Assembly (NCBI GenBank): GCA_030605835.1
Contig: JAUWHO010000027.1
Location: forward strand, 149,664-213,663
DNA from: Candidatus Zixiibacteriota bacterium
Lineage (GTDB): Bacteria > Zixibacteria > MSB-5A5 > DG-27
Direction: 5' to 3'
Length of the DNA: 64,000 nucleotides
Both the position numbers and the translations under genes were made by a program. Shown here piece after piece: positions 1-64,000 of this stretch. A model generated the notes under the pieces. That model ran no database searches. It was not told the DNA's origin and worked only from the letters and a program-made list of their open reading frames with translations. Numbering within the stretch: the first letter of the stretch is position 1; the number at the start of each line of letters is the position of its first letter.

Positions 1-182
1 GCAAGTATCAGAAGTGAGTCCGGGAGAGGGGCTAGCTCTGCCCTCGGTCTTTGAGCTTCGGGCTCTGCCTCTTCCTTCCTGGAACAACCACTTATGCTGA
101 TCAGCAGACTTACAAGGGACAATACTGCCAGCTTCGTCAGAAGGACAGTGCTCTTATTCCACATCGAAGGTTCCCACACTCA

Positions 183-1514
183 CTATTCTACTAAGATTAT
201 TCCGATATCCATGACATCGGTGTCGGTCGGCCCGGTCACAAAGGTCTCCTCGGTCTGTCTGAAGAGATTATATGAGTCGTTGTTGGCGAGAAACGCTTTA
301 GGGTCAAGACCGAGCTTGTCTGCTCTTTCTGTTGTGCCTCCGTCAACTATGGCACCGGAGACATCGCTGTTTCCATCGGTTCCATTGGTGCTGCTCTGCA
401 ACAGCAGAAAATTCTCGATTCTGGCAAGCTCAATTGCAGTTCCAAGGGCCACCTCCTGGTTTGCCCCTCCGCGTCCGCGGCCCTTCTTGGTGACTGTCGT
501 TTCACCACCGAAAATAAGACAGGCTGGCGGGGAGACCGGTTTGCCAGCGGTCTTCACCTGTTTGACCAGCTCACCAAATCTAGTCCCCATCTCTTTTGCC
601 TCCTCCTGCAGAAAGGCGGGGAAGATCATGGAGTTGTAACCCAGTTCTCTGGCGGTTTCTTGAGCGCTCTTTAGGGCGATTGAGTTACTGGCCACGATCA
701 CATTGTCCACCTTATCGAAAATCTTATCCCCCGGTTTCGGCGTCTCGTCTCTCAGGCCCTTAATCCCGGCATCGATATGCTCCAAAACAGTTTTGGGGAG
801 TCGGTCTATGAGTTCATATTTCTGCAGAACCTCCCGCGCCTCCTCATAGGTGGTTTCATCCGGCACCGTGAGCCCGGAGCAGATCAGAGAGAGGTCATCA
901 TCCAGGAGGTCAGATAGAATCAACGTCGGCATCGTCGCCGGGTAGCCCCACTTCGCTATCTGTCCCCCCTTGCTCGTGGAGAGGTGCTTCTGGACCGTGT
1001 ATAGCTCACGGACGTCAGCCCCGGATTTGCGCAGCAGACTGGTAGTTTTCAGCTTCTCGGCTAAGTTGATACCCTCCACCGGAACGGTCGAAAGAGAGGG
1101 TGCTCCCTTCGAGATGAGAAGGATGAGCAAAGTGTCATTGCCGGCCGCCCCCAGGAAGGCTTTGAGGTCGTTGGTCCCCGTCACGCCGCTCTGATCCGGA
1201 ATCGGAAAGCCGGCCTCTATGGCCTCGACTTTCTCCAGGGTGAAGCCGAGGGTGTATCTGGTGAGAACCATTCCACGGTCGATCCGCTCCCCGAGAATCT
1301 TTTCGACCGCCTGGGACATATGGACGGAGTAGTTGCCGACCCCGGAAACCAGGATTTTCTTGTAGTCGTCCAGATTGTATGACTTGTCAGCAAGCCTGAG
1401 ACTGCTACCCTCCAGGTGGAGGCTACTGCTAACCGCCTTCTGGGGATTGGCGGCCTCCAGGGCGCCTGCGAATATCTGTCTGGCGTTGTCTTTGAGTCGA
1501 TCGGTGCTATTCAT
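183..1514 (-). CDS. Glycerate 2-kinase-like protein (MOFRL/DUF4147 family)
   Basis: The protein (443 aa) has the two-domain layout of bacterial glycerate 2-kinases (GckA/TtuD), which phosphorylate D-glycerate with ATP in the cytoplasm. Visible family blocks are the N-terminal 'RQIFAGALEAANP', 'VQKHLSTSKGGQIAK', and a C-terminal MOFRL domain with 'GGETTVTKKGRGRGGANQE', 'TNGTDGNSDVSGAIVDGG' and 'GPTDTDVMDI'. The length is normal for the family. The glycine-rich loop usually written SGGGSALL reads 'SKGAPSLS' here, so substrate or nucleotide binding may differ and the specificity is uncertain. The gene stands alone. It is divergent from the PEP carboxykinase gene across a spacer of about 300 bp that may hold both promoters. 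Membership of the family is secure; glycerate as substrate is inferred. Confidence 0.85.
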   Translation of the reverse strand: MNSTDRLKDNARQIFAGALEAANPQKAVSSSLHLEGSSLRLADKSYNLDDYKKILVSGVGNYSVHMSQAVEKILGERIDRGMVLTRYTLGFTLEKVEAIEAGFPIPDQSGVTGTNDLKAFLGAAGNDTLLILLISKGAPSLSTVPVEGINLAEKLKTTSLLRKSGADVRELYTVQKHLSTSKGGQIAKWGYPATMPTLILSDLLDDDLSLICSGLTVPDETTYEEAREVLQKYELIDRLPKTVLEHIDAGIKGLRDETPKPGDKIFDKVDNVIVASNSIALKSAQETARELGYNSMIFPAFLQEEAKEMGTRFGELVKQVKTAGKPVSPPACLIFGGETTVTKKGRGRGGANQEVALGTAIELARIENFLLLQSSTNGTDGNSDVSGAIVDGGTTERADKLGLDPKAFLANNDSYNLFRQTEETFVTGPTDTDVMDIGIILVE

Positions 1515-1811
1515 CTTTTCGAATCCTCCGGGAGAACTGCTGCCGAAACGTCACAATCTACAAACTAAGCGACGTCCGGGCTTTAGCCTTGGTCATATAT
1601 TAGTCAGCTTAGGGGATTTTTGCAAGCGACAATTCGTTTGGGGCAACGGATTTCTCAAGTGTCTGCTCTGGCGTCTCTGAGCGGTGAGGGTCTGAACTTC
1701 CGCTTCCCCTCGCTAATTTTCTACCCTCCAGCCTGCATAAATTGGTTGCAATTTCGCCAGTTAATCGTAAATTTAGATCTCAAAATAGTCGAGAGCTTTT
1801 TCTAAGAGATT
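1515..1811. other. Divergent intergenic spacer, glycerate kinase / pckA-like
   Basis: About 300 bp separate two divergently read genes. The half nearest the PEP carboxykinase is AT-rich. I could not fix a clear -35/-10 pair, and no ORF here looks coding. The plus-strand gene has only a weak purine stretch (AAGAGA) before its ATG. Confidence 0.4.
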
Positions 1812-3659
1812 ATGAGTAGCGAGATTTACGATACCGAAGTCTACCGCAGATTCTACGAGAACTTCAAGCCTCTCTTGAACGGAGAGAATATCAAGCATGT
1901 CGACCTCAAAAGCATCAGAGAGGACGCCATCAGGACCGGCACCAGAACCAAATTCGGCTCTTACGGTTGGCGCTCGGCGGTCTCCAGCAGGGTTGCTCCC
2001 CGGACGGTCTATTTGGGGGACAAAGAGGTGAGGTTGCCAAAGGTGACCAATCTTCAGAGGGACCTCATCGAGAAATCCCCCGAGCAGCTGCACAAGGTCC
2101 TGCATCTCATGCGGACTTTGCCCTTCGTTCACATTCGACGACAGATGGGGGACAATCCGGAATACAATCCAATCTGCAACCTCTACGTCTCCATCGCCGA
2201 CAGCAAGAACTACCGCATCGCCTACATGTGGGGGAACACCATGTGGAAGCCGGACAAAAGGCCCGGTCCGGAGTTCACTATGATTCACATCCCCGAAGAG
2301 CATCAGCTAAGACAGCAGGTCCTGGTCCTGCCGGAATACAACCTCAATATCGCCTTAGGAACCGACTACATGGGGGAGGATAAGAAGGGTTTCCTCCGAC
2401 AGGCGATGTGGTATGCCGACGAGCATGGGCTTTTGGGGCTGCACGCCGGAACGAAGCTAGTCAGGGTGCGGGATGCCAAAGATGGCAAATTGAAGACGTA
2501 CGGAGTTTTCCTATTCGGCTTGACCGCCACCGGCAAATCGACCTGGTCTTGCCATCAGTTGGGCTTAGACCACAAGAGGGGGGAGAAAACCGAAGTTACC
2601 CAGGACGACATTGTCTTCTTAAGAAAAGACGGCTCCGCCTTAGGGAGCGAGGCCAACTTCTTCGTCAAGACCGACGTCGAAAAAAACCTCCAGGAGGCGA
2701 TGTATTATGCCCTCATCGACAAAACCGCCCTCTTCGAGAACGTCATGATCGACGCCGGCGGCAATCCCGATTTCTTAGACGAACACCTCTGCGCCAACGG
2801 CCGGGCGGTGATCCGCAAGGACAGGCTGAAGGTGAGAAGAGGGCGCAGACTTGTAGGGATAGACGCCAAAAGCATCAACCTCCCCTCCCTGGATGATCTC
2901 GATGGCCTGATCTTCGCCTTCATCACCAGGAGAAACACCATCATGCCCTTCGCTCAGGAGTTGACCCCGGAGCAGGGGGTGTTAGCGTATCTCTGGGGAG
3001 AATCGACTCACAGTTACGCCTCCCAGCCTGCCCGGGCCGGCGAGTCGGTGAGGATGGTCGGCACCGATCCTTTCATCATCGGCTCCCGGGCCAAGAAGGT
3101 CAACCACTTCTACGACATCGTCATGAACTTGATTGACAACTATCCCGGAAAAGTCAAATTCTTACTCTACAACACCGGTGGAGTCGGGGAGATGATCGAA
3201 GAGTATATGGACGGCGACATCAAAAGAAAGAAAATGATTCGCAAGGTCGACCGAGTTCCCATAAATCTGATGGCCGACATTCAGAGGGGGGATCTGCGGG
3301 GCACCAATCGTTACGAGATGGGCAGATTGGGGAGAAGGGAGATCGTAGAGTGCGAAGACTGGAACTTCTCCCAGTTCAAGCCTGAGAATTTCTACTCCGA
3401 AGAGCAGACCGAAAACTACATTCACAGCCTCATGGAGGGACGAAAGAAGTTCACCGCTGAGATTTCCGAGGAGGGGTTAAAGCCTGAGATAATTAGGGCT
3501 GCGGAGGAGACTTTCAAACTTTTCAAGGGCAAACCCTCCAAAGCTGAAGAGATAACGATTGAAGCTACCGAGCCCGCAGAAGAAGAGGAGCTTGCAGTCC
3601 CCCTCCCAGTGGAATCGAAGAGCCGACCCCGCCGCCCTTATCGTGGCAGATACAGATAA
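1812..3659 (+). CDS. pckA: Divergent ATP-type phosphoenolpyruvate carboxykinase
   Basis: The gene encodes a PEP carboxykinase-fold kinase, which interconverts oxaloacetate + ATP and PEP + CO2 at the entry to gluconeogenesis. The diagnostic segments are in ATP-PEPCK order: a metal-binding region 'GLHAGTKL' (usually HCSANVG), a P-loop 'GLTATGKST' near residue 235 (usually GLSGTGKT), a kinase-2 motif 'TQDDIVF', 'LFENVMID', and 'FITRRNTIMPFAQELTPEQ', which aligns with the LTADAFGVLPPVSKLTPEQ region. At 615 aa it is longer than the usual ~530-540 aa. The extra C-terminus is acidic (EPAEEEEL) and then very basic (RPRRPYRGRYR). Several normally invariant positions differ, so this is a distant branch whose physiological substrate should not be assumed. 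It is monocistronic, followed by palindromic repeats. Confidence 0.75.
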   Translation: MSSEIYDTEVYRRFYENFKPLLNGENIKHVDLKSIREDAIRTGTRTKFGSYGWRSAVSSRVAPRTVYLGDKEVRLPKVTNLQRDLIEKSPEQLHKVLHLMRTLPFVHIRRQMGDNPEYNPICNLYVSIADSKNYRIAYMWGNTMWKPDKRPGPEFTMIHIPEEHQLRQQVLVLPEYNLNIALGTDYMGEDKKGFLRQAMWYADEHGLLGLHAGTKLVRVRDAKDGKLKTYGVFLFGLTATGKSTWSCHQLGLDHKRGEKTEVTQDDIVFLRKDGSALGSEANFFVKTDVEKNLQEAMYYALIDKTALFENVMIDAGGNPDFLDEHLCANGRAVIRKDRLKVRRGRRLVGIDAKSINLPSLDDLDGLIFAFITRRNTIMPFAQELTPEQGVLAYLWGESTHSYASQPARAGESVRMVGTDPFIIGSRAKKVNHFYDIVMNLIDNYPGKVKFLLYNTGGVGEMIEEYMDGDIKRKKMIRKVDRVPINLMADIQRGDLRGTNRYEMGRLGRREIVECEDWNFSQFKPENFYSEEQTENYIHSLMEGRKKFTAEISEEGLKPEIIRAAEETFKLFKGKPSKAEEITIEATEPAEEEELAVPLPVESKSRPRRPYRGRYR

Positions 3660-4076
3660 AAAAGCAAACAGTAGACAGTAGATGGGGAACAGGGGATAGG
3701 TTGTAGCGGAAACCTTTAGGTTTCCATAGATAGCAGACAGAGAATACTATCTAGCTGGGGCAGGAGTTGCACTCCTGCCCCTTTGCCTTTCGCTGGGCTA
3801 GAAAGCCCAGTCTGTTCCGTTAGAAACAACATCAAAGAATAGCCGGGGCGTTCCTGCCCTGGAGCGGACTGACCGTGAAAGGGTGGGGGGTCAACCCCCA
3901 CCCTAGCTGTTTTGCATATCACAGATACATCCACTCGTAGCCCAGGTTGTCTCAACCTGGGGTTTGATTCTTGATGTCGGGTTGAGACAACCCGACCTAC
4001 GGGTTGATGCGTGGCCTTCTGGGTATCGGATGTGGGCATCCGACAGCACCGTTTTCAACCATTAACTATTTACTAT
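3660..4076. repeat. Palindrome-rich intergenic repeat block A
   Basis: This gene-free spacer is a mosaic of short near-perfect palindromes. Examples are GGGGCAGGAGT-TGC-ACTCCTGCCCC at 3757-3781, CTGGGCT-AGAA-AGCCCAG at 3793-3810, GGGTGGGGG-loop-CCCCCACCC at 3881-3903, CCCAGGTTG-TCT-CAACCTGGG at about 3941-3961, and GTCGGGTTG-AGA-CAACCCGAC at 3976-3996. The same units recur in the blocks near 8.5-9.2, 30.9-31.3 and 40.0 kb. The block lies between the convergent pckA-like gene and the ABC operon, where such hairpins could act as bidirectional terminators. No ORF here is convincing. Confidence 0.8.
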
Positions 4077-4766
4077 TTACTGATGATTGTGATGGTTTTT
4101 CTCGTCGTTCTCGATCATCCCGTCCTTGAGCTTGATAATCCTTTTGGTTCTACTGGAGATCTCCGGATCGTGGGTGATCATCACCACGGTGTTCCCCTGA
4201 CTCCACAGCTCCTCGAATATATTGATGATCTCCTTCCCGGTCACAGAGTCTAAGTTGCCGGTGGGCTCGTCAGCGAGGATGATGGAGGGATTATTTACCA
4301 GCGCGCGGGCGATCGCAATCCTCTGCATCTCTCCACCGGAGAGCTCCGAGGGGAGATGATTGCGTCTCTCCACAAGACCCACCCTATCCAACATCTCCTC
4401 CACTCTCTTGCGCCTCTTTCTGAAGGAGAGCCCCGCAAAGATCAGGGGCAGCTCCACATTCTCGTAAACGCTGGCGTAGTTCAGGAGGTTGAAATTCTGA
4501 AACACGAACCCCATTTTCCGATTGCGAATTTCGGCTAACTGGTTTGGATGCAGCTTGCTGACCTCTTTCCCCTCTAAGGCATAGTTCCCTCCGGTGGGGA
4601 CATCTAGGCAGCCGATGATGTTCATCAGGGTGGATTTGCCGGAGCCGGAGGGTCCCATTATGGATATGAACTCGTTGGGCTGGATGAAAAGGTCGATGTT
4701 CCGCAGGGCCTCCACCTTCACCTTGCCGGTGTCGTAGACTCTCCATATGCTCTTCATTCTTATCAT
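4077..4766 (-). CDS. ABC transporter ATP-binding protein (MacB/LolD type)
   Basis: A 229-aa cytoplasmic ATPase. All ABC motifs are present: Walker A 'GPSGSGKST', Q-loop 'FVFQNFNLL', signature '[15 protein letters not shown]', Walker B 'IILADEPTG', D-loop 'GNLDS' and H-loop 'MITHD'. The spacing and the 'LDVPTGG' segment are typical of the MacB/LolD/FtsE class, which powers mechanotransmission rather than solute passage. It is the last gene of a four-gene minus-strand operon (adaptor, permease, permease, ATPase), 22 bp after the second permease. By analogy it drives export of a peptide, glycolipid or lipoprotein across the envelope. The substrate cannot be read from the sequence. Confidence 0.93.
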
Positions 4767-4788
4767 AGGAGTTCACCCAAAGCTAAGC

Positions 4789-6042
4789 CTACTCGTATCT
4801 CAGCGACTCCACCGGGTCGAGCTTGGAGGCTCTCAGGGAAGGGAAATAGCCGGATGCCACTCCCACGATCCCCAAAGCTACGGCGGTGAGCAGGGCTATC
4901 TCCGCGGAGATGACCGGTTTGCCCAGCCACTGCAGACCCTCCTCCTTCACCGGTATTTTCTCCAGGATTTTGGTAATAGTGAAAGAGGTGGTCATCCCCA
5001 TGGCGCCACCGAAGGCCGAAATGGCGATCGCCTCTAAAAGAAACTGCCACATGATGTAGCCCCTCCTGGCGCCTAAGGCCAGCTTGATTCCGATCTCCTT
5101 GGTGCGCCTTCTCACGGTCACATACATGATGTTTGCCACCCCCACTCCAGCGATCATGAGAGTCAATCCCCCCATTATCCCCAGAAAGACTTGGATCCCC
5201 AAAAGGATCTTGTCAAAAATCTTCCTTCCCTCGATGACATCCCAGAACCAGAGTGCTCTGTCATCTTCGGGGTCGAATTTATACTTCTTGCCAAGTACAC
5301 GAAAGACCTCCCTTTCAACGTGCTTCACCCTTTTCGGGTCTCTGGGTTGATAGACGATGTTGGAGAGATAGGGCCACCTCTGGGTATAGATTGCCTTAAA
5401 GGTGGTCGCCGGGATGGTGGCGGTGTTGACGTCAGGACCGTGGTACATTCCCATCTGCATCTTGTCGACCATCACCCCGATCACGGTGAAGGGGATATTG
5501 TCCAAAAGCAGGGTCTTGCCGACGGCCTCTTCCTGGCCAAACAATTTCTCCTTCAACTCGTGTCCCAAGAAGATCACCCTTCTTCTGTTCTTCATATCCA
5601 GCTCGTTTAGGAAGCGGCCTCCCTTTTGGGCGATGTGGGCTCGCATCTGTTCAAAGGAGGGATAGACCCCGGTGAGATGTTCGGAGATGGTCTTGTCTTT
5701 GTATTCCAAAGTTCTTCCCCAGCGGGAGTACTCTCCGCTGATTAACTCTATCTCGGGAATGCTCTTTTTCAATAGCTCTACATCTTCGTCCATGAAGCGG
5801 ATCTCCCGGCCGCGCCTGAGACCCTCATACGGTATGGTGGTCTCGCCTCCCCACAGGATGACGATGGGGCCTCCCAAGCCGCTGCGAGCCTTTCGGAGCT
5901 GCCGGGTCATCCCCTCCCCGAAGGCTAAAAGCATCACAATCGCCACCGTTCCCCAGGTCAAGGCCAGAACTGTGAGGGTGATCTTTTTCTTCTGCTTGGT
6001 GAAATCGCTTGCGAAGAGCTTGGCTAAAAGAAGAATCTTCAT
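4789..6042 (-). CDS. MacB-like ABC transporter permease (FtsX family), second copy
   Basis: A 417-aa inner-membrane permease with the MacB layout: one N-terminal transmembrane helix ('ITLTVLALTWGTVAIVMLLAFGEG'), a large periplasmic core domain (about residues 45-280), and three C-terminal helices of the FtsX domain containing 'RRRTKEIGIKLALGARR'. It ends with the usual 'ASKLDPVESLRYE'. Its sequence is clearly paralogous to the next gene upstream, with shared 'KKYKFDPEDD', 'WGGKT/WGGETT' and 'GLGE' segments. The two probably form a heterodimer, as in many FCB-group MacB-like systems. It starts 8 bp after the preceding stop, indicating co-transcription. Confidence 0.92.
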   Translation of the reverse strand: MKILLLAKLFASDFTKQKKKITLTVLALTWGTVAIVMLLAFGEGMTRQLRKARSGLGGPIVILWGGETTIPYEGLRRGREIRFMDEDVELLKKSIPEIELISGEYSRWGRTLEYKDKTISEHLTGVYPSFEQMRAHIAQKGGRFLNELDMKNRRRVIFLGHELKEKLFGQEEAVGKTLLLDNIPFTVIGVMVDKMQMGMYHGPDVNTATIPATTFKAIYTQRWPYLSNIVYQPRDPKRVKHVEREVFRVLGKKYKFDPEDDRALWFWDVIEGRKIFDKILLGIQVFLGIMGGLTLMIAGVGVANIMYVTVRRRTKEIGIKLALGARRGYIMWQFLLEAIAISAFGGAMGMTTSFTITKILEKIPVKEEGLQWLGKPVISAEIALLTAVALGIVGVASGYFPSLRASKLDPVESLRYE

Positions 6043-6050
6043 CTCTTACC

Positions 6051-7283
6051 TCAGGGTCTCAAGGCCTCCACCGGATTGAGATTGGCGGCCCGCCGAGCCG
6101 GGAAGAATCCTGAGAAAAGACCTATCAAGCCTAAGAGGCAGGTCACTGCCACCGCCACCATAACCGAGATCTCAGGGGTGCCAACATACTCCTCGGCCTT
6201 GAAAACCGGAAATACTTGGATGATGCCGTAGGAGATGATAAATCCTATTCCCCCCCCGATGAAGGTGATCACCAGGGTCTCGAAGATGAACTGCAAGAGG
6301 ACGAACCTCTTTTTGGCGCCCAGAGCCATCTTGATTCCGATCTCGCGGGTTCTCTCCTCCACCACCACATTCATGATGTTCGACACCCCGATTCCGCCGA
6401 CGATCAGAGTCAGAGCTCCTAGGATTCCCAGGAATAGCTGGAAACCCCCGAAGAAGGCGTTGAAGAAGGCCTCCATCTCGCTGGTGTCCCACATCGATAA
6501 AGCCTCGTCATCCTCCGGGTCGAACTTATATTTCTTCCCCAGCACCTCGTAAACTCTCTTTTTGACGTATTCGGTGAGGTGTGGAGATTCGGCTTTGAAG
6601 ACCATATTGTTCAAATACTTGGCCGGATACATGGAAGCGCAGGTGGTGTAAGGTATGAAGCCCTTGTTCTCATCTCTACCGCTGTAGCTGGAGTCCTGTG
6701 GCTTCTCCTTTAAGACCCCCACAATCGTGAAGGGGACCCGATCAACAAGGACGATCTTGCCGATGGCCTCCTCTTCCCCGAAGAGGTCCTCCTTGAGATC
6801 GTTGCCCAAAAATATCGCCCGCTCTTTATTCTCCATATCGAGGTGGTTTATGAATCTTCCCCCTCTATCGGCGACGATACTGCGCAAGAGCGCAAACTCT
6901 GGATTAGTCCCCACCACCTGGACCACGAACACCTTCTTGCCGTAACTGACGGCGGCGTTCCAGCGAGTCCTCTCCGGGCTTATGTAGGCGATCTGTTTTA
7001 TCTGGGAGCGCAAGAGCTCGGTATCCTCTTCCCGGAGACCGATCCGGCGCCCCTTGGGAAGACCCTGGAAGGTCTTGGCGGTTTTGCCTCCCCACATAAT
7101 AACGATGTATTCCCCCAAACCGTGCATCGCTTTCACCTGGGAACGGTATAAACCCTGGCCAAAGGCCAAAAGCAGAATTACCGCCGTTGTTCCCCAGACA
7201 ATCCCGAATATGGTCAGAAGGGTGCGCAGTTTCTGGGAGCGCATATCCCGGAAGATCTGTCTTAAGAAAAGCCAGAGGTGCAC
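6051..7283 (-). CDS. MacB-like ABC transporter permease (FtsX family), first copy
   Basis: A 410-aa permease with an N-terminal helix ('LLTIFGIVWGTTAVILLLAFGQG'), a MacB-type periplasmic core, and a C-terminal three-helix FtsX domain with the conserved cytoplasmic loop 'EERTREIGIKMALGAKK' and terminus 'ANLNPVEALRP'. Its start codon overlaps the stop of the adaptor gene by one base, so the two are translationally coupled. With its paralog downstream and the ATPase it should form the inner-membrane part of a MacAB-like mechanotransmission exporter. Unlike canonical MacB, permease and ATPase are separate polypeptides and there are two different permeases. Confidence 0.92.
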   Translation of the reverse strand: MHLWLFLRQIFRDMRSQKLRTLLTIFGIVWGTTAVILLLAFGQGLYRSQVKAMHGLGEYIVIMWGGKTAKTFQGLPKGRRIGLREEDTELLRSQIKQIAYISPERTRWNAAVSYGKKVFVVQVVGTNPEFALLRSIVADRGGRFINHLDMENKERAIFLGNDLKEDLFGEEEAIGKIVLVDRVPFTIVGVLKEKPQDSSYSGRDENKGFIPYTTCASMYPAKYLNNMVFKAESPHLTEYVKKRVYEVLGKKYKFDPEDDEALSMWDTSEMEAFFNAFFGGFQLFLGILGALTLIVGGIGVSNIMNVVVEERTREIGIKMALGAKKRFVLLQFIFETLVITFIGGGIGFIISYGIIQVFPVFKAEEYVGTPEISVMVAVAVTCLLGLIGLFSGFFPARRAANLNPVEALRP

Positions 7284-8371
7284 TATTCTATCTCCCGCGG
7301 CGGACGTTCTACCAAGAGGGCTCCCTCCTCCAACCCGGAGGTGATCTCGACGTTAAGTCCGTCGGAGAGTCCGGTCTCAACATATACGGTGTCAATCTCC
7401 CCGAGCGAATCCTGAATCTCCACCCAGGCGGTGTCGCCTTTGAAATGTAGAAGTCTCTCCGGTGCTAAAAGGACATCTTTTTTCTCGTTTATCACCAGCT
7501 CGGCGTTGGCGGAATACCCCGCCCGCAGCATCTCCTCCCCCCTCTTGGTGATTTCGATTTCGACGTCGAAGACGGTGGTGTTCTCCTCCTCTCTGGCTTT
7601 GGGCGAAATCCGTTCAAGCACCCCCTCCACCGGTTCCCCCGGGAGGGCCCCAACCTTTATCTTCGCCGTCATCCCGGGATGCAGCTTGCCGACGTCGATC
7701 TCATCCACGGTTCCCTTGAAAAGCAGATCCGTCATCTCCGCTAAGATCAGAAGCTCCGTCCCGGCCTGAAAGGAGGTCAAGGGCACCACCGGATCCCCCT
7801 CGTTCACCATCTTCTCCAAGACAGTCCCGCTTATCGGGGAGCGAATCACGGAGCTTACGTTCTTGTCGGCTATGGTGGCGTGGCCATCCTGGATCAGGGA
7901 GAGTTTCTCCTCCGCCAACTTCAGACGCAGGCGGGTCTCATCGTAATCCTTGCGGGCATCGTCGTATTCCTTCTCGGAGATATGTTTCTTGTCTAAAAGC
8001 TCCTTTGCCCTTTCATAGTTCTTGAGGGCGTTTTCGTGTGACACCTCGGCGATCTCAGCCGACCGCTTGGCCTCCGCAAATTCGAGGGGGGTGGGGTCGG
8101 GGCTGATGTCGAGTAAGGGACTTCCAAATTTGACGCGGTCGCCGACCTCGACGAAGAGTTTCTTCACGATGCCGGAGATCTTGGACTTGACCGCAATCTC
8201 GTTTCTCGGTTCAATTCTGCCGATCGCCAAAGCTTTATCGACGATATCGCCTCGATCGAGCTTCACGGTGGTGATGCCATTCTCATCCCCCTTTCTGGAG
8301 GAGACGAAGAAGAATACCGCCACCGCAATTACACCTAACACGATCAGCGCGACAATTATCTTTTTGAACAT
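7283..8371 (-). CDS. Periplasmic adaptor (HlyD/MacA/RND membrane fusion protein)
   Basis: A MacA-like adaptor linking the inner-membrane ABC complex to an outer-membrane channel. It has an N-terminal membrane anchor ('IIVALIVLGVIAVAVFFFVSS'), a barrel-sandwich/lipoyl half ('RNEIAVKSKISGIVKKLFVEVGDRV'), a coiled-coil hairpin (about residues 80-165), the second lipoyl half ('SVIRSPISGTVLEKMVNEGD'), then beta-barrel and membrane-proximal domains. The ORF track begins at 8488, but I prefer the ATG at 8371. It starts directly before the membrane anchor, has a GAGG ribosome site 7 nt upstream, and makes a 362-aa protein of normal length. It is the first gene of the operon. No TolC-like partner is present in the window. 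Confidence 0.9.
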   Translation of the reverse strand: MFKKIIVALIVLGVIAVAVFFFVSSRKGDENGITTVKLDRGDIVDKALAIGRIEPRNEIAVKSKISGIVKKLFVEVGDRVKFGSPLLDISPDPTPLEFAEAKRSAEIAEVSHENALKNYERAKELLDKKHISEKEYDDARKDYDETRLRLKLAEEKLSLIQDGHATIADKNVSSVIRSPISGTVLEKMVNEGDPVVPLTSFQAGTELLILAEMTDLLFKGTVDEIDVGKLHPGMTAKIKVGALPGEPVEGVLERISPKAREEENTTVFDVEIEITKRGEEMLRAGYSANAELVINEKKDVLLAPERLLHFKGDTAWVEIQDSLGEIDTVYVETGLSDGLNVEITSGLEEGALLVERPPREIE

Positions 8372-9248
8372 ATTGAACCTCGCTAGGGAATAGGACTGAG
8401 TTCTTTTAATTATGAATACGAATATACCAGGATTGGGTTTCAGGTTCAAGCTGGGCTGTGAATATTGACGCTGGTTTAGGGATTTCATTCCCGTTATCTC
8501 GGGATCGAAGGGAAGTGCCCACTGAGCAAATCAGTCTAACACCCACTCGTAGTCTAGGTTGTCTCAACCTGGGGTTTCATCGACATAAACGGTAATCGCT
8601 GTTGGTCACGGCCATACGGCTCGTACGAGATGCCCTCATCCGTGACCTTCTGGGTATCGGACGGGGCGTCCGATACCAACACAGGTGGGTTAATCTGTGA
8701 ACCGTGAACCAACAGGGTCGGATAAGTTCCGACCCCTAGGGATTTGTTTGGAGCGGGAACTCCTACCAGTCATATAACCTTCAAGTTTCCAGAAACAGCA
8801 AACAGTGGACAGGGAATTCTCCCAGCTCGGGCAGGGGGTACAACCCCCACCCCAGCTGTTTTTTTCCACTCTAGCTGTTTAGTGGTTTTGCTCGGCTATT
8901 CGACTGCAGCGGAAAGCTTTAGGTTTCCATGATTCATCAAGCAAACAGCAAACAATAGACAGTAGACAGGGAATACTCTCCAGCTGGGGCAGTCGTTCGA
9001 CCCGTATGGGGAGTTGAACTCCTGCTGCTTTCCCCTGAATAGCGGGGGCATTCGTGCCCCGGAGTTTTTCAAGTGCCGTCCCGCCTCAGGCGGGTTTCCA
9101 CCTGACGGAAAAGGTGTCAGGAAGCAATTCCTGACACCACAGATACATCCACTCGTAGGCCAGGTTGTCTCAACCTGGGGTTTGATTCGTGGTGACGGCT
9201 TGATGTCGGGTTGAGACAACCCGACTTACAGGTTGAGGCGTTTCTCGG
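8372..9248. repeat. Palindrome-rich intergenic repeat block B
   Basis: Nearly 0.9 kb without a credible gene, made mostly of inverted repeats. Examples are GGTTGTCTCAACC at 8557-8569, GGTATCGGAC-loop-GTCCGATACC at 8653-8677, GGGTCGG-loop-CCGACCC at about 8706-8726, GGTGTCAGGAA-GCAA-TTCCTGACACC at 9113-9138, CAGGTTG-TCT-CAACCTG at 9161-9177, and GTCGGGTTG-AGA-CAACCCGAC at 9205-9225. The block shares long segments with block A, including 'cagatacatccactcgtag' before the GGTTGTCTCAACC unit. The part next to 8371 must also hold the promoter of the efflux operon, which I could not pinpoint. Confidence 0.8.
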
Positions 9249-12200
9249 TCAAGGTTCTCCCAACAGATAATACCCTCCCCAGAAATTGGGATGGGGATTG
9301 TATGATTTCTCGATTTTCCCCTGAGCTACGCTCAGTGCAGGGGCAATCTCCTCGCCGCTCAGAAATGAACGATAGAATCTCTTCAAGAAGATCGCTCTCA
9401 CCATCAGTTCCGGAGACCACTGGGACAAAAGCGCCCTTTCACAATGGAAAGAGAGCAAAAGCCTCCAGAGCAATTCCACCTCTAAGCCATCTGAGCTTAA
9501 TAGAGGAGGGAGGTCGACATTCAGCCAACTGAAAATGTCACTCTCCATCGACAATCCCGCGAATTCGAGAAGGGCCATCTCAGAACCGGCGACATTGAAC
9601 CCGGACTCAAACGGCCTTTCGGGCTTGAATCTCCCGGGGGTGGCGAGGTGTAGGTATCTTCCCTGACCGAAAGCAGGCTCAAATTCGTGCAGCGCCGAAA
9701 TCCTGCTGACATCGTCATCGCCGAAAGTGAGCGATAGCCCCCGGCCCTCGTCAATCCCCAGGGGATTAGGTTTGGGATCTGCAAGGTATACCATCCTCTG
9801 CGAATAGGTCTCCTTCGAAGCAGGCTCCATCAGAAGATAACAGAGGGAAGGGAGATAGAGAAGCTCCCAGCGCTGACCGACATATTCGCCGGCTTGGTCG
9901 ATCAAAAGCCCGAACGGGAGATAGAATAAGCTTCCCCCGGGAATGATCGATAATCGCTTCTTGGAGGCGATCTCCGATTCTAACGGTTTGATCAAGAGGT
10001 TGTACAGTTCCTTCGCGGAGACCTCCACCTCCGACAGGGAGCGGATCTGTCCCCGGAAAAGTTCAATTTTTTCCTTCAACTCCTTCTCGGCAATCGGGAC
10101 TTGCAGGAGCCTAATGTCCTTCGTGGTGACACTCCAGCAGTATAAGATTTGCGGGGTGGAGAAATAATAGAGCAGGGCCGAATCCTCTCTTAGCTTCTCT
10201 CTGAGAACCTCCGGTGTTAGCCCGCCTCCCGAGAAAAAGAGAGCGAAGCCGGGATCGGTCGTCATCAGAGAATCGAAAAAGCTGTGATAGTTCGACGCCG
10301 CCACCTCGATTCTCTCCACCGCAGAGTCCAGACTCCCGGGGGATAAGTCTGTCAAGTCTCTGCCCGCAAGCAGCGAAGATAAAGCTCCTCTTTCCTGAAA
10401 GACCTTCTGCTTTAGGACCTGCAAGTGCTCAAAGGTGAGCCTGCAGTTCTCTTTTTGGAAATCTATCCTCCTCTGAGCCAGACGGTCGGCGAAGCTGCGA
10501 TTCCTCATGCGCTCCGCATACTCTATGGGCTCCATGGTCTTTCCGGATTCGACCAGAGTTGCCATCAAGGCTTGATAAAGATCGGAGCTGGTCTCAAGAT
10601 AGCCTCCCTTGTAGACCTCCAAGGGATCTTGCGGGAGTGATAGACTTATGACCTCGAAAGCCTTCCTGAAATAGTCCTCAGTCTTATCAAATCGCTTCCG
10701 TTTTCTCTCTATCTCTCCCAGCCTGAAATAGCTGCGCCATAAGATCTCGTCAAGCTTTATCCCCTCCGATAATTCCAGAGAGCGACCGAAGAGCTCCTGC
10801 GCCTCCTTTTCCTCTCCCCGGAGGAGGTTTGCCTGCCCCAGATTATAGATCAGCTTGACCTGCATCTCTAAGTTCTTCTCGGTTTCCGATTCCTTCAATG
10901 CCCTCCGGTAATAGACCGCCGCCGAATCCATCTCCCCCAACCCTTGATAGGCAAGCCCGATATTCCTCAAATCCAGAAGGATGGCGCTTTCATCTTGCAG
11001 TTCCCGGTCGAGATTATGGGCCAGCTTGTAATGAAGGAGGGATTCCTTAAAGTTTTTCTTCTGGTTGAAGAGGTTGCCGAGGTTGGTGAGAAAGGTGGCC
11101 TTATGGGAGGCCAATCCCAGGCTCTCCGCCAATGCCACCCCCCAGCGGTTGGTATTGAGGCTCCCTTGAGTGTCCCCGGTGTAACGTTCTATAAGAGCGC
11201 GGAGATTCAAGACCTCCAGCCGGCCGCGCTCATCCCCGAGCCGGCGATGGAGATCCCAACTAAGCTTTTGACAACTTCTGGCATTCTCGTAATCACCTGT
11301 ATGCCAGTAGATGGTGGCCAGGTATTGATAAGTGCGGGCAAGCTCCCGGGAGTCATCACCTCCGGATAGAAGTTCCAAAGCCCTCTGCTGGCAGCCCAAG
11401 GCCTGCTGAAAATTTCCCACCTTGGTGAGGGCAAAACCGAGAAGCTGAGAAGATTTCGCCTCCAGCTCCGCTTTTCTGTTCTGAGAGAGGCTCACCGCCG
11501 AGGATAGATTCTCCACCGCAAACTTGAAATCGCCGGAATTGATGTTTGTGCGACCCAGGAGGAGATAAGTCTCCGCCAGATTGAGACTGTCGTCAACAGA
11601 CTGAAAGAGGGCGGCGGCACTATCGGCCAATATCCTTGCGGCGTTGTAATCTCCGGAGAGGTCGGCGAAGTTGGCCTGGTTTCGCAGCGAGATCGCCTTT
11701 TGTTGCAACTGCCCCGGCCTTATCTTCCATTTTCTATATTCGCTCTCGTAGAGACTCGCCTTCTGGTAATCGCCGTCCTGGTAGCTAATCCTTCTCAAGC
11801 TCAGAAGTGATTTCTCCACCAGGTTTTTGTCCTCCGATTGGTAACCCATCTCCAGCAACTTCTCCTGCCACTTTGAAGCGTTCCTAAAATCGCCGCCGCG
11901 GAAGTAGGAAAGGACCAGGCCGTCTAAGAGCCTCTGGAGTTTGTCAGGAGGGAGTTGCAGTTGGTAGGCCAAGTTGAGAGCCCCGCGGTAGCTCTTAGCG
12001 GACAGAAGCCACTCTGCCCGGGAGGCATATCCCTGGGCTTTGGCGAGGAGCTTTCCCAGACTCTTGGAGGCGACGCTTCTTGCCTCTTTCGGATCCAAGC
12101 CTCCGAAGCCGATATTCTGAAAGGAGGCCCAGAAATGCGGTTGGGGGTATTTCTCCCGAAGGCGGAGTTGTGCCTCCCCCAAGGAGGAGCTGATATCATA

Positions 12201-15200
12201 CTTCTCCAATGCCTCATAGAAAAGCCTGAAGAACTCCCCGCGCACTTCCGGTTTGACCGCCCAGAGGCTGGTGACGATGGAAGGAATACCGGCATAGCCG
12301 AAGCTTGTGGCCAAAGTTAGATTCGCTCTCCCGGGGAGGTGATAATCGAACTCGAAATCATTGCCGCTGATTGAGAGTAAGCTCGCTTCCAGATCCCAGG
12401 AATAGATGTCGTGAAGATGAATGGTGTAGGTGGAATCGCCCTCCCCTGAATAGCTGAGTCTGGATTTGAGGGGGTAACCGAGATCGAAATCGAGTGCGCC
12501 GCAGAGGTGCAGCCTTCCGAAATCGCTGAGTTCCCGCCTCAAGTCCGGCGGCGGCGGGAGGGGCAAATTGATAGTGACCTCGGGAAGAGTCTCCTTCAAA
12601 GCGGCGACCTCTTCATCAGTCCCCGACAGAAGGGGCAATAGATACATCCCCCTCTGGTTGGGAGAGAGACGCTGGTAACTCTGATACAAGAGGTTCGCAG
12701 AAGGGGAGGTTGTGAGATTGAAAAGCTCAAATAGGTAGCCGTCAGAGGAGAGCAGGCTGGAGAAGGAGATGTAGCTCAAGTGCCGGTCGGGAACGATGGC
12801 CAGCTCGCTTTTGTCTCCAATGAATTCCTCAACTGGCTCAATGAGGAGAGAGTAGAGTTGTCGAGCCTGCCTTTGGATTTCAAGCTCGGTCTCCTCGGCA
12901 GGTGGTGACCTCAAAAGCTGATAATAGGTTTCGACCAATGTTGACAATGTCATGTCCTCTACGGGAACGAATCTGAAATAGAGCTCGGTGGAGGTGACAA
13001 CCCAGATTCCGAGGCCCTCAGATAGAACCGCGTAATTGATGAGCGCCACGTCATTGGAGAGAACCTGCTGGAGCTCCTCGATTGTTGCCGGTTCCACCAA
13101 AATCATGGAGCTTAGCTCTGGGCCTTCGTCCCTTATTTTAGCTTTCAGCTTTTCGAATTCGCTCTCCCACTCGGAGAGCTCCCCCTTCAAGGAGGCGAGC
13201 TTCTCGGGGTCGGCGGAGCTACCTTTAAGCTCCTCCCTTAGGATTCTACTTCCGGTTCTGTGAATCTGCGCCTGAAGATAGCGGGCATCGCGCAGGTAAA
13301 TCTTGTGCCGTTCTTTTTTGAGCTCCGCGAAGTCGTATGTTGCCAAAAGATCGATGATGAGTCTGGCCCTCTCTCTCTCTATAAGAGAGAAAGCTTCAGG
13401 ATAGTCGCCTCTTGAGATCTCAAATCTGATATAGTCCCGATAGAAACCGCTTTTCCTCTCCCACAGGGAGGGTCGTCCCAGGACTTCTTTCTGCTGTGTC
13501 GGAGAGTTCTCCAAGACCTCCAGGCCTCTAAGGAAGTGAGCCTCTACTGAATCTGTAGGGGAGTTCCGTTCCCATTCTACCAGTGCCAATGCCTGCTCCG
13601 ATTCCCATACGAGCGAACTGAGATAAAAGCGGGAACCGATCTGTAGCGATTCTGTAAGCTCAAGCTTGGCGGCATCGAATCTGCCCAGGAGGTGATGAAT
13701 AACCCCAAGGTTGTAAGAGATCTGCCCCACCGCGGGCCAGTATTTGAGTTCCTTGACCTGATTCAAAGCCTGAAGATAGTATCCCTCCGAGGTCAATAGC
13801 TCCTCTAGCCCGGGAGGTGAGCTGTCGAGAAATGATTTGAAATCCGCCTCCAGGTTCGGCCTCGACCCCGCTCTGATTTTGACAAGGGCTTTGAGATAGG
13901 TTAGCCCTCCCAAGTTTGCCAAAAGGAGAGGCCGGGGTCTGGAGAGACCTGAGCCCAACTCCTTCAGGGTCTGGTTCAGAATTGTCTCTATCTTTTCTGC
14001 TGGGTCCTCGAGCGAGGCGGTGGTCGAAGGTGGACTGTCAATTTCCCTCTGGAGCAGAAAAAGTCCCAGGTCGGAGTAGTTGAGGGCGTTTACGACCATG
14101 CCGGAGAGGAGCTTCGCCTTTTTTGCAACCTCCCAGGAAGTGAAGAAGTAGGTCAGGGAGGAGTCATACTCCCCTATCACAACATATTGGTAACCGAGAT
14201 TGTTGAGCACCACCGCTTCCAAACCACTCTCCTTTTCCTTCCGAACCCGGATCAGTTTCTCCTTTAGGGCTGCAATAGAACCGCAGAAATCCTGAGAGAG
14301 ATCTTCGGCGGCGCTCTCTATGCTGCTGGAGAGCCAGCCCTCCGCCGCCAGAGACAACCCCCGAGGGTAGAGGGAGCCACCAAGTTTGATCTCCTCCAGA
14401 CGAACGAAAGGAAGGTTGAAGCTGAAAAGGGGAGTCTTCACCTTGAGGGCATTCTCCTTTTTGAGGTCCTCACCCTTCGGAACCAGAAAGAAGAGCGAAT
14501 CGGCGATAGTAGTGTGCTCGATGGCTTTTTCGGTCTCCTCCAGCTTTTGATAATTGAAAGCGATCGCCTGGTGAAGGAGGGCGAGCTTCTTTATCGGTCC
14601 GGAGGTCTGGCGGTATTCCAATGCTCTCGAAAAGAACTCATTCGAGAGCTCAAATTCGCCCGCCAGATGGTAAACCAGACCTAACTGCTCGTAGATCTCC
14701 AATTTCAGCTCCGAATCCTGGAGCCCCTCAGCGGTCTCCAAAACTTCCTGGTAGCTTTTGGCGGAGAGGTCAAACCGATCGGTGTTCCGGGCGGCGTGGG
14801 CCAAATTCCTGACCACTGCTCTTCGAGTCTCCCGGTCGGGGAGGCGGGGATCGATTCTCAACTTCTCCAGATAGTGATGCAGCGCTAAAGGGTGTTGCTC
14901 GATCTGGAAGAAGCCCTCGGCGGCGTTTAAGTGCAGGTCGGCCTCCAGGGAGGGATTCTCAAGCTCGTCATTCAGGGTGATCCCCATGGTGGCCAGATCG
15001 ATGGTGGCCTCGTAGAGGCTCTCCTGTTCATCGGCCTCTCCGCGGGCTTGCAGCTGGCAATAGACCCATCCCAGGGTGAGATAGGCCTCGACGAAGCCGT
15101 AGTCGTTGGCCAAGACCTCCTCTAACTCCCGGCGGGCCGATTTCAGATCCGAGATTTTTCCTTTCTCTTGAAACTGAAAGGCCAGGGTCAATCCCAGACC

Positions 15201-17366
15201 GTAGCGGGCGACGTCATTGCCGGGCTCGTCTTTCAACTTCACTCGATAAGTTGTCTCACAACTCTTCAGATCTCCGGTGGCGGCACAACTCCTTATCCAT
15301 CCCCAGTGAGCCTTGATGTTATTGTAATTCTCGTTAATTATCTTCTCGAAGCTTCTTTGCGCCTCCAGGTAGTTGGAGTTGGAGAAGAGGGCTTCGGCCT
15401 CCGACAAGAGGGAGCCCGAGAGTTCTTTTTCCACTTGGTATCTCAGAGAGGCGCTCTCTATCTTCTCGAACTGCTGATATAACTCTGAAAGCAGTCTGGT
15501 AGCCTCTGGAACCTGAGAGAGGTTCAGGTGAAGTTTGGCCAGCTCGAATTTTGCGACCTGGAGGGTTTTCTCCTGTTCGGGATAGGAGTTGATCAGGCGC
15601 TGGTAAACGTCAACCCCGAGGGAGGGTCTTGCCTGCTCCACGAAAGTCCGTGCCATCTCCAGAAGGGTCAAGGCCGCCAGAGGTTTTCTCTCCCGATAGG
15701 AATAGAAGAGCTTATTTAAGGAGGCCAACTTCTTCTCGAAGTCTTGTTGCTCGAAAAGTCTGATGATGGTGGCCCGGGCTGAATCGGCCCACAGGGATCT
15801 TTCCTGGTAGCGGTCCACCACTGCGAGGTAGTCATCGACCTCCCCGAAGGGATCTCCAATCTCCGCCTGCAGGTGGGTTTCGACCCGTCGGAATTCGGCT
15901 TCAGCGGCGATGTCGACCTCTTCCGGGAAGAGGCTCGCCACCTCTCGGTATCTCCCCGCAGCTGCCTTTAGGTCTCCGTAGTCCCGGAGCCAATCCCCGC
16001 TGGCCTTAAGTGCGGCCGCCAGAACGGTGCCGTCATCGGAATAGGAATTTTTGATTCTCTTTAATCCAGTCAAAGCCTCCCGCAGGGACTTCCTTCTGTC
16101 TAAGTGCCAGAAGGATTCGGCGGTGGAGTTGACCAGTTGTATTTCACAAAACCCCGCTGAGGTTGTCTCCTCAGGATAGCATTCGATGGTTCTTCTCCAG
16201 ACCTCTTCGGCCCTCTTGGAGTAACCCAATCTCTTGTGAAGGTGCCCCAGTCTCAGTCCCGCTTGGGCACAGCTACTATCTTCGTCAGGAAAGAATCCGG
16301 CGACAGACTGGTAGGCCAGGATCGTCAGATAGGGAGCCTCTCTTCCGAGAAGGTTTTTCTCTGCCCACCGGGCCAGTTGCAGCTGTCTTCTTGCGCTTTG
16401 AGCCTTTGGGAAGACGCCCGCAGTCGGAACCGCGTAGAGGTCGAAGTTGCCGCCCTTGTTGGAGAGATAGAATACCTCACCTCCGGTGTAGGAGCAGGTC
16501 GGCATATACTCCCAGTGCTGGCTGAAGGTGAGTTGCTGGACAGTTTTGGTTTCCAGATTGATCCTGCAAATGTAAGGGGTATCCTCGGTGTTGAGCTCGC
16601 CGTCAGCGTTGGTGTCCATTCCAAATTTGGTGAAGACGATCCCCTCGCCACCGGGGAGAAAGCTGGGGAAGGCATCGACGCCGGGCCCGGTATCCAGAAT
16701 CGATACTGACCTGTCTGGGAGAGACAATAAAGATAGCCGGTTGTTTCTCTCCGGCTCCGGAGAGAGGGATATAAAGGCGATCTCCTCACCGTTCGGAGAC
16801 CAGCAGGGGTTGACGGCGCCCGCGGTGGTGAGAGGCCCGCTCAGTTCCCCCCCCAGGGTCATAAGCCACAGGTTCGACAGCCCGGTCTCGCGGTCGGATA
16901 GAAACAGAATGGTCTCCCCGTCGGGGGAGAATCTCGGTTGGTCGTCGTAACCTCTATAGGTGGTCAGGCGTTCCGGCTCTTTTGAACCCCTCTGTTGGAG
17001 ATAGATATCGCCGCGGGCATCGTCCCGTCGAGAGACGTATGCAATGGTTTTGTTGTCCGCCGATAAGGAGGCATGATAGTCGGCGGCGGTGTGATCGGTG
17101 ACCAAGGAGTCGACTCCGCCGGTGCTCGATTTTAAGAAGATGTCTTCGTTGCCGTTGCGGGCGGAGGTGAAGACTAGCCAGCTCCCATCGGGACTCACCG
17201 CCGGGTCGTAATCATCAGAGGGGTGAGTCGTCACCTGCCGGGGGATGAAGATCTCCCAAGCATCGGAACTTTGAGCCAGGGAGGGGAGGCCCAGAAGAAA
17301 AAGTAGAGAGATCGAGAAGACCTTGAGTTTATGAACCTCGAAGACTCCCGCAATTGGCAAGGTCAC
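9249..17366 (-). CDS. Giant secreted beta-propeller/TPR/tandem CHAT-like protein
   Basis: A 2705-aa envelope protein. The ORF track starts at 17501, but GTG at 17366 overlaps the previous stop as GTGA and is followed by a signal peptide ('FSISLLFLLGLPSLAQ'). Order: TolB/WD40-like PD40 repeats ('DYDPAVSPDGSWLVFTS', 'YDDQPRFSPDGETILFLSD') at about residues 50-315; many TPRs at about 320-1310; a CHAT-like domain at about 1335-1755; more TPRs at about 1770-2240; a second CHAT-like domain at about 2380-2705. CHAT domains are caspase/separase-like proteases, with active site HxxTHG...LSACETG. Here domain 1 reads 'LHLCGALD' and 'LLSISGND', and domain 2 reads 'LHLATPGR' and 'LLSSDGLE', so both dyads look lost. 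It lacks a T9SS tail, which fits a periplasmic scaffold. It is coupled to the DUF1318 lipoprotein. Function unknown. Confidence 0.88.
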   Translation of the reverse strand: MTLPIAGVFEVHKLKVFSISLLFLLGLPSLAQSSDAWEIFIPRQVTTHPSDDYDPAVSPDGSWLVFTSARNGNEDIFLKSSTGGVDSLVTDHTAADYHASLSADNKTIAYVSRRDDARGDIYLQQRGSKEPERLTTYRGYDDQPRFSPDGETILFLSDRETGLSNLWLMTLGGELSGPLTTAGAVNPCWSPNGEEIAFISLSPEPERNNRLSLLSLPDRSVSILDTGPGVDAFPSFLPGGEGIVFTKFGMDTNADGELNTEDTPYICRINLETKTVQQLTFSQHWEYMPTCSYTGGEVFYLSNKGGNFDLYAVPTAGVFPKAQSARRQLQLARWAEKNLLGREAPYLTILAYQSVAGFFPDEDSSCAQAGLRLGHLHKRLGYSKRAEEVWRRTIECYPEETTSAGFCEIQLVNSTAESFWHLDRRKSLREALTGLKRIKNSYSDDGTVLAAALKASGDWLRDYGDLKAAAGRYREVASLFPEEVDIAAEAEFRRVETHLQAEIGDPFGEVDDYLAVVDRYQERSLWADSARATIIRLFEQQDFEKKLASLNKLFYSYRERKPLAALTLLEMARTFVEQARPSLGVDVYQRLINSYPEQEKTLQVAKFELAKLHLNLSQVPEATRLLSELYQQFEKIESASLRYQVEKELSGSLLSEAEALFSNSNYLEAQRSFEKIINENYNNIKAHWGWIRSCAATGDLKSCETTYRVKLKDEPGNDVARYGLGLTLAFQFQEKGKISDLKSARRELEEVLANDYGFVEAYLTLGWVYCQLQARGEADEQESLYEATIDLATMGITLNDELENPSLEADLHLNAAEGFFQIEQHPLALHHYLEKLRIDPRLPDRETRRAVVRNLAHAARNTDRFDLSAKSYQEVLETAEGLQDSELKLEIYEQLGLVYHLAGEFELSNEFFSRALEYRQTSGPIKKLALLHQAIAFNYQKLEETEKAIEHTTIADSLFFLVPKGEDLKKENALKVKTPLFSFNLPFVRLEEIKLGGSLYPRGLSLAAEGWLSSSIESAAEDLSQDFCGSIAALKEKLIRVRKEKESGLEAVVLNNLGYQYVVIGEYDSSLTYFFTSWEVAKKAKLLSGMVVNALNYSDLGLFLLQREIDSPPSTTASLEDPAEKIETILNQTLKELGSGLSRPRPLLLANLGGLTYLKALVKIRAGSRPNLEADFKSFLDSSPPGLEELLTSEGYYLQALNQVKELKYWPAVGQISYNLGVIHHLLGRFDAAKLELTESLQIGSRFYLSSLVWESEQALALVEWERNSPTDSVEAHFLRGLEVLENSPTQQKEVLGRPSLWERKSGFYRDYIRFEISRGDYPEAFSLIERERARLIIDLLATYDFAELKKERHKIYLRDARYLQAQIHRTGSRILREELKGSSADPEKLASLKGELSEWESEFEKLKAKIRDEGPELSSMILVEPATIEELQQVLSNDVALINYAVLSEGLGIWVVTSTELYFRFVPVEDMTLSTLVETYYQLLRSPPAEETELEIQRQARQLYSLLIEPVEEFIGDKSELAIVPDRHLSYISFSSLLSSDGYLFELFNLTTSPSANLLYQSYQRLSPNQRGMYLLPLLSGTDEEVAALKETLPEVTINLPLPPPPDLRRELSDFGRLHLCGALDFDLGYPLKSRLSYSGEGDSTYTIHLHDIYSWDLEASLLSISGNDFEFDYHLPGRANLTLATSFGYAGIPSIVTSLWAVKPEVRGEFFRLFYEALEKYDISSSLGEAQLRLREKYPQPHFWASFQNIGFGGLDPKEARSVASKSLGKLLAKAQGYASRAEWLLSAKSYRGALNLAYQLQLPPDKLQRLLDGLVLSYFRGGDFRNASKWQEKLLEMGYQSEDKNLVEKSLLSLRRISYQDGDYQKASLYESEYRKWKIRPGQLQQKAISLRNQANFADLSGDYNAARILADSAAALFQSVDDSLNLAETYLLLGRTNINSGDFKFAVENLSSAVSLSQNRKAELEAKSSQLLGFALTKVGNFQQALGCQQRALELLSGGDDSRELARTYQYLATIYWHTGDYENARSCQKLSWDLHRRLGDERGRLEVLNLRALIERYTGDTQGSLNTNRWGVALAESLGLASHKATFLTNLGNLFNQKKNFKESLLHYKLAHNLDRELQDESAILLDLRNIGLAYQGLGEMDSAAVYYRRALKESETEKNLEMQVKLIYNLGQANLLRGEEKEAQELFGRSLELSEGIKLDEILWRSYFRLGEIERKRKRFDKTEDYFRKAFEVISLSLPQDPLEVYKGGYLETSSDLYQALMATLVESGKTMEPIEYAERMRNRSFADRLAQRRIDFQKENCRLTFEHLQVLKQKVFQERGALSSLLAGRDLTDLSPGSLDSAVERIEVAASNYHSFFDSLMTTDPGFALFFSGGGLTPEVLREKLREDSALLYYFSTPQILYCWSVTTKDIRLLQVPIAEKELKEKIELFRGQIRSLSEVEVSAKELYNLLIKPLESEIASKKRLSIIPGGSLFYLPFGLLIDQAGEYVGQRWELLYLPSLCYLLMEPASKETYSQRMVYLADPKPNPLGIDEGRGLSLTFGDDDVSRISALHEFEPAFGQGRYLHLATPGRFKPERPFESGFNVAGSEMALLEFAGLSMESDIFSWLNVDLPPLLSSDGLEVELLWRLLLSFHCERALLSQWSPELMVRAIFLKRFYRSFLSGEEIAPALSVAQGKIEKSYNPHPNFWGGYYLLGEP

Positions 17367-17989
17367 TTCCGTTTCCAGCTCCCGTCTTGGTCCTGGATGA
17401 GCTCCCCGGGCTTGGCCGATTCCCGATTGCGCTGGGCGAAGGAGGCTTCCACCTGGGGCAGATCCTCCTCGGTTAGATCGTGCCGCAGGCTTATATACCA
17501 CTCCACGAGAACTCTTCTGCTCTGGTTCTCCTCAGAGACTACCCCGTGAACAAGAACCGCCAGGGTGGAGTCTGCTCTCAGTTTGGCCGAATCGACCACC
17601 TCCAGATAGCCGCGGCTGTTCTCCCCGACTATCCCCTGCCGCTTGAAGTCATCAACATCGTCGCTGTTGAAAATCCTGGAGGCCTCCGCCCGGAGGTAGC
17701 GCAACCTCTCGGGGGAGTAGCTTCTCACGAGAGTTGTTTCCGCCTCACCGAAGATTGACCTCTGGAGGCTGTCGGATTCAGTCGGGGGCACCAGGGAGCT
17801 GGTGCTCACCGCTCCAATTGACCAGATCTCCTCCGGCAGCTTCTTGTGTTCCCCCAGAAGCTGTCTCTCCAGGGCGGTCTTCTCCCCGGTTATGGTGACC
17901 TCCGGAGGCTTTATGCTGCAAGAGAGAGCGAGAACTATCGAGAGTAGAAGCAGTAAAGAACCGTTGTTGTAGTAATATCTTTTCGACAT
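17363..17989 (-). CDS. DUF1318 (YdbL-like) lipoprotein
   Basis: A 208-aa predicted lipoprotein with signal peptide 'LLLLLSIVLALSC' (lipobox LALSC, Cys at residue 24), followed by 'KPPEVTITGEKTALERQLLGE'. The later segment 'FKRQGIVGENSRGYLEVVD' matches the DUF1318/YdbL signature (GxVGExxxGYL). In E. coli, ydbH-ynbE-ydbL encodes an AsmA-like bridge with a lipoprotein and a DUF1318 partner, implicated in phospholipid traffic to the outer membrane. Here one polypeptide seems to combine a YnbE-like lipidated N-terminus with a YdbL-like body. It follows the AsmA-like gene by 10 bp, and its TGA overlaps the GTG start of the giant CHAT protein. The role in lipid transport is inferred from family and context. 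Confidence 0.8.
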   Translation of the reverse strand: MSKRYYYNNGSLLLLLSIVLALSCSIKPPEVTITGEKTALERQLLGEHKKLPEEIWSIGAVSTSSLVPPTESDSLQRSIFGEAETTLVRSYSPERLRYLRAEASRIFNSDDVDDFKRQGIVGENSRGYLEVVDSAKLRADSTLAVLVHGVVSEENQSRRVLVEWYISLRHDLTEEDLPQVEASFAQRNRESAKPGELIQDQDGSWKRK

Positions 17990-17999
17990 TTTGCCTCCT

Positions 18000-20900
18000 T
18001 TAATATTCCTCCTCCTTCTCAGCGCCCATTTGAGAGAGAACCACGGAGAGGGGTATGCGATCGTAACGAATCGGCATCGGCAGGCGGATGAGCTGCTTTA
18101 TGAACGGCACCGGGGCATAAACGTCGGCGTGAAGGGAGGGGTAGATGTTGCCGTGCCTGACCGAACAGGAAAACCATCGGGGTCGAAATCTTATGGGGAT
18201 TATGCCAATGACTTTGAACTTCTGATCTAAGAAAGTCTTGGTCATCTCGAGGCTGGGGTCGGTCCCTTCCGGATCCAGAAAATCGAAGATGCGGCTCAAC
18301 ACCTCGGCGCTCACCTGGGTGATGTCGAGCTCCGCCTCCAGCTCCCCGCCGGGGAGGAGGCCCCGACCTCGCAAGTAGATATCTCCGGTAAGGCTTTTCT
18401 CCGCAGTTATGATCTTCTCTTTAAGCCCGGTCATCTCCGAGAAGTTGACGCTGGAGAATTGCAGGTAGGCGCGATACTCCACCTCCTCCAAGTTCAGCTC
18501 CCTCCCCCCCAGCTTCAAAGATTTCAAGTCCACCAGCAGGTTGCCGTAGAGGTTGCCGTCATAGAGGTTGCCCACCAGCCGGGGTATGTGTAGGGCGCTG
18601 TTGCCGAAAGTGACGTCCATCTCTAAGTTCTGGGCGCTGAAGCGCATGGCGGTGATCCTATCGATCTTGAAGTTGGAGATGTTTTCGCCTCTTTGGAGGT
18701 TGTATGCTCTCAGCCGTTCGTAGTTGAAAGGACTGGAGGCATAGAGGGCGCTGACTTCCTTGGTCTCCTGAACTAAAGACATATCTCGAAGGTCGAGCTT
18801 CTGGTGAAAGGGGATGTGTCCGTTCATATTTTCGATGGATACCAGAGGCGGCATCTCCAGATTCAGGTATTGAAAATCGGCGCTGCCATAAAGGGTGACT
18901 AAAGAATCCCTCATGCTCAAGTTCATCCGGAGGCTCAATCCCCCTTTGGCCTTCATCTCTCCGAAGAGGGTCATCTCCTCGGCCGAACGGAAATCGAAGC
19001 TGCCCGCCAACCTCAACTTCGGGGAGCTGCTCAAGTCCGACACCATCCCGTTTAGCGCCAGACCGAATTTGAGGGAGAGACAATCGAACTGAAGGTTCTC
19101 TAAGAATAGACTCATCTCGGTCGGGGCAGGCTCATCCCCCCGGGGCAGGTTCGTCACGGAGGCTTTCAGGGAGAGAAAGCAATCGCTAATGGGGTTGACG
19201 AGGTAGTTGTAGTTCTCAATCCAGTCTAAGCGGAACAGACCTTCGAGCTCGACGCGGTCTCCCTGGAAGGCTAAGATGAGCTCTCCTCCCAATCCCCGCA
19301 GTTCGGTTTCGAATGCCGGCAGTATCATCCCGAAGTCAGTCAGCTCTAAGATGGTGTTGATGTCAATCTGGGTGCGACTGGAAGCCGGCAGTCGGCCCCG
19401 GATTGTGGTTTTTATCTCCGTCTCCCCGGCAAACTGCAGTCCCCCCAGGGAGCGATTCAACTCTAACGGCAGGAAATCCGACAAACGATTGTGCTTAATC
19501 TTGGCCTCCAGGTTGGCTGTCAAGGAATCGCGACCGAAGTTGTAAAGACCTCCAGAGGCAGAAAGATCTAAAAGACCGGTGCTGGTCAGATCCAGATGGA
19601 CAAGCTCAATACGGGAGAGGTCCTCCTCAAGGGAAAGCTTAGCGTTCCCTGAAAACTTCAACGGCTCCAGGATCATACTGTCCCCCCCCAGATGATATTT
19701 GAGGGAGTCTGTGAACAGGCTGAAGGCACAAACGATGTCGCCAAAATCTGCCGCTGAGAAATCAAGCTTAAGACCTCCAGAACCTATGACTGGAGACTGG
19801 GGAAGTTGATCAAACTGTATCTGCTCAAGGGAGGCAGTACCTGACAAAACCGGGCCCGGAAGTCGTGAGGTTGCACTGATGGATGCTCTGCCTCCGAAGA
19901 TTTCGTTTACGGCCGCCTCGAAAGTGGCTTCCTTCACCCTCGGCATTTGCCTCTCTAAGCTGTCAAGTTCAACTCCGAATCGCCCGCCGATGCCAGCAAC
20001 GGTTATCGTGAGGAAATCATCCAGGGGATAGTTTACCTCTTTCAGCGAGAAACTCCCGTCGAGTTTAACTTCAATATCAGAGCTCGACAGGGCTATTCCG
20101 GCTTCAAGCTTGGCTTGAAAGTCCAGACGGTCGATCGCCAGACCGGTGGTGCTATCCTGGGCGCAGACATTTCTCAGACCGAAGGTTACACCGGCGTTGA
20201 TTTTTTCTTCGTTACCTTCAGCCCAGATATTCTCCCAGTAAGTTTCACCTTCGATGCGGAGGGCGGGGAGGAATTCGTGTATAACATGCGAGAAGTTACC
20301 CAAATTCAAGCCGTTCGATCTGGAGGCAAACCGAAACTGAGGTTGAGCTACTAGCGAAGTCAAAGTGACCTCAGCCTGCAGCAGTCTGTTTTCGTTCAGC
20401 TCGAAATAGATCTCTTCGAGCTGCAGCGAATCTGCACCCATGTCATATACGTATTTCAATCCCGCGCTCAGGGACAGGGCTGGAAAGGTCCTCCCGAAGT
20501 AGATCTCTGAGTCCTTCAAGCTGAACTCCACCTCTCCAGCGGAAGGCACTTCCGAACTTATCTGCCCGGAAAGAGTGAATGTGAGGTTGCTGGAGATTTT
20601 CAATTCCGGAGCGGTTGAGACGGAGCTTATTGATAGATTCTTACGATCTTGCGGCGAGATTTGAAAACGGGCTTTCAAAGAGAAATCCTCGGGCGAGCGG
20701 AAGAAGAGCGATTCAATGTCGAGATTGATTCCAGAGAGTTCGAGCTCCCCCGGTCCGGAGAGGTGGACGGAGGCCTGCTTCAACTCTAAGTTCCTCAGAA
20801 CAAGGAGGAGCAGCAATTCCGATTCGGCTCTCTCCGAAGCAGCGGGCGATTCCCGCTTTTTCGGTTGCACCAGGTCGGAGAAGTTCCAGAGGGTGTCGGA

Positions 20901-21275
20901 TAGCTGCCGGAGGTAAATCTCCGGTTCATGGATGATTATCGTCTCAATCTCCAGTTGTTTCTTTAACAGAGATAGCAGGCGGTATTTCAGCTTCAGGCGC
21001 TTCAGGCGGAGAAAGACGTTTCCGCCGCAGTCCGGGGGATCGTGAATCTGCAAGCCTTTCAGCCGGACCCCGGAGAGAATGGAGATATCGAGAGAATCAA
21101 TTTGAATCAGACGATTGAGCTTCTGAGAGAGAGTTTCGGTGGCGATCTGTTTGATCTTGTGGTCAGTGAAGTAAAGCGTCCTCAAGCCGATGGCGACGAT
21201 GAGTGCCAGCACAAACAGAGAGAGAATCAGAATGAGAAATATCTTGGAGATTCTTTTGAGGTTTACCTTTCGCAA
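18000..21275 (-). CDS. AsmA/YdbH-like inter-membrane bridge protein
   Basis: A 1091-aa protein with one N-terminal membrane anchor ('IFLILILSLFVLALIVAIGL'), followed by an AsmA-type start ('LSQKLNRLIQIDSLDISILSGVRLKGLQI') and about 1000 residues of beta-rich repeats with no further membrane helix. The C-terminal part ('ISNFKIDRITAMRFSAQNLEMDV...LVGNLYDGNLYGNLLVDL') resembles the C-terminal domain of YdbH/DUF748-type proteins. These form long hydrophobic grooves that carry phospholipids between the membranes. The next gene, a DUF1318 lipoprotein, follows after only 10 bp, reproducing the ydbH-ydbL partnership. It lies just downstream of HU and lptD, consistent with an outer-membrane biogenesis locus, but is separated from HU by a strong terminator. 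Confidence 0.82.
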   Translation of the reverse strand: MRKVNLKRISKIFLILILSLFVLALIVAIGLRTLYFTDHKIKQIATETLSQKLNRLIQIDSLDISILSGVRLKGLQIHDPPDCGGNVFLRLKRLKLKYRLLSLLKKQLEIETIIIHEPEIYLRQLSDTLWNFSDLVQPKKRESPAASERAESELLLLLVLRNLELKQASVHLSGPGELELSGINLDIESLFFRSPEDFSLKARFQISPQDRKNLSISSVSTAPELKISSNLTFTLSGQISSEVPSAGEVEFSLKDSEIYFGRTFPALSLSAGLKYVYDMGADSLQLEEIYFELNENRLLQAEVTLTSLVAQPQFRFASRSNGLNLGNFSHVIHEFLPALRIEGETYWENIWAEGNEEKINAGVTFGLRNVCAQDSTTGLAIDRLDFQAKLEAGIALSSSDIEVKLDGSFSLKEVNYPLDDFLTITVAGIGGRFGVELDSLERQMPRVKEATFEAAVNEIFGGRASISATSRLPGPVLSGTASLEQIQFDQLPQSPVIGSGGLKLDFSAADFGDIVCAFSLFTDSLKYHLGGDSMILEPLKFSGNAKLSLEEDLSRIELVHLDLTSTGLLDLSASGGLYNFGRDSLTANLEAKIKHNRLSDFLPLELNRSLGGLQFAGETEIKTTIRGRLPASSRTQIDINTILELTDFGMILPAFETELRGLGGELILAFQGDRVELEGLFRLDWIENYNYLVNPISDCFLSLKASVTNLPRGDEPAPTEMSLFLENLQFDCLSLKFGLALNGMVSDLSSSPKLRLAGSFDFRSAEEMTLFGEMKAKGGLSLRMNLSMRDSLVTLYGSADFQYLNLEMPPLVSIENMNGHIPFHQKLDLRDMSLVQETKEVSALYASSPFNYERLRAYNLQRGENISNFKIDRITAMRFSAQNLEMDVTFGNSALHIPRLVGNLYDGNLYGNLLVDLKSLKLGGRELNLEEVEYRAYLQFSSVNFSEMTGLKEKIITAEKSLTGDIYLRGRGLLPGGELEAELDITQVSAEVLSRIFDFLDPEGTDPSLEMTKTFLDQKFKVIGIIPIRFRPRWFSCSVRHGNIYPSLHADVYAPVPFIKQLIRLPMPIRYDRIPLSVVLSQMGAEKEEEY

Positions 21276-21373
21276 AGGAGGCCTCGGACACAGCTTATCG
21301 AAACCTCAAAGAAACTAAGCCCCGGAAGGGGAGATGTCAATTTCTTTTGTCTGAGCTCTTTTTATGGGGGAAT

Positions 21374-21403
21374 AAAAAAAGGCAGAGACATTGCTCTGCC
21401 TTT
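21374..21403 (-). terminator. Rho-independent terminator of the HU gene
   Basis: Read on the minus strand, AAAGGCAGAG / CTCTGCCTTT forms a perfect 10-bp stem with a 6-nt loop followed by a run of T. It lies about 24 bp after the HU stop codon and isolates HU from the AsmA-like gene. Confidence 0.9.
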
Positions 21404-21426
21404 CAAAGGACAAAACCCTCCGGTGG

Positions 21427-21702
21427 TTACCTCTTCACAGCTTCTTTCAGGGCTTTGCCCGGGCGGAACTTGGCGACCCTGCTGGCCGGAATCTTGATGG
21501 CCTGTCCGGTCTGCGGGTTTCTTCCCATGCGAGCCTTTCTGCGTGTAACCTCGAATGTCCCGAAACCGACGAAGGAGACTTTCTGTCCCTTCTTAAGGGA
21601 GCGGGTCACTCCGTCCAGAATGGAGCTTAAGGCTCTTGTGGCTTGGGCCTTGGTGACGTTGGCCTCTTTAGCACACTTGGCAATCAGTTCCTCTTTTGTC
21701 AC
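21427..21702 (-). CDS. hup: HU-family DNA-binding protein
   Basis: A 91-aa HU/IHF-family nucleoid protein of standard length. It has the N-terminal helices ('MTKEELIAKCAKEANVTKAQATRALSSILDG'), the dimer signature 'GFGTFEVTRRKARMGRNPQTG', and the DNA-wrapping arm containing 'GRNPQTGQAIKIPA' with the intercalating proline. 'VAKFRPGKALKEAV' closes the fold. The start is GTG, preceded by a GGGGGTGA ribosome site. The gene has its own sigma70-like promoter at 21771-21799 and its own terminator, so it is monocistronic. It binds and bends DNA non-specifically. HU and IHF subunits cannot be separated with certainty by eye. Confidence 0.95.
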   Translation of the reverse strand: MTKEELIAKCAKEANVTKAQATRALSSILDGVTRSLKKGQKVSFVGFGTFEVTRRKARMGRNPQTGQAIKIPASRVAKFRPGKALKEAVKR

Positions 21703-21770
21703 TTGCTCACCCCCTCGGGCTCATTTAGGGTTTGCGGTTTGCGGCCATTATCCACGCCGATTTTCCGGAT

Positions 21771-21799
21771 ACTATATGCCACCAGCCCGCGTTTGTCAA
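21771..21799 (-). promoter_or_regulatory. Sigma70-like promoter of the HU gene
   Basis: On the minus strand, TTGACA (21799-21794), a 17-nt spacer and TATAGT (21776-21771) lie about 70 nt upstream of the GTG start. Five or six of six consensus bases match in each box. Confidence 0.8.
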
Positions 21800-21888
21800 G
21801 ACTTTTTTGGGTCACAGTGAAAAAAAATTCTCTTAGCCCAGAACTGGTGAGGTCTCCGGAAGAGGGACGTGAGACGAAATCGCGGCGG

Positions 21889-24800
21889 CTATCGCAGGTG
21901 ACCTCCCTTGATGCCCCCCTCGCTTTTCTCGATTTTCACCTCCGGGATGGCTCTGATGTTGATGCGGATGTAGTATCCGCGGCGCACCCCGGTGGGAATC
22001 CAGTAGAACTGAAACTCCCAGCAGTGAAGGTCGCGGTGCACCTGGAACTGTTGCTCCACGATTCTTTTTGCCTCCACGTTGTAACGACTGGTGTATGCCA
22101 CCCTCCATTTGGTGGTGGGGGAAAGCTCTCCGCTTAAGTCAAACCAGCGGGTGATCGATCTAGTCACTCCGGCTCGGCTTTCGCTGTAGCGATGGGAGAG
22201 CCTCAGATTCCAGGAGAGGCCTTTCACACCTCCTCTCTCCCTTTCCGGTCCGAAGACCGCCTCCGCACCCGCCACCGGAAGTTCCTCTCTAGGTCCGCGT
22301 AGCTCCATTTCTTCTCTCCCCCTCAAAGATATTGTGGTGGAGGCGCTGAAGCTCAAAAGCCGGGGACGAAGCAACCTCAGCTCATCGCTGTCTTTTGGAT
22401 AGAAGCTGTGAGTGGCACCGATAGTTATCTCGATATTGGGTAAGGCTCGGGAGCGGACGCTAGATCTGAGATTCCCCCACTTGCGGGCCTGTGCCAAATA
22501 ATCGTAGCTGGTGGAGAAGTTGGCGCTAAACAGATCCGTCTTTCTCTCCTGGCCTCCGGTTTCGGTCTTCATCTGGAAGAGGTTGGCAAGCGAAAGTGAC
22601 AGGCGTTTCACTTTGGAGGTGGAGACCCCTTTGCCGGTGTAGGTTTTGTATTCGCTCCCCTTCTTGTACTCCGGTTGCCAGCTGTAGCTCACCGAGGGGG
22701 TCATCACGTGCCTCAAGGCTCGCAGGGGCCCCAACTTCATGCTGAAAGTCCCGTAGAGGTCGGTCTTGGCCGCCAGCGAAAAGCGATAGCTCCCCCTGCG
22801 GATAAACTCCTCGGTCTTGAGATTACGGTTTTCGCTGTCGTTGGTGGGCAGGATGTAATACCAGGTCTCCTGATAGCTGAGATTCGGAGTCAGGGTGAGG
22901 TAGTTGCCCAGGCTCTGAGGGCTGGAGATTCTCAAGTGATGGTCGGCCACCTGATACCTCCTCCAGAGAAAGATGTCGCCGGACTTGCGCTTGGAAAAAT
23001 AGTTCACACCCGAAGAGCTGAGGGAGTAATAGATAGAGTGATACCACCTCTTCGGTCTCTCTTCGTCCTTTTTTGTCGGTTGCCGGTAGGGGATTAAAGG
23101 TCGTTGCAGCTTTGTGAAAGTCACCGAGGGGAGTTTCTGAGTTCGGGTCTCGGTGTCTAAGTTCCAGCTCTGGTCCAAGGCCAAAGTCAGGTTTGCTCCC
23201 TCCCACCTCTTGCTGAGCGAAAGCTGGGAGTGGAGGCTGCGGTTGCGGATCTCCTCCGGATTGTAGCTGACGTCCTCGTAGTAGCTTTTATCGCTGATGA
23301 AATTTCCGCTGCCGGATAGCTTCATGGTGGGGGTGATATCCTGACTGTGCGCCATCCGGAGGCTCCAGCGCTTCCTTTTGCGGCGTTGAAGATCTTGCCA
23401 GCGAGACTCATAGACATAAGAACCGGACACGCTCCCCGCCAGTTTGTAACGCACCGCATAGCGTCCGTCGAGGTTGAAGGAAAGATGAGACTTCTCGTAG
23501 AAATCCATACTCCCCTGAAGATCCCAGTATTCCGAGGCCGCCCAGTAGTATCCCAAGTTTCTTATGAAACGTTCCCCCACCTCGAAATTTCCCAGCTCGA
23601 AGGTGGTGAATCCGGAGTGCCGACCTCTTTTGATGGGGAAGACATAGTAGGGGATGGCGGCCACCGGTAAATCCCCGATATACAGTATCACCGGCCGGGC
23701 GATGACCTTATCGCGGTGAATGACCTTCATCCTCTTGCCGTAAAAATGAAAGTGAGGTTCATCTAAGTCGCAGGAGGTGAACTCCCCCTCCTTGACGTAG
23801 AGGATCTCATTGGTGATCTTGCTGATCTGTTCCCCGTGGTAGAAGCCCCCCTCGAACTCGGTGTCCCCGGCCTTGATCTTCCCCCTCTTGGTCTCGATAT
23901 TGTAGACCATCTCCAGTCCGACGATTTCATCGGTCCCCTCCGTCAGGACCGGTGCATTCTTGACCACCTCTTCCCCCTCTTCCTCCTCCAGGCTCCCCCG
24001 GGCCTTCAAGAGTTTGGCGGAGGTGTTGTAGGTGATAAAATCCGCGGTCAGAGACATCTGCTTATGCTTCAGCCGGGAATTGGTCTTCAAGGTGATGGTG
24101 CTGTCGTCGAAAGTGTAAAGGATCTCGGAGGCAGAATAATAGACGGTATCGAGCGGCTGCGCCTGGAGGGTATCCGATACGGTTCTCTCTTTCGGCGCAA
24201 AGTAAGTTCCCCGAGCTCCACCGATGACCTCCACCTTCTGGGCCTTCCCCTCCGAGAGATAGAGGTTTAAGGTATCGCCGGAGACCTCGTTTTTGCCGGT
24301 TTTGCTCGAGTCCTTCGGGGCGGGCTGATAGAAACTTCTGGCGTTGCCCAGAGCCTGGACTTTTTTGACCTCCTCATCTTCTAAGAAGAAATCTATCCTC
24401 TGGCCGGTGAGGTAGCTCTCAGCGAAATCGGTCCTGGCCGAATCGGTCGGCTCCCAGCGGGTGGCTCTGGGGTTTCCGGTAACGATGACCTGACGCACCT
24501 CTTCCTCTTCGATGACAATCTCCATTCTCTCCCCGGTGAGCTGGTTGTCCTCCTGCCATGCCACCGGGGATTGGCTCAAAACGATCCTATCCTCTGTGGC
24601 GAAGAGCTCCGCATGACCGCAGTCGGCTTTCAATTTACCTCTTGCGATGGTGACCGAATCGATCGCCACCGCCCTTTTCTCCCCGGTGTAGTATTCCAGC
24701 CTCAGAGCGTCGACGGTCAAGCTTTCCGGGGAGTGGGCCTTGAAGACGGCGCGGGGTGAGATGGTGGCAACGACGAGTTTCTTCTTGCGGTCGTATTCGG

Positions 24801-25197
24801 CATAGCCGGAGGTTATGATCGTCTCCTCTTCGGGATCGACGGCGACCACATTCCCTCTGGCCATCGCTTTTTTGATTCTCTTGATATAGGTCAAGCGGTC
24901 ACAGGTTAATATCTGCTCTTCGTCCTGAAGCTCGGCGTTCCCCTGCACCACCACCTGGCCGGCAGTCTTATACCAGACCGCCCGGTCGCCCTTCAAGGTG
25001 GCCTCACCCTGTCGAAGCAGGACGCTGTCGGTCAGAACGATAATGGTATTCTCAGGGTCGTTGTTGAACTCCAATGAGCCGGCGTGCAGAAGCTCGATCG
25101 GCTCCTCCTCACTCTTCTGAGCCTGGGCCAGCGGTGAAGCCAAGAGTGTCAGAAGCAAAAGGAGAAAGGGAGGTGACATTTTTGCTTTGAGAAACAT
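21889..25197 (-). CDS. lptD: LptD/OstA-like outer-membrane LPS assembly protein
   Basis: A 1102-aa outer-membrane protein with signal peptide ('PPFLLLLLTLLASPLAQAQ'). The N-terminal third consists of repeated OstA/LptA-like beta-jellyroll segments ('GSLEFNNDPENTIIVLTDSV', 'VVQGNAELQDEEQILTCDRLTY', 'VIVTGNPRATRWEP'). A conserved LptD junction follows ('EFTSCDLDEPHFHFYGKRMKV...PVILYIGDLPVAAIPYYVFPIKRGRHSGF'). The last ~550 residues are alternating strands of a large beta-barrel ending in an aromatic segment. LptD inserts lipopolysaccharide into the outer leaflet, so the cell should have an LPS-type outer membrane. It is somewhat longer than proteobacterial LptD, as in other FCB lineages. A promoter lies almost on top of the start codon. 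Annotation of the ATG at 25197 versus 25179 is open. Confidence 0.85.
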   Translation of the reverse strand: MFLKAKMSPPFLLLLLTLLASPLAQAQKSEEEPIELLHAGSLEFNNDPENTIIVLTDSVLLRQGEATLKGDRAVWYKTAGQVVVQGNAELQDEEQILTCDRLTYIKRIKKAMARGNVVAVDPEEETIITSGYAEYDRKKKLVVATISPRAVFKAHSPESLTVDALRLEYYTGEKRAVAIDSVTIARGKLKADCGHAELFATEDRIVLSQSPVAWQEDNQLTGERMEIVIEEEEVRQVIVTGNPRATRWEPTDSARTDFAESYLTGQRIDFFLEDEEVKKVQALGNARSFYQPAPKDSSKTGKNEVSGDTLNLYLSEGKAQKVEVIGGARGTYFAPKERTVSDTLQAQPLDTVYYSASEILYTFDDSTITLKTNSRLKHKQMSLTADFITYNTSAKLLKARGSLEEEEGEEVVKNAPVLTEGTDEIVGLEMVYNIETKRGKIKAGDTEFEGGFYHGEQISKITNEILYVKEGEFTSCDLDEPHFHFYGKRMKVIHRDKVIARPVILYIGDLPVAAIPYYVFPIKRGRHSGFTTFELGNFEVGERFIRNLGYYWAASEYWDLQGSMDFYEKSHLSFNLDGRYAVRYKLAGSVSGSYVYESRWQDLQRRKRKRWSLRMAHSQDITPTMKLSGSGNFISDKSYYEDVSYNPEEIRNRSLHSQLSLSKRWEGANLTLALDQSWNLDTETRTQKLPSVTFTKLQRPLIPYRQPTKKDEERPKRWYHSIYYSLSSSGVNYFSKRKSGDIFLWRRYQVADHHLRISSPQSLGNYLTLTPNLSYQETWYYILPTNDSENRNLKTEEFIRRGSYRFSLAAKTDLYGTFSMKLGPLRALRHVMTPSVSYSWQPEYKKGSEYKTYTGKGVSTSKVKRLSLSLANLFQMKTETGGQERKTDLFSANFSTSYDYLAQARKWGNLRSSVRSRALPNIEITIGATHSFYPKDSDELRLLRPRLLSFSASTTISLRGREEMELRGPREELPVAGAEAVFGPERERGGVKGLSWNLRLSHRYSESRAGVTRSITRWFDLSGELSPTTKWRVAYTSRYNVEAKRIVEQQFQVHRDLHCWEFQFYWIPTGVRRGYYIRINIRAIPEVKIEKSEGGIKGGHLR

Positions 25198-25633
25198 GCT
25201 CTGCCCAATATAGTTTCGTCCGGTCTCACCTGCAATTTCATACTAATCCAGATGAAGATAAAAATCAAGTTCTGCTCTGGACAGTTCATCCCCGTCGGCG
25301 GTGAGCGAAAAACCGATATGGTGCCCTCTATTCTGTTCGGAAAACATCCGCTATCTTATACCTTTGGCCTGGGATATTGTCGTTGACAGAATCGCACTAG
25401 CGGTTATTGTGATCAGTGGGGAAAGCTCGCATGAGAGGACTTCTCCTGCTTCACGTAGAGACTAAGCCTTCACAATCGGAGGTAGCTACGTTTAGAAACC
25501 AAGGTTTGATTATCATCCTGGCCTTATTCGTGTTCTTGCCCGGGAGCCTCTTAGGTCGGCTCCGACTTGCGTTTAATGAAGCTGAATTAGGTTCAATAAC
25601 TATGACTCAGCCTGAGTAAAGAGGAGGTAAACC
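25198..25633. other. Intergenic region with candidate promoter and possible signal-peptide relic
   Basis: The stretch separates lptD (-) from the decayed cargo gene (+). TTGACA at 25383-25388 with TATTGT at 25405-25410 (spacer 16) could be a plus-strand promoter. At about 25495-25560 the frame 'FRNQGLIIILALFVFLPGSLLG' reads like a secretory signal peptide. It has no credible start codon and no mature domain, so it is probably a relic. Nothing else is supported. Confidence 0.4.
25207..25235 (-). promoter_or_regulatory. Putative promoter of lptD giving a (near-)leaderless mRNA
   Basis: On the minus strand, TTGCAG, a 17-nt spacer and TATATT end only about 10 nt before the ATG at 25197. Transcription would then start within a few bases of the start codon. 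There is no Shine-Dalgarno before either candidate ATG, which agrees with a leaderless transcript. Confidence 0.5.
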
Positions 25634-26076
25634 GTGTTCCCCTCGAATCTGTCTGGTAGCAAAGGGGGCTGGTTTCACCTTTGGGCTGTTCTCTTCTTTC
25701 CCCTGTTTCTCTTTCTGGCGAACTCCCACTCATTCGAAGGGATACGGCACCATCAGAACCTCTCGCACTGGTATAATCCCGAGAATTCCGAAAGAATAAA
25801 GGCTGGATATGGAGTCAACAGCATCACCGACGTCACCCTGCTTTCCTCTTCGGTGTTTCCGGGGGATTTTTTCGATCTGGTCTATCGCAACGGATATCTC
25901 TATTTAGCCAACGGGTGGCAGAACTACGATGGAAATCTCAAAATCTTCGATGTCTCCAATCCGCTGGCTATGGTCGCCTAACCTGGTATCCTGAAAGAGT
26001 CGGTTCGGGAGTCTATTTCTGCAAACTGACGGCGCCAGGCAGGACAAAAGTAGGGCGATTGACTTTGCTCAAATAA
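25634..26076 (+). pseudogene. Decayed secreted LVIVD-repeat protein with T9SS tail
   Basis: A GTG start behind a strong AGGAGGT site opens a frame with a signal peptide ('WAVLFFPLFLFLANSHS') and the beginning of an LVIVD-type propeller ('YGVNSITDVTLLSSS', 'VYRNGYLYLANGWQNYDGNLKIFDVSNPLAMVA'). It stops at 25981. In the next frame, directly across the stop, the sequence reads 'TWYPERVGSGVYFCKLTAPG' and ends in 'VGRLTLLK', which is the last part of a T9SS sorting domain. The whole middle of the gene, most LVIVD repeats plus the first half of the sorting domain, is missing and the join is out of frame. The intact ancestor was presumably a surface protein like its neighbours. A very short functional product cannot be excluded. 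Confidence 0.75.
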
Positions 26077-26251
26077 AGCCTCCCGGGGGTGTGGATTTAT
26101 TGCACTGCATCTGTACAAGCCTCAGGTGGGCTTGAGCTTCTGTCTGAGGGGGTATCGTTGCGGAGGTCTTCGACCGATTCTTGGGGGAATAATTGAACAG
26201 AGCTAACAGTGTGAGGATCACTTAAAGCATTGAACAAATCGATTATTTGCC

Positions 26252-26280
26252 TTGACTAAAGTATCTGCTTTTGTTATAAT
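26252..26280 (+). promoter_or_regulatory. Sigma70-like promoter of the subtilisin-like cargo gene
   Basis: TTGACT (26252-26257), a 17-nt spacer and a perfect TATAAT (26275-26280). The predicted transcript has a leader of about 360 nt before the protease start at 26650. Confidence 0.85.
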
Positions 26281-26649
26281 TCATATAAGAGGTGGTTTGA
26301 TCTGGAGCTCGCCGGGAGGTTATAAGGAACTTCAGTCCCGAGGCGAGAGTTAATCATAACGATGATGAAGCGGCTTCTATACAGAAGTGTCGAGACGCAG
26401 GAACTTCCGCCAGAGGGACTGTACGAATTACAATCTGCTTTTCATCTTCGGAACGTAGCTTTTTGATGCCAGGCTTTCTTCAGGGAAGTCAGCAATTATT
26501 TAAGACAGAATCGTCATAGAAAACCGACTTTGAGCTCGAGGAGGTGATGTCGACCCCCACAGAATCTTTCTGGGTTTCACTCTCCAGAAGAGTGATTGAG
26601 TGTTTGGAACTATTGCCAATCGAATTTGGCTAGCAGGAGAATTAGGAAA
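26281..26649 (+). promoter_or_regulatory. Long 5' leader of the protease gene with distal AGGAGGTGAT element
   Basis: This untranslated leader contains AGGAGGTGAT at 26539-26548, a perfect complement of the 16S rRNA anti-Shine-Dalgarno tail, 102 nt before the real start. The start itself has a separate local site (AGGAG at about 26635). The preceding context 'CGAGGAGGTGAT' recurs in the leaders at 29126 and 54454. The segment 'cagaagtgtc' is also shared with the leader at about 29040. I recognise no known riboswitch here. Confidence 0.6.
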
Positions 26650-28773
26650 ATGAGAAAAAGTATTCTTGTTATTTTGGTGGGGGTCTTGCTGTGCGGATAT
26701 TCTCTGGCTCAGGCGGGAGTTATCGACCCGGAGCTGGAGCTTGTCCTCGATAACAGCTCCCCCAACGAGCCGTTGCAGGTCCTGGCTTTCATGTCGGATC
26801 GCGTTGACCTCAACCAGATGAATTTGGAGTTTGATGCCCTGGGCACCGACATGAGCACCCGTCACGAAATGGTGATCCGTTCTCTCCAAAAGAAGTCTTA
26901 CGAGACTCAAGGGGAGCTTTTAGATTACCTGGAGGCCCACAGTGTGGCCGGCGAGGTAAAGAGCTACCACGGTTTCTGGATCGACAACAGCATCGTCTTC
27001 GAAGCCCCCAAGGAGATTATCTATGCGGTGGCCGATCGAGAAGACGTTGCCAAGGTCTTCCTCGACTACTTCATTGAGAACAGTAAACCCACCAGCATCC
27101 AGCCTCCGGGGACAATCCTCGGGGTGGAGCCGGGCTTGAAGGCCATCAGGGTCGACGAGGTCTGGGCGCTGGGAATCACCGGCGAGGGGCAGCTGGTTTC
27201 CCATTTAGACACAGGAGTTGACGGCACCCATCCGGCACTGGCAGATCGCTGGCGAGGACTTGATCCCCAGTACTCCGGACATCCGGAGTGGGCTTGGTTT
27301 GAGCCCAATTACGGAACCACTTTCCCACGAGATTACGGGAGCCACGGCACTCACACCATGGGCACCGTCTGTGGCGCCAACCACGCCAGTGGCGATACCA
27401 TCGGGGTGGCCTTTGACGCCGAGTGGATTTCGGCGGCGGTGATTGACATCATCAACATCGAGACCACCATCGCCGATGCCAAGAGCGCCTTCCAGTGGAT
27501 CGCCGACCCCGATGGGGATCCTGGCACCATGTGGGACGTCCCCGGTAGCAACTCCAACTCCTGGCGAATCTCCCCGATTTATCACGGTCAGTATTTGCCG
27601 GATGGCCCCTGCGACAGCATGTTTTGGGGTTATATCCGCGGTTGCGAGGCCGCTGGGGTGGTGGTAGTCTTCTCCGGCGGGAACGAAGGGCCCGGTCCCA
27701 CCACTCACGGTAATCCCCCCAACTGGGCGGAGGACGACTACACCTGTTTTGCCGTCGGGGCCGTTGACGGTAACGACCCGAATATGCCCATCGCCAGTTT
27801 TTCCAGCCGGGGTCCGGAGTATTGTACTCCCACCGGCGATCCCACGATAAAACCGGAGATCTGTGCTCCGGGAGTGAGCGTCCGTTCCAGCGTCCCCGGA
27901 GGAGGTTACTCCTCTTACAGTGGCACCTCCATGGCCTCGCCTCACATCAACGGGGTTATAGCCCTGATGCGCCAGGCCAGCCCCAACCTGCCGGTTAACT
28001 TCATCAAGCAGGTCATGATGGAGACCGCCGTAGATAAGGGTGATCCTGGAGAGGACAATGCCTACGGCTGGGGAGTGGTGGATGCCTACGAAGCGGTGAT
28101 GCAGGTTTTCACCGGACTCTCCATGTCCTGTGAGGCTTTGAGCCCCACTTTCTGCCGGGGAGCCAACTTCTACTTCAAGGTGAACACCTTCAACTCCACT
28201 GGAGGGCCGATCAACGTCGTCATGACCTTTGGCGGTTACGCCGGCTACGACTGCGATCCCGGGAATGCCCTGGTCACCATTCCCAGAAACCGGACCATCC
28301 CGGAGGGGACCAACACCACGAGTTACTACTTTAAAGTCCCGAACGCCGCCGCACCCGGCAACTACAGCGCCTCCATCGGTTTCAGCCACAGTGGCCAGGA
28401 CTATTTCTGCTGCATGAACACCATCATCAAGCAGTGTGCACCCTGGAAGGTGGGCGACAACGCCGAGTGGGGCTTGGTGGAGGTCGGTCGTCCGGAGGCT
28501 ACCTTGCCGACGGTCACCTCTTTGGCTCAGAACCACCCTAACCCCTTCAACGCCAACACCAACATCGGCTATGCGCTGACGGAGGCGGGGAAGGTCGAGC
28601 TGAAGGTTTATAACTTGAGCGGTCAGCTGGTGGAGACTCTGGTTGACGGTTTCCAGGAGGCCGGCGAGTACGTCGTCACCTGGGAGGCCTCTTCTGTCTC
28701 CAGCGGAGTCTATTTCTACAAGCTGATCACTGCCGATTACACCTCCGTGAAGCGGATGAGCCTCTTGAGATAG
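26650..28773 (+). CDS. Secreted subtilisin-like serine protease with T9SS sorting domain
   Basis: An S8-family endoprotease for the cell surface or outside. The ATG at 26650 is chosen over 26596 because it directly precedes a signal peptide ('SILVILVGVLLCGYSLAQA') and has a nearby AGGAG. A possible propeptide occupies about residues 20-145. The catalytic triad is visible: Asp in 'VSHLDTGVDGTHP', His in 'GSHGTHTMGT', Ser in 'GTSMASPHINGVIAL', plus the oxyanion Asn in 'FSGGNEGPG'. A Cys-rich Ig-like domain follows ('CRGANFYFKV', 'GYAGYDC', 'DYFCCMNT'), then a C-terminal type A sorting domain ('NHPNPFNANTNIGY', 'SSVSSGVYFYKL'). The Ig-like domain is repeated in the next gene. The 707-aa product is expected to pass Sec and then T9SS. 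Substrate unknown. Confidence 0.92.
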   Translation: MRKSILVILVGVLLCGYSLAQAGVIDPELELVLDNSSPNEPLQVLAFMSDRVDLNQMNLEFDALGTDMSTRHEMVIRSLQKKSYETQGELLDYLEAHSVAGEVKSYHGFWIDNSIVFEAPKEIIYAVADREDVAKVFLDYFIENSKPTSIQPPGTILGVEPGLKAIRVDEVWALGITGEGQLVSHLDTGVDGTHPALADRWRGLDPQYSGHPEWAWFEPNYGTTFPRDYGSHGTHTMGTVCGANHASGDTIGVAFDAEWISAAVIDIINIETTIADAKSAFQWIADPDGDPGTMWDVPGSNSNSWRISPIYHGQYLPDGPCDSMFWGYIRGCEAAGVVVVFSGGNEGPGPTTHGNPPNWAEDDYTCFAVGAVDGNDPNMPIASFSSRGPEYCTPTGDPTIKPEICAPGVSVRSSVPGGGYSSYSGTSMASPHINGVIALMRQASPNLPVNFIKQVMMETAVDKGDPGEDNAYGWGVVDAYEAVMQVFTGLSMSCEALSPTFCRGANFYFKVNTFNSTGGPINVVMTFGGYAGYDCDPGNALVTIPRNRTIPEGTNTTSYYFKVPNAAAPGNYSASIGFSHSGQDYFCCMNTIIKQCAPWKVGDNAEWGLVEVGRPEATLPTVTSLAQNHPNPFNANTNIGYALTEAGKVELKVYNLSGQLVETLVDGFQEAGEYVVTWEASSVSSGVYFYKLITADYTSVKRMSLLR

Positions 28774-28797
28774 GCTTTTCCAGTAACGGAAGCTTAG

Positions 28798-28827
28798 GGC
28801 CGGTCATCTCTGACCGGCCTTTTTTTT
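28798..28827 (+). terminator. Rho-independent terminator of the protease gene
   Basis: GGCCGGTCA-TCTC-TGACCGGCC, a perfect 9-bp stem, is followed by eight T residues, 24 bp after the protease stop codon. Confidence 0.93.
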
Positions 28828-28838
28828 GAAAAAAATGC

Positions 28839-28867
28839 TTGACAAGGGGATGGCAAATGGTTATTTA
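28839..28867 (+). promoter_or_regulatory. Promoter of the Cys-rich propeller cargo gene
   Basis: TTGACA (28839-28844), a 17-nt spacer and TATTTA (28862-28867) lie in an AT-rich stretch directly after the terminator. The -10 box is weak. A transcript from here has a leader of about 350 nt before 29221. Confidence 0.6.
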
Positions 28868-29220
28868 TATAAAGCAAGGGATAGAGCAGCAGGCTCAACC
28901 GCTCGAACCTCGTTTGATCTTCTTGGGTTTGCGGTGTCTGTAAACTTCATTTAGCCTCAGTCGGGAATTGGAAAGTGTGTTTTAGGTGACATAGGTTTGA
29001 CCTCATTCGAGAGATCTAGCTATGAGGATCCAGAGACGGTCAGAAGTGTCAACTCTAAAGCTGAAAGGAGGGAGGAGCAAACAGGAAACGCAATAGCTCA
29101 CAACCTGTAACCTTTCATTCCCGAGAGGAGGTGATAGCCGCACCAACAATATCCACAATTCACTTTTTCCGAAACTCTTCAACTTCTAACTGGCTCTTTA
29201 CGAAGAGCCCGGAGTGAAAA
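28868..29220 (+). promoter_or_regulatory. Long 5' leader of cargo gene with distal AGGAGGTGAT element
   Basis: AGGAGGTGAT lies at 29126-29135 in the context 'CCCGAGAGGAGGTGATAGCC', 86 nt before the ATG. The start at 29221 has its own weaker GGAGTG. No start codon follows the strong element at a usable distance, so it is not simply the ribosome site of a small ORF. The region shares 'cagaagtgtc' and the GAGGAGGTGAT context with the protease leader. Confidence 0.6.
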
Positions 29221-30759
29221 ATGATTAAGAAAGGTCTTTTAACGCTGGCGGTGGTTCTCTTGTTTTCGGCTGCGACCATGGCAGACGAGGCAACTGATGC
29301 CGCCTTCCCGGTCATCGAAACCTTCCAGGAGCTGGTGGATGTGAACTGTCCCTACCTGGACGAGTGTAATGCCGGGCTTGCGATCCCTGACAATCAGCTG
29401 TTGGGTGTCGAATTCGACGGCACCGACTACTGGGTGACTAACGGCGGTGCGACGTCACACGGTGGCACTAATTGGCTGGAACGTATCGACCGGAATTGTC
29501 AGTTCATAGAGGGGTGTGCACAGAACACCACCTCCAGCTGGGGAATTCGTGACCTGGCCTATGACGTCGGCAGAGACATACTGTACGGCTCCGACGATAA
29601 CGGACTGTACAGCTTTGACAACGCCTGCCCGGTCGTTTTGACGAACCTGGTCGCGCCTGCCGGCTACCCGCTCCCCATGAGGGGCTTAGCTCATGACCCT
29701 GTGACCGATCATTTGTGGAGCGCTAACTTCTCCAACGACGTTATCGAGTGGGACTACACCACCGGGCAGATATTCTGCCGGGCTGCAAACAGCTGGTCGA
29801 CTTACGGCATGGCCTGGGACGATGCCTGTTGGCAGGATTTAGGCTACGACCACCCGATGCTCTGGGTCCACTCTCAGAACGGGGTTCCGAAGCTGCGGAT
29901 GGAGCTGTTTGACCCCGTGGCCTGCGTATATACCGGCGACTTCTGCATGGGTATAGACCCGGTTGGCCCTGACGACGATATGGCCGGCGGTTTGGCCTTC
30001 GACGCTAACAACTACGTTGCTGGCAAGGGCGCTCTCATTGCCATGAACCAGGGTACTCCTGATGACATCATCATGGCTTATGAGATCTGCCTTACCGAAC
30101 CCACAATCACCATGAGCTGCACCAACCTAACCCCGGTTTTCTGCCGTGGCAAGAACATCTACTTCCAGGTGACCACCAACAACCCCTTCGGCGCTTTCGA
30201 CGTCACCATGACCTTCACCGGTTATGCTGGCAACGGCTGTGTGCCCGGGACCGAGATGGTTACGATCCCGAAGACCAAGACCATTCCGGATGGCGTTGAC
30301 ACCAAGAACTACTTCTTCAAGGTTCCGAATGCCGCTGGTCCTGGTCCTTACAGCGCCTCCATCAGCTTCAGCCATGCCGGCAATGACTATTTCTGCTGCA
30401 TGGACTTCACCTGCGTGCAGTGCAACCCGTGGAAAATCGGCGACAACACCGAGTGGGTGTGGGACGAGGTCGACCGTCTGGAGGTTGGACTTCCGACCAC
30501 TACTGCTCTATCCCAGAACTATCCTAACCCCTTCAACGCCGAGACCAACATCGGCTACGTTCTGGCCGAGGCCGGGAACGTGAACCTCTCGGTTTACGAT
30601 ATCTCCGGTCGCTTGGTTGAGACCTTGCTTGATGGGTATCAGGAAGCTGGCGAGCACGTCGTGACCTGGAATGGTTCCACCGTTTCCAGTGGAGTCTATT
30701 TCTACAAGGTCACCACTTCCGACTACACCGCCACCAAGATGATGAACCTGCTGAAGTAA
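29221..30759 (+). CDS. Secreted Cys-rich beta-propeller-like protein with T9SS sorting domain
   Basis: A 512-aa surface protein. It has a signal peptide ('GLLTLAVVLLFSAATMA'), about 290 residues of propeller-like repeats ('LGVEFDGTDYWVTNGG', 'RDLAYDVGRDILYGSDDNGLYSFD', 'MRGLAHDPVTDHLWSANFSNDV'), then the same Cys-rich Ig-like domain as the upstream protease ('FCRGKNIYFQV', 'GYAGNGC', 'DYFCCMDF', 'CNPWKIGDN'). It ends with a T9SS type A tail ('NYPNPFNAETNIGYVL', 'STVSSGVYFYKV'). Cysteines are frequent, which suggests disulfide bonds outside the cell. No enzymatic residues are recognisable; a binding or structural role is a guess. It has its own promoter, long leader and terminator. Confidence 0.85.
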   Translation: MIKKGLLTLAVVLLFSAATMADEATDAAFPVIETFQELVDVNCPYLDECNAGLAIPDNQLLGVEFDGTDYWVTNGGATSHGGTNWLERIDRNCQFIEGCAQNTTSSWGIRDLAYDVGRDILYGSDDNGLYSFDNACPVVLTNLVAPAGYPLPMRGLAHDPVTDHLWSANFSNDVIEWDYTTGQIFCRAANSWSTYGMAWDDACWQDLGYDHPMLWVHSQNGVPKLRMELFDPVACVYTGDFCMGIDPVGPDDDMAGGLAFDANNYVAGKGALIAMNQGTPDDIIMAYEICLTEPTITMSCTNLTPVFCRGKNIYFQVTTNNPFGAFDVTMTFTGYAGNGCVPGTEMVTIPKTKTIPDGVDTKNYFFKVPNAAGPGPYSASISFSHAGNDYFCCMDFTCVQCNPWKIGDNTEWVWDEVDRLEVGLPTTTALSQNYPNPFNAETNIGYVLAEAGNVNLSVYDISGRLVETLLDGYQEAGEHVVTWNGSTVSSGVYFYKVTTSDYTATKMMNLLK

Positions 30760-30790
30760 TGCAGGTCTGATTTGGCGGTATAGCCAGTAC

Positions 30791-30823
30791 TGGGGCGGGG
30801 ACGCTTCCCCGCCCCACTTTTTT
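30791..30823 (+). terminator. Rho-independent terminator of cargo gene
   Basis: TGGGGCGGGGA-CGCT-TCCCCGCCCCA, a perfect 11-bp GC-rich stem with a 4-nt loop, then a C and six T. It follows the stop codon by about 30 bp. Confidence 0.93.
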
Positions 30824-31403
30824 ATCCCTCGATTTCCCCCTTGAGAATCCGTTCAGACTCGAAAAAACGGCGAGGATGAATTCACTGTCCTACGGTGCAG
30901 TCAGCTCCGGGGCAGGAATGCCCCGGCTATTCGGTAGAAAGGGGCAGGGGCACAACCCCTGCCCAAGCGAGGGAGCATTCCCTGTCTACTGTCTGTTGGC
31001 TCTGGAAACCTGAAGGTTATACGACCGTAGGAGCTCGTATAAGACGTCCCGTCCGATACCCAAAAGGTCACGGATGAGGGTATCCATGACCAACACCTGG
31101 GCTCCGGGGCAGGAATGCCCCGGCTATTCTTTGATGTTGTTTCTGATGCAATAGGCTGAGCTGTCCAGCCCAGCGAAAAGCAAAGCGGCAAAAGTGCAAA
31201 TCCCCGTACCGGTTAAACGACTGCTCCAGCGAGAGGGCCAGGCCTCCACAAACAGCTAGGGTGATGGTTGAACCCCCACCCTTTGGCGGGGAGGGGTACA
31301 ACTCCATACGGATCCAAACGGACCCTGCCCGAGCTTAGGTTGCAGTTCTGTCGGGATCAGGTCGGCTCCCGGCAGCAATGGTGATACTCTTCAGACCGAA
31401 CCG
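30824..31403. repeat. Palindrome-rich intergenic repeat block C
   Basis: A 580-bp gene-free stretch between convergent genes. A 29-nt unit containing CCGGGGC-AGGAAT-GCCCCGG occurs twice as an exact direct repeat (30904-30932 and 31101-31129). An inverted near-copy sits in block A at about 3836-3864. GGGCAGGGG-loop-CCCCTGCCC lies at 30942-30964, and further decayed palindromes follow to 31320. Fragments such as 'cctgtctactgtctg' and 'ggaaacctgaaggtt' also recur in blocks A and B. Confidence 0.8.
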
Positions 31404-32540
31404 TCACTCCGGCAACATCTCGCCATCGCTGTCGGCGTACGTGAAGTACCAGCTGTCCTGGTTAAAGAGGAGTTCTGGCGGGATGCATTCTTCCCTCTGC
31501 CACCCTTGCAGTATCATTGGTCTCTGTTTGCTGAGGCGAGAGCTAAACCCATTTTTCCTCAAAGCCTTCTTCAGCTCCGGACAGGTAGTCTCCAGGACCT
31601 GAATGGTGTCGGCCTGCCTCTCTCTGAAGTATTCCACCGCGAAAGAGATCAAGGCCCGGTAGAATTTCTCCTCCCTGCGGGAGGCTAAGAGGTCCACTAT
31701 GCGGCCGATTCTTTCTCCTTCTCTGTTTAGTACACGCAAGACCAAATAGCCCTTGACCTCCCCCTCACATTCCAAGAGGAATCGAGGATAACGATTCGTG
31801 GGATGGGCAACAAAGCGCCAGTTGAGGTAGGCGTCGGTCCTTTTCGGGATTATCTCGTAATCGTCCTTTATCTTTTCCCAAAGTCTGTTTATCTCATCTC
31901 CGAATTCATTCACCTCCCTAATCTGGAGCCCTTCTTCCGACAGGCGGACTTGCCAACTTCTAAACATTCGGCAATACCCCCTCCAAAGAAGATTGGCCAA
32001 GCTGATTAGGGGCCTCACGCGGAGAAGTCTTTTTACTCTGGGGGAGCTTCTTAAATCCAGCATCCTGACCAGGTGTCTGTAAGTTCCGATGTCAGTCTGC
32101 CCCGATCCGACAGACTTCTTTGCCTGTCTTCTTGCCATCGCCCTCCACATCTCCTTGCGACTCTCATCACCGGCGACGCCAACTACAACGGGGTTTTCCA
32201 GAGACATCTTGAACGACACCCACAGATTCTTGCTGCGGTAAGAGGGGTGGGAGAAACCATCATGAATCCAGACCATGTGCTGATATTGATTCCCATGTTT
32301 CACCAGGTAGGGAACACCTCCGAGGAAAGCCACGATCCGCCCCTCGGCGCGGTAAAATAGCAGCGGAAGCCGGTCCTCGGGCATAAAGGGGCTGGATTCA
32401 AACTTCCATGAAAATATCTTCTCCATAGCAGCGCTTGTTTTTTCGTCCCACACCTCCCGATACAAATCCATCAGCTGTTTCCGGTCCTCCTCGGTGACCT
32501 CGGTGGCAAAAGACAGCTTGCTTTCTAAGTATGCGCTCAT
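31404..32540 (-). CDS. GNAT-family acetyltransferase-like protein
   Basis: About 378 aa with the pattern of a GNAT/FemAB-type acyltransferase. The N-terminal half contains 'RIVAFLGGVPYLVKHGNQYQHMVWIHDGFSHPSYRSKNL', a typical acceptor/acetyl-CoA core, and the C-terminal half is a second degenerate GNAT fold ('YLNWRFVAHPTNRYPRFLLE', 'KGYLVLRVLNR', 'VDLLA'). It ends in 'NQDSWYFTYADSDGE', a tail frequently seen in GNAT proteins of polysaccharide loci. The ORF track starts at 32573; I prefer the ATG at 32540, which has GGGGGAG upstream, while the ATG at 32573 has none at usable distance. It is transcribed alone from a good promoter. Substrate unknown. Confidence 0.75.
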   Translation of the reverse strand: MSAYLESKLSFATEVTEEDRKQLMDLYREVWDEKTSAAMEKIFSWKFESSPFMPEDRLPLLFYRAEGRIVAFLGGVPYLVKHGNQYQHMVWIHDGFSHPSYRSKNLWVSFKMSLENPVVVGVAGDESRKEMWRAMARRQAKKSVGSGQTDIGTYRHLVRMLDLRSSPRVKRLLRVRPLISLANLLWRGYCRMFRSWQVRLSEEGLQIREVNEFGDEINRLWEKIKDDYEIIPKRTDAYLNWRFVAHPTNRYPRFLLECEGEVKGYLVLRVLNREGERIGRIVDLLASRREEKFYRALISFAVEYFRERQADTIQVLETTCPELKKALRKNGFSSRLSKQRPMILQGWQREECIPPELLFNQDSWYFTYADSDGEMLPE

Positions 32541-32729
32541 TTTTAAATCACACTCCCCCTTGAAGTCCGACATTCCTGCAAAGGCAATAAACGAAAGACA
32601 GGCCGGGTTACCCCCCGGGCAACATCACCCATCGCAAATCGCCTCGCGGCGCAGTGATAATGGCGAAGTCCTGCCACGTCGGTATTCATTTGGTCAGTGT
32701 CATCAAGCCTTTGCTCTTTTCGAATAATC

Positions 32730-32757
32730 AATATACCGCCGGCGACGGCACTGTCAA
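32730..32757 (-). promoter_or_regulatory. Sigma70-like promoter upstream of the GNAT gene
   Basis: On the minus strand, TTGACA (32757-32752), a 16-nt spacer and TATATT (32735-32730). The leader to 32540 is about 180 nt. Confidence 0.7.
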
Positions 32758-33148
32758 GACAGTTGGCCAAGATTGCTTAAGACCAGAAGCTGCTTTCGGC
32801 ATTCAAGTCCTATGGAACCACTCCAGGTAGAGGAGCTAAATCGGGCCAGTATTGTTTTTGTCAATGAATTTTCCCTCCCAGGGCTTCTGGATTGGCCTCC
32901 ACGGAATTCTGTGGAGGTCCAGAGCGCTCACAATCTGCAAACAATTTGTCCGGGCAAAGAGGATGAGGCGCCAGGGAAGTGGGGTCGGCTGCTATGACTA
33001 TCAACTTACAACAATGAAGAAGTGAGGTCAGAGTCAGCGAATCCCTTGGTCTTCCTGGAAACAGTGGCAGTCACCCCGGGGCAGAGGTTCCGCACCTGCA
33101 CCCCAGCATTCCCGGCACCGGAATATTAGACTCAGGACCGTCAATGGA
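32758..33148. other. Intergenic spacer without recognisable gene
   Basis: The spacer lies between the GNAT promoter and the crotonase stop codon. The ORF at 32773-32997 has no ribosome site and no coding character. A weak GC-rich inverted repeat near 33075-33120 resembles degraded members of the palindromic repeat family and may end crotonase transcription. Confidence 0.4.
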
Positions 33149-33931
33149 CTACTTTCCCCTGTACTCCGGTTTTCTCTTCTCCAGGAAGGCGGTGGTTCCC
33201 TCGGTTTTATCTTCGGTGCCGAAGATCTTTCTGAACTCGGCTATCTCTTCCTTACACCCGGAAGCCAGATCGGTCTCTAGACCGTCATTGATGCACCTCT
33301 TGGCGGCCACGATCGCTAGGGGGCCCTTGGAGAGAATCTTTCCCGCTAGCTCTTTGGCTTTCTCCATCAGTTCAGCTTGGGGGTAGACCTCTTCAACCAA
33401 TCCGATGCGATGGGCTTCCCGGGCGTCGATTACATCCCCGGTGAAGATGAGCTGTTTGGCCTTACCTTTTCCGACCAAGCGCGGTAACCTTTGGGTGCCC
33501 CCATATCCCGGGATTACCCCCAGATTGACCTCCGGCTGACCTAATCTGGCACTTTCGGAGGCTAAGCGGATATCGCACGCCATTGCGATTTCGCAGCCCC
33601 CGCCCAGGGCAAATCCATTTATAGCGGCGATGACCACCTTGGGCATCTCCTCGATCAGGTGCATAAGTTCGTGTCCCCGTCTGGACTCCTTCTCTCCCTG
33701 TTCGGCGTTGAAAAGCTTAAGCTCGCCGATGTCGGCACCGGCCACAAAGGCCCTCTCCCCGGCTCCGGTCAGAATTATGACTCTCACTTCGGGGTCATCT
33801 GACAACTCCTGAAAGACGCCCAAAAGCTCGGAGATGGTCTCGTGGTTCAGAGAGTTTAAGGCCCGTATGCGGTTGACGGTGACGATCGCCAACCCTTTTT
33901 CTTTCTCCAAGAGGAGGTTTTCGTATTCCAT
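33149..33931 (-). CDS. Enoyl-CoA hydratase (crotonase)
   Basis: A 260-aa crotonase of standard length that hydrates trans-2-enoyl-CoA, most likely crotonyl-CoA, to the 3-hydroxyacyl-CoA. The CoA-binding/oxyanion segments 'AFVAGADIGEL' and 'GFALGGGCEIAMACDIRLAS' and the second catalytic region 'LGQPEVNLGVIPGYGGTQRLPRLVG' are intact. Both catalytic glutamates (in GGGCE and QPEVNLG) are present. It is the last of three minus-strand genes with a 3-hydroxybutyryl-CoA dehydrogenase and a second crotonase paralog, consistent with a butyrate/crotonyl-CoA pathway. Thiolase, acyl-CoA dehydrogenase and Etf are not in the window. Short-chain preference is inferred from the neighbour. Confidence 0.93.
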   Translation of the reverse strand: MEYENLLLEKEKGLAIVTVNRIRALNSLNHETISELLGVFQELSDDPEVRVIILTGAGERAFVAGADIGELKLFNAEQGEKESRRGHELMHLIEEMPKVVIAAINGFALGGGCEIAMACDIRLASESARLGQPEVNLGVIPGYGGTQRLPRLVGKGKAKQLIFTGDVIDAREAHRIGLVEEVYPQAELMEKAKELAGKILSKGPLAIVAAKRCINDGLETDLASGCKEEIAEFRKIFGTEDKTEGTTAFLEKRKPEYRGK

Positions 33932-34038
33932 AAAAACTCCAGGTTTTGTGCAAAGTTAGGTTGGGCCGGACTATATCAATTCCGACTCCAGCTTAAGAAA
34001 ATGTCTGACTCCGATCAACTCCAACCTGCCTTAGTCGA

Positions 34039-34896
34039 CTATTTTTTGCCGTAGTCGTAGAACCCCTTTCCGGTCTTCCTTCCGAGGTGACCGGCTTTGA
34101 CCAGCCGCTTCAAGAGTGGCGGGGCGGCGTAACGTGGATCTTTGAACTCCTCGAACATTATCTCCGCTATGTGATAGGTGGTATCCAAGCCGACGAAATC
34201 GGCGAGCTGCAGCGGACCCACAGGGTGCCCACACCCCAATTTCATCGCGTTGTCGATATCCTCCTTGGTGGCCACCCCAGACTCTAAGACCCGAACGGCG
34301 TCCAAGAGACTTGGCACCAGAATGCGGTTCACCACAAAGCCGGGGGTGTCCTTACAGGAAACCACAGTTTTCCCGACCGATTCGGCGAATTTCTTGGCGG
34401 CCTCATAGGTCTCATCAGAGGTGACCTCGGCACGGACGACCTCCACCAGCCTCATCACTGGAACTGGATTGAAGAAGTGTAGACCGACGAACTTGTCGGG
34501 GCGATCGGTGGAGGCAGCCATTTCGGTTATCGACAGGGAGGAGGTGTTGGAGGCAAATAAGGCCTCCTTCTTGACGAGCTTGTCCAACTCTCCGTATAAC
34601 TTAATCTTCTCCTCCAAGTTCTCGGTGATGGCTTCAACGATGAGGTCACAATCTGAGAGGTCCTGAAGCTTCAGGGTTCCCTTGATCTTGCTCCGGGCCG
34701 TCTTTTTCTCCTCCTCCGTGGCCTTGCCCTTTCTGACGGCTCTGGAGAGGCTTTTGTCGATTCTCCCAAAACCCTTCTCCAGGAATTGGTCCTCGATTTC
34801 GCGCACAACGACATCGTATCCCGCCTTTGCGGATACCTCCACAATGCCGGAGCCCATCAGGCCACAACCACAGACACCCACTTTTTTTATCTCCAT
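34039..34896 (-). CDS. hbd: 3-hydroxybutyryl-CoA dehydrogenase
   Basis: A 285-aa NAD(P)-dependent dehydrogenase interconverting acetoacetyl-CoA and 3-hydroxybutyryl-CoA. The N-terminal Rossmann motif is '[23 protein letters not shown]'. The catalytic His lies in '[19 protein letters not shown]', with the paired Glu in the same segment. '[19 protein letters not shown]' and '[21 protein letters not shown]' are hallmark C-terminal dimer segments, and it ends in '[13 protein letters not shown]'. Length and motifs match stand-alone Hbd rather than the fused FadB. It lies between two crotonase-family genes, about 107 bp from the next one, and is probably co-transcribed. Confidence 0.93.
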
Positions 34897-35043
34897 AGAA
34901 ATATTCCTTATGTTTATGGCTGTATTATTTCAAAACTGCTATCATCAGGAAGAATGAGGATTGGGATTGGGGTTCACACTCTCAGATTGTTCTAAGAGGC
35001 CAACTAGATTGCTCGGTGAAGAAGGCGACTGCAGCAACAACGA

Positions 35044-35814
35044 CTACTTATCCTTCCAGATCGGCGGTCTCCCCTCCAGATAGGCCTGGATCCCCTCGTT
35101 CGCATCATGGGTGAACATCAGCTCGTTGAGATAAACCCTCTCGGCCCGCTTCATGCCGTCCAGAAAGCTGAAGCCCAGGCCGGAGTTCATCGCTCTTTTG
35201 GTCAGCCTCAACACCTCCGCGGAGTTGGCGGTGATCTTCTCGATAAACTTCTCGGCCTCCTCTTTAAACCTCTTGGGAGGAAATACCCTGTTGACCAACC
35301 CCAAAGATTTGGCCTCCTCGGCAGAGATGAGTTCGCCGGTGAGCATCAGTTCGTAGGCGATTTTCAGACCGATATTCTTGGGCAGGCCCGCTGCTGCCGC
35401 CGGTGGGAAAAGTCCCATCTTTATCTCCGGCTGTCCCAGTTTGGCCTTCTCCGACGCCAGAATTAAGTTGCACGCCAGGGCCAACTGACAGCCGAGGCCG
35501 GTGGCCTCCCCGTGCAACAGAGCAATAGTGGGCACCTCCAGAATATCGAGGGAACGAAACATCTCGTGACCAGCATTTATGAACTTCCCCACCCGGGCCT
35601 CGCTGTGTTCGCTGGCTTCAATCCCGGTGGAGAAGAGTTCCCCCTCCGCCGACATCACACAGATCTTCAAAGCCTCCTGGCCCCTCAGGGACAGAAGCGC
35701 CTCCGTGATCTCGTCCATCATCTCAGTGTTAAAGGTGTTGCGGGGAGGGCGGTTGAAGATCAGTTCGGCTTTGGGGGCTGCGACCTTAAATTCTATATTC
35801 TTGAAGTGGTCCAT
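35044..35814 (-). CDS. Crotonase-family protein (dienoyl-CoA hydratase-like)
   Basis: A 256-aa crotonase-fold protein, clearly different from the one at 33149. The segment 'GEATGLGCQLALACNLILASEKAKLGQPEIKMGLFPPAAAAGLP' is typical of the cyclohexadiene-carbonyl-CoA hydratase-like branch (…LGQPEIxLGVFxPxA…). The first catalytic Glu position (GGGCE) is Gln here ('LGCQL'), while the second (QPEI) is kept. It may therefore be an isomerase, a lyase or a hydratase with a different substrate. It is the first gene of the three-gene crotonase/Hbd/crotonase set. Family assignment is secure; the reaction is not. Confidence 0.8.
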   Translation of the reverse strand: MDHFKNIEFKVAAPKAELIFNRPPRNTFNTEMMDEITEALLSLRGQEALKICVMSAEGELFSTGIEASEHSEARVGKFINAGHEMFRSLDILEVPTIALLHGEATGLGCQLALACNLILASEKAKLGQPEIKMGLFPPAAAAGLPKNIGLKIAYELMLTGELISAEEAKSLGLVNRVFPPKRFKEEAEKFIEKITANSAEVLRLTKRAMNSGLGFSFLDGMKRAERVYLNELMFTHDANEGIQAYLEGRPPIWKDK

Positions 35815-36139
35815 CGCTACTCCGTTAGGATTTATCCGATTCTCTCTTCACAAGTCTATTATCGTCTCCTTCAAGACTTTTCCTAACCGCATCGAAAGGG
35901 AAAGGAGTCAACTCCAAACAGGAGAGAGAACGTATCCATTGGCTTCGTTTTTCAAATTCCAAGTCCTTTCGATAGAAATCTCATTCACCGGGATTTTCAG
36001 AATAATAATAGGTGAATTCCCCTAAGTCAAGAATATTGTAGGCCCTTAAACCGCGTTGGAGGAGGTAATTACGTTGTCCTCGATTGAGAAATCTCGCCGG
36101 CAGTGTATATCTTTTTCAAAGCCAAGATGGCCCCCGATC
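35815..36139. other. AT-rich intergenic spacer
   Basis: About 325 bp upstream of the dienoyl-CoA hydratase-like gene and downstream of the glycosyltransferase. It should hold the promoter of the crotonase set, but no clear box pair could be fixed. No gene seen. Confidence 0.35.
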
Positions 36140-36808
36140 TCACCACCAGAAGCTTCTCCACATCAGTCTCAGGAAACGGCAGGTATCCACAAATCTATTC
36201 ACGTGACTTCTTCCTTTATTGTATATGGAGGGGATGGGGTGAGAGGTTATCTTGAATCCATACCGAGAGGCTTTGAGCAGAACCTCGGTCTCCAGATCGA
36301 ACTTGTCGCAGTCGAGTTTTAAGTTTTCCAGGGCTTTGACCTTCAAGACCCTGAAGCCACACTGGCTGTCCTCCACCAGGCGGTTGCACAGAAGCGAGGT
36401 GACGATGGAGCTGAGGCGATTGCTCAACAGCCGATCGCGGGGCATCGCCTCCGAATCCTTCCGCCGGGAACCGATCACCAGGTCGGCTCCTTCTTTGACC
36501 GCCGTCTCGATCATTGCCGGTATAGTGGATATGTCGTGCTGGAGGTCGGCGTCCATGGTTATAACGTAGTCGTAACCCTTCACGATGGCGTATCTGAAGG
36601 CGGTCTTCAGAGAGGCCCCCTTGCCGAAGTTAGTCTCAAAGGAGATGACGGTTGCTCCCGATTTGCGCGCCACCTCAGCGGTGTCATCGCACGAGCCATC
36701 GTCAACCACCAGAACGGACGAGACCTGAGGTATCTCCTTCAGCTCGGCAATCAGCCGTGCCAGAGTCTTCTCGGCGTTGTAAGCCGGAATGGCGACCAGG
36801 ATTTTCAT
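36140..36808 (-). CDS. Family 2 glycosyltransferase (polyprenol-P-mannose synthase-like)
   Basis: A 222-aa GT-A fold enzyme, soluble or membrane-associated. The nucleotide-sugar binding start 'KILVAIPAYNAEKTLARLI', 'VLVVDDGSCDDTAEVA', 'NFGKGASLKTAFRYA', the metal-binding 'TMDADLQHD' and the acceptor motif 'VIGSRRKD' / 'DSQCGFRVLK' are those of DPM1-type enzymes. These load mannose or glucose onto a polyprenyl phosphate. It lacks the C-terminal membrane helices of GtrB-type relatives. It stands alone between the crotonase set and two small membrane-protein genes, so context gives no pathway. Confidence 0.88.
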   Translation of the reverse strand: MKILVAIPAYNAEKTLARLIAELKEIPQVSSVLVVDDGSCDDTAEVARKSGATVISFETNFGKGASLKTAFRYAIVKGYDYVITMDADLQHDISTIPAMIETAVKEGADLVIGSRRKDSEAMPRDRLLSNRLSSIVTSLLCNRLVEDSQCGFRVLKVKALENLKLDCDKFDLETEVLLKASRYGFKITSHPIPSIYNKGRSHVNRFVDTCRFLRLMWRSFWW

Positions 36809-36889
36809 GATCAGTGCCGGGGTGTTGACTTATTACATCCTGAAGTGACAGCCAGGCAGCCGCAGCGATACGAAATATGGAAGGCAGCT

Positions 36890-37345
36890 TTATTTGAATT
36901 CCAGATAGTCCCGGAATTCTTCCTCCATTTTCGAACGTCGCCCGCTGCCGAACCAACGCAATAACTCATGTTCTTTTTCGTGATACTTGTTGAACTCCTC
37001 GTCGGTCGTGGCGTTCTCTCTCTGCTGTGTGAAAAACTGCAGCTCGTTTGCCTTGCGGTATACCTCGTCCAGCAAATCTCTTCTTCTCTCATCAAAAATG
37101 AACTGTCCCCATTTGATATCACGCTGATATCGAGCGAGGTCTTCTGTCGACACGCGGGTTTGCTGACCAATGTTCTCGATGAATCCCAGCATAGCCTCAA
37201 GGACTTGCCGCCTGAGACCGCTTTGTTGGAATCTCAATCCTTCCTTGGCTGCCTTGGATTGCTTAACTTCCACCCAAACCAGGAAGAGGGTGGCGACGAC
37301 CAGTAGCAGCGTGGCGGTGGCAATGACAATCTGGATTGTTTCCAT
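36890..37345 (-). CDS. Small membrane-anchored protein of unknown function
   Basis: A 151-aa protein with one N-terminal membrane helix ('IVIATATLLLVVATLFLVWVEV') and a charged, largely helical cytoplasmic part ('RFQQSGLRRQVLEAMLGFIENI', 'YRKANELQFFTQQRENATTDEEFNKYHEKEHELLRWFG'). The layout resembles DUF4760-type proteins, but I do not recognise the family with confidence. It follows another small membrane protein by about 40 bp in the same direction. The pair lies directly downstream of tRNA-Pro, a common insertion site. Confidence 0.6.
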   Translation of the reverse strand: METIQIVIATATLLLVVATLFLVWVEVKQSKAAKEGLRFQQSGLRRQVLEAMLGFIENIGQQTRVSTEDLARYQRDIKWGQFIFDERRRDLLDEVYRKANELQFFTQQRENATTDEEFNKYHEKEHELLRWFGSGRRSKMEEEFRDYLEFK

Positions 37346-37386
37346 GGCTTTAATGATTACCCCCTGAAGTTAACGAAGTTGTCGAG

Positions 37387-38028
37387 TCAGCAAAATCCAT
37401 TGGATGGACGAACTCCTTCACGTTTCTGCTTTGTTTTCTGGGCGCCTGTGGGTCCTGGCAGATTGAGTTTGTTTAGACCAGTCCTTACCAGGTCTTGGTG
37501 GCACTTAACAAGCTCGTCACCAAGTTTAAGTAGATTCTGAGAAACAGAGTAGAAAAGCTCGGGGTCCTGCGTCGGCAACTTGCCAGGGACTTTTCTCGCT
37601 ACGTCTGAAGACATTTCAGTCTTATCATATAGAAAATCCAGAAATTCTGTTGCGACCGCTAAGAGCCTTCTGCGCTTTTTCTCAAGGTCTCTGTCTCGGA
37701 ACTCATGTTGCGCATTGATCCAGAGCACCGTAAACTCATTAAGTTTACCTAGCTTGCGTACATCGATCGTTGCGTTCCCACCATAATCATCTAAATGCTG
37801 AATGATCCCACGATAAGGAAGCTCTCTGAGGAAAGCTTCAAACAATGGCAAGTCCGGATTAGTCTCGGAGACCCGTGCCTCGGACCGGGCCTCCGCGATT
37901 AGCAGGATGATCAGCATGGCTAGCGAGGTCAGGAACGTCGTCACTGGCCCCCAACCCGGCGATTTAAGGCACCAAACCGCGGCTGTGCAGAGTGCAAGAA
38001 CAAGCACAAGTTTGGCCAGCTTCCTCAT
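37387..38028 (-). CDS. Two-helix membrane protein of unknown function
   Basis: A 213-aa protein that starts with two adjacent membrane helices ('LAKLVLVLALCTAAVWCL' and 'VTTFLTSLAMLIILLIAEAR'). A hydrophilic helical domain follows ('NEFTVLWINAQHEFRDRDLEKKRRRLLAVATEFLDFLYDKTEMSS') with a basic C-terminus ('GAQKTKQKREGVRP'). Two N-terminal helices followed by a helical cytoplasmic domain recall small effector-like proteins of defence islands, but nothing specific supports that. The frame is long and well formed, and precedes the 151-aa membrane protein. Confidence 0.6.
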   Translation of the reverse strand: MRKLAKLVLVLALCTAAVWCLKSPGWGPVTTFLTSLAMLIILLIAEARSEARVSETNPDLPLFEAFLRELPYRGIIQHLDDYGGNATIDVRKLGKLNEFTVLWINAQHEFRDRDLEKKRRRLLAVATEFLDFLYDKTEMSSDVARKVPGKLPTQDPELFYSVSQNLLKLGDELVKCHQDLVRTGLNKLNLPGPTGAQKTKQKREGVRPSNGFC

Positions 38029-38187
38029 CCGTCATCCTGCCTCTCAAGCTTGCCTGCCCAGGTTAGAAAACATTGGTCAGTGGGTATTGTCAACGCGTTT
38101 TGGATAGTGACAATTCAGTGGCAAGTCATTTAGCCCCTTCTGGGGAACCCGCTACTGGCAACGCTTCAGACCTACTGAAAAACAATT

Positions 38188-38265
38188 TGGTCGGGGCGAG
38201 CCGATTTGAACGGCCGACCCCTTGCACCCCAAGCAAGTGCGCTAACCAGACTGCGCCACGCCCCG
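38188..38265 (-). tRNA. tRNA-Pro (anticodon GGG)
   Basis: On the minus strand the cloverleaf begins CGGGGCG and ends CGCCCCG-A-CCA, with the CCA encoded. The D arm has 'GGCGCAGTCTGGTTAGCGC', the anticodon arm is CTTGC-TTGGGGT-GCAAG (anticodon GGG), and the T arm is GGCCGTTCAAATCGGCT. It follows the merR-like gene by 36 bp, so it is probably part of the xseA-merR transcript. Confidence 0.95.
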
Positions 38266-38301
38266 ACCGTGTTTCTAAGATACTTTATCGGGATCAAAAT
38301 C

Positions 38302-38628
38302 TCAAGAGAAAAGTCCTAAAAGCTCGTTTAGTTCCTTTTTGAGCTGCTCTATAAGACCTTTTGCAGTTAGCTCTGCCTTTTCTTCCTTAGACGCATCTTT
38401 CAGCTGGCTGCGAGCCCCCTCGATGGTGAATCCCTTCTCGTAGAGAAGCTGCTTGATGCGGTAGATGGTCTGGATGTCTTTAGGCTGATAGGTGCGGTTG
38501 CCGCCGCGGCTCTTCTTGGGCTTCAGCTGGGGGAACTCCTTCTCCCAGAAACGCAAAACGTGCGGCTCCAGCTTGGCTAGCTCCGCCACCTCGCTGATGG
38601 AGTAATACAGTTTCTTAGCTTTTGCCAT
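38302..38628 (-). CDS. MerR-family transcriptional regulator
   Basis: A 108-aa protein with a complete winged-helix MerR DNA-binding domain: 'YYSISEVAELAKLEPHVLRFWEKEFPQLKPKKSRGGNRTYQPKDIQTIYRIKQLLYEKGFTIEGAR'. A short helical tail follows and there is no effector domain or metal-binding cysteines. Small MerR proteins of exactly this type ('HVLRFWEKEFPxLxPxxxxxGxRxY') are often found next to pheT or tRNA genes. It starts 12 bp after the xseA stop and precedes tRNA-Pro. The ligand and target genes are unknown. Confidence 0.9.
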   Translation of the reverse strand: MAKAKKLYYSISEVAELAKLEPHVLRFWEKEFPQLKPKKSRGGNRTYQPKDIQTIYRIKQLLYEKGFTIEGARSQLKDASKEEKAELTAKGLIEQLKKELNELLGLFS

Positions 38629-38640
38629 CCTTGCTAGACC

Positions 38641-39873
38641 TCACTTGTTTTTGCTCTCCGGCGGATCTGCGGCCGCTTTTCTCAACTCCTCAACCGAGGC
38701 CAAGGCTCCCCCGCGGTGGAGCAGGATCTCCACGCGGTCTTTGGGCGAGAGTTGAGAGACGTCTTTCACCACCTCCCTTTCCGGGAGTTTGAAACATATG
38801 GAATAGCCGCGCTCCAGAATCGCTCTCGGCGAGAGAGCGGACAACTTCTCCGAACTCATCATCAGGAGATTTCTCTTATCGTGGATGACCCTTCCGAAGG
38901 CGGCACTTAGGTTTTCCTGTAAGTTCATCAGCTGCCGTTGCCTGGAATCCAACATCTCCAGGAAGCGCCGGAAACCGTAGCTCTCCCTCAGATAGTCGAG
39001 ACGTTGCCCAAGTTCGGCCAACTGTCCTTGCATAAGATTGGCCATACTTGCGTGCAAGTCAACAATGTTTCGCATAAGTTCGGTTCTGTCCGGGACCGCA
39101 AGTTCAGCCGCTGCCGAAGGAGTGGGAGCGCGGAGGTCACTGGCAAAATCACTGATGGTGAAGTCGATCTCGTGTCCTACTGCAGAGACTATTGGAATCT
39201 CTGAAGAGAAGATTGCCTGCGCCACTTTCTCCTCGTTAAAAGCCCAGAGGTCTTCGATAGAACCACCGCCACGTCCGACAATTATCAAATCGACCTCACC
39301 GCATTCGTTAAACTCCTCGATTGCCGAGACGATGTCTTCAGCCGCACCTTCCCCCTGAACCAGTGTCGGTCGGAGGATTATCTCTACCGGCGGGAATCGC
39401 CTCTGGATGATGCTCACAATATCCCTTATGGCAGCGCCGGTTGGGGAGGTCACAACCCCGATTGTTTCCGGATATCTGGGAAGGGGTTTTTTGAACTCCT
39501 CGGAGAAGAGGCCCTCTTCGAACAGTTTTCTCTTGAGCTCCTGGAATTCTATTTCTAATCTTCCGACTCCTACCGGTTGAATGGTAGCAACGACTAACTG
39601 ATACTGTCCGGCCCTCTCGAATACTGTCAGATTGCCGCAGGCGATAACATGTAGCCCATCTTTCAACTCCACCGGCAACCTCCCCGATTGCCACCTCCAG
39701 AGGACACATCGCAGTTGGGATTCGGAGTCCTTCAGGGAGAAATAACGGTGACCGGAGGAGTGCAGCTTGTAGTTGGAGATTTCCCCCTCCACCCAGATTG
39801 CGGGGAAACCGCTCTCTAAGGTGAGCTTAATTTCTCTGGTCAGCTCCGAAACGGTATATATCTTCGTTTCCAT
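38641..39873 (-). CDS. xseA: Exodeoxyribonuclease VII large subunit
   Basis: A 410-aa catalytic subunit of exonuclease VII, which degrades single-stranded DNA in both directions. The N-terminal OB fold ('YTVSELTREIKLTLESGFPAIWVEGEISNYKLHSSGHRYFSLKDSESQL') and the catalytic core ('IGVVTSPTGAAIRDIVSIIQRRFP', 'DLIIVGRGGGSIEDLWAFNEE', 'PIVSAVGHEIDFTISDFASDLRAPTPSAAAELAVP') are intact. A coiled-coil region and a short C-terminal fold follow. The small subunit xseB, usually the next gene, is absent; a merR-like gene takes its place. It lies downstream of folD, with palindromic repeats between. Confidence 0.95.
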   Translation of the reverse strand: METKIYTVSELTREIKLTLESGFPAIWVEGEISNYKLHSSGHRYFSLKDSESQLRCVLWRWQSGRLPVELKDGLHVIACGNLTVFERAGQYQLVVATIQPVGVGRLEIEFQELKRKLFEEGLFSEEFKKPLPRYPETIGVVTSPTGAAIRDIVSIIQRRFPPVEIILRPTLVQGEGAAEDIVSAIEEFNECGEVDLIIVGRGGGSIEDLWAFNEEKVAQAIFSSEIPIVSAVGHEIDFTISDFASDLRAPTPSAAAELAVPDRTELMRNIVDLHASMANLMQGQLAELGQRLDYLRESYGFRRFLEMLDSRQRQLMNLQENLSAAFGRVIHDKRNLLMMSSEKLSALSPRAILERGYSICFKLPEREVVKDVSQLSPKDRVEILLHRGGALASVEELRKAAADPPESKNK

Positions 39874-40033
39874 TTTTCATTGGAATCCCAAGGTTGGGAC
39901 AACCTTGGCTACGAACTATCACGATTCAAGGTTGGGACAACCTTGGCTACTACCATTTGCCGTTCAACTGAGAATCCCAAGGTTGAGACAGTTCCAAGGT
40001 TGAGACAACCTTGGCTACCTAACTACCTAACCA
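39874..40033. repeat. Short palindromic repeat array D between xseA and folD
   Basis: Three copies of a CCAAGGTTG-GGA-CAACCTTGG-type unit (about 39888-39908, 39926-39947 and 39993-40015) plus a half unit near 39975, separated by 17-50 nt. The second position varies (GGGACA/GAGACA). The core TTGAGACAA is the same as in blocks A and B. The hairpins sit inside what is otherwise a compact operon. Confidence 0.85.
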
Positions 40034-40915
40034 CTAACCAACCTGGATTTCGACCGCTTTCACGGTGTTGGAAAGGAGCATGGCGATGGTCATCGGACCC
40101 ACCCCGCCGGGAACTGGAGTCACGGCGCCGGCGACGGGATAGATGGAATCGAAATCGACATCCCCGGTCAGGCGGTAACCCTTTTCGCTCCCCGGATCCG
40201 GAACCCGATTAGTACCGACGTCGACAAGCACCGCTCCGGGCTTGATCATATCGCCCCCTATCATTTCGGGAACACCCATGGCGCAGATGAGTATATCCGC
40301 AATTTTGGTGAAGGAGCTCAAATCTTGCGTTCCGGTGTGACAGAGAGTGACGGTGGCATTGGCACCTTTCTGCTTCTGTGCTAACATGACCGCTAAAGGT
40401 CTGCCGACGATGTTGCCCCTTCCCAGGATGACGACATGTTTCCCCTCCGGAGGGTTGCCAGAGCGGTTCAAAAGCTCGATTATCCCTAAGGGGGTCGCTG
40501 GCAAAAAGGTAGGCTTACCGATCAGCATCCGGCCAATATTTTCGGGGTGGAAGCCATCCACATCCTTTGCGGGGTCGATTTTGAGGTTGACTTCAAACTC
40601 ATCCAGCCCCTTCGGGAGTGGGAATTGGACCAGGATGCCGTGAATATCGCCTCGATGATTTAACTCTTCAACCTTGTCGATCAGCTCCGATTGGGAAGGG
40701 TCTTCCGGGAACTTTATAACCTCGGAATGGATGCCCAATTTCTGGCAGGCCTTAGCTTTCATATTAACGTATATCCTGGAGGCGGGGTTTTCGCCCACCA
40801 GGACGGCTACCAAACCGGGGATTATGCCCTTAGATCGATAGCTGTCGACCTTCCCCTTCAGTTCGGTCCTTATTCCCTCGGCGATTTTTTTGCCATCGAT
40901 GACCGTTGCCGGCAT
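40034..40915 (-). CDS. folD: Bifunctional methylenetetrahydrofolate dehydrogenase/cyclohydrolase
   Basis: A 293-aa FolD that oxidises 5,10-methylene-THF to methenyl-THF and hydrolyses it to 10-formyl-THF in the cytoplasm. Visible motifs: 'LVAVLVGENPASRIYVNMKAKACQKLGI' with the catalytic Lys, 'GILVQFPLPKGLDE', 'DVDGFHPENIGRM', 'PATPLGIIELL', the NADP loop 'VVILGRGNIVGRPLAVML' and 'VTPVPGGVGPMTIAML'. Length is standard. It begins 3 bp after the ymdB stop, so the two are co-transcribed. Confidence 0.96.
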   Translation of the reverse strand: MPATVIDGKKIAEGIRTELKGKVDSYRSKGIIPGLVAVLVGENPASRIYVNMKAKACQKLGIHSEVIKFPEDPSQSELIDKVEELNHRGDIHGILVQFPLPKGLDEFEVNLKIDPAKDVDGFHPENIGRMLIGKPTFLPATPLGIIELLNRSGNPPEGKHVVILGRGNIVGRPLAVMLAQKQKGANATVTLCHTGTQDLSSFTKIADILICAMGVPEMIGGDMIKPGAVLVDVGTNRVPDPGSEKGYRLTGDVDFDSIYPVAGAVTPVPGGVGPMTIAMLLSNTVKAVEIQVG

Positions 40916-40918
40916 AAG

Positions 40919-41812
40919 CTATCTCCTCATCGGCAGGTCGATTCGGAGCCGTTCGATATTCGTGGCTTTACCGCTTAGGCTGTTCACTGTGACCATCGCC
41001 CCGCAGAATTTGACATCCCCCTCGGCGACCGGGAAGCGTTTGTGCAGACCGGTGAGGAAGCGATACAGGGCGACCTCTTTCTCCATGCCGATGACCGATT
41101 CGTGTGGCCCGGTCATGCCGGCGTCGGTGATGAAGGCAGTCCCACCTGGCAGGATTTTCTCGTCGGCAGATTGAACATGGGTGTGGGTGCCGATGACTGC
41201 TGAAACCTGACCATCTAAATACCAGCCCATGGCCTGCTTCTCGGAGGTGGCCTCGGCGTGGAAATCGACGATGATGATATTCGTCTCCTTGCGGAGAAGC
41301 TCGACCTCCTTGCGTGCAACGGTGAAGGGGCAGTCCAGTGGTTGCATATAGACGCGACCCTGGAGATTTAAGACCCCGATTTTTCTACCCGACTCTAAGG
41401 TGAACACCTTGGAGCCGAAACCGGGGACTGCAGGGGGGTAGTTGGCCGGGCGCAGTAGATTCTCTTCCCTCGCCAGATAGTTGTGTGATTCCTTGCGGTC
41501 CCAGAGGTGATTACCGCTGGTGAAACAATTGACACCATAAGAAAAGATAGTGCTGGCGATCTCCTCAGTGAGGCCGAAACCTCCGGCGGCATTCTCGACG
41601 TTGCAGATGGAGAAATCGAAGGGCCTCTCCCTCTCCAGATAGGGCATAATCTGAGACAGCGCCCAGCGACCGGGCTTGCCAATGACATCGCCGATGAAAA
41701 GGACTTTAATGTGGGGGGCTGAGTCGGAGATCTTCAAGATAGCTTGCCCGCATTCCTTGCCATCACTGAGAGTATGGCATTCTTTACAACTTCTCCCAGG
41801 TTTCTCTGTCAA
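40919..41812 (-). CDS. ymdB: YmdB-family metallophosphoesterase
   Basis: A member of the TIGR00282/YmdB calcineurin-like phosphodiesterases, which hydrolyse 2',3'-cyclic nucleotides and act with RNase Y. Metal and phosphate ligands are visible in 'VLFIGDVIGKPGR', 'VENAAGGFGLTEE', 'TSGNHLWDRKE', 'IIVDFHAEATSEK' and 'SAVIGTHTHVQSADEKIL'. The first ~35 residues of the ORF ('MTEKPGRSCKECHTL…') are not family sequence and come from overlap with hicA. The real start is uncertain, perhaps TTG at 41737 (272 aa). In many genomes ymdB directly follows rny; here a hicBA module and a DUF2283 relic separate them. It precedes folD by 3 bp. Confidence 0.92.
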   Translation of the reverse strand: MTEKPGRSCKECHTLSDGKECGQAILKISDSAPHIKVLFIGDVIGKPGRWALSQIMPYLERERPFDFSICNVENAAGGFGLTEEIASTIFSYGVNCFTSGNHLWDRKESHNYLAREENLLRPANYPPAVPGFGSKVFTLESGRKIGVLNLQGRVYMQPLDCPFTVARKEVELLRKETNIIIVDFHAEATSEKQAMGWYLDGQVSAVIGTHTHVQSADEKILPGGTAFITDAGMTGPHESVIGMEKEVALYRFLTGLHKRFPVAEGDVKFCGAMVTVNSLSGKATNIERLRIDLPMRR

Positions 41813-42002
41813 TCCTTGCCTGCTTCAGAATTCTTGAGAGTAATTCCTTCCCGATGTCACTTTGATGTGGATTGGGGACTCGTAGGGTGATTTCCTCTTT
41901 GAGCATGAATTGGTGTTTTCCGCCCGAAAAAGGGCCTTCGAAGCCAAGCTGTTTCAAATAGCGGATAAGCTCCTTGCGCTTTATAGCGCCGAAGCGAGGC
42001 AT
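41784..42002 (-). CDS. hicA: HicA-like toxin (mRNA interferase)
   Basis: A 72-aa protein with the HicA double-stranded-RNA-binding fold: 'IKRKELIRYLKQLGFEGPFSGGKHQFMLKEEITLRVPNPHQSDIGKELLSRILKQARI'. The catalytic His is the one in 'GGKHQFM'. HicA cleaves mRNA in a ribosome-independent way and is neutralised by HicB. Its ATG overlaps the stop codon of hicB by one base (TGATG), so it is translationally coupled behind the antitoxin, the reverse of the most common order. It also overlaps the annotated start of ymdB by 29 bp. Confidence 0.9.
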   Translation of the reverse strand: MPRFGAIKRKELIRYLKQLGFEGPFSGGKHQFMLKEEITLRVPNPHQSDIGKELLSRILKQARIDRETWEKL

Positions 42003-42244
42003 CAGACCGCTTCCTTGATCTTCAGCTCAATTCCCTCCACAACGGGCAGAGGTAGACTGCGAGAAATCTTGAACAGAATCCACTCCTCTAAAACCTCTTC
42101 TAACTCCTCGCGGCAAGCCTCCAGAGTAGCAGAGTTGGCATAAACACCCTCGAACCCCGGTATCTCGCCGTAGAATGTCCTGTCATCGGGAAGGATCTCA
42201 TACTTGGCTTTTCTCATCGCTGCCTGAATGTATTTGCTTAACAT
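42002..42244 (-). CDS. hicB: HicB-like antitoxin
   Basis: An 80-aa protein with the partial RNase-H-like HicB fold: 'AKYEILPDDRTFYGEIPGFEGVYANSATLEACREELEEVLEEWILFKISRSLPLPVVEGIEL'. It lacks the C-terminal DNA-binding helix-turn-helix of long HicB proteins, so autorepression would need another mechanism. It binds and blocks HicA. It is located upstream of and coupled to hicA, between rny and ymdB. Confidence 0.88.
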   Translation of the reverse strand: MLSKYIQAAMRKAKYEILPDDRTFYGEIPGFEGVYANSATLEACREELEEVLEEWILFKISRSLPLPVVEGIELKIKEAV

Positions 42245-42294
42245 TTTATCTTCCTCAGGACTTAAATCTTGTCAGTTAACTGGAATGTATCGTG

Positions 42295-42318
42295 CCGTCA
42301 GGTGGTAACACCTGACGG
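42295..42318. repeat. Palindrome CCGTCAGGTG-GTAA-CACCTGACGG
   Basis: A perfect 10-bp inverted repeat with a 4-nt loop between the hicBA module and the DUF2283 relic. It shares the 'CACCTGACGG' arm with block B near 9110. A second GC-rich inverted unit (gtcggGACgaaaGTCccgg) follows immediately at about 42325-42343. Confidence 0.7.
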
Positions 42319-42356
42319 AAGACTGTCGGGACGAAAGTCCCGGCAGCATTGTAATC

Positions 42357-42545
42357 TCACTGTCTCTTACCTCGCATTGCCCCAAGAGTTCTTTGCCTGA
42401 CACCGGTAATTGTGATGCCAACTACATCTTTTGTCTTCTCCTCATACCGAATAATCACCCCATCACCAACATCCTGTCCGAGAGCTTCCTGGGGTTCTCC
42501 TATGCTGATGTACAGGACATCGGCCTCCTCATCATAGTCCCCAGC
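42357..42545 (-). pseudogene. DUF2283 remnant without start codon
   Basis: On the minus strand the frame reads 'YDEEADVLYISIGEPQEALG', 'VGDGVIIRYEEKTKDVVGIT' and 'ITGVRQRTLGAMRGKRQ', which is the DUF2283 family pattern (YDxEADxLYI…GDGVIVRYDE…VVGIEI). A TAA directly precedes it and no ATG, GTG or TTG is available in frame, so the usual 'MKIxYDEEAD' start has been lost. DUF2283 genes often accompany toxin-like partners. It was missed by the ORF track. Confidence 0.7.
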
Positions 42546-42605
42546 TTAGATTTTCCTTTCTTTCCAATATCTTCAAGGTCTCCATAGTTCTCTCTGACAG
42601 ATAGT

Positions 42606-44162
42606 TTATTTCGCGTAATCCACCGCCCGGGTCTCTCGGATTACGGTCACCTTGATCTGGCCGGGGTATTCTAACTCAGATTCGATCTTCTTGGCGATTT
42701 CGGCGGCGAGCTCGCCTGCACGTAAGTCATCAATCTGGCCTGCCTCCACCATTACCCGCAGCTCCCTGCCGGCCTGAATGGCGTAAGCCTTCCCCACCCC
42801 CTTGAAGGAGTCCGCCATCCCCTCTAACTTCTCCACTCGTTTAATATACCCCTCCAAGGTCTCCCGGCGCGCCCCCGGACGAGCCCCGGAGACGGCATCA
42901 GCGGCTTGCACCAGCACCGAATAGGGAGTCTCCTGAACGATGTCCTCGTGATGGCTGGCGATGGCATTTACCACAATCGGATGCTCCCCGTGTTTCTGGG
43001 CGCTTGTGGCTCCAATCTGCGTGTGGGTTCCCTCGGTGTCGCGGTCGACGGCCTTGCCGATGTCGTGCAGAAGCCCGGATCTCTTGGCCAGGGTGGCGTC
43101 CAAACCGAGCTCCGCGGCCATGATTCCCGAGAGAAAGGCGACCTCTTTGCTGTGTTGAAGGACGTTCTGTCCGTAGCTGGAGCGGAAGTTCAATTTCCCC
43201 AGAAGCTTCACCAATTCCGGGTGAACCCCGTGAATGCCGACGTCGAAACAGGCCTGTTCCCCGGTCTCCCGAATGATCACCTCCATCTCCTTTTCGGCTT
43301 TGGCCACCACCTCTTCTATCCGGGCGGGATGAATCCGACCGTCAACTATCAGCTTCTCCAGCGCCATGCGGGCGACTTCTCTCCTGATGGGGTCGTATCC
43401 GGATAGAATCACCGCCTCCGGAGTATCGTCGACGATGACGTCTATGCCGGTGGCGGTCTCGAAGCTGCGGATATTTCTCCCTTCCCGACCGATGATCCGC
43501 CCCTTCATCTCGTCCGAGGGCAGATTCACTACCGACACCGTAGATTCGACGGTGTGGTCGGCAGCGCAGCGCTGGATGGCAGAGATGACGATGTTTTTGG
43601 CTTCCTTCTCGGCGGTCTCCAAGGCTTTGTCCTTTATGTCCTTGATCATCTGGGCGGCTTGCTGCCGGGCTTGACTTTCCAAGTTCTGCAGAAGCAGGTT
43701 TTTCGCCTCCTCCGGGGTCATGCCGGAAATTCTCTCCAACTGTTGATTCTCTTCGCTCAGTAGTCGCTCCAGCTCCGCATCCCGAGTCTTTAAGTTCCTC
43801 TCCCAGTTTTTGAGGTGTTTCTCCCTGGAGAGGGTCTCCCGCTCCTTTTTGTTGAGGATGTCGACTTTGCGGTCGAGGCTGCTCTCCCGATTTTGAAGCC
43901 GTTTCTCCGTCTTTTGGAATTCCTGTCGTTTGCTCTGGAGCTCACGTTCTATATTGGCCTTGGCTTTATACCACTCATCTTTGGCCTCCAGGAGGGCCTC
44001 CTTCTTTTTGATCTGAGCCTCCTTTTCAGCCTCCTTTATGATCTTGGCGGCAAGCTCCTCCGCCTTGGCGAGCTTGGAGGCTCCGATTTTTCCCCTGATG
44101 GCCAAGCCAAGAAGAAACGCGATCACAAATGCGGTCGCCGCAATTGCTATTGTTATTTCCAT
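42606..44162 (-). CDS. rny: Ribonuclease Y
   Basis: A membrane-anchored endoribonuclease that initiates mRNA decay. The start at 44162 (not 44210) directly precedes the anchor '[20 protein letters not shown]' and has a GGAGG site 7 nt upstream, giving 518 aa, the usual size. Order: anchor; long coiled coil to about residue 190; KH domain ('[49 protein letters not shown]'); HD phosphohydrolase domain with '[19 protein letters not shown]', metal-binding '[10 protein letters not shown]' and 'AIASHHED'; C-terminal domain. It follows zapA by about 115 bp and is normally followed by ymdB. Confidence 0.96.
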
Positions 44163-44277
44163 CTTATCCTCCCGGCGACGGGTGAGGGATAGAACCGAGG
44201 TTTGAGACAATTGGGGGAGGTTTCTGCGGGCCCGGGCTGGTCACCGGGACTCTGCCGGACAGGGGGGCTTAGAGCTT

Positions 44278-44589
44278 TTAAGCGGGTTCCTCTAAAGTGA
44301 GGCTTTTCTCAATATTTCGACTCAGAGAAAGTAATTTCTCTTCGATTTCGCTCGCTTTTCTCTCGCTCTCTTCTCGCTCTTTGAACAGCTCGTCGGCGAT
44401 GTTGAGCGCCGCCAGGACAGCCACTTTGGCATGCGATCTGGCGGGCATTCCCTCGGCCACGGTCCTCATCTTCTGGTCGAGGTAGGCTGCCACCTCTCGG
44501 ATGTAATCCTCCTTGGCATCCCCTTTGATGAGGTAGTCCTGGCCAAGTATATTCACTCTCACCGACTTTTTTCGATTCTCTAAAGCCAC
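44278..44589 (-). CDS. zapA: Cell division protein ZapA
   Basis: A 103-aa FtsZ-ring-associated protein that bundles FtsZ protofilaments at midcell. The N-terminal globular part ('KSVRVNILGQDYLIKGDAKEDYIREVAAYLDQKMRTVAEGMPARSHAKVAVLAALNIADELF') is typical of ZapA and is followed by the coiled-coil tail ('EREESERKASEIEEKLLSLSRNI'). It lies between a small coiled-coil gene (zapB-like) and rny, an arrangement seen near pheST in many bacteria. Confidence 0.9.
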   Translation of the reverse strand: MALENRKKSVRVNILGQDYLIKGDAKEDYIREVAAYLDQKMRTVAEGMPARSHAKVAVLAALNIADELFKEREESERKASEIEEKLLSLSRNIEKSLTLEEPA

Positions 44590-44675
44590 CTTAGATGCCC
44601 GGCTGTCCAGCAGCCCGACCCCGTTCGGGAACTGGCCTGCCCTTCTATCCCTCCGCCCACAGGGCGGATTCTCCC

Positions 44676-44957
44676 TCAGCCGTCGTTCAGAATTGAAAGC
44701 TTATCCAGTATAGCTCCTATTCTCTGTTTTGCTTGCGCTTCCTTTTTCTTGAACTCCTCTTCTGTTTTCTTTTTCTCAACGAGCAACTGGTCATACTTCT
44801 GGTTGGATTTCTTTTTCTCTTTCTCCAACTCGGAGGCTTTGGCCTCCAGCTGGTTTATGGTTTGAACTAACTGCCCTTTCTCCTCTTTCAGTCTATTTAT
44901 GGCCTCAAGTGCCTGGTTGATTTTCGACTCAAAGATCTGTAGGCTATCCAGCGTCAA
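44676..44957 (-). CDS. Small coiled-coil protein (ZapB-like)
   Basis: A protein of about 93 aa that is nearly all coiled coil: 'SLQIFESKINQALEAINRLKEEKGQLVQTINQLEAKASELEKEKK', then a Lys/Glu-rich stretch, ending 'RIGAILDKLSILNDG'. Similar short coiled-coil ORFs between pheT and zapA are annotated as ZapB-like division factors. The ORF track starts at TTG 45011; a TTG at 44957 with GAGAGG about 9 nt upstream gives 'TLDSLQIFESKI', closer to the family start, but neither start is certain. No enzymatic motif. The division role is inferred from position next to zapA. Confidence 0.7.
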   Translation of the reverse strand: MTLDSLQIFESKINQALEAINRLKEEKGQLVQTINQLEAKASELEKEKKKSNQKYDQLLVEKKKTEEEFKKKEAQAKQRIGAILDKLSILNDG

Positions 44958-45017
44958 ATCTCTTAAACCTCTCTCACTAAATATAAAGGCTTCTTCAATA
45001 TTTGGAAACAAAAAACT

Positions 45018-47402
45018 TCAGCTTCGCAACTGGGCTCCAAATTTGGCCTTGAGATGTTGAACTAACCTCTTCTGGGAGGACTCCACCTCCTTTTCGGTCA
45101 GGGTTCTCTCCGGGGAACGGTAGCGGATTGAGAAGGCCAGGCTCTTCTTCCCCGGGGGAACCTGCTTGCCGACATACTGGTCGAAAAGGGAGATCTCCTC
45201 CAGAGAATCTAAGTCGAGCTCCCTTATGCTCTTTTCGATCTCTCCCGCTAAAATGCGGTGGTCGACGACGATGGCGATGTCTCTGTCCACCGGGGGAAAC
45301 TTCGGCAGGGACTGGTATCTTCTCTCCCGGGGAACCAGTTTCAAAAGCCTCTCGAAGTCGATCTCGAAGGAGAAAACCGCCTCCTTGATGTCGAAGGCTT
45401 CGAGTACCTCCTCTGCGATCTTGCCGAACTCCCCGAGACACTGATCCTCAGAGAAGAGGTCAAACCCTTTAGCAGCCTCAAATATAGCTTCTCCCTTCGG
45501 TCTGAAGGAGACATCCGGGAGATTGAGCCGCTCCAGCAACCCCTCCAGCTCTCCCTTCAGGTCGAAGAGGTCGACCGGTGTGGAAGAGAGGCTCCAGTGC
45601 CGTCTTTCTCGGTGTCCGGATATCGCCGCCGCCAGATGCCATCTCTCCGAGAATTCCTTCTCCCCAGTCTTGAAATAGACTTTGCCGATCTCGAAGATGC
45701 GGATATTCTTCTCGTACCGGTTCAGATTGTAGTTTACGGTCTCCAGAAGACTTCCGGTCAAATTCGGTCTCAAGATCGACAGCTCTTCTGAGATCGGATT
45801 CAAGAGCTGCACGAAACCGTCATCGCCTCCAAAGACCCCGTATTTTCCCGGCTCCTTGAATATGTAGGTTACGGTTTCGAAGAATCCCCGGCCACACAAA
45901 ATTCCGGTGATGGCTCGGGTCAATTCTTGCTCCTTAGGAAGTGGGGTCACCAACTCCCCGCCGGGTCTCTCCAGCGCCGGGATATTGTCGTAATTGAGGA
46001 TCCTCGCTATCTCCTCGATTAAGTCAACCTCCCTGGTGATATCGGGACGATAGCTGGGTACCGAAACCTCAAAAGTCTCATCCCCCTCGACTCTAAAGCC
46101 CAAGCCCGTCAGGATGTCCCTGCTTTGCTCTTTCGGGATTTCAATCCCTATGACGGTAGAGACTCTGCGGGAACGCAATTTCACTCTGGGGAAGGTAACC
46201 TTATTGGGATAGCAATCGACCAACCCTTTCAAGACCTCCCCCCCGGCAAGCTCCTGAATCAGTCGGGTCGCCCTCTTGGAAGCAAAAACCACATTCTCCG
46301 GGTCGGTGCCCCGCTCGAAGCGGTAAGAGGACTCTGAAACCAAACCCAGCTCCTTGGAGGCTCTTCTCGTAGTGGCAGGGTCGAAATAGGCGCTCTCCAG
46401 AAGTATGTTCTGGGTGGAACCCGAAACTTCGCTTTTCTCTCCTCCCATGATCCCGGCTATGGCAACCGCGGTCTCGCCATCGGTTATAAGAAGGGAGTTG
46501 CTCGAAAGGGTTCTCCCGACGCCGTCTAAGGTGAGGAATCTCTCTCCCGGTTTAGCCTTTCTGATCAGAACGCGCCTCTGGCTGAAATTGTCGTAATCGA
46601 AGGCGTGCAGGGGATGCCCGGTCTCCAAGAGCACCCAGTTGGTGATGTCGACGATGTTGCTGATGGCACGGATCCCCAGCGATTCCAATCGCAGCGCCAT
46701 CCACTTCGGAGAGGGTTTTATCTCCACCCCCTTTATGATCCGGGCGGTGTAACGGGGGCAGCCGACCGGGTCTTTGATTTGGACCTCCACCTCGGAGGCG
46801 GTCTCGGTCCCCACCTCGGGAAAGTGGGTCTCCGGCAATTTCAATGTTCCCCCGCCCAGGGCACAAAGCTCCCTGGCGATCCCCAGGTGCGAGAGACAGT
46901 CGGGCCGGTTGGGGGTGACCTCTAATTCTAAAATCCAGTCCTTTAATCTCAATGCCTCAGCCAACGAAGTCCCTGTAGAAACCGTCTCATCTAAGACCAA
47001 TATAGCGTCAGCGACCTCACCAATTCCCAGCTCCTTCTCCGAGCATATCATCCCGGTAGACTTTATCCCCTTGGTTTCGGCCTCTTTCATCTCCAAACCG
47101 TCGGGAAGCTTGGCTCCCGGCAAAGCCAAAGCCACCCTCTGGCCGCGCTCAACGTTAGGAGCCCCGCAAACCGTCTGCAGTTTTTTCTGGCCGATATTCA
47201 CCTGACAAATTTTGAGGTTTTTCGCCTCGGGGTGCAGATCGATCTTCTCAACGTGACCGACGACGACCCCCTCCAGCTCCGGCCAAGCGGGATGAAGCGA
47301 CTCCGCCTCGGTGCCCGACATCGTCAGCTTCTCGGCGACCTCCTCCGGATTCCACAAGAGGTCCGGGATCAGTTCTTTGAGCCAGTTGTAGCTAATCTTC
47401 AT
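45018..47402 (-). CDS. pheT: Phenylalanine--tRNA ligase beta subunit
   Basis: A 794-aa editing and tRNA-binding subunit of the alpha2beta2 PheRS. Domains in order: EMAP/tRNA-binding OB fold ('VVVGHVEKIDLHPEAKNLKICQVNIG'), B3/B4 editing domain ('ELEVTPNRPDCLSHLGIARELCALG', 'GIRAISNIVDITNWVLLETGHPLHAFD'), B5 domain, the catalytic-like core ('FFETVTYIFKEPGKYGVFGG', 'LSILRPNLTGSLLETVNYNLNR'), and the C-terminal FDX-ACB anticodon domain ('PKFPPVDRDIAIVVDH', 'SLAFSIRYRSPERTLTEKEVE'). The length is typical. Unusually it is separated from pheS by a nuclease-like gene. Confidence 0.97.
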   Translation of the reverse strand: MKISYNWLKELIPDLLWNPEEVAEKLTMSGTEAESLHPAWPELEGVVVGHVEKIDLHPEAKNLKICQVNIGQKKLQTVCGAPNVERGQRVALALPGAKLPDGLEMKEAETKGIKSTGMICSEKELGIGEVADAILVLDETVSTGTSLAEALRLKDWILELEVTPNRPDCLSHLGIARELCALGGGTLKLPETHFPEVGTETASEVEVQIKDPVGCPRYTARIIKGVEIKPSPKWMALRLESLGIRAISNIVDITNWVLLETGHPLHAFDYDNFSQRRVLIRKAKPGERFLTLDGVGRTLSSNSLLITDGETAVAIAGIMGGEKSEVSGSTQNILLESAYFDPATTRRASKELGLVSESSYRFERGTDPENVVFASKRATRLIQELAGGEVLKGLVDCYPNKVTFPRVKLRSRRVSTVIGIEIPKEQSRDILTGLGFRVEGDETFEVSVPSYRPDITREVDLIEEIARILNYDNIPALERPGGELVTPLPKEQELTRAITGILCGRGFFETVTYIFKEPGKYGVFGGDDGFVQLLNPISEELSILRPNLTGSLLETVNYNLNRYEKNIRIFEIGKVYFKTGEKEFSERWHLAAAISGHRERRHWSLSSTPVDLFDLKGELEGLLERLNLPDVSFRPKGEAIFEAAKGFDLFSEDQCLGEFGKIAEEVLEAFDIKEAVFSFEIDFERLLKLVPRERRYQSLPKFPPVDRDIAIVVDHRILAGEIEKSIRELDLDSLEEISLFDQYVGKQVPPGKKSLAFSIRYRSPERTLTEKEVESSQKRLVQHLKAKFGAQLRS

Positions 47403-47490
47403 AGTATCGAGTCAGATAATAGACAATCGGCGGATCGGCCCACATGCTCAAGCGGCTCAGGGGCGCTACTCCTGCCACGTCACCGGGCTT

Positions 47491-48423
47491 CTACGGCAAA
47501 AGTAACCAAGACGGCCGATTATCCCCGGGAACGACACGCTTCGTTTCTGCCTCCGACTCCTCTCGCACCACTACCTGTGCCATAGCCAAGGTGAACTCCT
47601 TGAGTTTCTCGAAAGCTTCATCCGCATAGACATCTTCACCAGCTCTCATTCTGTTCATATGACCCATGATCCACCTCATAAAGACTACTGGTATTGCTAG
47701 GTCTGAGATGTCCTCCCAACCGGTGAGATACCCACGTGCCACATAGTCCCCTTCCAATCGCCTATCGCACTCGCCCTTGCATGCCCAATAAAGGTTGACT
47801 ATTTTGCCTCGGTCTTCTCCTTTCCACTGTCGAACAATCACCACAATTCCAGTTCGCTCCTCGAGCAGATCCTTTCCGCATGTCACGCAGCTCAGCGGTA
47901 CATACGAATCATAAAGCGTAGCAGGAGACTTATCTTCCCTCTCCCACCTCTGGAAGCTGTGTGGCAAGTAGCGTTTGAAAACCCCCTCGAGGCCACGGTT
48001 CTTCATCAAAGACTGCTCAATGAGGGCAGAATCGTAGAGTCGTACGTTCATTTGCTCTTCTAGTCGCCTCAGGGTTTCTGCCAAGGAAGAACTTGGGATC
48101 GTCGAGTAGAAGCCAATGAATCCATCAGCATTGAACTTTCGTACTCGGCCTAGTGGATCAACCTCGTCTCTGTCCGACACAGCCTTTCCAGAGTGAGCGA
48201 AATGCTTACAACTCACCAGCCACGTGTGGACTGACCTGCCAATTCGGCCAGCACGTTCCTCCCTCACGATCAGGTCTCGTCCCGAATCAGGTCCACGATC
48301 CGGTCCTCCCCCGATCTCGAGGCTTAAGGCTGAAAAGAAGTCCCGTGCGAAAAACTCCCAAGAGTCCTGTCCCGGTTCTCCTCCTTTTGATGAAGGTATT
48401 TCCTTAAAGTCAATCACTCCCAT
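47491..48423 (-). CDS. Restriction-endonuclease-like protein inserted between pheS and pheT
   Basis: A 310-aa protein that I read as a PD-(D/E)XK-superfamily nuclease. The N-terminus has 'DSWEFFARDFFSALSLEIGGGPDRGPDSGRDLIVREE' followed by a strand with 'HTWLVSCKHFAHSGKAV'. This is the Mrr/restriction pattern Gx(D)-x(n)-(Q/E/S)xK, with Asp in GRDLIV and Lys in SCKH; then comes 'FIGFYSTIPSSSLAETLRRLEE'. The C-terminal half contains a probable zinc site ('CVTCGKDLLEE…YWACKGECDRR'). No methyltransferase or helicase partner is adjacent. Its location inside the normally contiguous pheST pair suggests acquisition. Nuclease activity and DNA target are inferred. Confidence 0.65.
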   Translation of the reverse strand: MGVIDFKEIPSSKGGEPGQDSWEFFARDFFSALSLEIGGGPDRGPDSGRDLIVREERAGRIGRSVHTWLVSCKHFAHSGKAVSDRDEVDPLGRVRKFNADGFIGFYSTIPSSSLAETLRRLEEQMNVRLYDSALIEQSLMKNRGLEGVFKRYLPHSFQRWEREDKSPATLYDSYVPLSCVTCGKDLLEERTGIVVIVRQWKGEDRGKIVNLYWACKGECDRRLEGDYVARGYLTGWEDISDLAIPVVFMRWIMGHMNRMRAGEDVYADEAFEKLKEFTLAMAQVVVREESEAETKRVVPGDNRPSWLLLP

Positions 48424-48567
48424 ACAATGCCCTTTCTACCTCTTTAACCACAACTGTCTATCACATCTATTGTGCATCGGCATTAGATGCCCAGCTGCCT
48501 GAACTCCAAGCAGCTCATTCGCAGTACGTACGAGTCAAGATTGAGCTTTCAAACTGTTGTTCATAGC

Positions 48568-49587
48568 TCAGAATTGGCGTAAGAATCTAAGATCATTGTC
48601 GTAAAGCAACCTTATGTCGCTAATTCTGTATTTTAACATAGCTATGCGGTCGACTCCCATCCCGAAGGCATAACCGGTGTAGATTTCCGGGTCGTACCCG
48701 ACCGCCTTGAAGACCTCCGGGTGGACCATTCCGGCACCGGAGATCTCCACCCATCCAGTCCTCTTGCAGACCGGACAACCTCTCCCCTCACAGATCATGC
48801 AGGAGAAATCGTATTCCACCGAGGGCTCCGTGAAGGGGAAAAAATGAGGCCTGAAACGAACCTTGATCTTTGGGCCAAAAAGCTCCCGGGCGAAGGCAGT
48901 TATGACCCCTTTAAGGTCCGCGACGGTGACCTCTCTGTCAACATAAAGCCCCTCGGTCTGGAAAAAATTGGGGACGTGAGAGGCATCCGGGGTGTCCCGG
49001 CGGAAACAGAGGCCGGGGGCGATGATTCTCACCGGTGGCGACTTCTTCTCCATGACCCGAATCTGCACCGGGGAGGTATGAGTCCGAAGCAGGATGCCCT
49101 TCTGGATATAAAAGGTGTCGCTCAAATCCCTGGCGGGATGGTCTTCGGGAGTGTTCAAGGCATCGAAGTTGTAGTAGTCGGTCTCGATGTGGGGTCCCTC
49201 GGCGACCTCGAAACCCATCCCCCGAAAAATATCCTCGATCTCGATTATGGTCTGAGTGATGGGGTGAGGCCGGCCCAGCCAGGGGGTTCTGCCCGGTAAA
49301 GTATAGTCGAAAAGAGCTTTGCCGACCTCCCTCTCTTCAGAGCTGAGGCGTTTCTTTTCTGCTAACGCCTCCTCGATCTTCTTTCTCAGGAGGTTGGCTT
49401 CCTTGCCGACTGCCGGACGTAGTTCCTGGGGCAAGTGCCCCAGTTCTCTCATAACTCCGGTGATAAGCCCTTTGCGACCCAGAAGCTTGACCCTGACCTC
49501 CTCCAGCTTCTCTGGGGAATCACACTCCTTCAAGAGGTCTTGAGCCTCTTTTTCTATCTCCTTTAGATCTGGTCTGTGGGTGGCCAT
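48568..49587 (-). CDS. pheS: Phenylalanine--tRNA ligase alpha subunit
   Basis: A 339-aa class II synthetase catalytic subunit that charges tRNA-Phe. After the N-terminal coiled coil ('LKEIEKEAQDLLKECDSPEKLEEVRVKLLGRKGLITGVMRELGHLP') come 'HPITQTIIEIEDIFRGMGFEVAEGPHIETDYYNFDALNTPEDHPARD', motif 2 'CFRRDTPDASHVPNFFQTEGLYVD', and motif 3 'GFGMGVDRIAMLKY' (here 'AFGMGVDRIAML'). Length is standard. It follows rplT after a TA-like pair, part of the thrS-infC-rpmI-rplT-pheST series. Confidence 0.97.
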   Translation of the reverse strand: MATHRPDLKEIEKEAQDLLKECDSPEKLEEVRVKLLGRKGLITGVMRELGHLPQELRPAVGKEANLLRKKIEEALAEKKRLSSEEREVGKALFDYTLPGRTPWLGRPHPITQTIIEIEDIFRGMGFEVAEGPHIETDYYNFDALNTPEDHPARDLSDTFYIQKGILLRTHTSPVQIRVMEKKSPPVRIIAPGLCFRRDTPDASHVPNFFQTEGLYVDREVTVADLKGVITAFARELFGPKIKVRFRPHFFPFTEPSVEYDFSCMICEGRGCPVCKRTGWVEISGAGMVHPEVFKAVGYDPEIYTGYAFGMGVDRIAMLKYRISDIRLLYDNDLRFLRQF

Positions 49588-49697
49588 AACATCATCTATC
49601 GGCTCGAATCTGGTATGAGTCCCAGTCCACGCTGTCAGTTTTCTTTCCCTGGGCTTATCCTATGAGCCACCTCTCGTTAGCTAAAGTTCTCCTCCAT

Positions 49698-49919
49698 TTA
49701 CACAGCATAACTGAGAACTTCAAGCTCTGCCGTTTTATCGATCTTCTCCAAGATGGAGTCCACTCTTGCCACCACGGGGTCTTCAATCAAGTATTGACTG
49801 CAATTACAGCATTGTAAGACTGGCAAATTCCTGATGACGACGATGGAGTCGCTTCTAACTTTGAATGGCAAATCCGTGATGACTTTCTCTAATTTTCCTC
49901 CACAGTTATGACAAGTCAT
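49698..49919 (-). CDS. YgiT-type zinc-finger protein (MqsA-like antitoxin half)
   Basis: A 73-aa protein starting at the ATG at 49919, which overlaps the upstream stop as ATGA with AGGAG just before it; the ORF-track start at 49952 lies inside the preceding gene. Two CxxC pairs ('MTCHNCGGKLE' and 'LQCCNCSQYLIEDP') make the YgiT-type zinc finger, and the tail 'VDSILEKIDKTAELEVLSYAV' matches the family end. It lacks the helix-turn-helix of full MqsA. YgiT proteins are usually the second gene of a pair with a DUF4258 or MqsR-like toxin, exactly as here. A toxin-antitoxin function is inferred. Confidence 0.85.
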   Translation of the reverse strand: MTCHNCGGKLEKVITDLPFKVRSDSIVVIRNLPVLQCCNCSQYLIEDPVVARVDSILEKIDKTAELEVLSYAV

Positions 49920-50251
49920 GACTGTCTCCTGCTTTTGAAATCTTCTTTCCATTTGTCCGGAGTCGGCTCATAGGCTGTGACAATTATCACCCTATCAATA
50001 TCCACGTTAGCTGCTATCTGAATGTGGATTATCTGATCTCTATATTGGGCATAAATTAGATAGCTTGGTAAATACTTGTCCTTCGGATACTCCTCTATTA
50101 TCTCATACGAGTCTACCGAAGCCAAGATAACTTCTCTTGGTATGAATCGCCCTTTCAATCGCATATTAACATGATAGGTCCAGTGGATCTTACCCCGCCT
50201 GATACAGGATTTGATAAAATCCAAAATATCAATGTTCGTAGGTTTGCTCAT
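49916..50251 (-). CDS. DUF4258 family protein (putative toxin half)
   Basis: A 111-aa protein with the DUF4258 pattern 'FIKSCIRRGKIHWTYHVNMRLKGRFIPREVILASVDSYEIIEEYPKDKYLPSYLIYAQYRDQIIHIQIAAN…VIIVTAYEP'. Here the H-x(n)-R-x-x-x-R segment and the terminal 'VIIVTAYEPTPDKW' are conserved. These proteins resemble RelE/BrnT-type toxins and nearly always precede a YgiT zinc-finger gene. The two are coupled by an ATGA overlap and inserted between rplT and pheS. RNase activity is not demonstrated for this branch. Confidence 0.82.
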   Translation of the reverse strand: MSKPTNIDILDFIKSCIRRGKIHWTYHVNMRLKGRFIPREVILASVDSYEIIEEYPKDKYLPSYLIYAQYRDQIIHIQIAANVDIDRVIIVTAYEPTPDKWKEDFKSRRQS

Positions 50252-50679
50252 TCCAAAAGCTCAGGGACATTTCTCTCCCTCGCCATGACCCTAACGGGTT
50301 GTTTGACCCCTTCAGCATTTGAGGAAGTAAGCCGTTTCTGACCATTTGATTCAAATAAAGTTCTCTATCACGTTTTTCTGCTCCCTCCAGGGATTGAAAT
50401 CCTCTCTCAGTAACGGTGCACCTCCACTTCTATATCTCTTAGCAAAGAGGACTAACCAATTCTTTGAAACAAACCTCAGCTTTCGGCTGATGCCTAATAA
50501 TAGGGAAAGTTCTTACAGCTCTCTCCGTCTCGCCTTTGGAGGCGGCAATAACAGAGCAGGTAAAAAGAATCAAAGAGAAGGAGGCAAAAACCCTTCTGGC
50601 GGTTCCCGTTTGTATCCTTATCCTGTGGAAAGCTGTCAAAATCCCTCCCCCAAAAGGACAAAGCCAAGAGCCAGAAGGA
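50252..50679. other. Intergenic spacer between rplT and the DUF4258 gene
   Basis: About 430 bp without a credible gene. The ORFs at 50346-50693 (+) and 50439-50639 (-) lack ribosome sites and resemble nothing. The stretch is less GC-rich than its surroundings. It probably marks one edge of the acquired TA-like pair. No clear terminator was found. Confidence 0.4.
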
Positions 50680-51030
50680 CTAGCCAGTTTTAGCTATCTT
50701 TACCAACCGGGAGAAGGCGTCAACGTCTCTCACAGCCAAATCCGCCAGGATCTTGCGGTTCAGAGTCACTCCGGCCTTCTTTAGACCGTTGATGAACAGG
50801 CTGTAAGATAGATCATATTGCCGGCAGGCGGCATTTATGCGGATGATCCACAATCTCCGAAAATCTCTTTTTTTGACTCGACGGTCTCTGTAGGCGTAAG
50901 CCAAACCCTTATTAACGGTCTCCTTGGCGGTGCGATAGAGCCGGTGCCGACCGCCGTAGTTTCCCCGAGCGAGCTTTAAGACCTTCTTCTTTCTCTTCTT
51001 AGAGGCGACGCTATGTTTGGTCCGGGGCAT
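50680..51030 (-). CDS. rplT: 50S ribosomal protein L20
   Basis: A 116-aa L20 of normal length: '[96 protein letters not shown]'. It binds 23S rRNA early in 50S assembly and in many bacteria represses the infC-rpmI-rplT mRNA. It starts 8 bp after rpmI. Confidence 0.98.
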
Positions 51031-51038
51031 CTTCTCTC

Positions 51039-51233
51039 CTAGTAGGGTATGAGCTTTCTCACCTTCTTGAGATCGGCCTTGTCGATCAGAGTGGAGCTAC
51101 GCAGTCTTCTTTTCCTCTTGGTGCTCTTCTTGGTTAGTATGTGACTGCTGTTAGATCTTCTCCTCTTTATCTTTCCGGAGCCGGTCTTCTTGAATCTTTT
51201 GGCGGCACCCCGGTTGGTCTTCAACTTCGGCAT
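51039..51233 (-). CDS. rpmI: 50S ribosomal protein L35
   Basis: A 64-aa L35 ('[45 protein letters not shown]…LIPY'), with the family start PKxKTxxxAAKRF and the basic middle. It lies between infC and rplT in the canonical order. Confidence 0.98.
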
Positions 51234-51304
51234 CCAAAAATCTCCTTCAAAGCTACTATTATATATAATCTCTGAGAGATGGCAACAACAATTTAAGTTC
51301 TACT

Positions 51305-51862
51305 CTAAGACTTTGGGGTTTGGCTGCTTTTGGGGATGAGGATCATGGTCATGCTCCTCCCCTCCATCTTGTGCTGGTTCTCCGGCACCCCGATATCCTT
51401 GAGGTCAGCCTTGATCCTTATGATGATTCTCTCTCCCAGCTCGCGGTGCGCCAGCTCCCGACCCCGGAAATCGACCGAGATTTTCACCTTGTTTCCCTGC
51501 TCTAAGAATTCCTTTACATGTTTGGTCTTGAAGACGTAATCATGTTCTTCGGTTTTGGGGCGGAATCTTATGGTCTTGACCTGGACGGTGTGCTGTTTTT
51601 TCTTGGAGGCCTTGGCTTTCTTCGATTGTAGGTAGCGGTATTTGCCGTAATCCATGATCCTGCAAACCGGGGGCTTGGCCTCCGGCGCCACCTCGACCAG
51701 ATCAAATTCTCTCTCGATTGCGGTCCTTAAGGCCTCCCGGGTGGGCACAACGCCGATCTGCTCTCCATCTTCTCCTATCAGGCGAACCTGCGGTGCCCGT
51801 ATCCTTTCGTTAATCCTAACGAATTTCCCCCTTTTCTGTGGTTTCCTCCTCCTAATAGCCAA
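51305..51862 (-). CDS. infC: Translation initiation factor IF-3
   Basis: IF-3 binds the 30S subunit, prevents 50S joining and proofreads start codons. The N-domain ('FVRINERIRAPQVRLIGEDGEQIGVVPTREALRTAIEREFDLVEVAPEAKPPVCRIMDYGKYRY') and C-domain ('VKTIRFRPKTEEHDYVFKTKHVKEFLEQGNKVKISVDFRGRELAHRELGERII') are complete. The start is not settled. The ORF track uses TTG at 51862, which overlaps the end of thrS by 11 bp. No ATG is available, and the conserved part begins at an ATT (51814, 'INERIRAP'), which fits the AUU-start autoregulation known for infC. The AGGAGGAGG at the thrS stop could serve as ribosome site. Confidence 0.96.
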   Translation of the reverse strand: MAIRRRKPQKRGKFVRINERIRAPQVRLIGEDGEQIGVVPTREALRTAIEREFDLVEVAPEAKPPVCRIMDYGKYRYLQSKKAKASKKKQHTVQVKTIRFRPKTEEHDYVFKTKHVKEFLEQGNKVKISVDFRGRELAHRELGERIIIRIKADLKDIGVPENQHKMEGRSMTMILIPKSSQTPKS

Positions 51863-53804
51863 CTTTGTCTTCCTGAACCTCCTTAAGGTTTTCGATTAAC
51901 TCCTCTAGACTCTTAGAGCCGAGGTCTCCCTTTCCGTGAACTCTCACGGCGACATTCTGGTTTTCGACCTCTTTTTTCCCAATTATTAACATATAGGGGA
52001 TTTTTTGCTCTTCCGCCTCCCGGATTTTGTAGCCGACCTTCTCGGAGCGAGCGTCGAGTTCGGCGCGGAGACCGGCCTGGAGCAATTGCTCTCTCACCTC
52101 TCGGGCGTAAGGTTCCTGCTGATCGGTTATGGACATGACCACCACCTGCACCGGGGAGAGCCAGAAGGGCAACGCTCCGGAGTAATGTTCTATCAGTATC
52201 CCGAAAAACCTCTCCAGCGATCCCAAGAGCGCCCGGTGAATCATGAAGGGGGTTTTCTGGTGCCCATCGGAATCGGTATATCTGAGATCGAACCTCTCCG
52301 GGAGGTTGAAATCGAACTGGATGGTGGTGCACTGCCACCTCCGTCCCAGGCTGTCCTCGATGTCCAAGTCTATCTTGGGACCGTAGAAGACCCCGGCGCC
52401 CTCGTCTATTTGGTACGGGAGGCTACTTCTCTCTAAGGTCTCTCTCAGCGCCTCCGTAGCCATCTCCCAGGATTTCTCTTCCCCCACCGATTTCTCCGGT
52501 CTGGTGGAGAGCAGACAGAGCAGCTTATCGAATCCAAAATCTCCCAAGAGCTTGATGCTGAAGTCAAAGACCCTCTCGATCTCCTCCTTCACCTGGTCTG
52601 GACGGCAGAAGATGTGGGCGTCATCTTGGGTGAAGCCCCGAACCCTGAAGAGGCCGTGCAGGACTCCAGAGCGCTCGTAGCGATAAACGGTTCCGAGTTC
52701 CGCCCAGCGGAGCGGCAATTCCCGATAGCTTCGCCCTCGGGATTTATATATCAGGATATGGAAGGGGCAGTTCATCGGCCGCAGCTGGTATTTAGCGCCC
52801 TCCACCTCCATGGGGGAATACATGCTCTCACTGTAGAAATCGATATGACCGGAGCTTTTCCACAGATCGAGCTTGGCTATGTGTGGCGAGTAGACTAATT
52901 CATATCCCCCCCTGAAATGCTCCTGCTTCCAATGCTCCTCGATCAGATTTCGCACCAAGGCCCCCTTGGGATGCCACATCACCAAGCCGGCTCCGGCCGC
53001 CTCGTGGATTGAAAAATAATCCAACTTCGCTCCCAGGAGGCGGTGATCTCTCTTCTTCGCCTCCTCCAACCTCTTTAGATACTCGTCCAGCTGCTCCTGC
53101 CTCGGGAAGGAGATTCCGTATATCCTCTGGAGCATCTTGTTTCTTTCCGAACCCCTCCAGTATGCGCCCGCGACTTTGAGGAGCTTGAAGGCGCCGAGCT
53201 TGTCGGTGGAGGGGAGATGCGGACCCCGGCAGAGGTCGACGAAATCGCCATGCGAATAGAGGCTGACAGTCTCCTCTGGGGGAAGCTCGGAGAGGATCTC
53301 CACCTTGTAAATCTCACCACGTTCCCGGAAATAGTCGGTAGCTTCTTGCCTGGAGACCTCCTTCCTTACGAAGGGATGACCGCCGTCGAGGATCTGTCGC
53401 ATCTTCTCTTCGATCTTCTCTAAATCTTCGGGAGTGAAGGGCTGGGGGCGGTCGAAATCGTAGTAGAATCCCTCCGCGGTGGCGGGACCGATGGCCACCT
53501 TGGTCTCCGGATAGAGCTCCACCACTGCGGAGGCCATCACGTGGGCGGTGGAGTGCCAGTAAATCTCCCTACCTTCCTCGCTCTCGAAGGTGAGAATCTT
53601 TATCTCTCCGTCGGCGTCAAGGGGATAGGATAGGTCCACCAGCTCCCCCTCATACTCCGCCGCCAAAGCCGCCTTGGACAGCTCCTGCCCGAGGTCTTCG
53701 GCAACCTCTCTGGGAGTAGTTCCCTTCGGAAAGGCCTTTCTGTTTTTATCCGGCAAGGTAATTTGTACCTGTCCTGAGGCGATAGATTCCATCTCCAACT
53801 TCAA
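51852..53804 (-). CDS. thrS: Threonine--tRNA ligase
   Basis: A 650-aa class II synthetase. It has a TGS domain ('ITLPDKNRKAFPKGTTPREVAEDLG'), an editing (SAD) domain with 'HSTAHVMASAVVELYP' and 'PHLPSTDKLGAFKLLKVAGAYWRG', then the catalytic core with the zinc ligand Cys in 'QLRPMNCPFHILIYK', motif 2 'RYERSGVLHGLFRVRGFTQDDAHIFC' and motif 3 'MIHRALLGSLERFFGILIEHYSGALPFWLSPVQV'. A C-terminal anticodon-binding domain closes it. The start may be TTG 53804 or ATG 53792. It is the first protein gene of the operon and overlaps the infC ORF. Confidence 0.97.
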   Translation of the reverse strand: MKLEMESIASGQVQITLPDKNRKAFPKGTTPREVAEDLGQELSKAALAAEYEGELVDLSYPLDADGEIKILTFESEEGREIYWHSTAHVMASAVVELYPETKVAIGPATAEGFYYDFDRPQPFTPEDLEKIEEKMRQILDGGHPFVRKEVSRQEATDYFRERGEIYKVEILSELPPEETVSLYSHGDFVDLCRGPHLPSTDKLGAFKLLKVAGAYWRGSERNKMLQRIYGISFPRQEQLDEYLKRLEEAKKRDHRLLGAKLDYFSIHEAAGAGLVMWHPKGALVRNLIEEHWKQEHFRGGYELVYSPHIAKLDLWKSSGHIDFYSESMYSPMEVEGAKYQLRPMNCPFHILIYKSRGRSYRELPLRWAELGTVYRYERSGVLHGLFRVRGFTQDDAHIFCRPDQVKEEIERVFDFSIKLLGDFGFDKLLCLLSTRPEKSVGEEKSWEMATEALRETLERSSLPYQIDEGAGVFYGPKIDLDIEDSLGRRWQCTTIQFDFNLPERFDLRYTDSDGHQKTPFMIHRALLGSLERFFGILIEHYSGALPFWLSPVQVVVMSITDQQEPYAREVREQLLQAGLRAELDARSEKVGYKIREAEEQKIPYMLIIGKKEVENQNVAVRVHGKGDLGSKSLEELIENLKEVQEDKVGY

Positions 53805-54025
53805 GATAGACGAAGGTCAGACGACCCTGCTTGAGTCTCATCCACCGGAATACACCCACCTCCAACAAAAAAGACGGTTCCTCTCCCGGAGATACCACCC
53901 AACGTCGTCGAGATACCTCGAGATTTAAAACTCCGTCATAAACCGTCTAGTTATGTTCTTCCACACTACCAATATTCGGGATTTGTGGTCGGCTCTTAAG
54001 ATCGCCAGGCGAATTCTCAATTCAT

Positions 54026-54099
<74 letters not shown>

Positions 54100-54168
54100 G
54101 AGAAGGCTCAGGGATTGACTAACAGCCGCTCTGGTGCCTCCACACAAAAAACCCCGACCTATCGAGCG

Positions 54169-54197
54169 AATATAAAGACCCTCCCCTACCTTGTCAA
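54169..54197 (-). promoter_or_regulatory. Promoter of tRNA-Val
   Basis: On the minus strand, TTGACA (54197-54192), a 17-nt spacer and TATATT (54174-54169), 70 nt before the tRNA 5' end. This is one of the best consensus promoters in the window and may also feed the thrS operon. Confidence 0.85.
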
Positions 54198-54345
54198 GGA
54201 AAAATGCCAATACCGTTGGGGAGTCAGCAAAGCCGTATCCTCCCCAGGAGGTTGGGCTTTCCCGCCGTCGACCAACTGGAGGCAGACAGAACCGGTCGGT
54301 GAGATCCCAGGTAATAAATCTTGACAGAAGCTGTCGATTTTTTGC

Positions 54346-54374
54346 TTGCTTAAGTGTTGAGGATACGCTATAAT
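54346..54374 (+). promoter_or_regulatory. Promoter of the first beta-helix cargo gene
   Basis: TTGCTT (54346-54351), a 17-nt spacer and a perfect TATAAT (54369-54374), about 180 nt before the ATG at 54555. A separate TTGACA at 54321 is too far from this -10 box to pair with it. Confidence 0.75.
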
Positions 54375-54554
54375 ATAACGAGGTGCTTTGACCTATAGGC
54401 CATGAGGAGTAACAGCAGTGCAGGAATATTCACGTCCAATCTGAACGATCCCGAGGAGGTGATAACGCCACAAAACGTTAGCGGATCCAAATTTCAGGAA
54501 TTACACAGTTTCTTTCAGTAGTTCGACAGAGATCGGACAGGAGATAAAACTACC
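54375..54554 (+). promoter_or_regulatory. 5' leader with distal AGGAGGTGAT element
   Basis: AGGAGGTGAT lies at 54454-54463 in the context 'CCCGAGGAGGTGATAACGCC', 92 nt before the ATG at 54555, which has its own AGGAGA. No start codon is placed to use the distal element. It matches the elements in the leaders at 26539 and 29126. Confidence 0.6.
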
Positions 54555-55985
54555 ATGAGGCTAATAAGACCCAACAGAACGATTCTAATCTTGGCGGGGT
54601 TTACATTTCTTTTAGGTTCTATGTTTGCTTCAGAGGGTTGGGGTTTCCAGAGCTTGCAGGCGGTTTACAATAATGCTGGCCCCGGTGGAGGGTATGACAA
54701 GCTGCTCGAACTGGATCCGGCGGTGGAATATGGCGGAGATTTGAGCATCCCTTCTGGCGTCACAGTCTGCATCCACGGTAACGGCGCCAAGATTATCGGC
54801 CTGAGCTCTCCCGACCGGGGTATTCGGGTTTACGGAAGTGGGCTTGACATCGACCACTGCGTTTTCGTTGGACGTGAGACCGGCGCTAATGGAATCTACT
54901 TCGACAGCAACTCCTACGGTCAGGTGACAAACAACACTATCGTCGATTTCAACAATGCGGGAATAAAGGTTCTATATTACAACGTGTCCCGCGGATTGGT
55001 AATCGAAAACAACATCATCACCGGGTGCTATTACGGTTTCTACGGAGAGGAAGGTTACCTCCCCACCTATTTTGCCTATAACGACATCTGGGGCAACAGC
55101 GGTCTCAATTACGCATACTACTGCCCTGGGTGAGGCGGGGGGGTTAAGCCATTTAACCCCACTCCCGGTACGGGAGAGATTCAAGAGAATCCCCTCTTCC
55201 AGGACCCCGAAGCCGAAGACTACAGGCTAACGGTGGGCTCACCCTGCATCGATGCTGGCGATCCTTCGTTCCCTTACGATCCCGACGGCACCGTGGCGGA
55301 TATGGGAGCGCTCTACTTCTACCATGTGGCGGAGGTTACCATAACTCCCAGGAACCCGCCCGTCACCATCCCGCCCTCAGGAGGGACGTTCAGATACGAA
55401 GCCAGCATCACCAACACCAGCGATGCGGCCATCGACATCTATGTCTGGACGATAGCAAACGTCCCCGAGATGGGATACTTCGGACCGCTCATCAAGCGGA
55501 GGCTGCATTTGTCCCCGCACGAGACTTTCCACCACCCCAGCGTGCCTCAGGAGGTTCCCGGGATGGCTCCGGCCGGTGTTTACCACTACATAGCCTATGT
55601 GGGCTATTTCCCCTCTGACAAGATGGACAGCTCCTCTTTTGTCTTCTTCAAGACCGGTAAATCGACCGGAGGCAGGTGGTCTGTCGGCGACTGGAGCGAG
55701 GTTCCGGAGGCAACCCTGCCGGTAGCGAGCTCGCTTCTGAGCAACTACCCCAACCCCTTCAACAGCGCCACCACCATCAACTACGAGCTTTCCTCTGGCG
55801 GGGGGGTCAAGCTGGAAGTCTTCTCTCTTCTCGGCGAGAGGGTGGCGACCTTGGTTGACACCTGGCAGGAAGCGGGATATAAATCGGTTAGCTGGGAGGC
55901 CTCCAAAGTCTCCTCCGGAGTCTATTTCTACAGGCTGACAGTTGGAGACTACAGCGAAACCAGGAGGATGATCTTCGTAAAGTAA
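54555..55985 (+). CDS. Secreted beta-helix-like T9SS protein with in-frame TGA (paralog 1)
   Basis: Reading through the TGA at 55131-55133 gives one continuous 476-codon frame. It has a signal peptide ('ILILAGFTFLLGSMFASEGWG'), right-handed beta-helix-like repeats ('GVTVCIHGNGAKIIGL', 'IDHCVFVGRETGANGIYFDSNSYGQVTNNTIVDF', 'VIENNIITGCYYGFYG'), 'YNDIWGNSG', then TGA inside 'YYCPG-TGA-GGGVKPF'. The usual continuation follows: 'IQENPLFQDP', 'GSPCIDAGDPSFPYDPDGT', an Ig-like domain, and a T9SS tail ('NYPNPFNSATTINYEL', 'KVSSGVYFYRL'). No other stop or frameshift is present. Taken as two ORFs, the first half lacks the sorting tail and the second lacks a signal peptide, so neither would be a complete T9SS cargo. 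Its neighbour shows the same TGA. Confidence 0.75.
55131..55133 (+). other. In-frame TGA, candidate recoding site (paralog 1)
   Basis: The TGA lies in the context TGC-CCT-GGG-TGA-GGC. A perfect 8-bp hairpin GGGGTTAA-GCCAT-TTAACCCC (55140-55160) begins 6 nt after it. A second hairpin CTCCCG-GTA-CGGGAG (55162-55176) follows, with its loop 34 nt from the TGA. Selenocysteine (as CPGU), readthrough with Trp, Cys or Arg, or a nonsense mutation are the options. Confidence 0.6.
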
Positions 55986-56011
55986 TCTCAAAAGAGCTGA
56001 AGGAATACCGG

Positions 56012-56045
56012 GCGGGGGGTTTTATTCCCCCCGCTTGCATTTTTC
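56012..56045 (+). terminator. Terminator after beta-helix paralog 1
   Basis: GCGGGGGG-loop-CCCCCCGC (8-bp stem, 7-nt T-rich loop) followed by TTGCATTTTT, about 26 bp after the stop codon. Confidence 0.8.
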
Positions 56046-56237
56046 AGGTCGAACTTGATTGATTTGACCGGGCCCGCCAGCGTCGCCTGGTTAAGAGGGT
56101 CTGAACCGATGCTTTTTATCTTCTCAGGATATTGATTGGAACTCAAATACGCTATCTGTGGTTGTATTGACCGAAACTGGGGACCAAAATCAAAAGAGGT
56201 CCAGAGAAACAGTCGCCTTCAGATAGGGAAAGGCAGG

Positions 56238-57647
56238 ATGGTCTTGAAGAGCAACCTTAAGTTTTCAGTTCTGTTGACTTTGATTGGGGTTGGGCTCCTC
56301 CTCGTCCAAGTGAACTCTGCCGAGGTCAGTCTGCAGGAGGTTTACAACAATGCCGGCCCCGGAGGCGGTTACGATAAACTGTTGGAGCTTGATCCCCAGG
56401 AGATATATATCGGGGATCTGTTGATTACCGGCCCTTATCATGAAGTCTGCATCCACGGGAACGGGGCGCTGGTGGTGCCCGATGGGAATTTCTATGCCAT
56501 CCTGGTTTACGAATCCCTGCTGGATGTCGACCATCTGGTCATCGAGGCCAGCATCATCGGTCTCTTTTACAGCAATCACTCCTGCGGCACGGTGAAGAAC
56601 AACACCATAGCGGGAGCTGCGGACTGTGGTATCCGCTCCACTGACATCTACATGCCTGGAGGTCTGGAGATCTTCAACAACATAATTGTGAATAACGGTT
56701 ACGGCATCTATGCCAATGAGGATTACCTTCCTCAATACATCGCCTACAACGACCTCTGGAATAACCCCGGAGGGGATTACATGATGTACTGTGGGTGAGG
56801 CGGCGATGAGCCGTTTGCTCCCACTCCCGGTACGGGAGAAATTCACGAAGACCCACTCTTCAGAGACCCCTGGTCGCAGGATTTTGGTTTGAGCCTTGGT
56901 TCCCCCTGCATCGATGCTGGAAACCCCGGCACTCCTTTCGATCCCGACGGCACCATCGCCGACATGGGCGCACTCTTCTTCAATCATCCCGTGGAAATCA
57001 CCATGGCTCCCAACAGTCCACCCATCATAATCCCGCCCGAGGGTGGGAGGTTCAGCTTCGAAGCCACCATCATCAACAGCAGTGACATGGCAGTGGAGGT
57101 CGAGGTCTGGACGATGGCAGATGTTCCCGGTGTGGGTCATTACGGACCGCTTATCAAGCGCAGCATTCATCTCGCCCCGCATCAGACCATCTACCGCCCC
57201 AATCTGTCCCAGAGTGTTCCCGGTTTTGCCCCGGGGGGCGATTACTACTATATAGGTTATGTCGGGAACTACCCCGATAAGATGGACAGCTCCTTCTTCG
57301 CCTTCTCCAAGGCCGGGGAGTCGACCGCCGGGAGGTGGTCGGTAGATAGTTGGTTCGAGGAGACTGCTGGGCTTAGTTTGCCGGTCAGAGCTTCGCTTCT
57401 GGGCAACTATCCCAATCCTTTCAACAGTTCCACCACCATCAACTACGAGCTTTCCTCCAGCGCGGAGGTCAAGCTGGAGGTCTTCACTCTTCTCGGCGAG
57501 AAGGTGGCGACCTTGGTCGACCGCTGGCAGGAGGCGGGATATAAGTCGGTCAGCTGGGAGGCCTCCGGGGTCTCCTCCGGAGCGTATTTCCACAGGTTGA
57601 CAGTTGGAGACTACAGCGAAACCAGGAGGATGATCTTGGTCAAGTAG
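56238..57647 (+). CDS. Secreted beta-helix-like T9SS protein with in-frame TGA (paralog 2)
   Basis: A tandem paralog of 54555-55985 with the same architecture. The start at 56238 (not 56136) precedes the signal peptide 'FSVLLTLIGVGLLLVQVNS' and has a nearby AAGGCAGG. The opening 'LQEVYNNAGPGGGYDKLLELDP' is nearly identical to paralog 1. 'YNDLWNNPGGDYMMYCG-TGA-GGDEPF' places the TGA (56796-56798) at the same alignment position. After it come 'IHEDPLFRDP', 'GSPCIDAGNPGTPFDPDGT', the Ig-like domain and the T9SS tail ('NYPNPFNSSTTINYEL'), all in frame for another 283 codons. The two genes have diverged considerably but neither has any further lesion. No AGGAGGTGAT leader element was found for this copy. 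Confidence 0.75.
56796..56798 (+). other. In-frame TGA, candidate recoding site (paralog 2)
   Basis: The TGA lies in the context TGT-GGG-TGA-GGC. A local stem GGCGGC-GATGA-GCCGTT (four Watson-Crick pairs plus two G-U) begins directly after it. The hairpin CTCCCG-GTA-CGGGAG (56824-56838), identical to that of paralog 1, has its loop 31 nt downstream. Confidence 0.6.
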
Positions 57648-57689
57648 GGTCAAAAGCAGGCCAAATCTTTGCGGCGGCGCAAGATGCTG

Positions 57690-57719
57690 GGGCAGGAGTT
57701 CAACTCCTGCCCTTTTTTT
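57690..57719 (+). terminator. Terminator built from a palindromic repeat unit
   Basis: GGGCAGGAGT-TCA-ACTCCTGCCC, a perfect 10-bp stem, is followed by seven T. The same palindrome, with a one-base loop difference, occurs in repeat block A at 3757-3781, so this repeat family can double as a terminator. Confidence 0.9.
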
Positions 57720-57799
57720 GCGTAAAACCAGAAGTCGATAAGACACCTAAATAATATGACGAAAAACTGAAAAAAGTCCGAAAAATCAACATTTTTCCC

Positions 57800-57854
57800 T
57801 TGACAAATCTTAAAAAGCGATTATTTTAGTAGTAGTAAAAAAATAAATACTACT
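57800..57854 (+). promoter_or_regulatory. Promoter and inverted-repeat operator of the TrmB-family gene
   Basis: TTGACA (57800-57805), a 16-nt spacer and TATTTT (57822-57827). Directly over and after the expected transcription start lies an inverted repeat AGTAGTA-(10 nt)-TACTACT (57831-57837 and 57848-57854), with an extra overlapping half-site at 57828. Its position 20 nt before the regulator gene suggests autorepression. Confidence 0.6.
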
Positions 57855-57875
57855 GCAACAGAATGGTATTCTACT

Positions 57876-58760
57876 ATGCACAGGACTCTGATCTTAAAAA
57901 GGTTCAAAGAAATCGGACTAAAACCGTCTGAGGCAAAGACCTACCTCTCTCTTTTGGAAAAAGATACTCTTACCGTATCTGAAGTCTCGAGGATCGCGGG
58001 AATACCCCGTTCAAATGCTTATCAGGCCTTGGAGGAATTAATGTCTAAGGGCCTGTGCATATCCAAACCGGGTGATACAAAAAAATATAGCGCTTCTGAC
58101 CCCGCGTTACTGGTGGAGAAGTTTCATATGCAAGCGGATGAAGCAGCTGAAAGGGAGTTGCAGAATTTGACTGAGAAGGAAAAACTGATATTGGACAGAA
58201 GCAATGTTGCGAAGGAGAGTATTACGAATCTCATGAAGGAACTAAGGCCGCAATACGAAAACAGCCGGGAGAAGACCAATCCCTTAGACTACATTGAAAT
58301 CATAAAAGACCCTTATCAGATACATAAGAGATTCATGCAGCTGGGGAGGGAAGCCAAGAATGAGATATTATGTTTCGCAAAACCTCCCTATGTGGGCCCT
58401 AAGGAATGGCTCAAAGAACAATCCGAGCAAGAGCTTGAGCCGCACCAAGAGGGCCTAAGAAGTAGATGCATTTATGAGATCCCAAAGGACGAAGAAGAAA
58501 TTGAATGGTTGTTTAAGACCATAGACACAGCTGCCCGGCATGGGGAAAGGGCGCGGGTGATTAAAGAGTTGCCGATGAAAATGGCTATCTTCGATTCAAG
58601 AACTGTCATATTAGCATTGGCAGACCCGATTTCCAAGCGGACCTCCCTCACGACACAAATTGTTGAACATGCCGATCTGGCGGAAGGCTTAAAGATACTA
58701 TTCGAGACATTATGGGAACAGGCTAAAGACTACCATATTCTGAAAGATTCCGGGAGGTGA
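57876..58760 (+). CDS. TrmB-family transcriptional regulator
   Basis: A 294-aa regulator. The N-terminal winged helix ('LKRFKEIGLKPSEAKTYLSLLEKDTLTVSEVSRIAGIPRSNAYQALEELMSKGLCISKPGDTKKYSASDPALLVE') is typical of TrmB, a family best known from archaea as sugar-responsive regulators. A coiled coil at about residues 85-130 follows, then a phospholipase-D-like C-terminal sensor domain ('DYIEIIKDPYQIHKRFMQLGREAKNEILCFAKPPYV', 'ELPMKMAIFDSRTVILALADP'). Its base composition is more AT-rich than the flanking cargo genes, hinting at transfer. Its stop codon overlaps a GGGAGGTGAT element 97 nt before the next cargo gene, which it may control. Confidence 0.88.
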   Translation: MHRTLILKRFKEIGLKPSEAKTYLSLLEKDTLTVSEVSRIAGIPRSNAYQALEELMSKGLCISKPGDTKKYSASDPALLVEKFHMQADEAAERELQNLTEKEKLILDRSNVAKESITNLMKELRPQYENSREKTNPLDYIEIIKDPYQIHKRFMQLGREAKNEILCFAKPPYVGPKEWLKEQSEQELEPHQEGLRSRCIYEIPKDEEEIEWLFKTIDTAARHGERARVIKELPMKMAIFDSRTVILALADPISKRTSLTTQIVEHADLAEGLKILFETLWEQAKDYHILKDSGR

Positions 58761-58857
58761 TGCTATGCCAACAGATATACAGGGAGGTTCGTCGCTCATC
58801 GCAGAAACATGAGACAGTTAACTCGAAGTCCGCCACTGGCGGGAAAAGGAAATTGAA
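58752..58857 (+). promoter_or_regulatory. Leader of the seven-repeat cargo gene with GGGAGGTGAT element
   Basis: GGGAGGTGAT (58752-58761) overlaps the stop of the TrmB-family gene and lies 97 nt before the ATG at 58858. Here an ATG follows at good distance, opening a 15-codon frame ('MPTDIQGGSSLIAET'), so a leader peptide is possible in this copy. The main start has a separate AAGGAAA site. Confidence 0.5.
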
Positions 58858-60705
58858 ATGAAGAACTCACTCTTTTTGACAGTTTTTTTGCTTTCGTTAT
58901 TTGTGTCAACAGCGTTCGCTCTGGAACCGGGCGATACTTTGTGGACACGCACCTACGGTGGTGCTGAGTCTGAATATGCTTACTCCGTTGAACAGACCAC
59001 CGACGGCGGGTATATCTTTTGTGGCAAGACTCATTACTACGGACAAAGTGATGACTCTGTCTACCTGGTCAAGACCGACGCTAACGGCGATCCTCTCTGG
59101 ACACGAACCTATGGCGGCTACTGGTATGAATGTGGTAATTCGGTCCAGCAGACGACCGACGGCGGATATATTATCACCGGCTGGACGTTGTCCTTCGGGC
59201 CGGGTTGGTCTGACGTTTACCTAGTGAAGACCGACGCTAGCGGCGATGTCCTCTGGACTCGCGCCCATGGTGGAGAGGACGGTGACGAGGAAGGCTGGTC
59301 AGTCCGGCAGACGACCGACGGCGGATATATCTTCGTCGGTAATGCCGATTCCTTCGGAGCGGGTGGTCAGGATGTCTACATATTCAAGACCGATGCCAAC
59401 GGCGATTCCGTGTGGGCGCGAACCTACGGTGGGAGCAGTAATGATTTTGCCCGCTGTGTCCAGCAGACCACTGATGGAGGATATATCGTCGTTGGCACTA
59501 CCCTTTCCTTCGGAGCAGGGAGTTTTGATATCTACCTGTTGAAGATCGATGCCAACGGTGATACTCTGTGGACACGCACCTACGGGGGTGAAGGCTTTGA
59601 TCATGGTAAATCGGTACTGCAGATTGCTGATGGCGGGTATATCATTGCTGGCAGCACCTCTTCGTTCGGCGCAGGTCTTAGTGATGTTTACCTCTTGAAG
59701 GTTGATGCTAACGGCAATACCCTGTGGACGCGAACCTATGGCGGGAGTGACCGTGACTATGGCAGTTCCGTTCATCAGACGGTTGACGGTGGGTATATCA
59801 TCACCGGCAACACGCTGTCCTTCGGCGCAGGCAATTACGATGTCTACGTGTTGAAGACCGATTCTAACGGCGATACCGTGTGGACGCGAACCTATGGCGG
59901 GAGTGAACGTGATTATGGCCAGTCCATCCAGCAGACCGCTGACGGTGGCTACATCGCCGCTGGCTATACCGAATCCTTCGGAGCAGGTCGTACGGATGCT
60001 TGGCTATTAAAACTTGCGGGCGAAGTGCAGCCGGATGTCTCAATTGAGATAGTCCCTGATGACCCTCCAGTGACGGTGCCTCAGGGTGGTACCTTTGGCT
60101 TTACCGGAACGCTGACAAACAACACTGACGAGCCTCAGGTTACTGACGCCTGGACTATGGCCGTCGGGCCACAAAAGGAAACTTACGGGCCTTTCAAGAT
60201 GCTGAATGACGTAGAGCTTGAACCTTTTGAGACTCGCACTGCCGACTTCAATCAGCACGTCCCCAACCTGGCACCCTTAGGATTCTACACCTACATCGCT
60301 TACTGCGGGGATTACCCCTCCACGGTGATGGATTCCTCTTACTTCCAGATAGAGGTCGTCGCGGGTGAATTCACTGAGGCAGGCCAGGGAGGTTGGGTTC
60401 TGACGGGCTCGTTCCTCGAAGGAGATTTGCTTGACCTTCCTTCTGAGTTTGCGCTTCTGAGCAATTATCCCAACCCGTTTAACGCCAGAACAGTAATCGA
60501 GTATCAGTTGCCGGTGAGTTCCAGTGTGAAGCTGGAGGTTTACAACATTCTCGGCAGCAAGGTTGCCACTTTGGTGAACGGAGAAGAGGTAGCCGGTTAC
60601 AAGTCTGTGACCTGGGATGCCTCCGAGGTCTCCTCCGGCGTCTACTTCTACAAGCTCACTGCGGCTGGTTTCTTGGATACCAATAGGATGATTCTCCTTA
60701 AATAG
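58858..60705 (+). CDS. Secreted seven-repeat beta-propeller protein with T9SS sorting domain
   Basis: A 615-aa surface protein. It has a signal peptide ('SLFLTVFLLSLFVSTAFA'), then seven tandem repeats of about 53 residues with the consensus 'GDTLWTRTYGG…D…SVQQTTDGGYI..GxTxSFGAG..DVYLLKTDANG' at about residues 22-380, which should close a seven-bladed propeller. An Ig-like domain follows ('PDVSIEIVPDDPPVTVPQGG…YTYIAYCGDYPSTVMDSSYF'), of the kind found in the two beta-helix paralogs, and then a T9SS type A tail ('NYPNPFNARTVIEYQL', 'SEVSSGVYFYKL'). The repeats are similar enough at the DNA level to be recombination-prone. No catalytic motif; a binding role is plausible. It follows the TrmB regulator. 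Confidence 0.88.
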   Translation: MKNSLFLTVFLLSLFVSTAFALEPGDTLWTRTYGGAESEYAYSVEQTTDGGYIFCGKTHYYGQSDDSVYLVKTDANGDPLWTRTYGGYWYECGNSVQQTTDGGYIITGWTLSFGPGWSDVYLVKTDASGDVLWTRAHGGEDGDEEGWSVRQTTDGGYIFVGNADSFGAGGQDVYIFKTDANGDSVWARTYGGSSNDFARCVQQTTDGGYIVVGTTLSFGAGSFDIYLLKIDANGDTLWTRTYGGEGFDHGKSVLQIADGGYIIAGSTSSFGAGLSDVYLLKVDANGNTLWTRTYGGSDRDYGSSVHQTVDGGYIITGNTLSFGAGNYDVYVLKTDSNGDTVWTRTYGGSERDYGQSIQQTADGGYIAAGYTESFGAGRTDAWLLKLAGEVQPDVSIEIVPDDPPVTVPQGGTFGFTGTLTNNTDEPQVTDAWTMAVGPQKETYGPFKMLNDVELEPFETRTADFNQHVPNLAPLGFYTYIAYCGDYPSTVMDSSYFQIEVVAGEFTEAGQGGWVLTGSFLEGDLLDLPSEFALLSNYPNPFNARTVIEYQLPVSSSVKLEVYNILGSKVATLVNGEEVAGYKSVTWDASEVSSGVYFYKLTAAGFLDTNRMILLK

Positions 60706-60753
60706 GGGATAGACACCAACGAGTTAGTTTTCGGTCTGACTGAAGACAACTTA

Positions 60754-60787
60754 GGGAGAAACCGATCGAGGTTTCTCCCTTTTATTT
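60754..60787 (+). terminator. Terminator of the seven-repeat cargo gene
   Basis: GGGAGAAACC-GATCGA-GGTTTCTCCC, a perfect 10-bp stem with a 6-nt loop, then TTTTATTTT, about 48 bp after the stop. Confidence 0.9.
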
Positions 60788-60796
60788 TCTACTACG

Positions 60797-60825
60797 AAAA
60801 AAGCCGCCGGATTGCTGCCGGCGGC
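60797..60825 (-). terminator. Terminator of the DUF4340/GldFG-like operon
   Basis: On the minus strand, GCCGCCGG-CAGCAAT-CCGGCGGC is followed by six T. It lies about 33 bp after the DUF4340 stop, back to back with the plus-strand terminator of the facing gene. Confidence 0.9.
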
Positions 60826-60857
60826 GATATTAACAATTGCTTTCTCTTCGATTCCCT

Positions 60858-61877
60858 CTATTTCTCGAAAGGTCTCTCGAATATGCTCTCGAACTGAAAG
60901 TTGGGAATGATATAGACCAAATCCGACTCCGAGCTTCGGCAATATCTGCTCCCGGCCTCCTTGTCCCTCAGCTCCCCGACCGAGACAACCAGGGAGCGAC
61001 CGTCCTTCAAAGTCAACTCCACTGTATAGCGGGGTCTCGACAAGCCAGATTTATCCACCTGAGTGGGATCCACCACCTCGGAGGCCCGCAGGTTTGCTAA
61101 CCCCCTCACCAAGTTGACGATCTTTCTCTCCTCCAAGCTCTCGTAATTGGGGAGGGTTTGCACCCATTCATATTCTACACTTGGCAACATAGGTGTCTGG
61201 GCTTCAGTGGTATCCTCTCTGATCTCCGGGGTTTCCTCTCTCTTCTCGAACACCCTTTTTCTCCTGGGGGTGTTGACCGCCACTCGGGTCAGCTCCTTTT
61301 CTGCGAAGTCGAAGATTTTTAGGTCGGTCCACCTGTTGAAATCGAGCTCTCTTTCCCCCTCGCCGTAGATTCCGAACTGGGTGAGGAGGTTTTCGTTGGC
61401 CAGATAAACGTTGCTCTCCCCGGAACGCCTCACAAAAGAGCTCTTCCAGTCGGGGCCCTTTTTCCCGACCAGGAGGTGATTCAGCTCCGTTCCTTCCTTG
61501 TCGTAGAGCACCAGATGAAATGTCTCCTCCTCCCCGATCTCGAAATCAGAGAGGAGTTCCTCCTTGGTGGAGCGGAGTTGGCCTCGCATCCCCTTCAAGG
61601 TTTCCAGAAGCTTTTCGATCTGCTTCTCCTGAGCCTTGGCGTTGAAGTTGCTTTTCACCACCCAGCGGCCGTGGGATTTCTCTAAAACCAGCCTCTTCTC
61701 AGCGGCGGTGTCCTGGTAGGCTGCGATTTTGGCAACTGCGTTTGGGGAGAAATCCGGGAAAATCTGGACGGTGCTCTCCTTCACGCTAAGTTTGGTGTGG
61801 GTGCTGAGCTGAATCAGATAGATGATCATCAGGACTGCCAGAGCCCCGAGTAGAGTGTACAACGTTTTCTTCTTCAT
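60858..61877 (-). CDS. DUF4340 domain-containing membrane-anchored protein
   Basis: A 339-aa protein starting at the ATG at 61877, which has GGGAGAG upstream and opens with the membrane anchor 'TLYTLLGALAVLMIIYLIQLS'. The ORF-track start at 62186 runs antisense-like through the neighbouring gene. The periplasmic part carries the DUF4340 pattern: 'KLVLEKSHGRWVVKSNFNAKAQEKQIEKLLETLKGMRG', 'FEIGEEETFHLVLYDKEGTELNHLLVGKKGPDWKSSFVRRSGESNVYLANENLLTQF', and later 'YTVELTLKDGRSLVVSVGELRDKEAGSRYCR'. Such genes regularly follow GldFG-like ABC transporter genes, as here (23 bp spacing), and are thought to be accessory subunits. Molecular function unknown. Confidence 0.85.
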   Translation of the reverse strand: MKKKTLYTLLGALAVLMIIYLIQLSTHTKLSVKESTVQIFPDFSPNAVAKIAAYQDTAAEKRLVLEKSHGRWVVKSNFNAKAQEKQIEKLLETLKGMRGQLRSTKEELLSDFEIGEEETFHLVLYDKEGTELNHLLVGKKGPDWKSSFVRRSGESNVYLANENLLTQFGIYGEGERELDFNRWTDLKIFDFAEKELTRVAVNTPRRKRVFEKREETPEIREDTTEAQTPMLPSVEYEWVQTLPNYESLEERKIVNLVRGLANLRASEVVDPTQVDKSGLSRPRYTVELTLKDGRSLVVSVGELRDKEAGSRYCRSSESDLVYIIPNFQFESIFERPFEK

Positions 61878-61900
61878 CTCAATCTCTCCCGACTTGGCTC

Positions 61901-64000
61901 TCACGCCTCCGAGCTTATGAGGCGTTGATAGGCCTCCCGGCGACGCCGACGGAAGATATACCGGACGATTCCGATCACCGCCAAAATCAGAGGCACCAAG
62001 AGCACCACCAGAAATCTGTAAAGGATCTTGGTTCCCGGGGAGGTCTTCTTTATCAGTCTGGAGGTCTGGAACTTGGTTCTGATGTTGATGAGCTCCTCTC
62101 CCAGAGTCAGAGCATCGACGGCGTTTATGAAAAAGAGGCCGTTGCCGTAAGCACTGATGAGGTTGTTGCTGAACATCTCCGCACACCCGGTTAGGAGCAG
62201 CTTCCCCGGTCTGGGAACGATCGGCTCGAGCTCTTCTTTTTCCTCTTTCGCTTCCTGCTCGGTATCACCCGGCAGCTGGGGCCAGGGTGGTGCTTCCCCC
62301 TCCAAGGCCTGCGGAAACTGACCGGTCAAAAGCATCGCCAAGAGCTGTTTGCCGGTGAAATCGTGCTCCCGGGGGTTTATATCCCCGGGCAGCAGAGGCC
62401 TCATCGTGGAGGGGATGCTCCAGCTCTCCGGGCTGGACTCGAACAGGGGGGTGAAAGTTAGCCCCAGACTGTCCACCCGGGCCTCGTCCACGGTGAGCGT
62501 TGTTCCCCACAGGTACAGAAGTGCTCCGATATTATTGGTGATGGAGACCTCCGGGTTCATGTTGGCGGGGGTCACCCGGATCTGCATGGGGAGCTTAACC
62601 GGGGTCATCACCGTGGTGGTGATGAAACCTCCGAGGGTCTTTCTCACCGGAATGCTCAAGACCTCGTGGTCGCTGTCCATCAGAATCTCCTCCGACACCG
62701 ACAGTCCGTAATGCTCTAAAATCTCATTCACCGCCGGGCGATTCTTCACGGGCCTTATCCGCAGCTCCCCCTGGGGGTTGGGCTCGTAAGCGAAGCGGTA
62801 GTTCTGGACCGCCATGAGAACGTTCCCCCCGGAGGCCAAGAAGCGATCGATCTCGTATAGTTGGCGTTCCGCCAAGTTGGTGGGGTCTATCACCGCCAGG
62901 GTGCGGACCCCTTCGGGTATCGGCTGTCCCTTGATGAGCCCCACTCGCTCCACCTCGTAGCCCTCCTGGCGCAAAAACAGAGGCAGGGTGGAGTAGTTGT
63001 CCTGCACTTCGGGAACCTCCTGTCCCATCCGGCGGATCCACTCCCGCACTTTGGGATCCCGATAGCGAGGGTTGACATCCTGCATCGGAGAGACGATCCC
63101 GACCAATGGCTTGGTCTCCATGGTCAACCGATAGATTCTGGAGAGGAGTTCGTATTCCAGATTCCCCAGCGTGGCGGGAACCACCTGAGGGACGATCTCC
63201 TCCTTCTTGTCAAGATAGCCGATTGAGATGGCAGAGTAGATCCTCTTGATCGCGAAGGCGTCCTTCTCGATGGTCTGGGCGTCGAAGGGGAGGATACCTT
63301 TCTCCTCCAGCTTCTTCACCTCGTCAACATCGGTGGTGGGGTCAATTATCTGATAATGAAACCTATCTGAAACCGCTGCCAGCTCCCGGAGCTTATCCCC
63401 CACATCCCTCTCCATGGTTTGCATCGCGGAGGGGAGCTTCTCCTTGGGGGAGATGTAGTAGCTGACCTGCACCGGGGCTTCCTTGAGCTCGGAGAGGATC
63501 TTCTCCGTAGAATGGGAGATGGTGTAGACTTTATCTTCGGTGAGATCGAACCTCCCTAAGTTCATTCTCCCCACCACCACGTTGAACATGACCGTCACCG
63601 CCAGAAGGATCACTGCCGTCACCGCGAAGGTGGACCCCACCTGTCTGCGGAACTTATGTTCGACGGTGTAAGCGTTCAGAACCAGGAATGCAACGGTGTA
63701 GGAGAGAAAGTAGAGGACATCGCGCAGGTCCAAGACGCCTCGCTCGATGGAGGCAAAATGATATGCGGTTCCCATGCTTCCCAAAAGGAAACTCCCCAGA
63801 CCGTTTATCCATCCGTCCAGAACCGCGGCGATGTAATCGGTTCCCAGCATGTAGAAGAGAAAACAGCTTACCATCCCCAGGATGAAGGCCAGAATCTGCT
63901 CCTTGAACAACCCGGAGATGAAGATGCCTACCGACAGGAAAAATGCCCCCAAAAATGCCGCTCCCAGGTAACCTCCAATTATCGGTCCGGGGTCGGGATT
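61901..64000 (-). CDS. GldF-GldG-like fusion (ABC-2 permease plus GldG domain), 5' end outside window
   Basis: The frame stays open to the window edge ('DPGPIIGGYLGAAFLGAFFLSVGIFISGLFKEQILAFILGMVSCFLFYML'), so the M at 63952 is not the start. The visible N-terminal part is the last helices of an ABC-2/GldF-type permease. A GldG-type periplasmic domain follows ('NVVVGRMNLGRFDLTEDKVYTISHSTEKILSELKEAPVQVSYYISPKEKLP', 'IDPTTDVDEVKKLEEKGI', 'LAVIDPTNLAERQLYEIDRFLASGGNVLMAV'), with a C-terminal helix ('FLVVLLVPLILAVIGIVRYIF') and basic tail. In Bacteroidetes, GldFG with the ATPase GldA supports gliding/T9SS; related systems occur in non-gliding FCB bacteria. The ATPase would be expected upstream of 64000. 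Confidence 0.85.
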   Translation of the reverse strand, partial: NPDPGPIIGGYLGAAFLGAFFLSVGIFISGLFKEQILAFILGMVSCFLFYMLGTDYIAAVLDGWINGLGSFLLGSMGTAYHFASIERGVLDLRDVLYFLSYTVAFLVLNAYTVEHKFRRQVGSTFAVTAVILLAVTVMFNVVVGRMNLGRFDLTEDKVYTISHSTEKILSELKEAPVQVSYYISPKEKLPSAMQTMERDVGDKLRELAAVSDRFHYQIIDPTTDVDEVKKLEEKGILPFDAQTIEKDAFAIKRIYSAISIGYLDKKEEIVPQVVPATLGNLEYELLSRIYRLTMETKPLVGIVSPMQDVNPRYRDPKVREWIRRMGQEVPEVQDNYSTLPLFLRQEGYEVERVGLIKGQPIPEGVRTLAVIDPTNLAERQLYEIDRFLASGGNVLMAVQNYRFAYEPNPQGELRIRPVKNRPAVNEILEHYGLSVSEEILMDSDHEVLSIPVRKTLGGFITTTVMTPVKLPMQIRVTPANMNPEVSITNNIGALLYLWGTTLTVDEARVDSLGLTFTPLFESSPESWSIPSTMRPLLPGDINPREHDFTGKQLLAMLLTGQFPQALEGEAPPWPQLPGDTEQEAKEEKEELEPIVPRPGKLLLTGCAEMFSNNLISAYGNGLFFINAVDALTLGEELINIRTKFQTSRLIKKTSPGTKILYRFLVVLLVPLILAVIGIVRYIFRRRRREAYQRLISSEA

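Follow-up and report, generated by a model that had tools for sequence, protein, structure and literature searches.

The window, that is the whole stretch of 64,000 nucleotides that was analysed, carries on its minus strand a gene of 2705 codons, which runs from a GTG start at 17366 to its stop at 9249. It encodes a giant protein with the order predicted signal peptide, TolB/PD40 propeller, TPR repeats, a first CHAT domain (CHAT1), further TPR repeats and a second CHAT domain (CHAT2). The GTG start overlaps the TGA stop of a DUF1318 gene. This open reading frame had been proposed from the letters alone; it is real, its coordinates were right and its strand is minus. The features of the locus are:

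9249..17366, minus strand: giant propeller-TPR-CHAT-TPR-CHAT gene, 2705 aa (ORF and Pfam)
17262..17366, minus strand: predicted signal peptide region, about residues 1-35 (hydropathy, KD > 1.6)
16332..17243, minus strand: TolB-like PD40 beta-propeller, residues about 42-345, limits approximate (Pfam PD40 5e-27, PDB matches to TolB)
13587..16289, minus strand: first TPR block, residues about 360-1260, limits approximate (Pfam TPR families)
12108..12875, minus strand: CHAT1, dyad lost, residues 1498-1753 (Pfam CHAT, fold match to Csx29/TPR-CHAT)
12489..12512, minus strand: CHAT1 His motif LHLCGALD, residues 1619-1626, with Ala1624 at the position of the catalytic His
12357..12380, minus strand: CHAT1 Cys motif LLSISGND, residues 1663-1670, no Cys
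10647..11999, minus strand: second TPR block, residues about 1790-2240, limits approximate (Pfam TPR_12, TPR_MalT)
9255..10019, minus strand: CHAT2, dyad lost, C-terminal (Pfam CHAT 3.1e-20, hhalign to CHAT1)
9630..9653, minus strand: CHAT2 His motif LHLATPGR, residues 2572-2579, with Pro2577 at the position of the catalytic His
9480..9503, minus strand: CHAT2 Cys motif LLSSDGLE, residues 2622-2629, no Cys
17363..17989, minus strand: predicted DUF1318 (YdbL-like) lipoprotein, 208 aa (Pfam DUF1318 1.1e-14)
18000..21275, minus strand: putative lipid-bridge protein of the AsmA/DUF748 family, 1091 aa, hydrophobic N-terminus (Pfam AsmA 4.5e-18, DUF748 1.6e-16)
21889..25197, minus strand: lptD, a frequent upstream neighbour of the module (Pfam LptD_2 1.3e-77)

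Pfam reported CHAT (1.2e-47, in two stretches), many TPR families and PD40 for the giant, and the score for PF12770 CHAT, 163 bits against a curated cut-off of 24, again covers two stretches. These agree with the two CHAT-like domains that the sequence-only reading had seen within the 2705 residues. Sequence matches in the PDB were to TolB for the N-terminus and to TPR proteins for the repeats, and the former, together with PD40, bear out the proposed TolB-like propeller; the NCBIfam TolB model also matches it with 1.6e-45, yet stays below the family cut-off. A signal peptide had been claimed as well. The N-terminal region is the sole stretch of the window giant above KD 1.6, and such an N-terminal stretch is present in seven of the eight orthologues with a readable start (G017 has none), consistent with export. 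CHAT1 and CHAT2 are homologous to each other (hhalign probability 98.9), and in one orthologue (G019) TPR1-CHAT1 can be aligned with TPR2-CHAT2, the second half of the protein. The giant looks like a TPR-CHAT protease unit that was doubled within a single gene and to which a TolB-like propeller was added.

The catalytic dyad of CHAT proteases was assigned following the work on Craspase (PMC9729208). All four motifs quoted in the sequence-only reading were located in the protein. Both domains retain the first His of HxxTHG (H1620 in CHAT1 and H2573 in CHAT2), and the His preceding the Gly is replaced by Ala in CHAT1 and by Pro in CHAT2, exactly as had been read. There is no Cys at the nucleophile position of either CHAT, and the sole Cys of the CHAT1 core, C1622, lies within the His motif. 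The supposed exchange of Cys for Ser in CHAT1 holds for the loss of the Cys; what replaced it depends on the alignment, being Ser by eye and Asn in the HMM alignment. Judged from these residues, neither domain belongs to the active CHAT proteases.

The loss is not peculiar to the window protein. Orthologues of the giant are present in 9 of 133 genomes of Candidatus Zixiibacteriota, a phylum recognised here from named contigs; in this genome set, the class is identical with the phylum. With lengths of 2383-2705 aa, the nine giants span four families (f1, f3, f10 and f14). An initial search in 58 relatives yielded these nine, and a profile built from eight giants, run against all 133 genomes with a cut-off of E <= 1e-60, recovered all nine and nothing more; we set this cut-off ourselves, and copies that are diverged or fragmented may have escaped it. 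When the alignment of the giants was scanned as a pattern over the genome contigs, no stretch was conserved enough. The His/Cys dyad is absent from both CHAT domains in all nine orthologues, while a joint alignment of 47 control CHATs, all from this class, has the His, His and Cys columns occupied in every one of the 47. These controls comprise 30 canonical CHATs (the 29 top-scoring loci of a class search and the window genome's own) and 17 CHATs from proteins of about 920 aa, hand-picked by length and contig room; since the set is not random and weak-scoring CHATs, the most giant-like ones, lie outside it, 47 of 47 should not be taken as the frequency of the dyad across the CHATs of this class. 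The window genome's own canonical CHAT protein has HLATHG and LSACQTG. The dyad is thus missing throughout the family as sampled, and among the nine there is no homologue in the same context with canonical catalytic residues. The loss of both protease centres probably predates the divergence of the present orthologues.

It is hardly credible that the CHAT domains of the giant are still enzymes that work through other residues. The window protein does retain H1650, H1652, C1622, C2509 and C2642, but in neither domain do the nine orthologues share an alternative His or Cys column; at most, such a column is filled in 4 of 9.

The 17 TPR-CHAT proteins of about 920 aa (L130-L146) are from the same phylum and have a comparably short CHAT; unlike the giant, their His and Cys are intact, they have no obvious signal peptide and a subtilase-type gene comes next in most loci. 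In 17 of 17 loci the CHAT gene and the next one share a strand, with a distance of -98 to +41 bases between them, and in 14 of 17 the latter has a subtilase-type HG[TS]xxxG motif. Pfam Peptidase_S8 was found in both of the downstream genes tested (L138 and L130), the latter without the motif. These two genes might possibly form a CHAT-subtilase pair.

The control HMM matches the giants in the shell that flanks the catalytic centre and not in the centre itself. In the f10 giants it does not report CHAT1 and reports only the N-terminal half of CHAT2, and in the G057 giant neither CHAT reaches the reporting threshold; in these giants the domains are assigned through their alignment with the remaining orthologues. 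Pfam CHAT was scanned in three orthologues and was above the cut-off in two (G019 and G012) and not reported in G057. The shells are therefore unequally kept among the orthologues.

The AlphaFold2 model of CHAT1 (eight sequences, pLDDT 63.5) has its best Foldseek match in the PDB with Csx29/TPR-CHAT (E 3.3e-7); of 19 matches with E <= 0.001, 14 carry names of the Cas7-11/Csx29, TPR-CHAT or Craspase type, and the other five are two entries with generic titles and three ciliary C1 chains. By this model CHAT1 has a caspase-type fold. The model of CHAT2 (nine sequences, pLDDT 56) is poor and has no PDB match at E <= 0.001, so that its fold rests on Pfam and on the hhalign similarity to CHAT1. Modelling supports the expected CHAT fold for CHAT1, and the CHAT2 model is of too low a quality to decide. 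In Csx29 of the type III-E CRISPR system Craspase, as in the giant, a CHAT domain comes after a TPR block. Csx29 is however an active protease with the dyad H585/C627 (PMC9729208), is bound to a CRISPR effector and has one CHAT, whereas the giant has two, no dyad, a predicted signal peptide and a propeller. With separase (5u1t) the CHAT1 model has a weak fold match (E 0.045, rank 44). In separase, an inactive pseudo-protease domain lies beside an active one. Like the giant, it combines a helical-repeat scaffold with caspase-type domains; in contrast to the giant, one of its domains is still catalytic, and it is a eukaryotic protein that cuts cohesin.

It might also be that the protein as such works but that its CHAT regions are decaying remnants which contribute no function. 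Between the congeners G017 and G048 no domain is less conserved than CHAT1 (core identity 49.8%), and in f10 and f14 this domain is difficult to recognise, as decay would predict. However, frames of 7-8 kb are open in nine genomes, and the CHAT2 core is, with 75.7%, the best conserved stretch of the f10 pair. Omega (NG86) between the two congeners is well below 1 in both cores, with 0.16 for CHAT1, 0.09 for CHAT2 and 0.15 overall; these values are rough, since they come from a single pair with a dS of 1.2-2.1, near saturation, and they speak against free decay and not for any particular role. The CHAT domains thus look constrained, and we regard decay as improbable.

In the window and in the orthologous loci, the genes for AsmA/DUF748, DUF1318 and the giant follow one another in this order, are separated by short gaps or overlap, and form a tight operon. 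Upstream of this block lies lptD, both in the window and in the majority of orthologous loci whose contig extends far enough; in one genome (G027) it is on a separate contig. ftsK, as we read the ORFs, follows the block in several loci, and in several non-carriers whose flank is long enough lptD is followed by ftsK, with the block absent. In the window, the minus-strand ORFs at 4789-8488 downstream of the giant resemble, by eye, a membrane-fusion protein and two ABC-type permeases, and not ftsK. G048 has a split module: the start of its giant is masked by N (L040, G048:C1), and at a second locus of that contig (L093) DUF1318, AsmA and lptD are present together with a giant fragment of 206 aa. 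This arrangement resembles the product of a rearrangement or of an assembly join.

An independent search for DUF1318 across the 133 genomes, with the family's own threshold, found it in exactly the nine genomes that carry the giant. The naive chance figure for this coincidence, 3.7e-14, is not usable as a probability, since the genomes are related. With LptD chosen as anchor, the carriers do not form one clade in the LptD tree, and at least three gain or loss changes are needed by a hand count on the printed tree, in which the outgroup leaf L100 was labelled a non-carrier without a search; treekit gave four with L082 as a non-carrier, and as the genome of L082 is a carrier the figure becomes at least three. 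Beyond the 133, we searched 79 genomes, partly repeats of the same organisms, with other phyla thinly sampled. The giant was not found in 47 genomes of another phylum, reached via a Latescibacterota locus, in a search without a positive control, and in a further 24 and 8 genomes it was found only in organisms already known as carriers. As far as searched, the module is restricted to a minority of one phylum.

The sequence-only reading had expected linkage with YdbH and DUF1318. The DUF1318 gene and an AsmA-like gene are indeed there, but the latter can be placed only in the AsmA/DUF748 family and is not recognisably ydbH. The DUF1318 neighbour scores 55.2 bits with PF07027 against a cut-off of 27, and nine genomes are over this cut-off. 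All nine proteins have an invariant CxxKPP after a hydrophobic N-terminus (the G048 copy taken from L093), and the C-terminal part aligns with YdbL of E. coli (hhalign 87, E 4e-6); these features mark it as a homologue of YdbL whose N-terminus is lipoprotein-like. The AsmA-superfamily neighbour is over the cut-offs for AsmA (65.8 bits against 29.8) and DUF748 (60 against 50), and its hhalign probability with YdbH of E. coli is 0.1, the single-sequence template making this a weak test. The same protein also has an NCBIfam LIC_11026 family match of 3.6e-19, below the cut-off. E. coli K-12 has the gene order ydbH-ynbE-ydbL, and its YdbH-YnbE-YdbL bridge resembles the module in that an AsmA-superfamily gene is followed by lipoprotein and DUF1318 genes. 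The E. coli locus has no giant partner, and in the module, unlike in E. coli, the lipoprotein N-terminus and the DUF1318 part are in one protein.

Upstream lptD and the TolB-like propeller could also mean that the giant is an envelope scaffold for the assembly of LPS or outer-membrane proteins (LptD) or has a Tol-like function, and shares an operon with AsmA and DUF1318 and forms no complex with them. lptD is immediately upstream in most loci; non-carriers, however, also have lptD, whereas DUF1318 is, in the 133 genomes, present only alongside the giant. We consider this explanation unlikely, though less so than decay of the CHAT domains.

We hold with middling confidence that the giant is an exported, presumably periplasmic pseudoprotease scaffold of an AsmA-type lipid-bridge module, export being predicted; the sequence-only reading had proposed much the same. 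The YdbH and YnbE families are the basis for proposing a bridge (PMC11784454, PMC8593681), and it is the families involved that suggest membrane anchoring, contacts and lipid transport. The DUF1318 lipoprotein would be anchored in the outer membrane and the AsmA/DUF748 protein would span the periplasm from the inner membrane. The giant might dock both through its propeller and TPR surfaces and steady or gate the bridge; alternatively, it might link the bridge to LptD-dependent outer-membrane assembly. The remaining CHAT fold would serve binding, and the grooves of the dead CHAT domains may act as peptide-binding or capping modules. A more specific version can be put forward only tentatively: a double pseudo-CHAT protein of about 270-300 kDa, strictly co-inherited with a DUF1318 lipoprotein, would physically hold or gate an AsmA-type bridge, and a caspase/separase-type fold would have been turned into an envelope scaffold.

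In the literature searched, no CHAT was described as periplasmic or inactive, as a pseudoprotease or from Zixibacteria, and we found no earlier description of a double pseudo-CHAT component of an AsmA-type lipid bridge. For AsmA-type proteins, the other factors of the functional complexes have been described as unclear (PMC12977461), and the giant is a candidate partner for them. Its strict co-inheritance with DUF1318 makes the two a concrete pair that can be tested. If the proposed role is true, the pseudoprotease principle would be extended to the bacterial CHAT fold and to the cell envelope.
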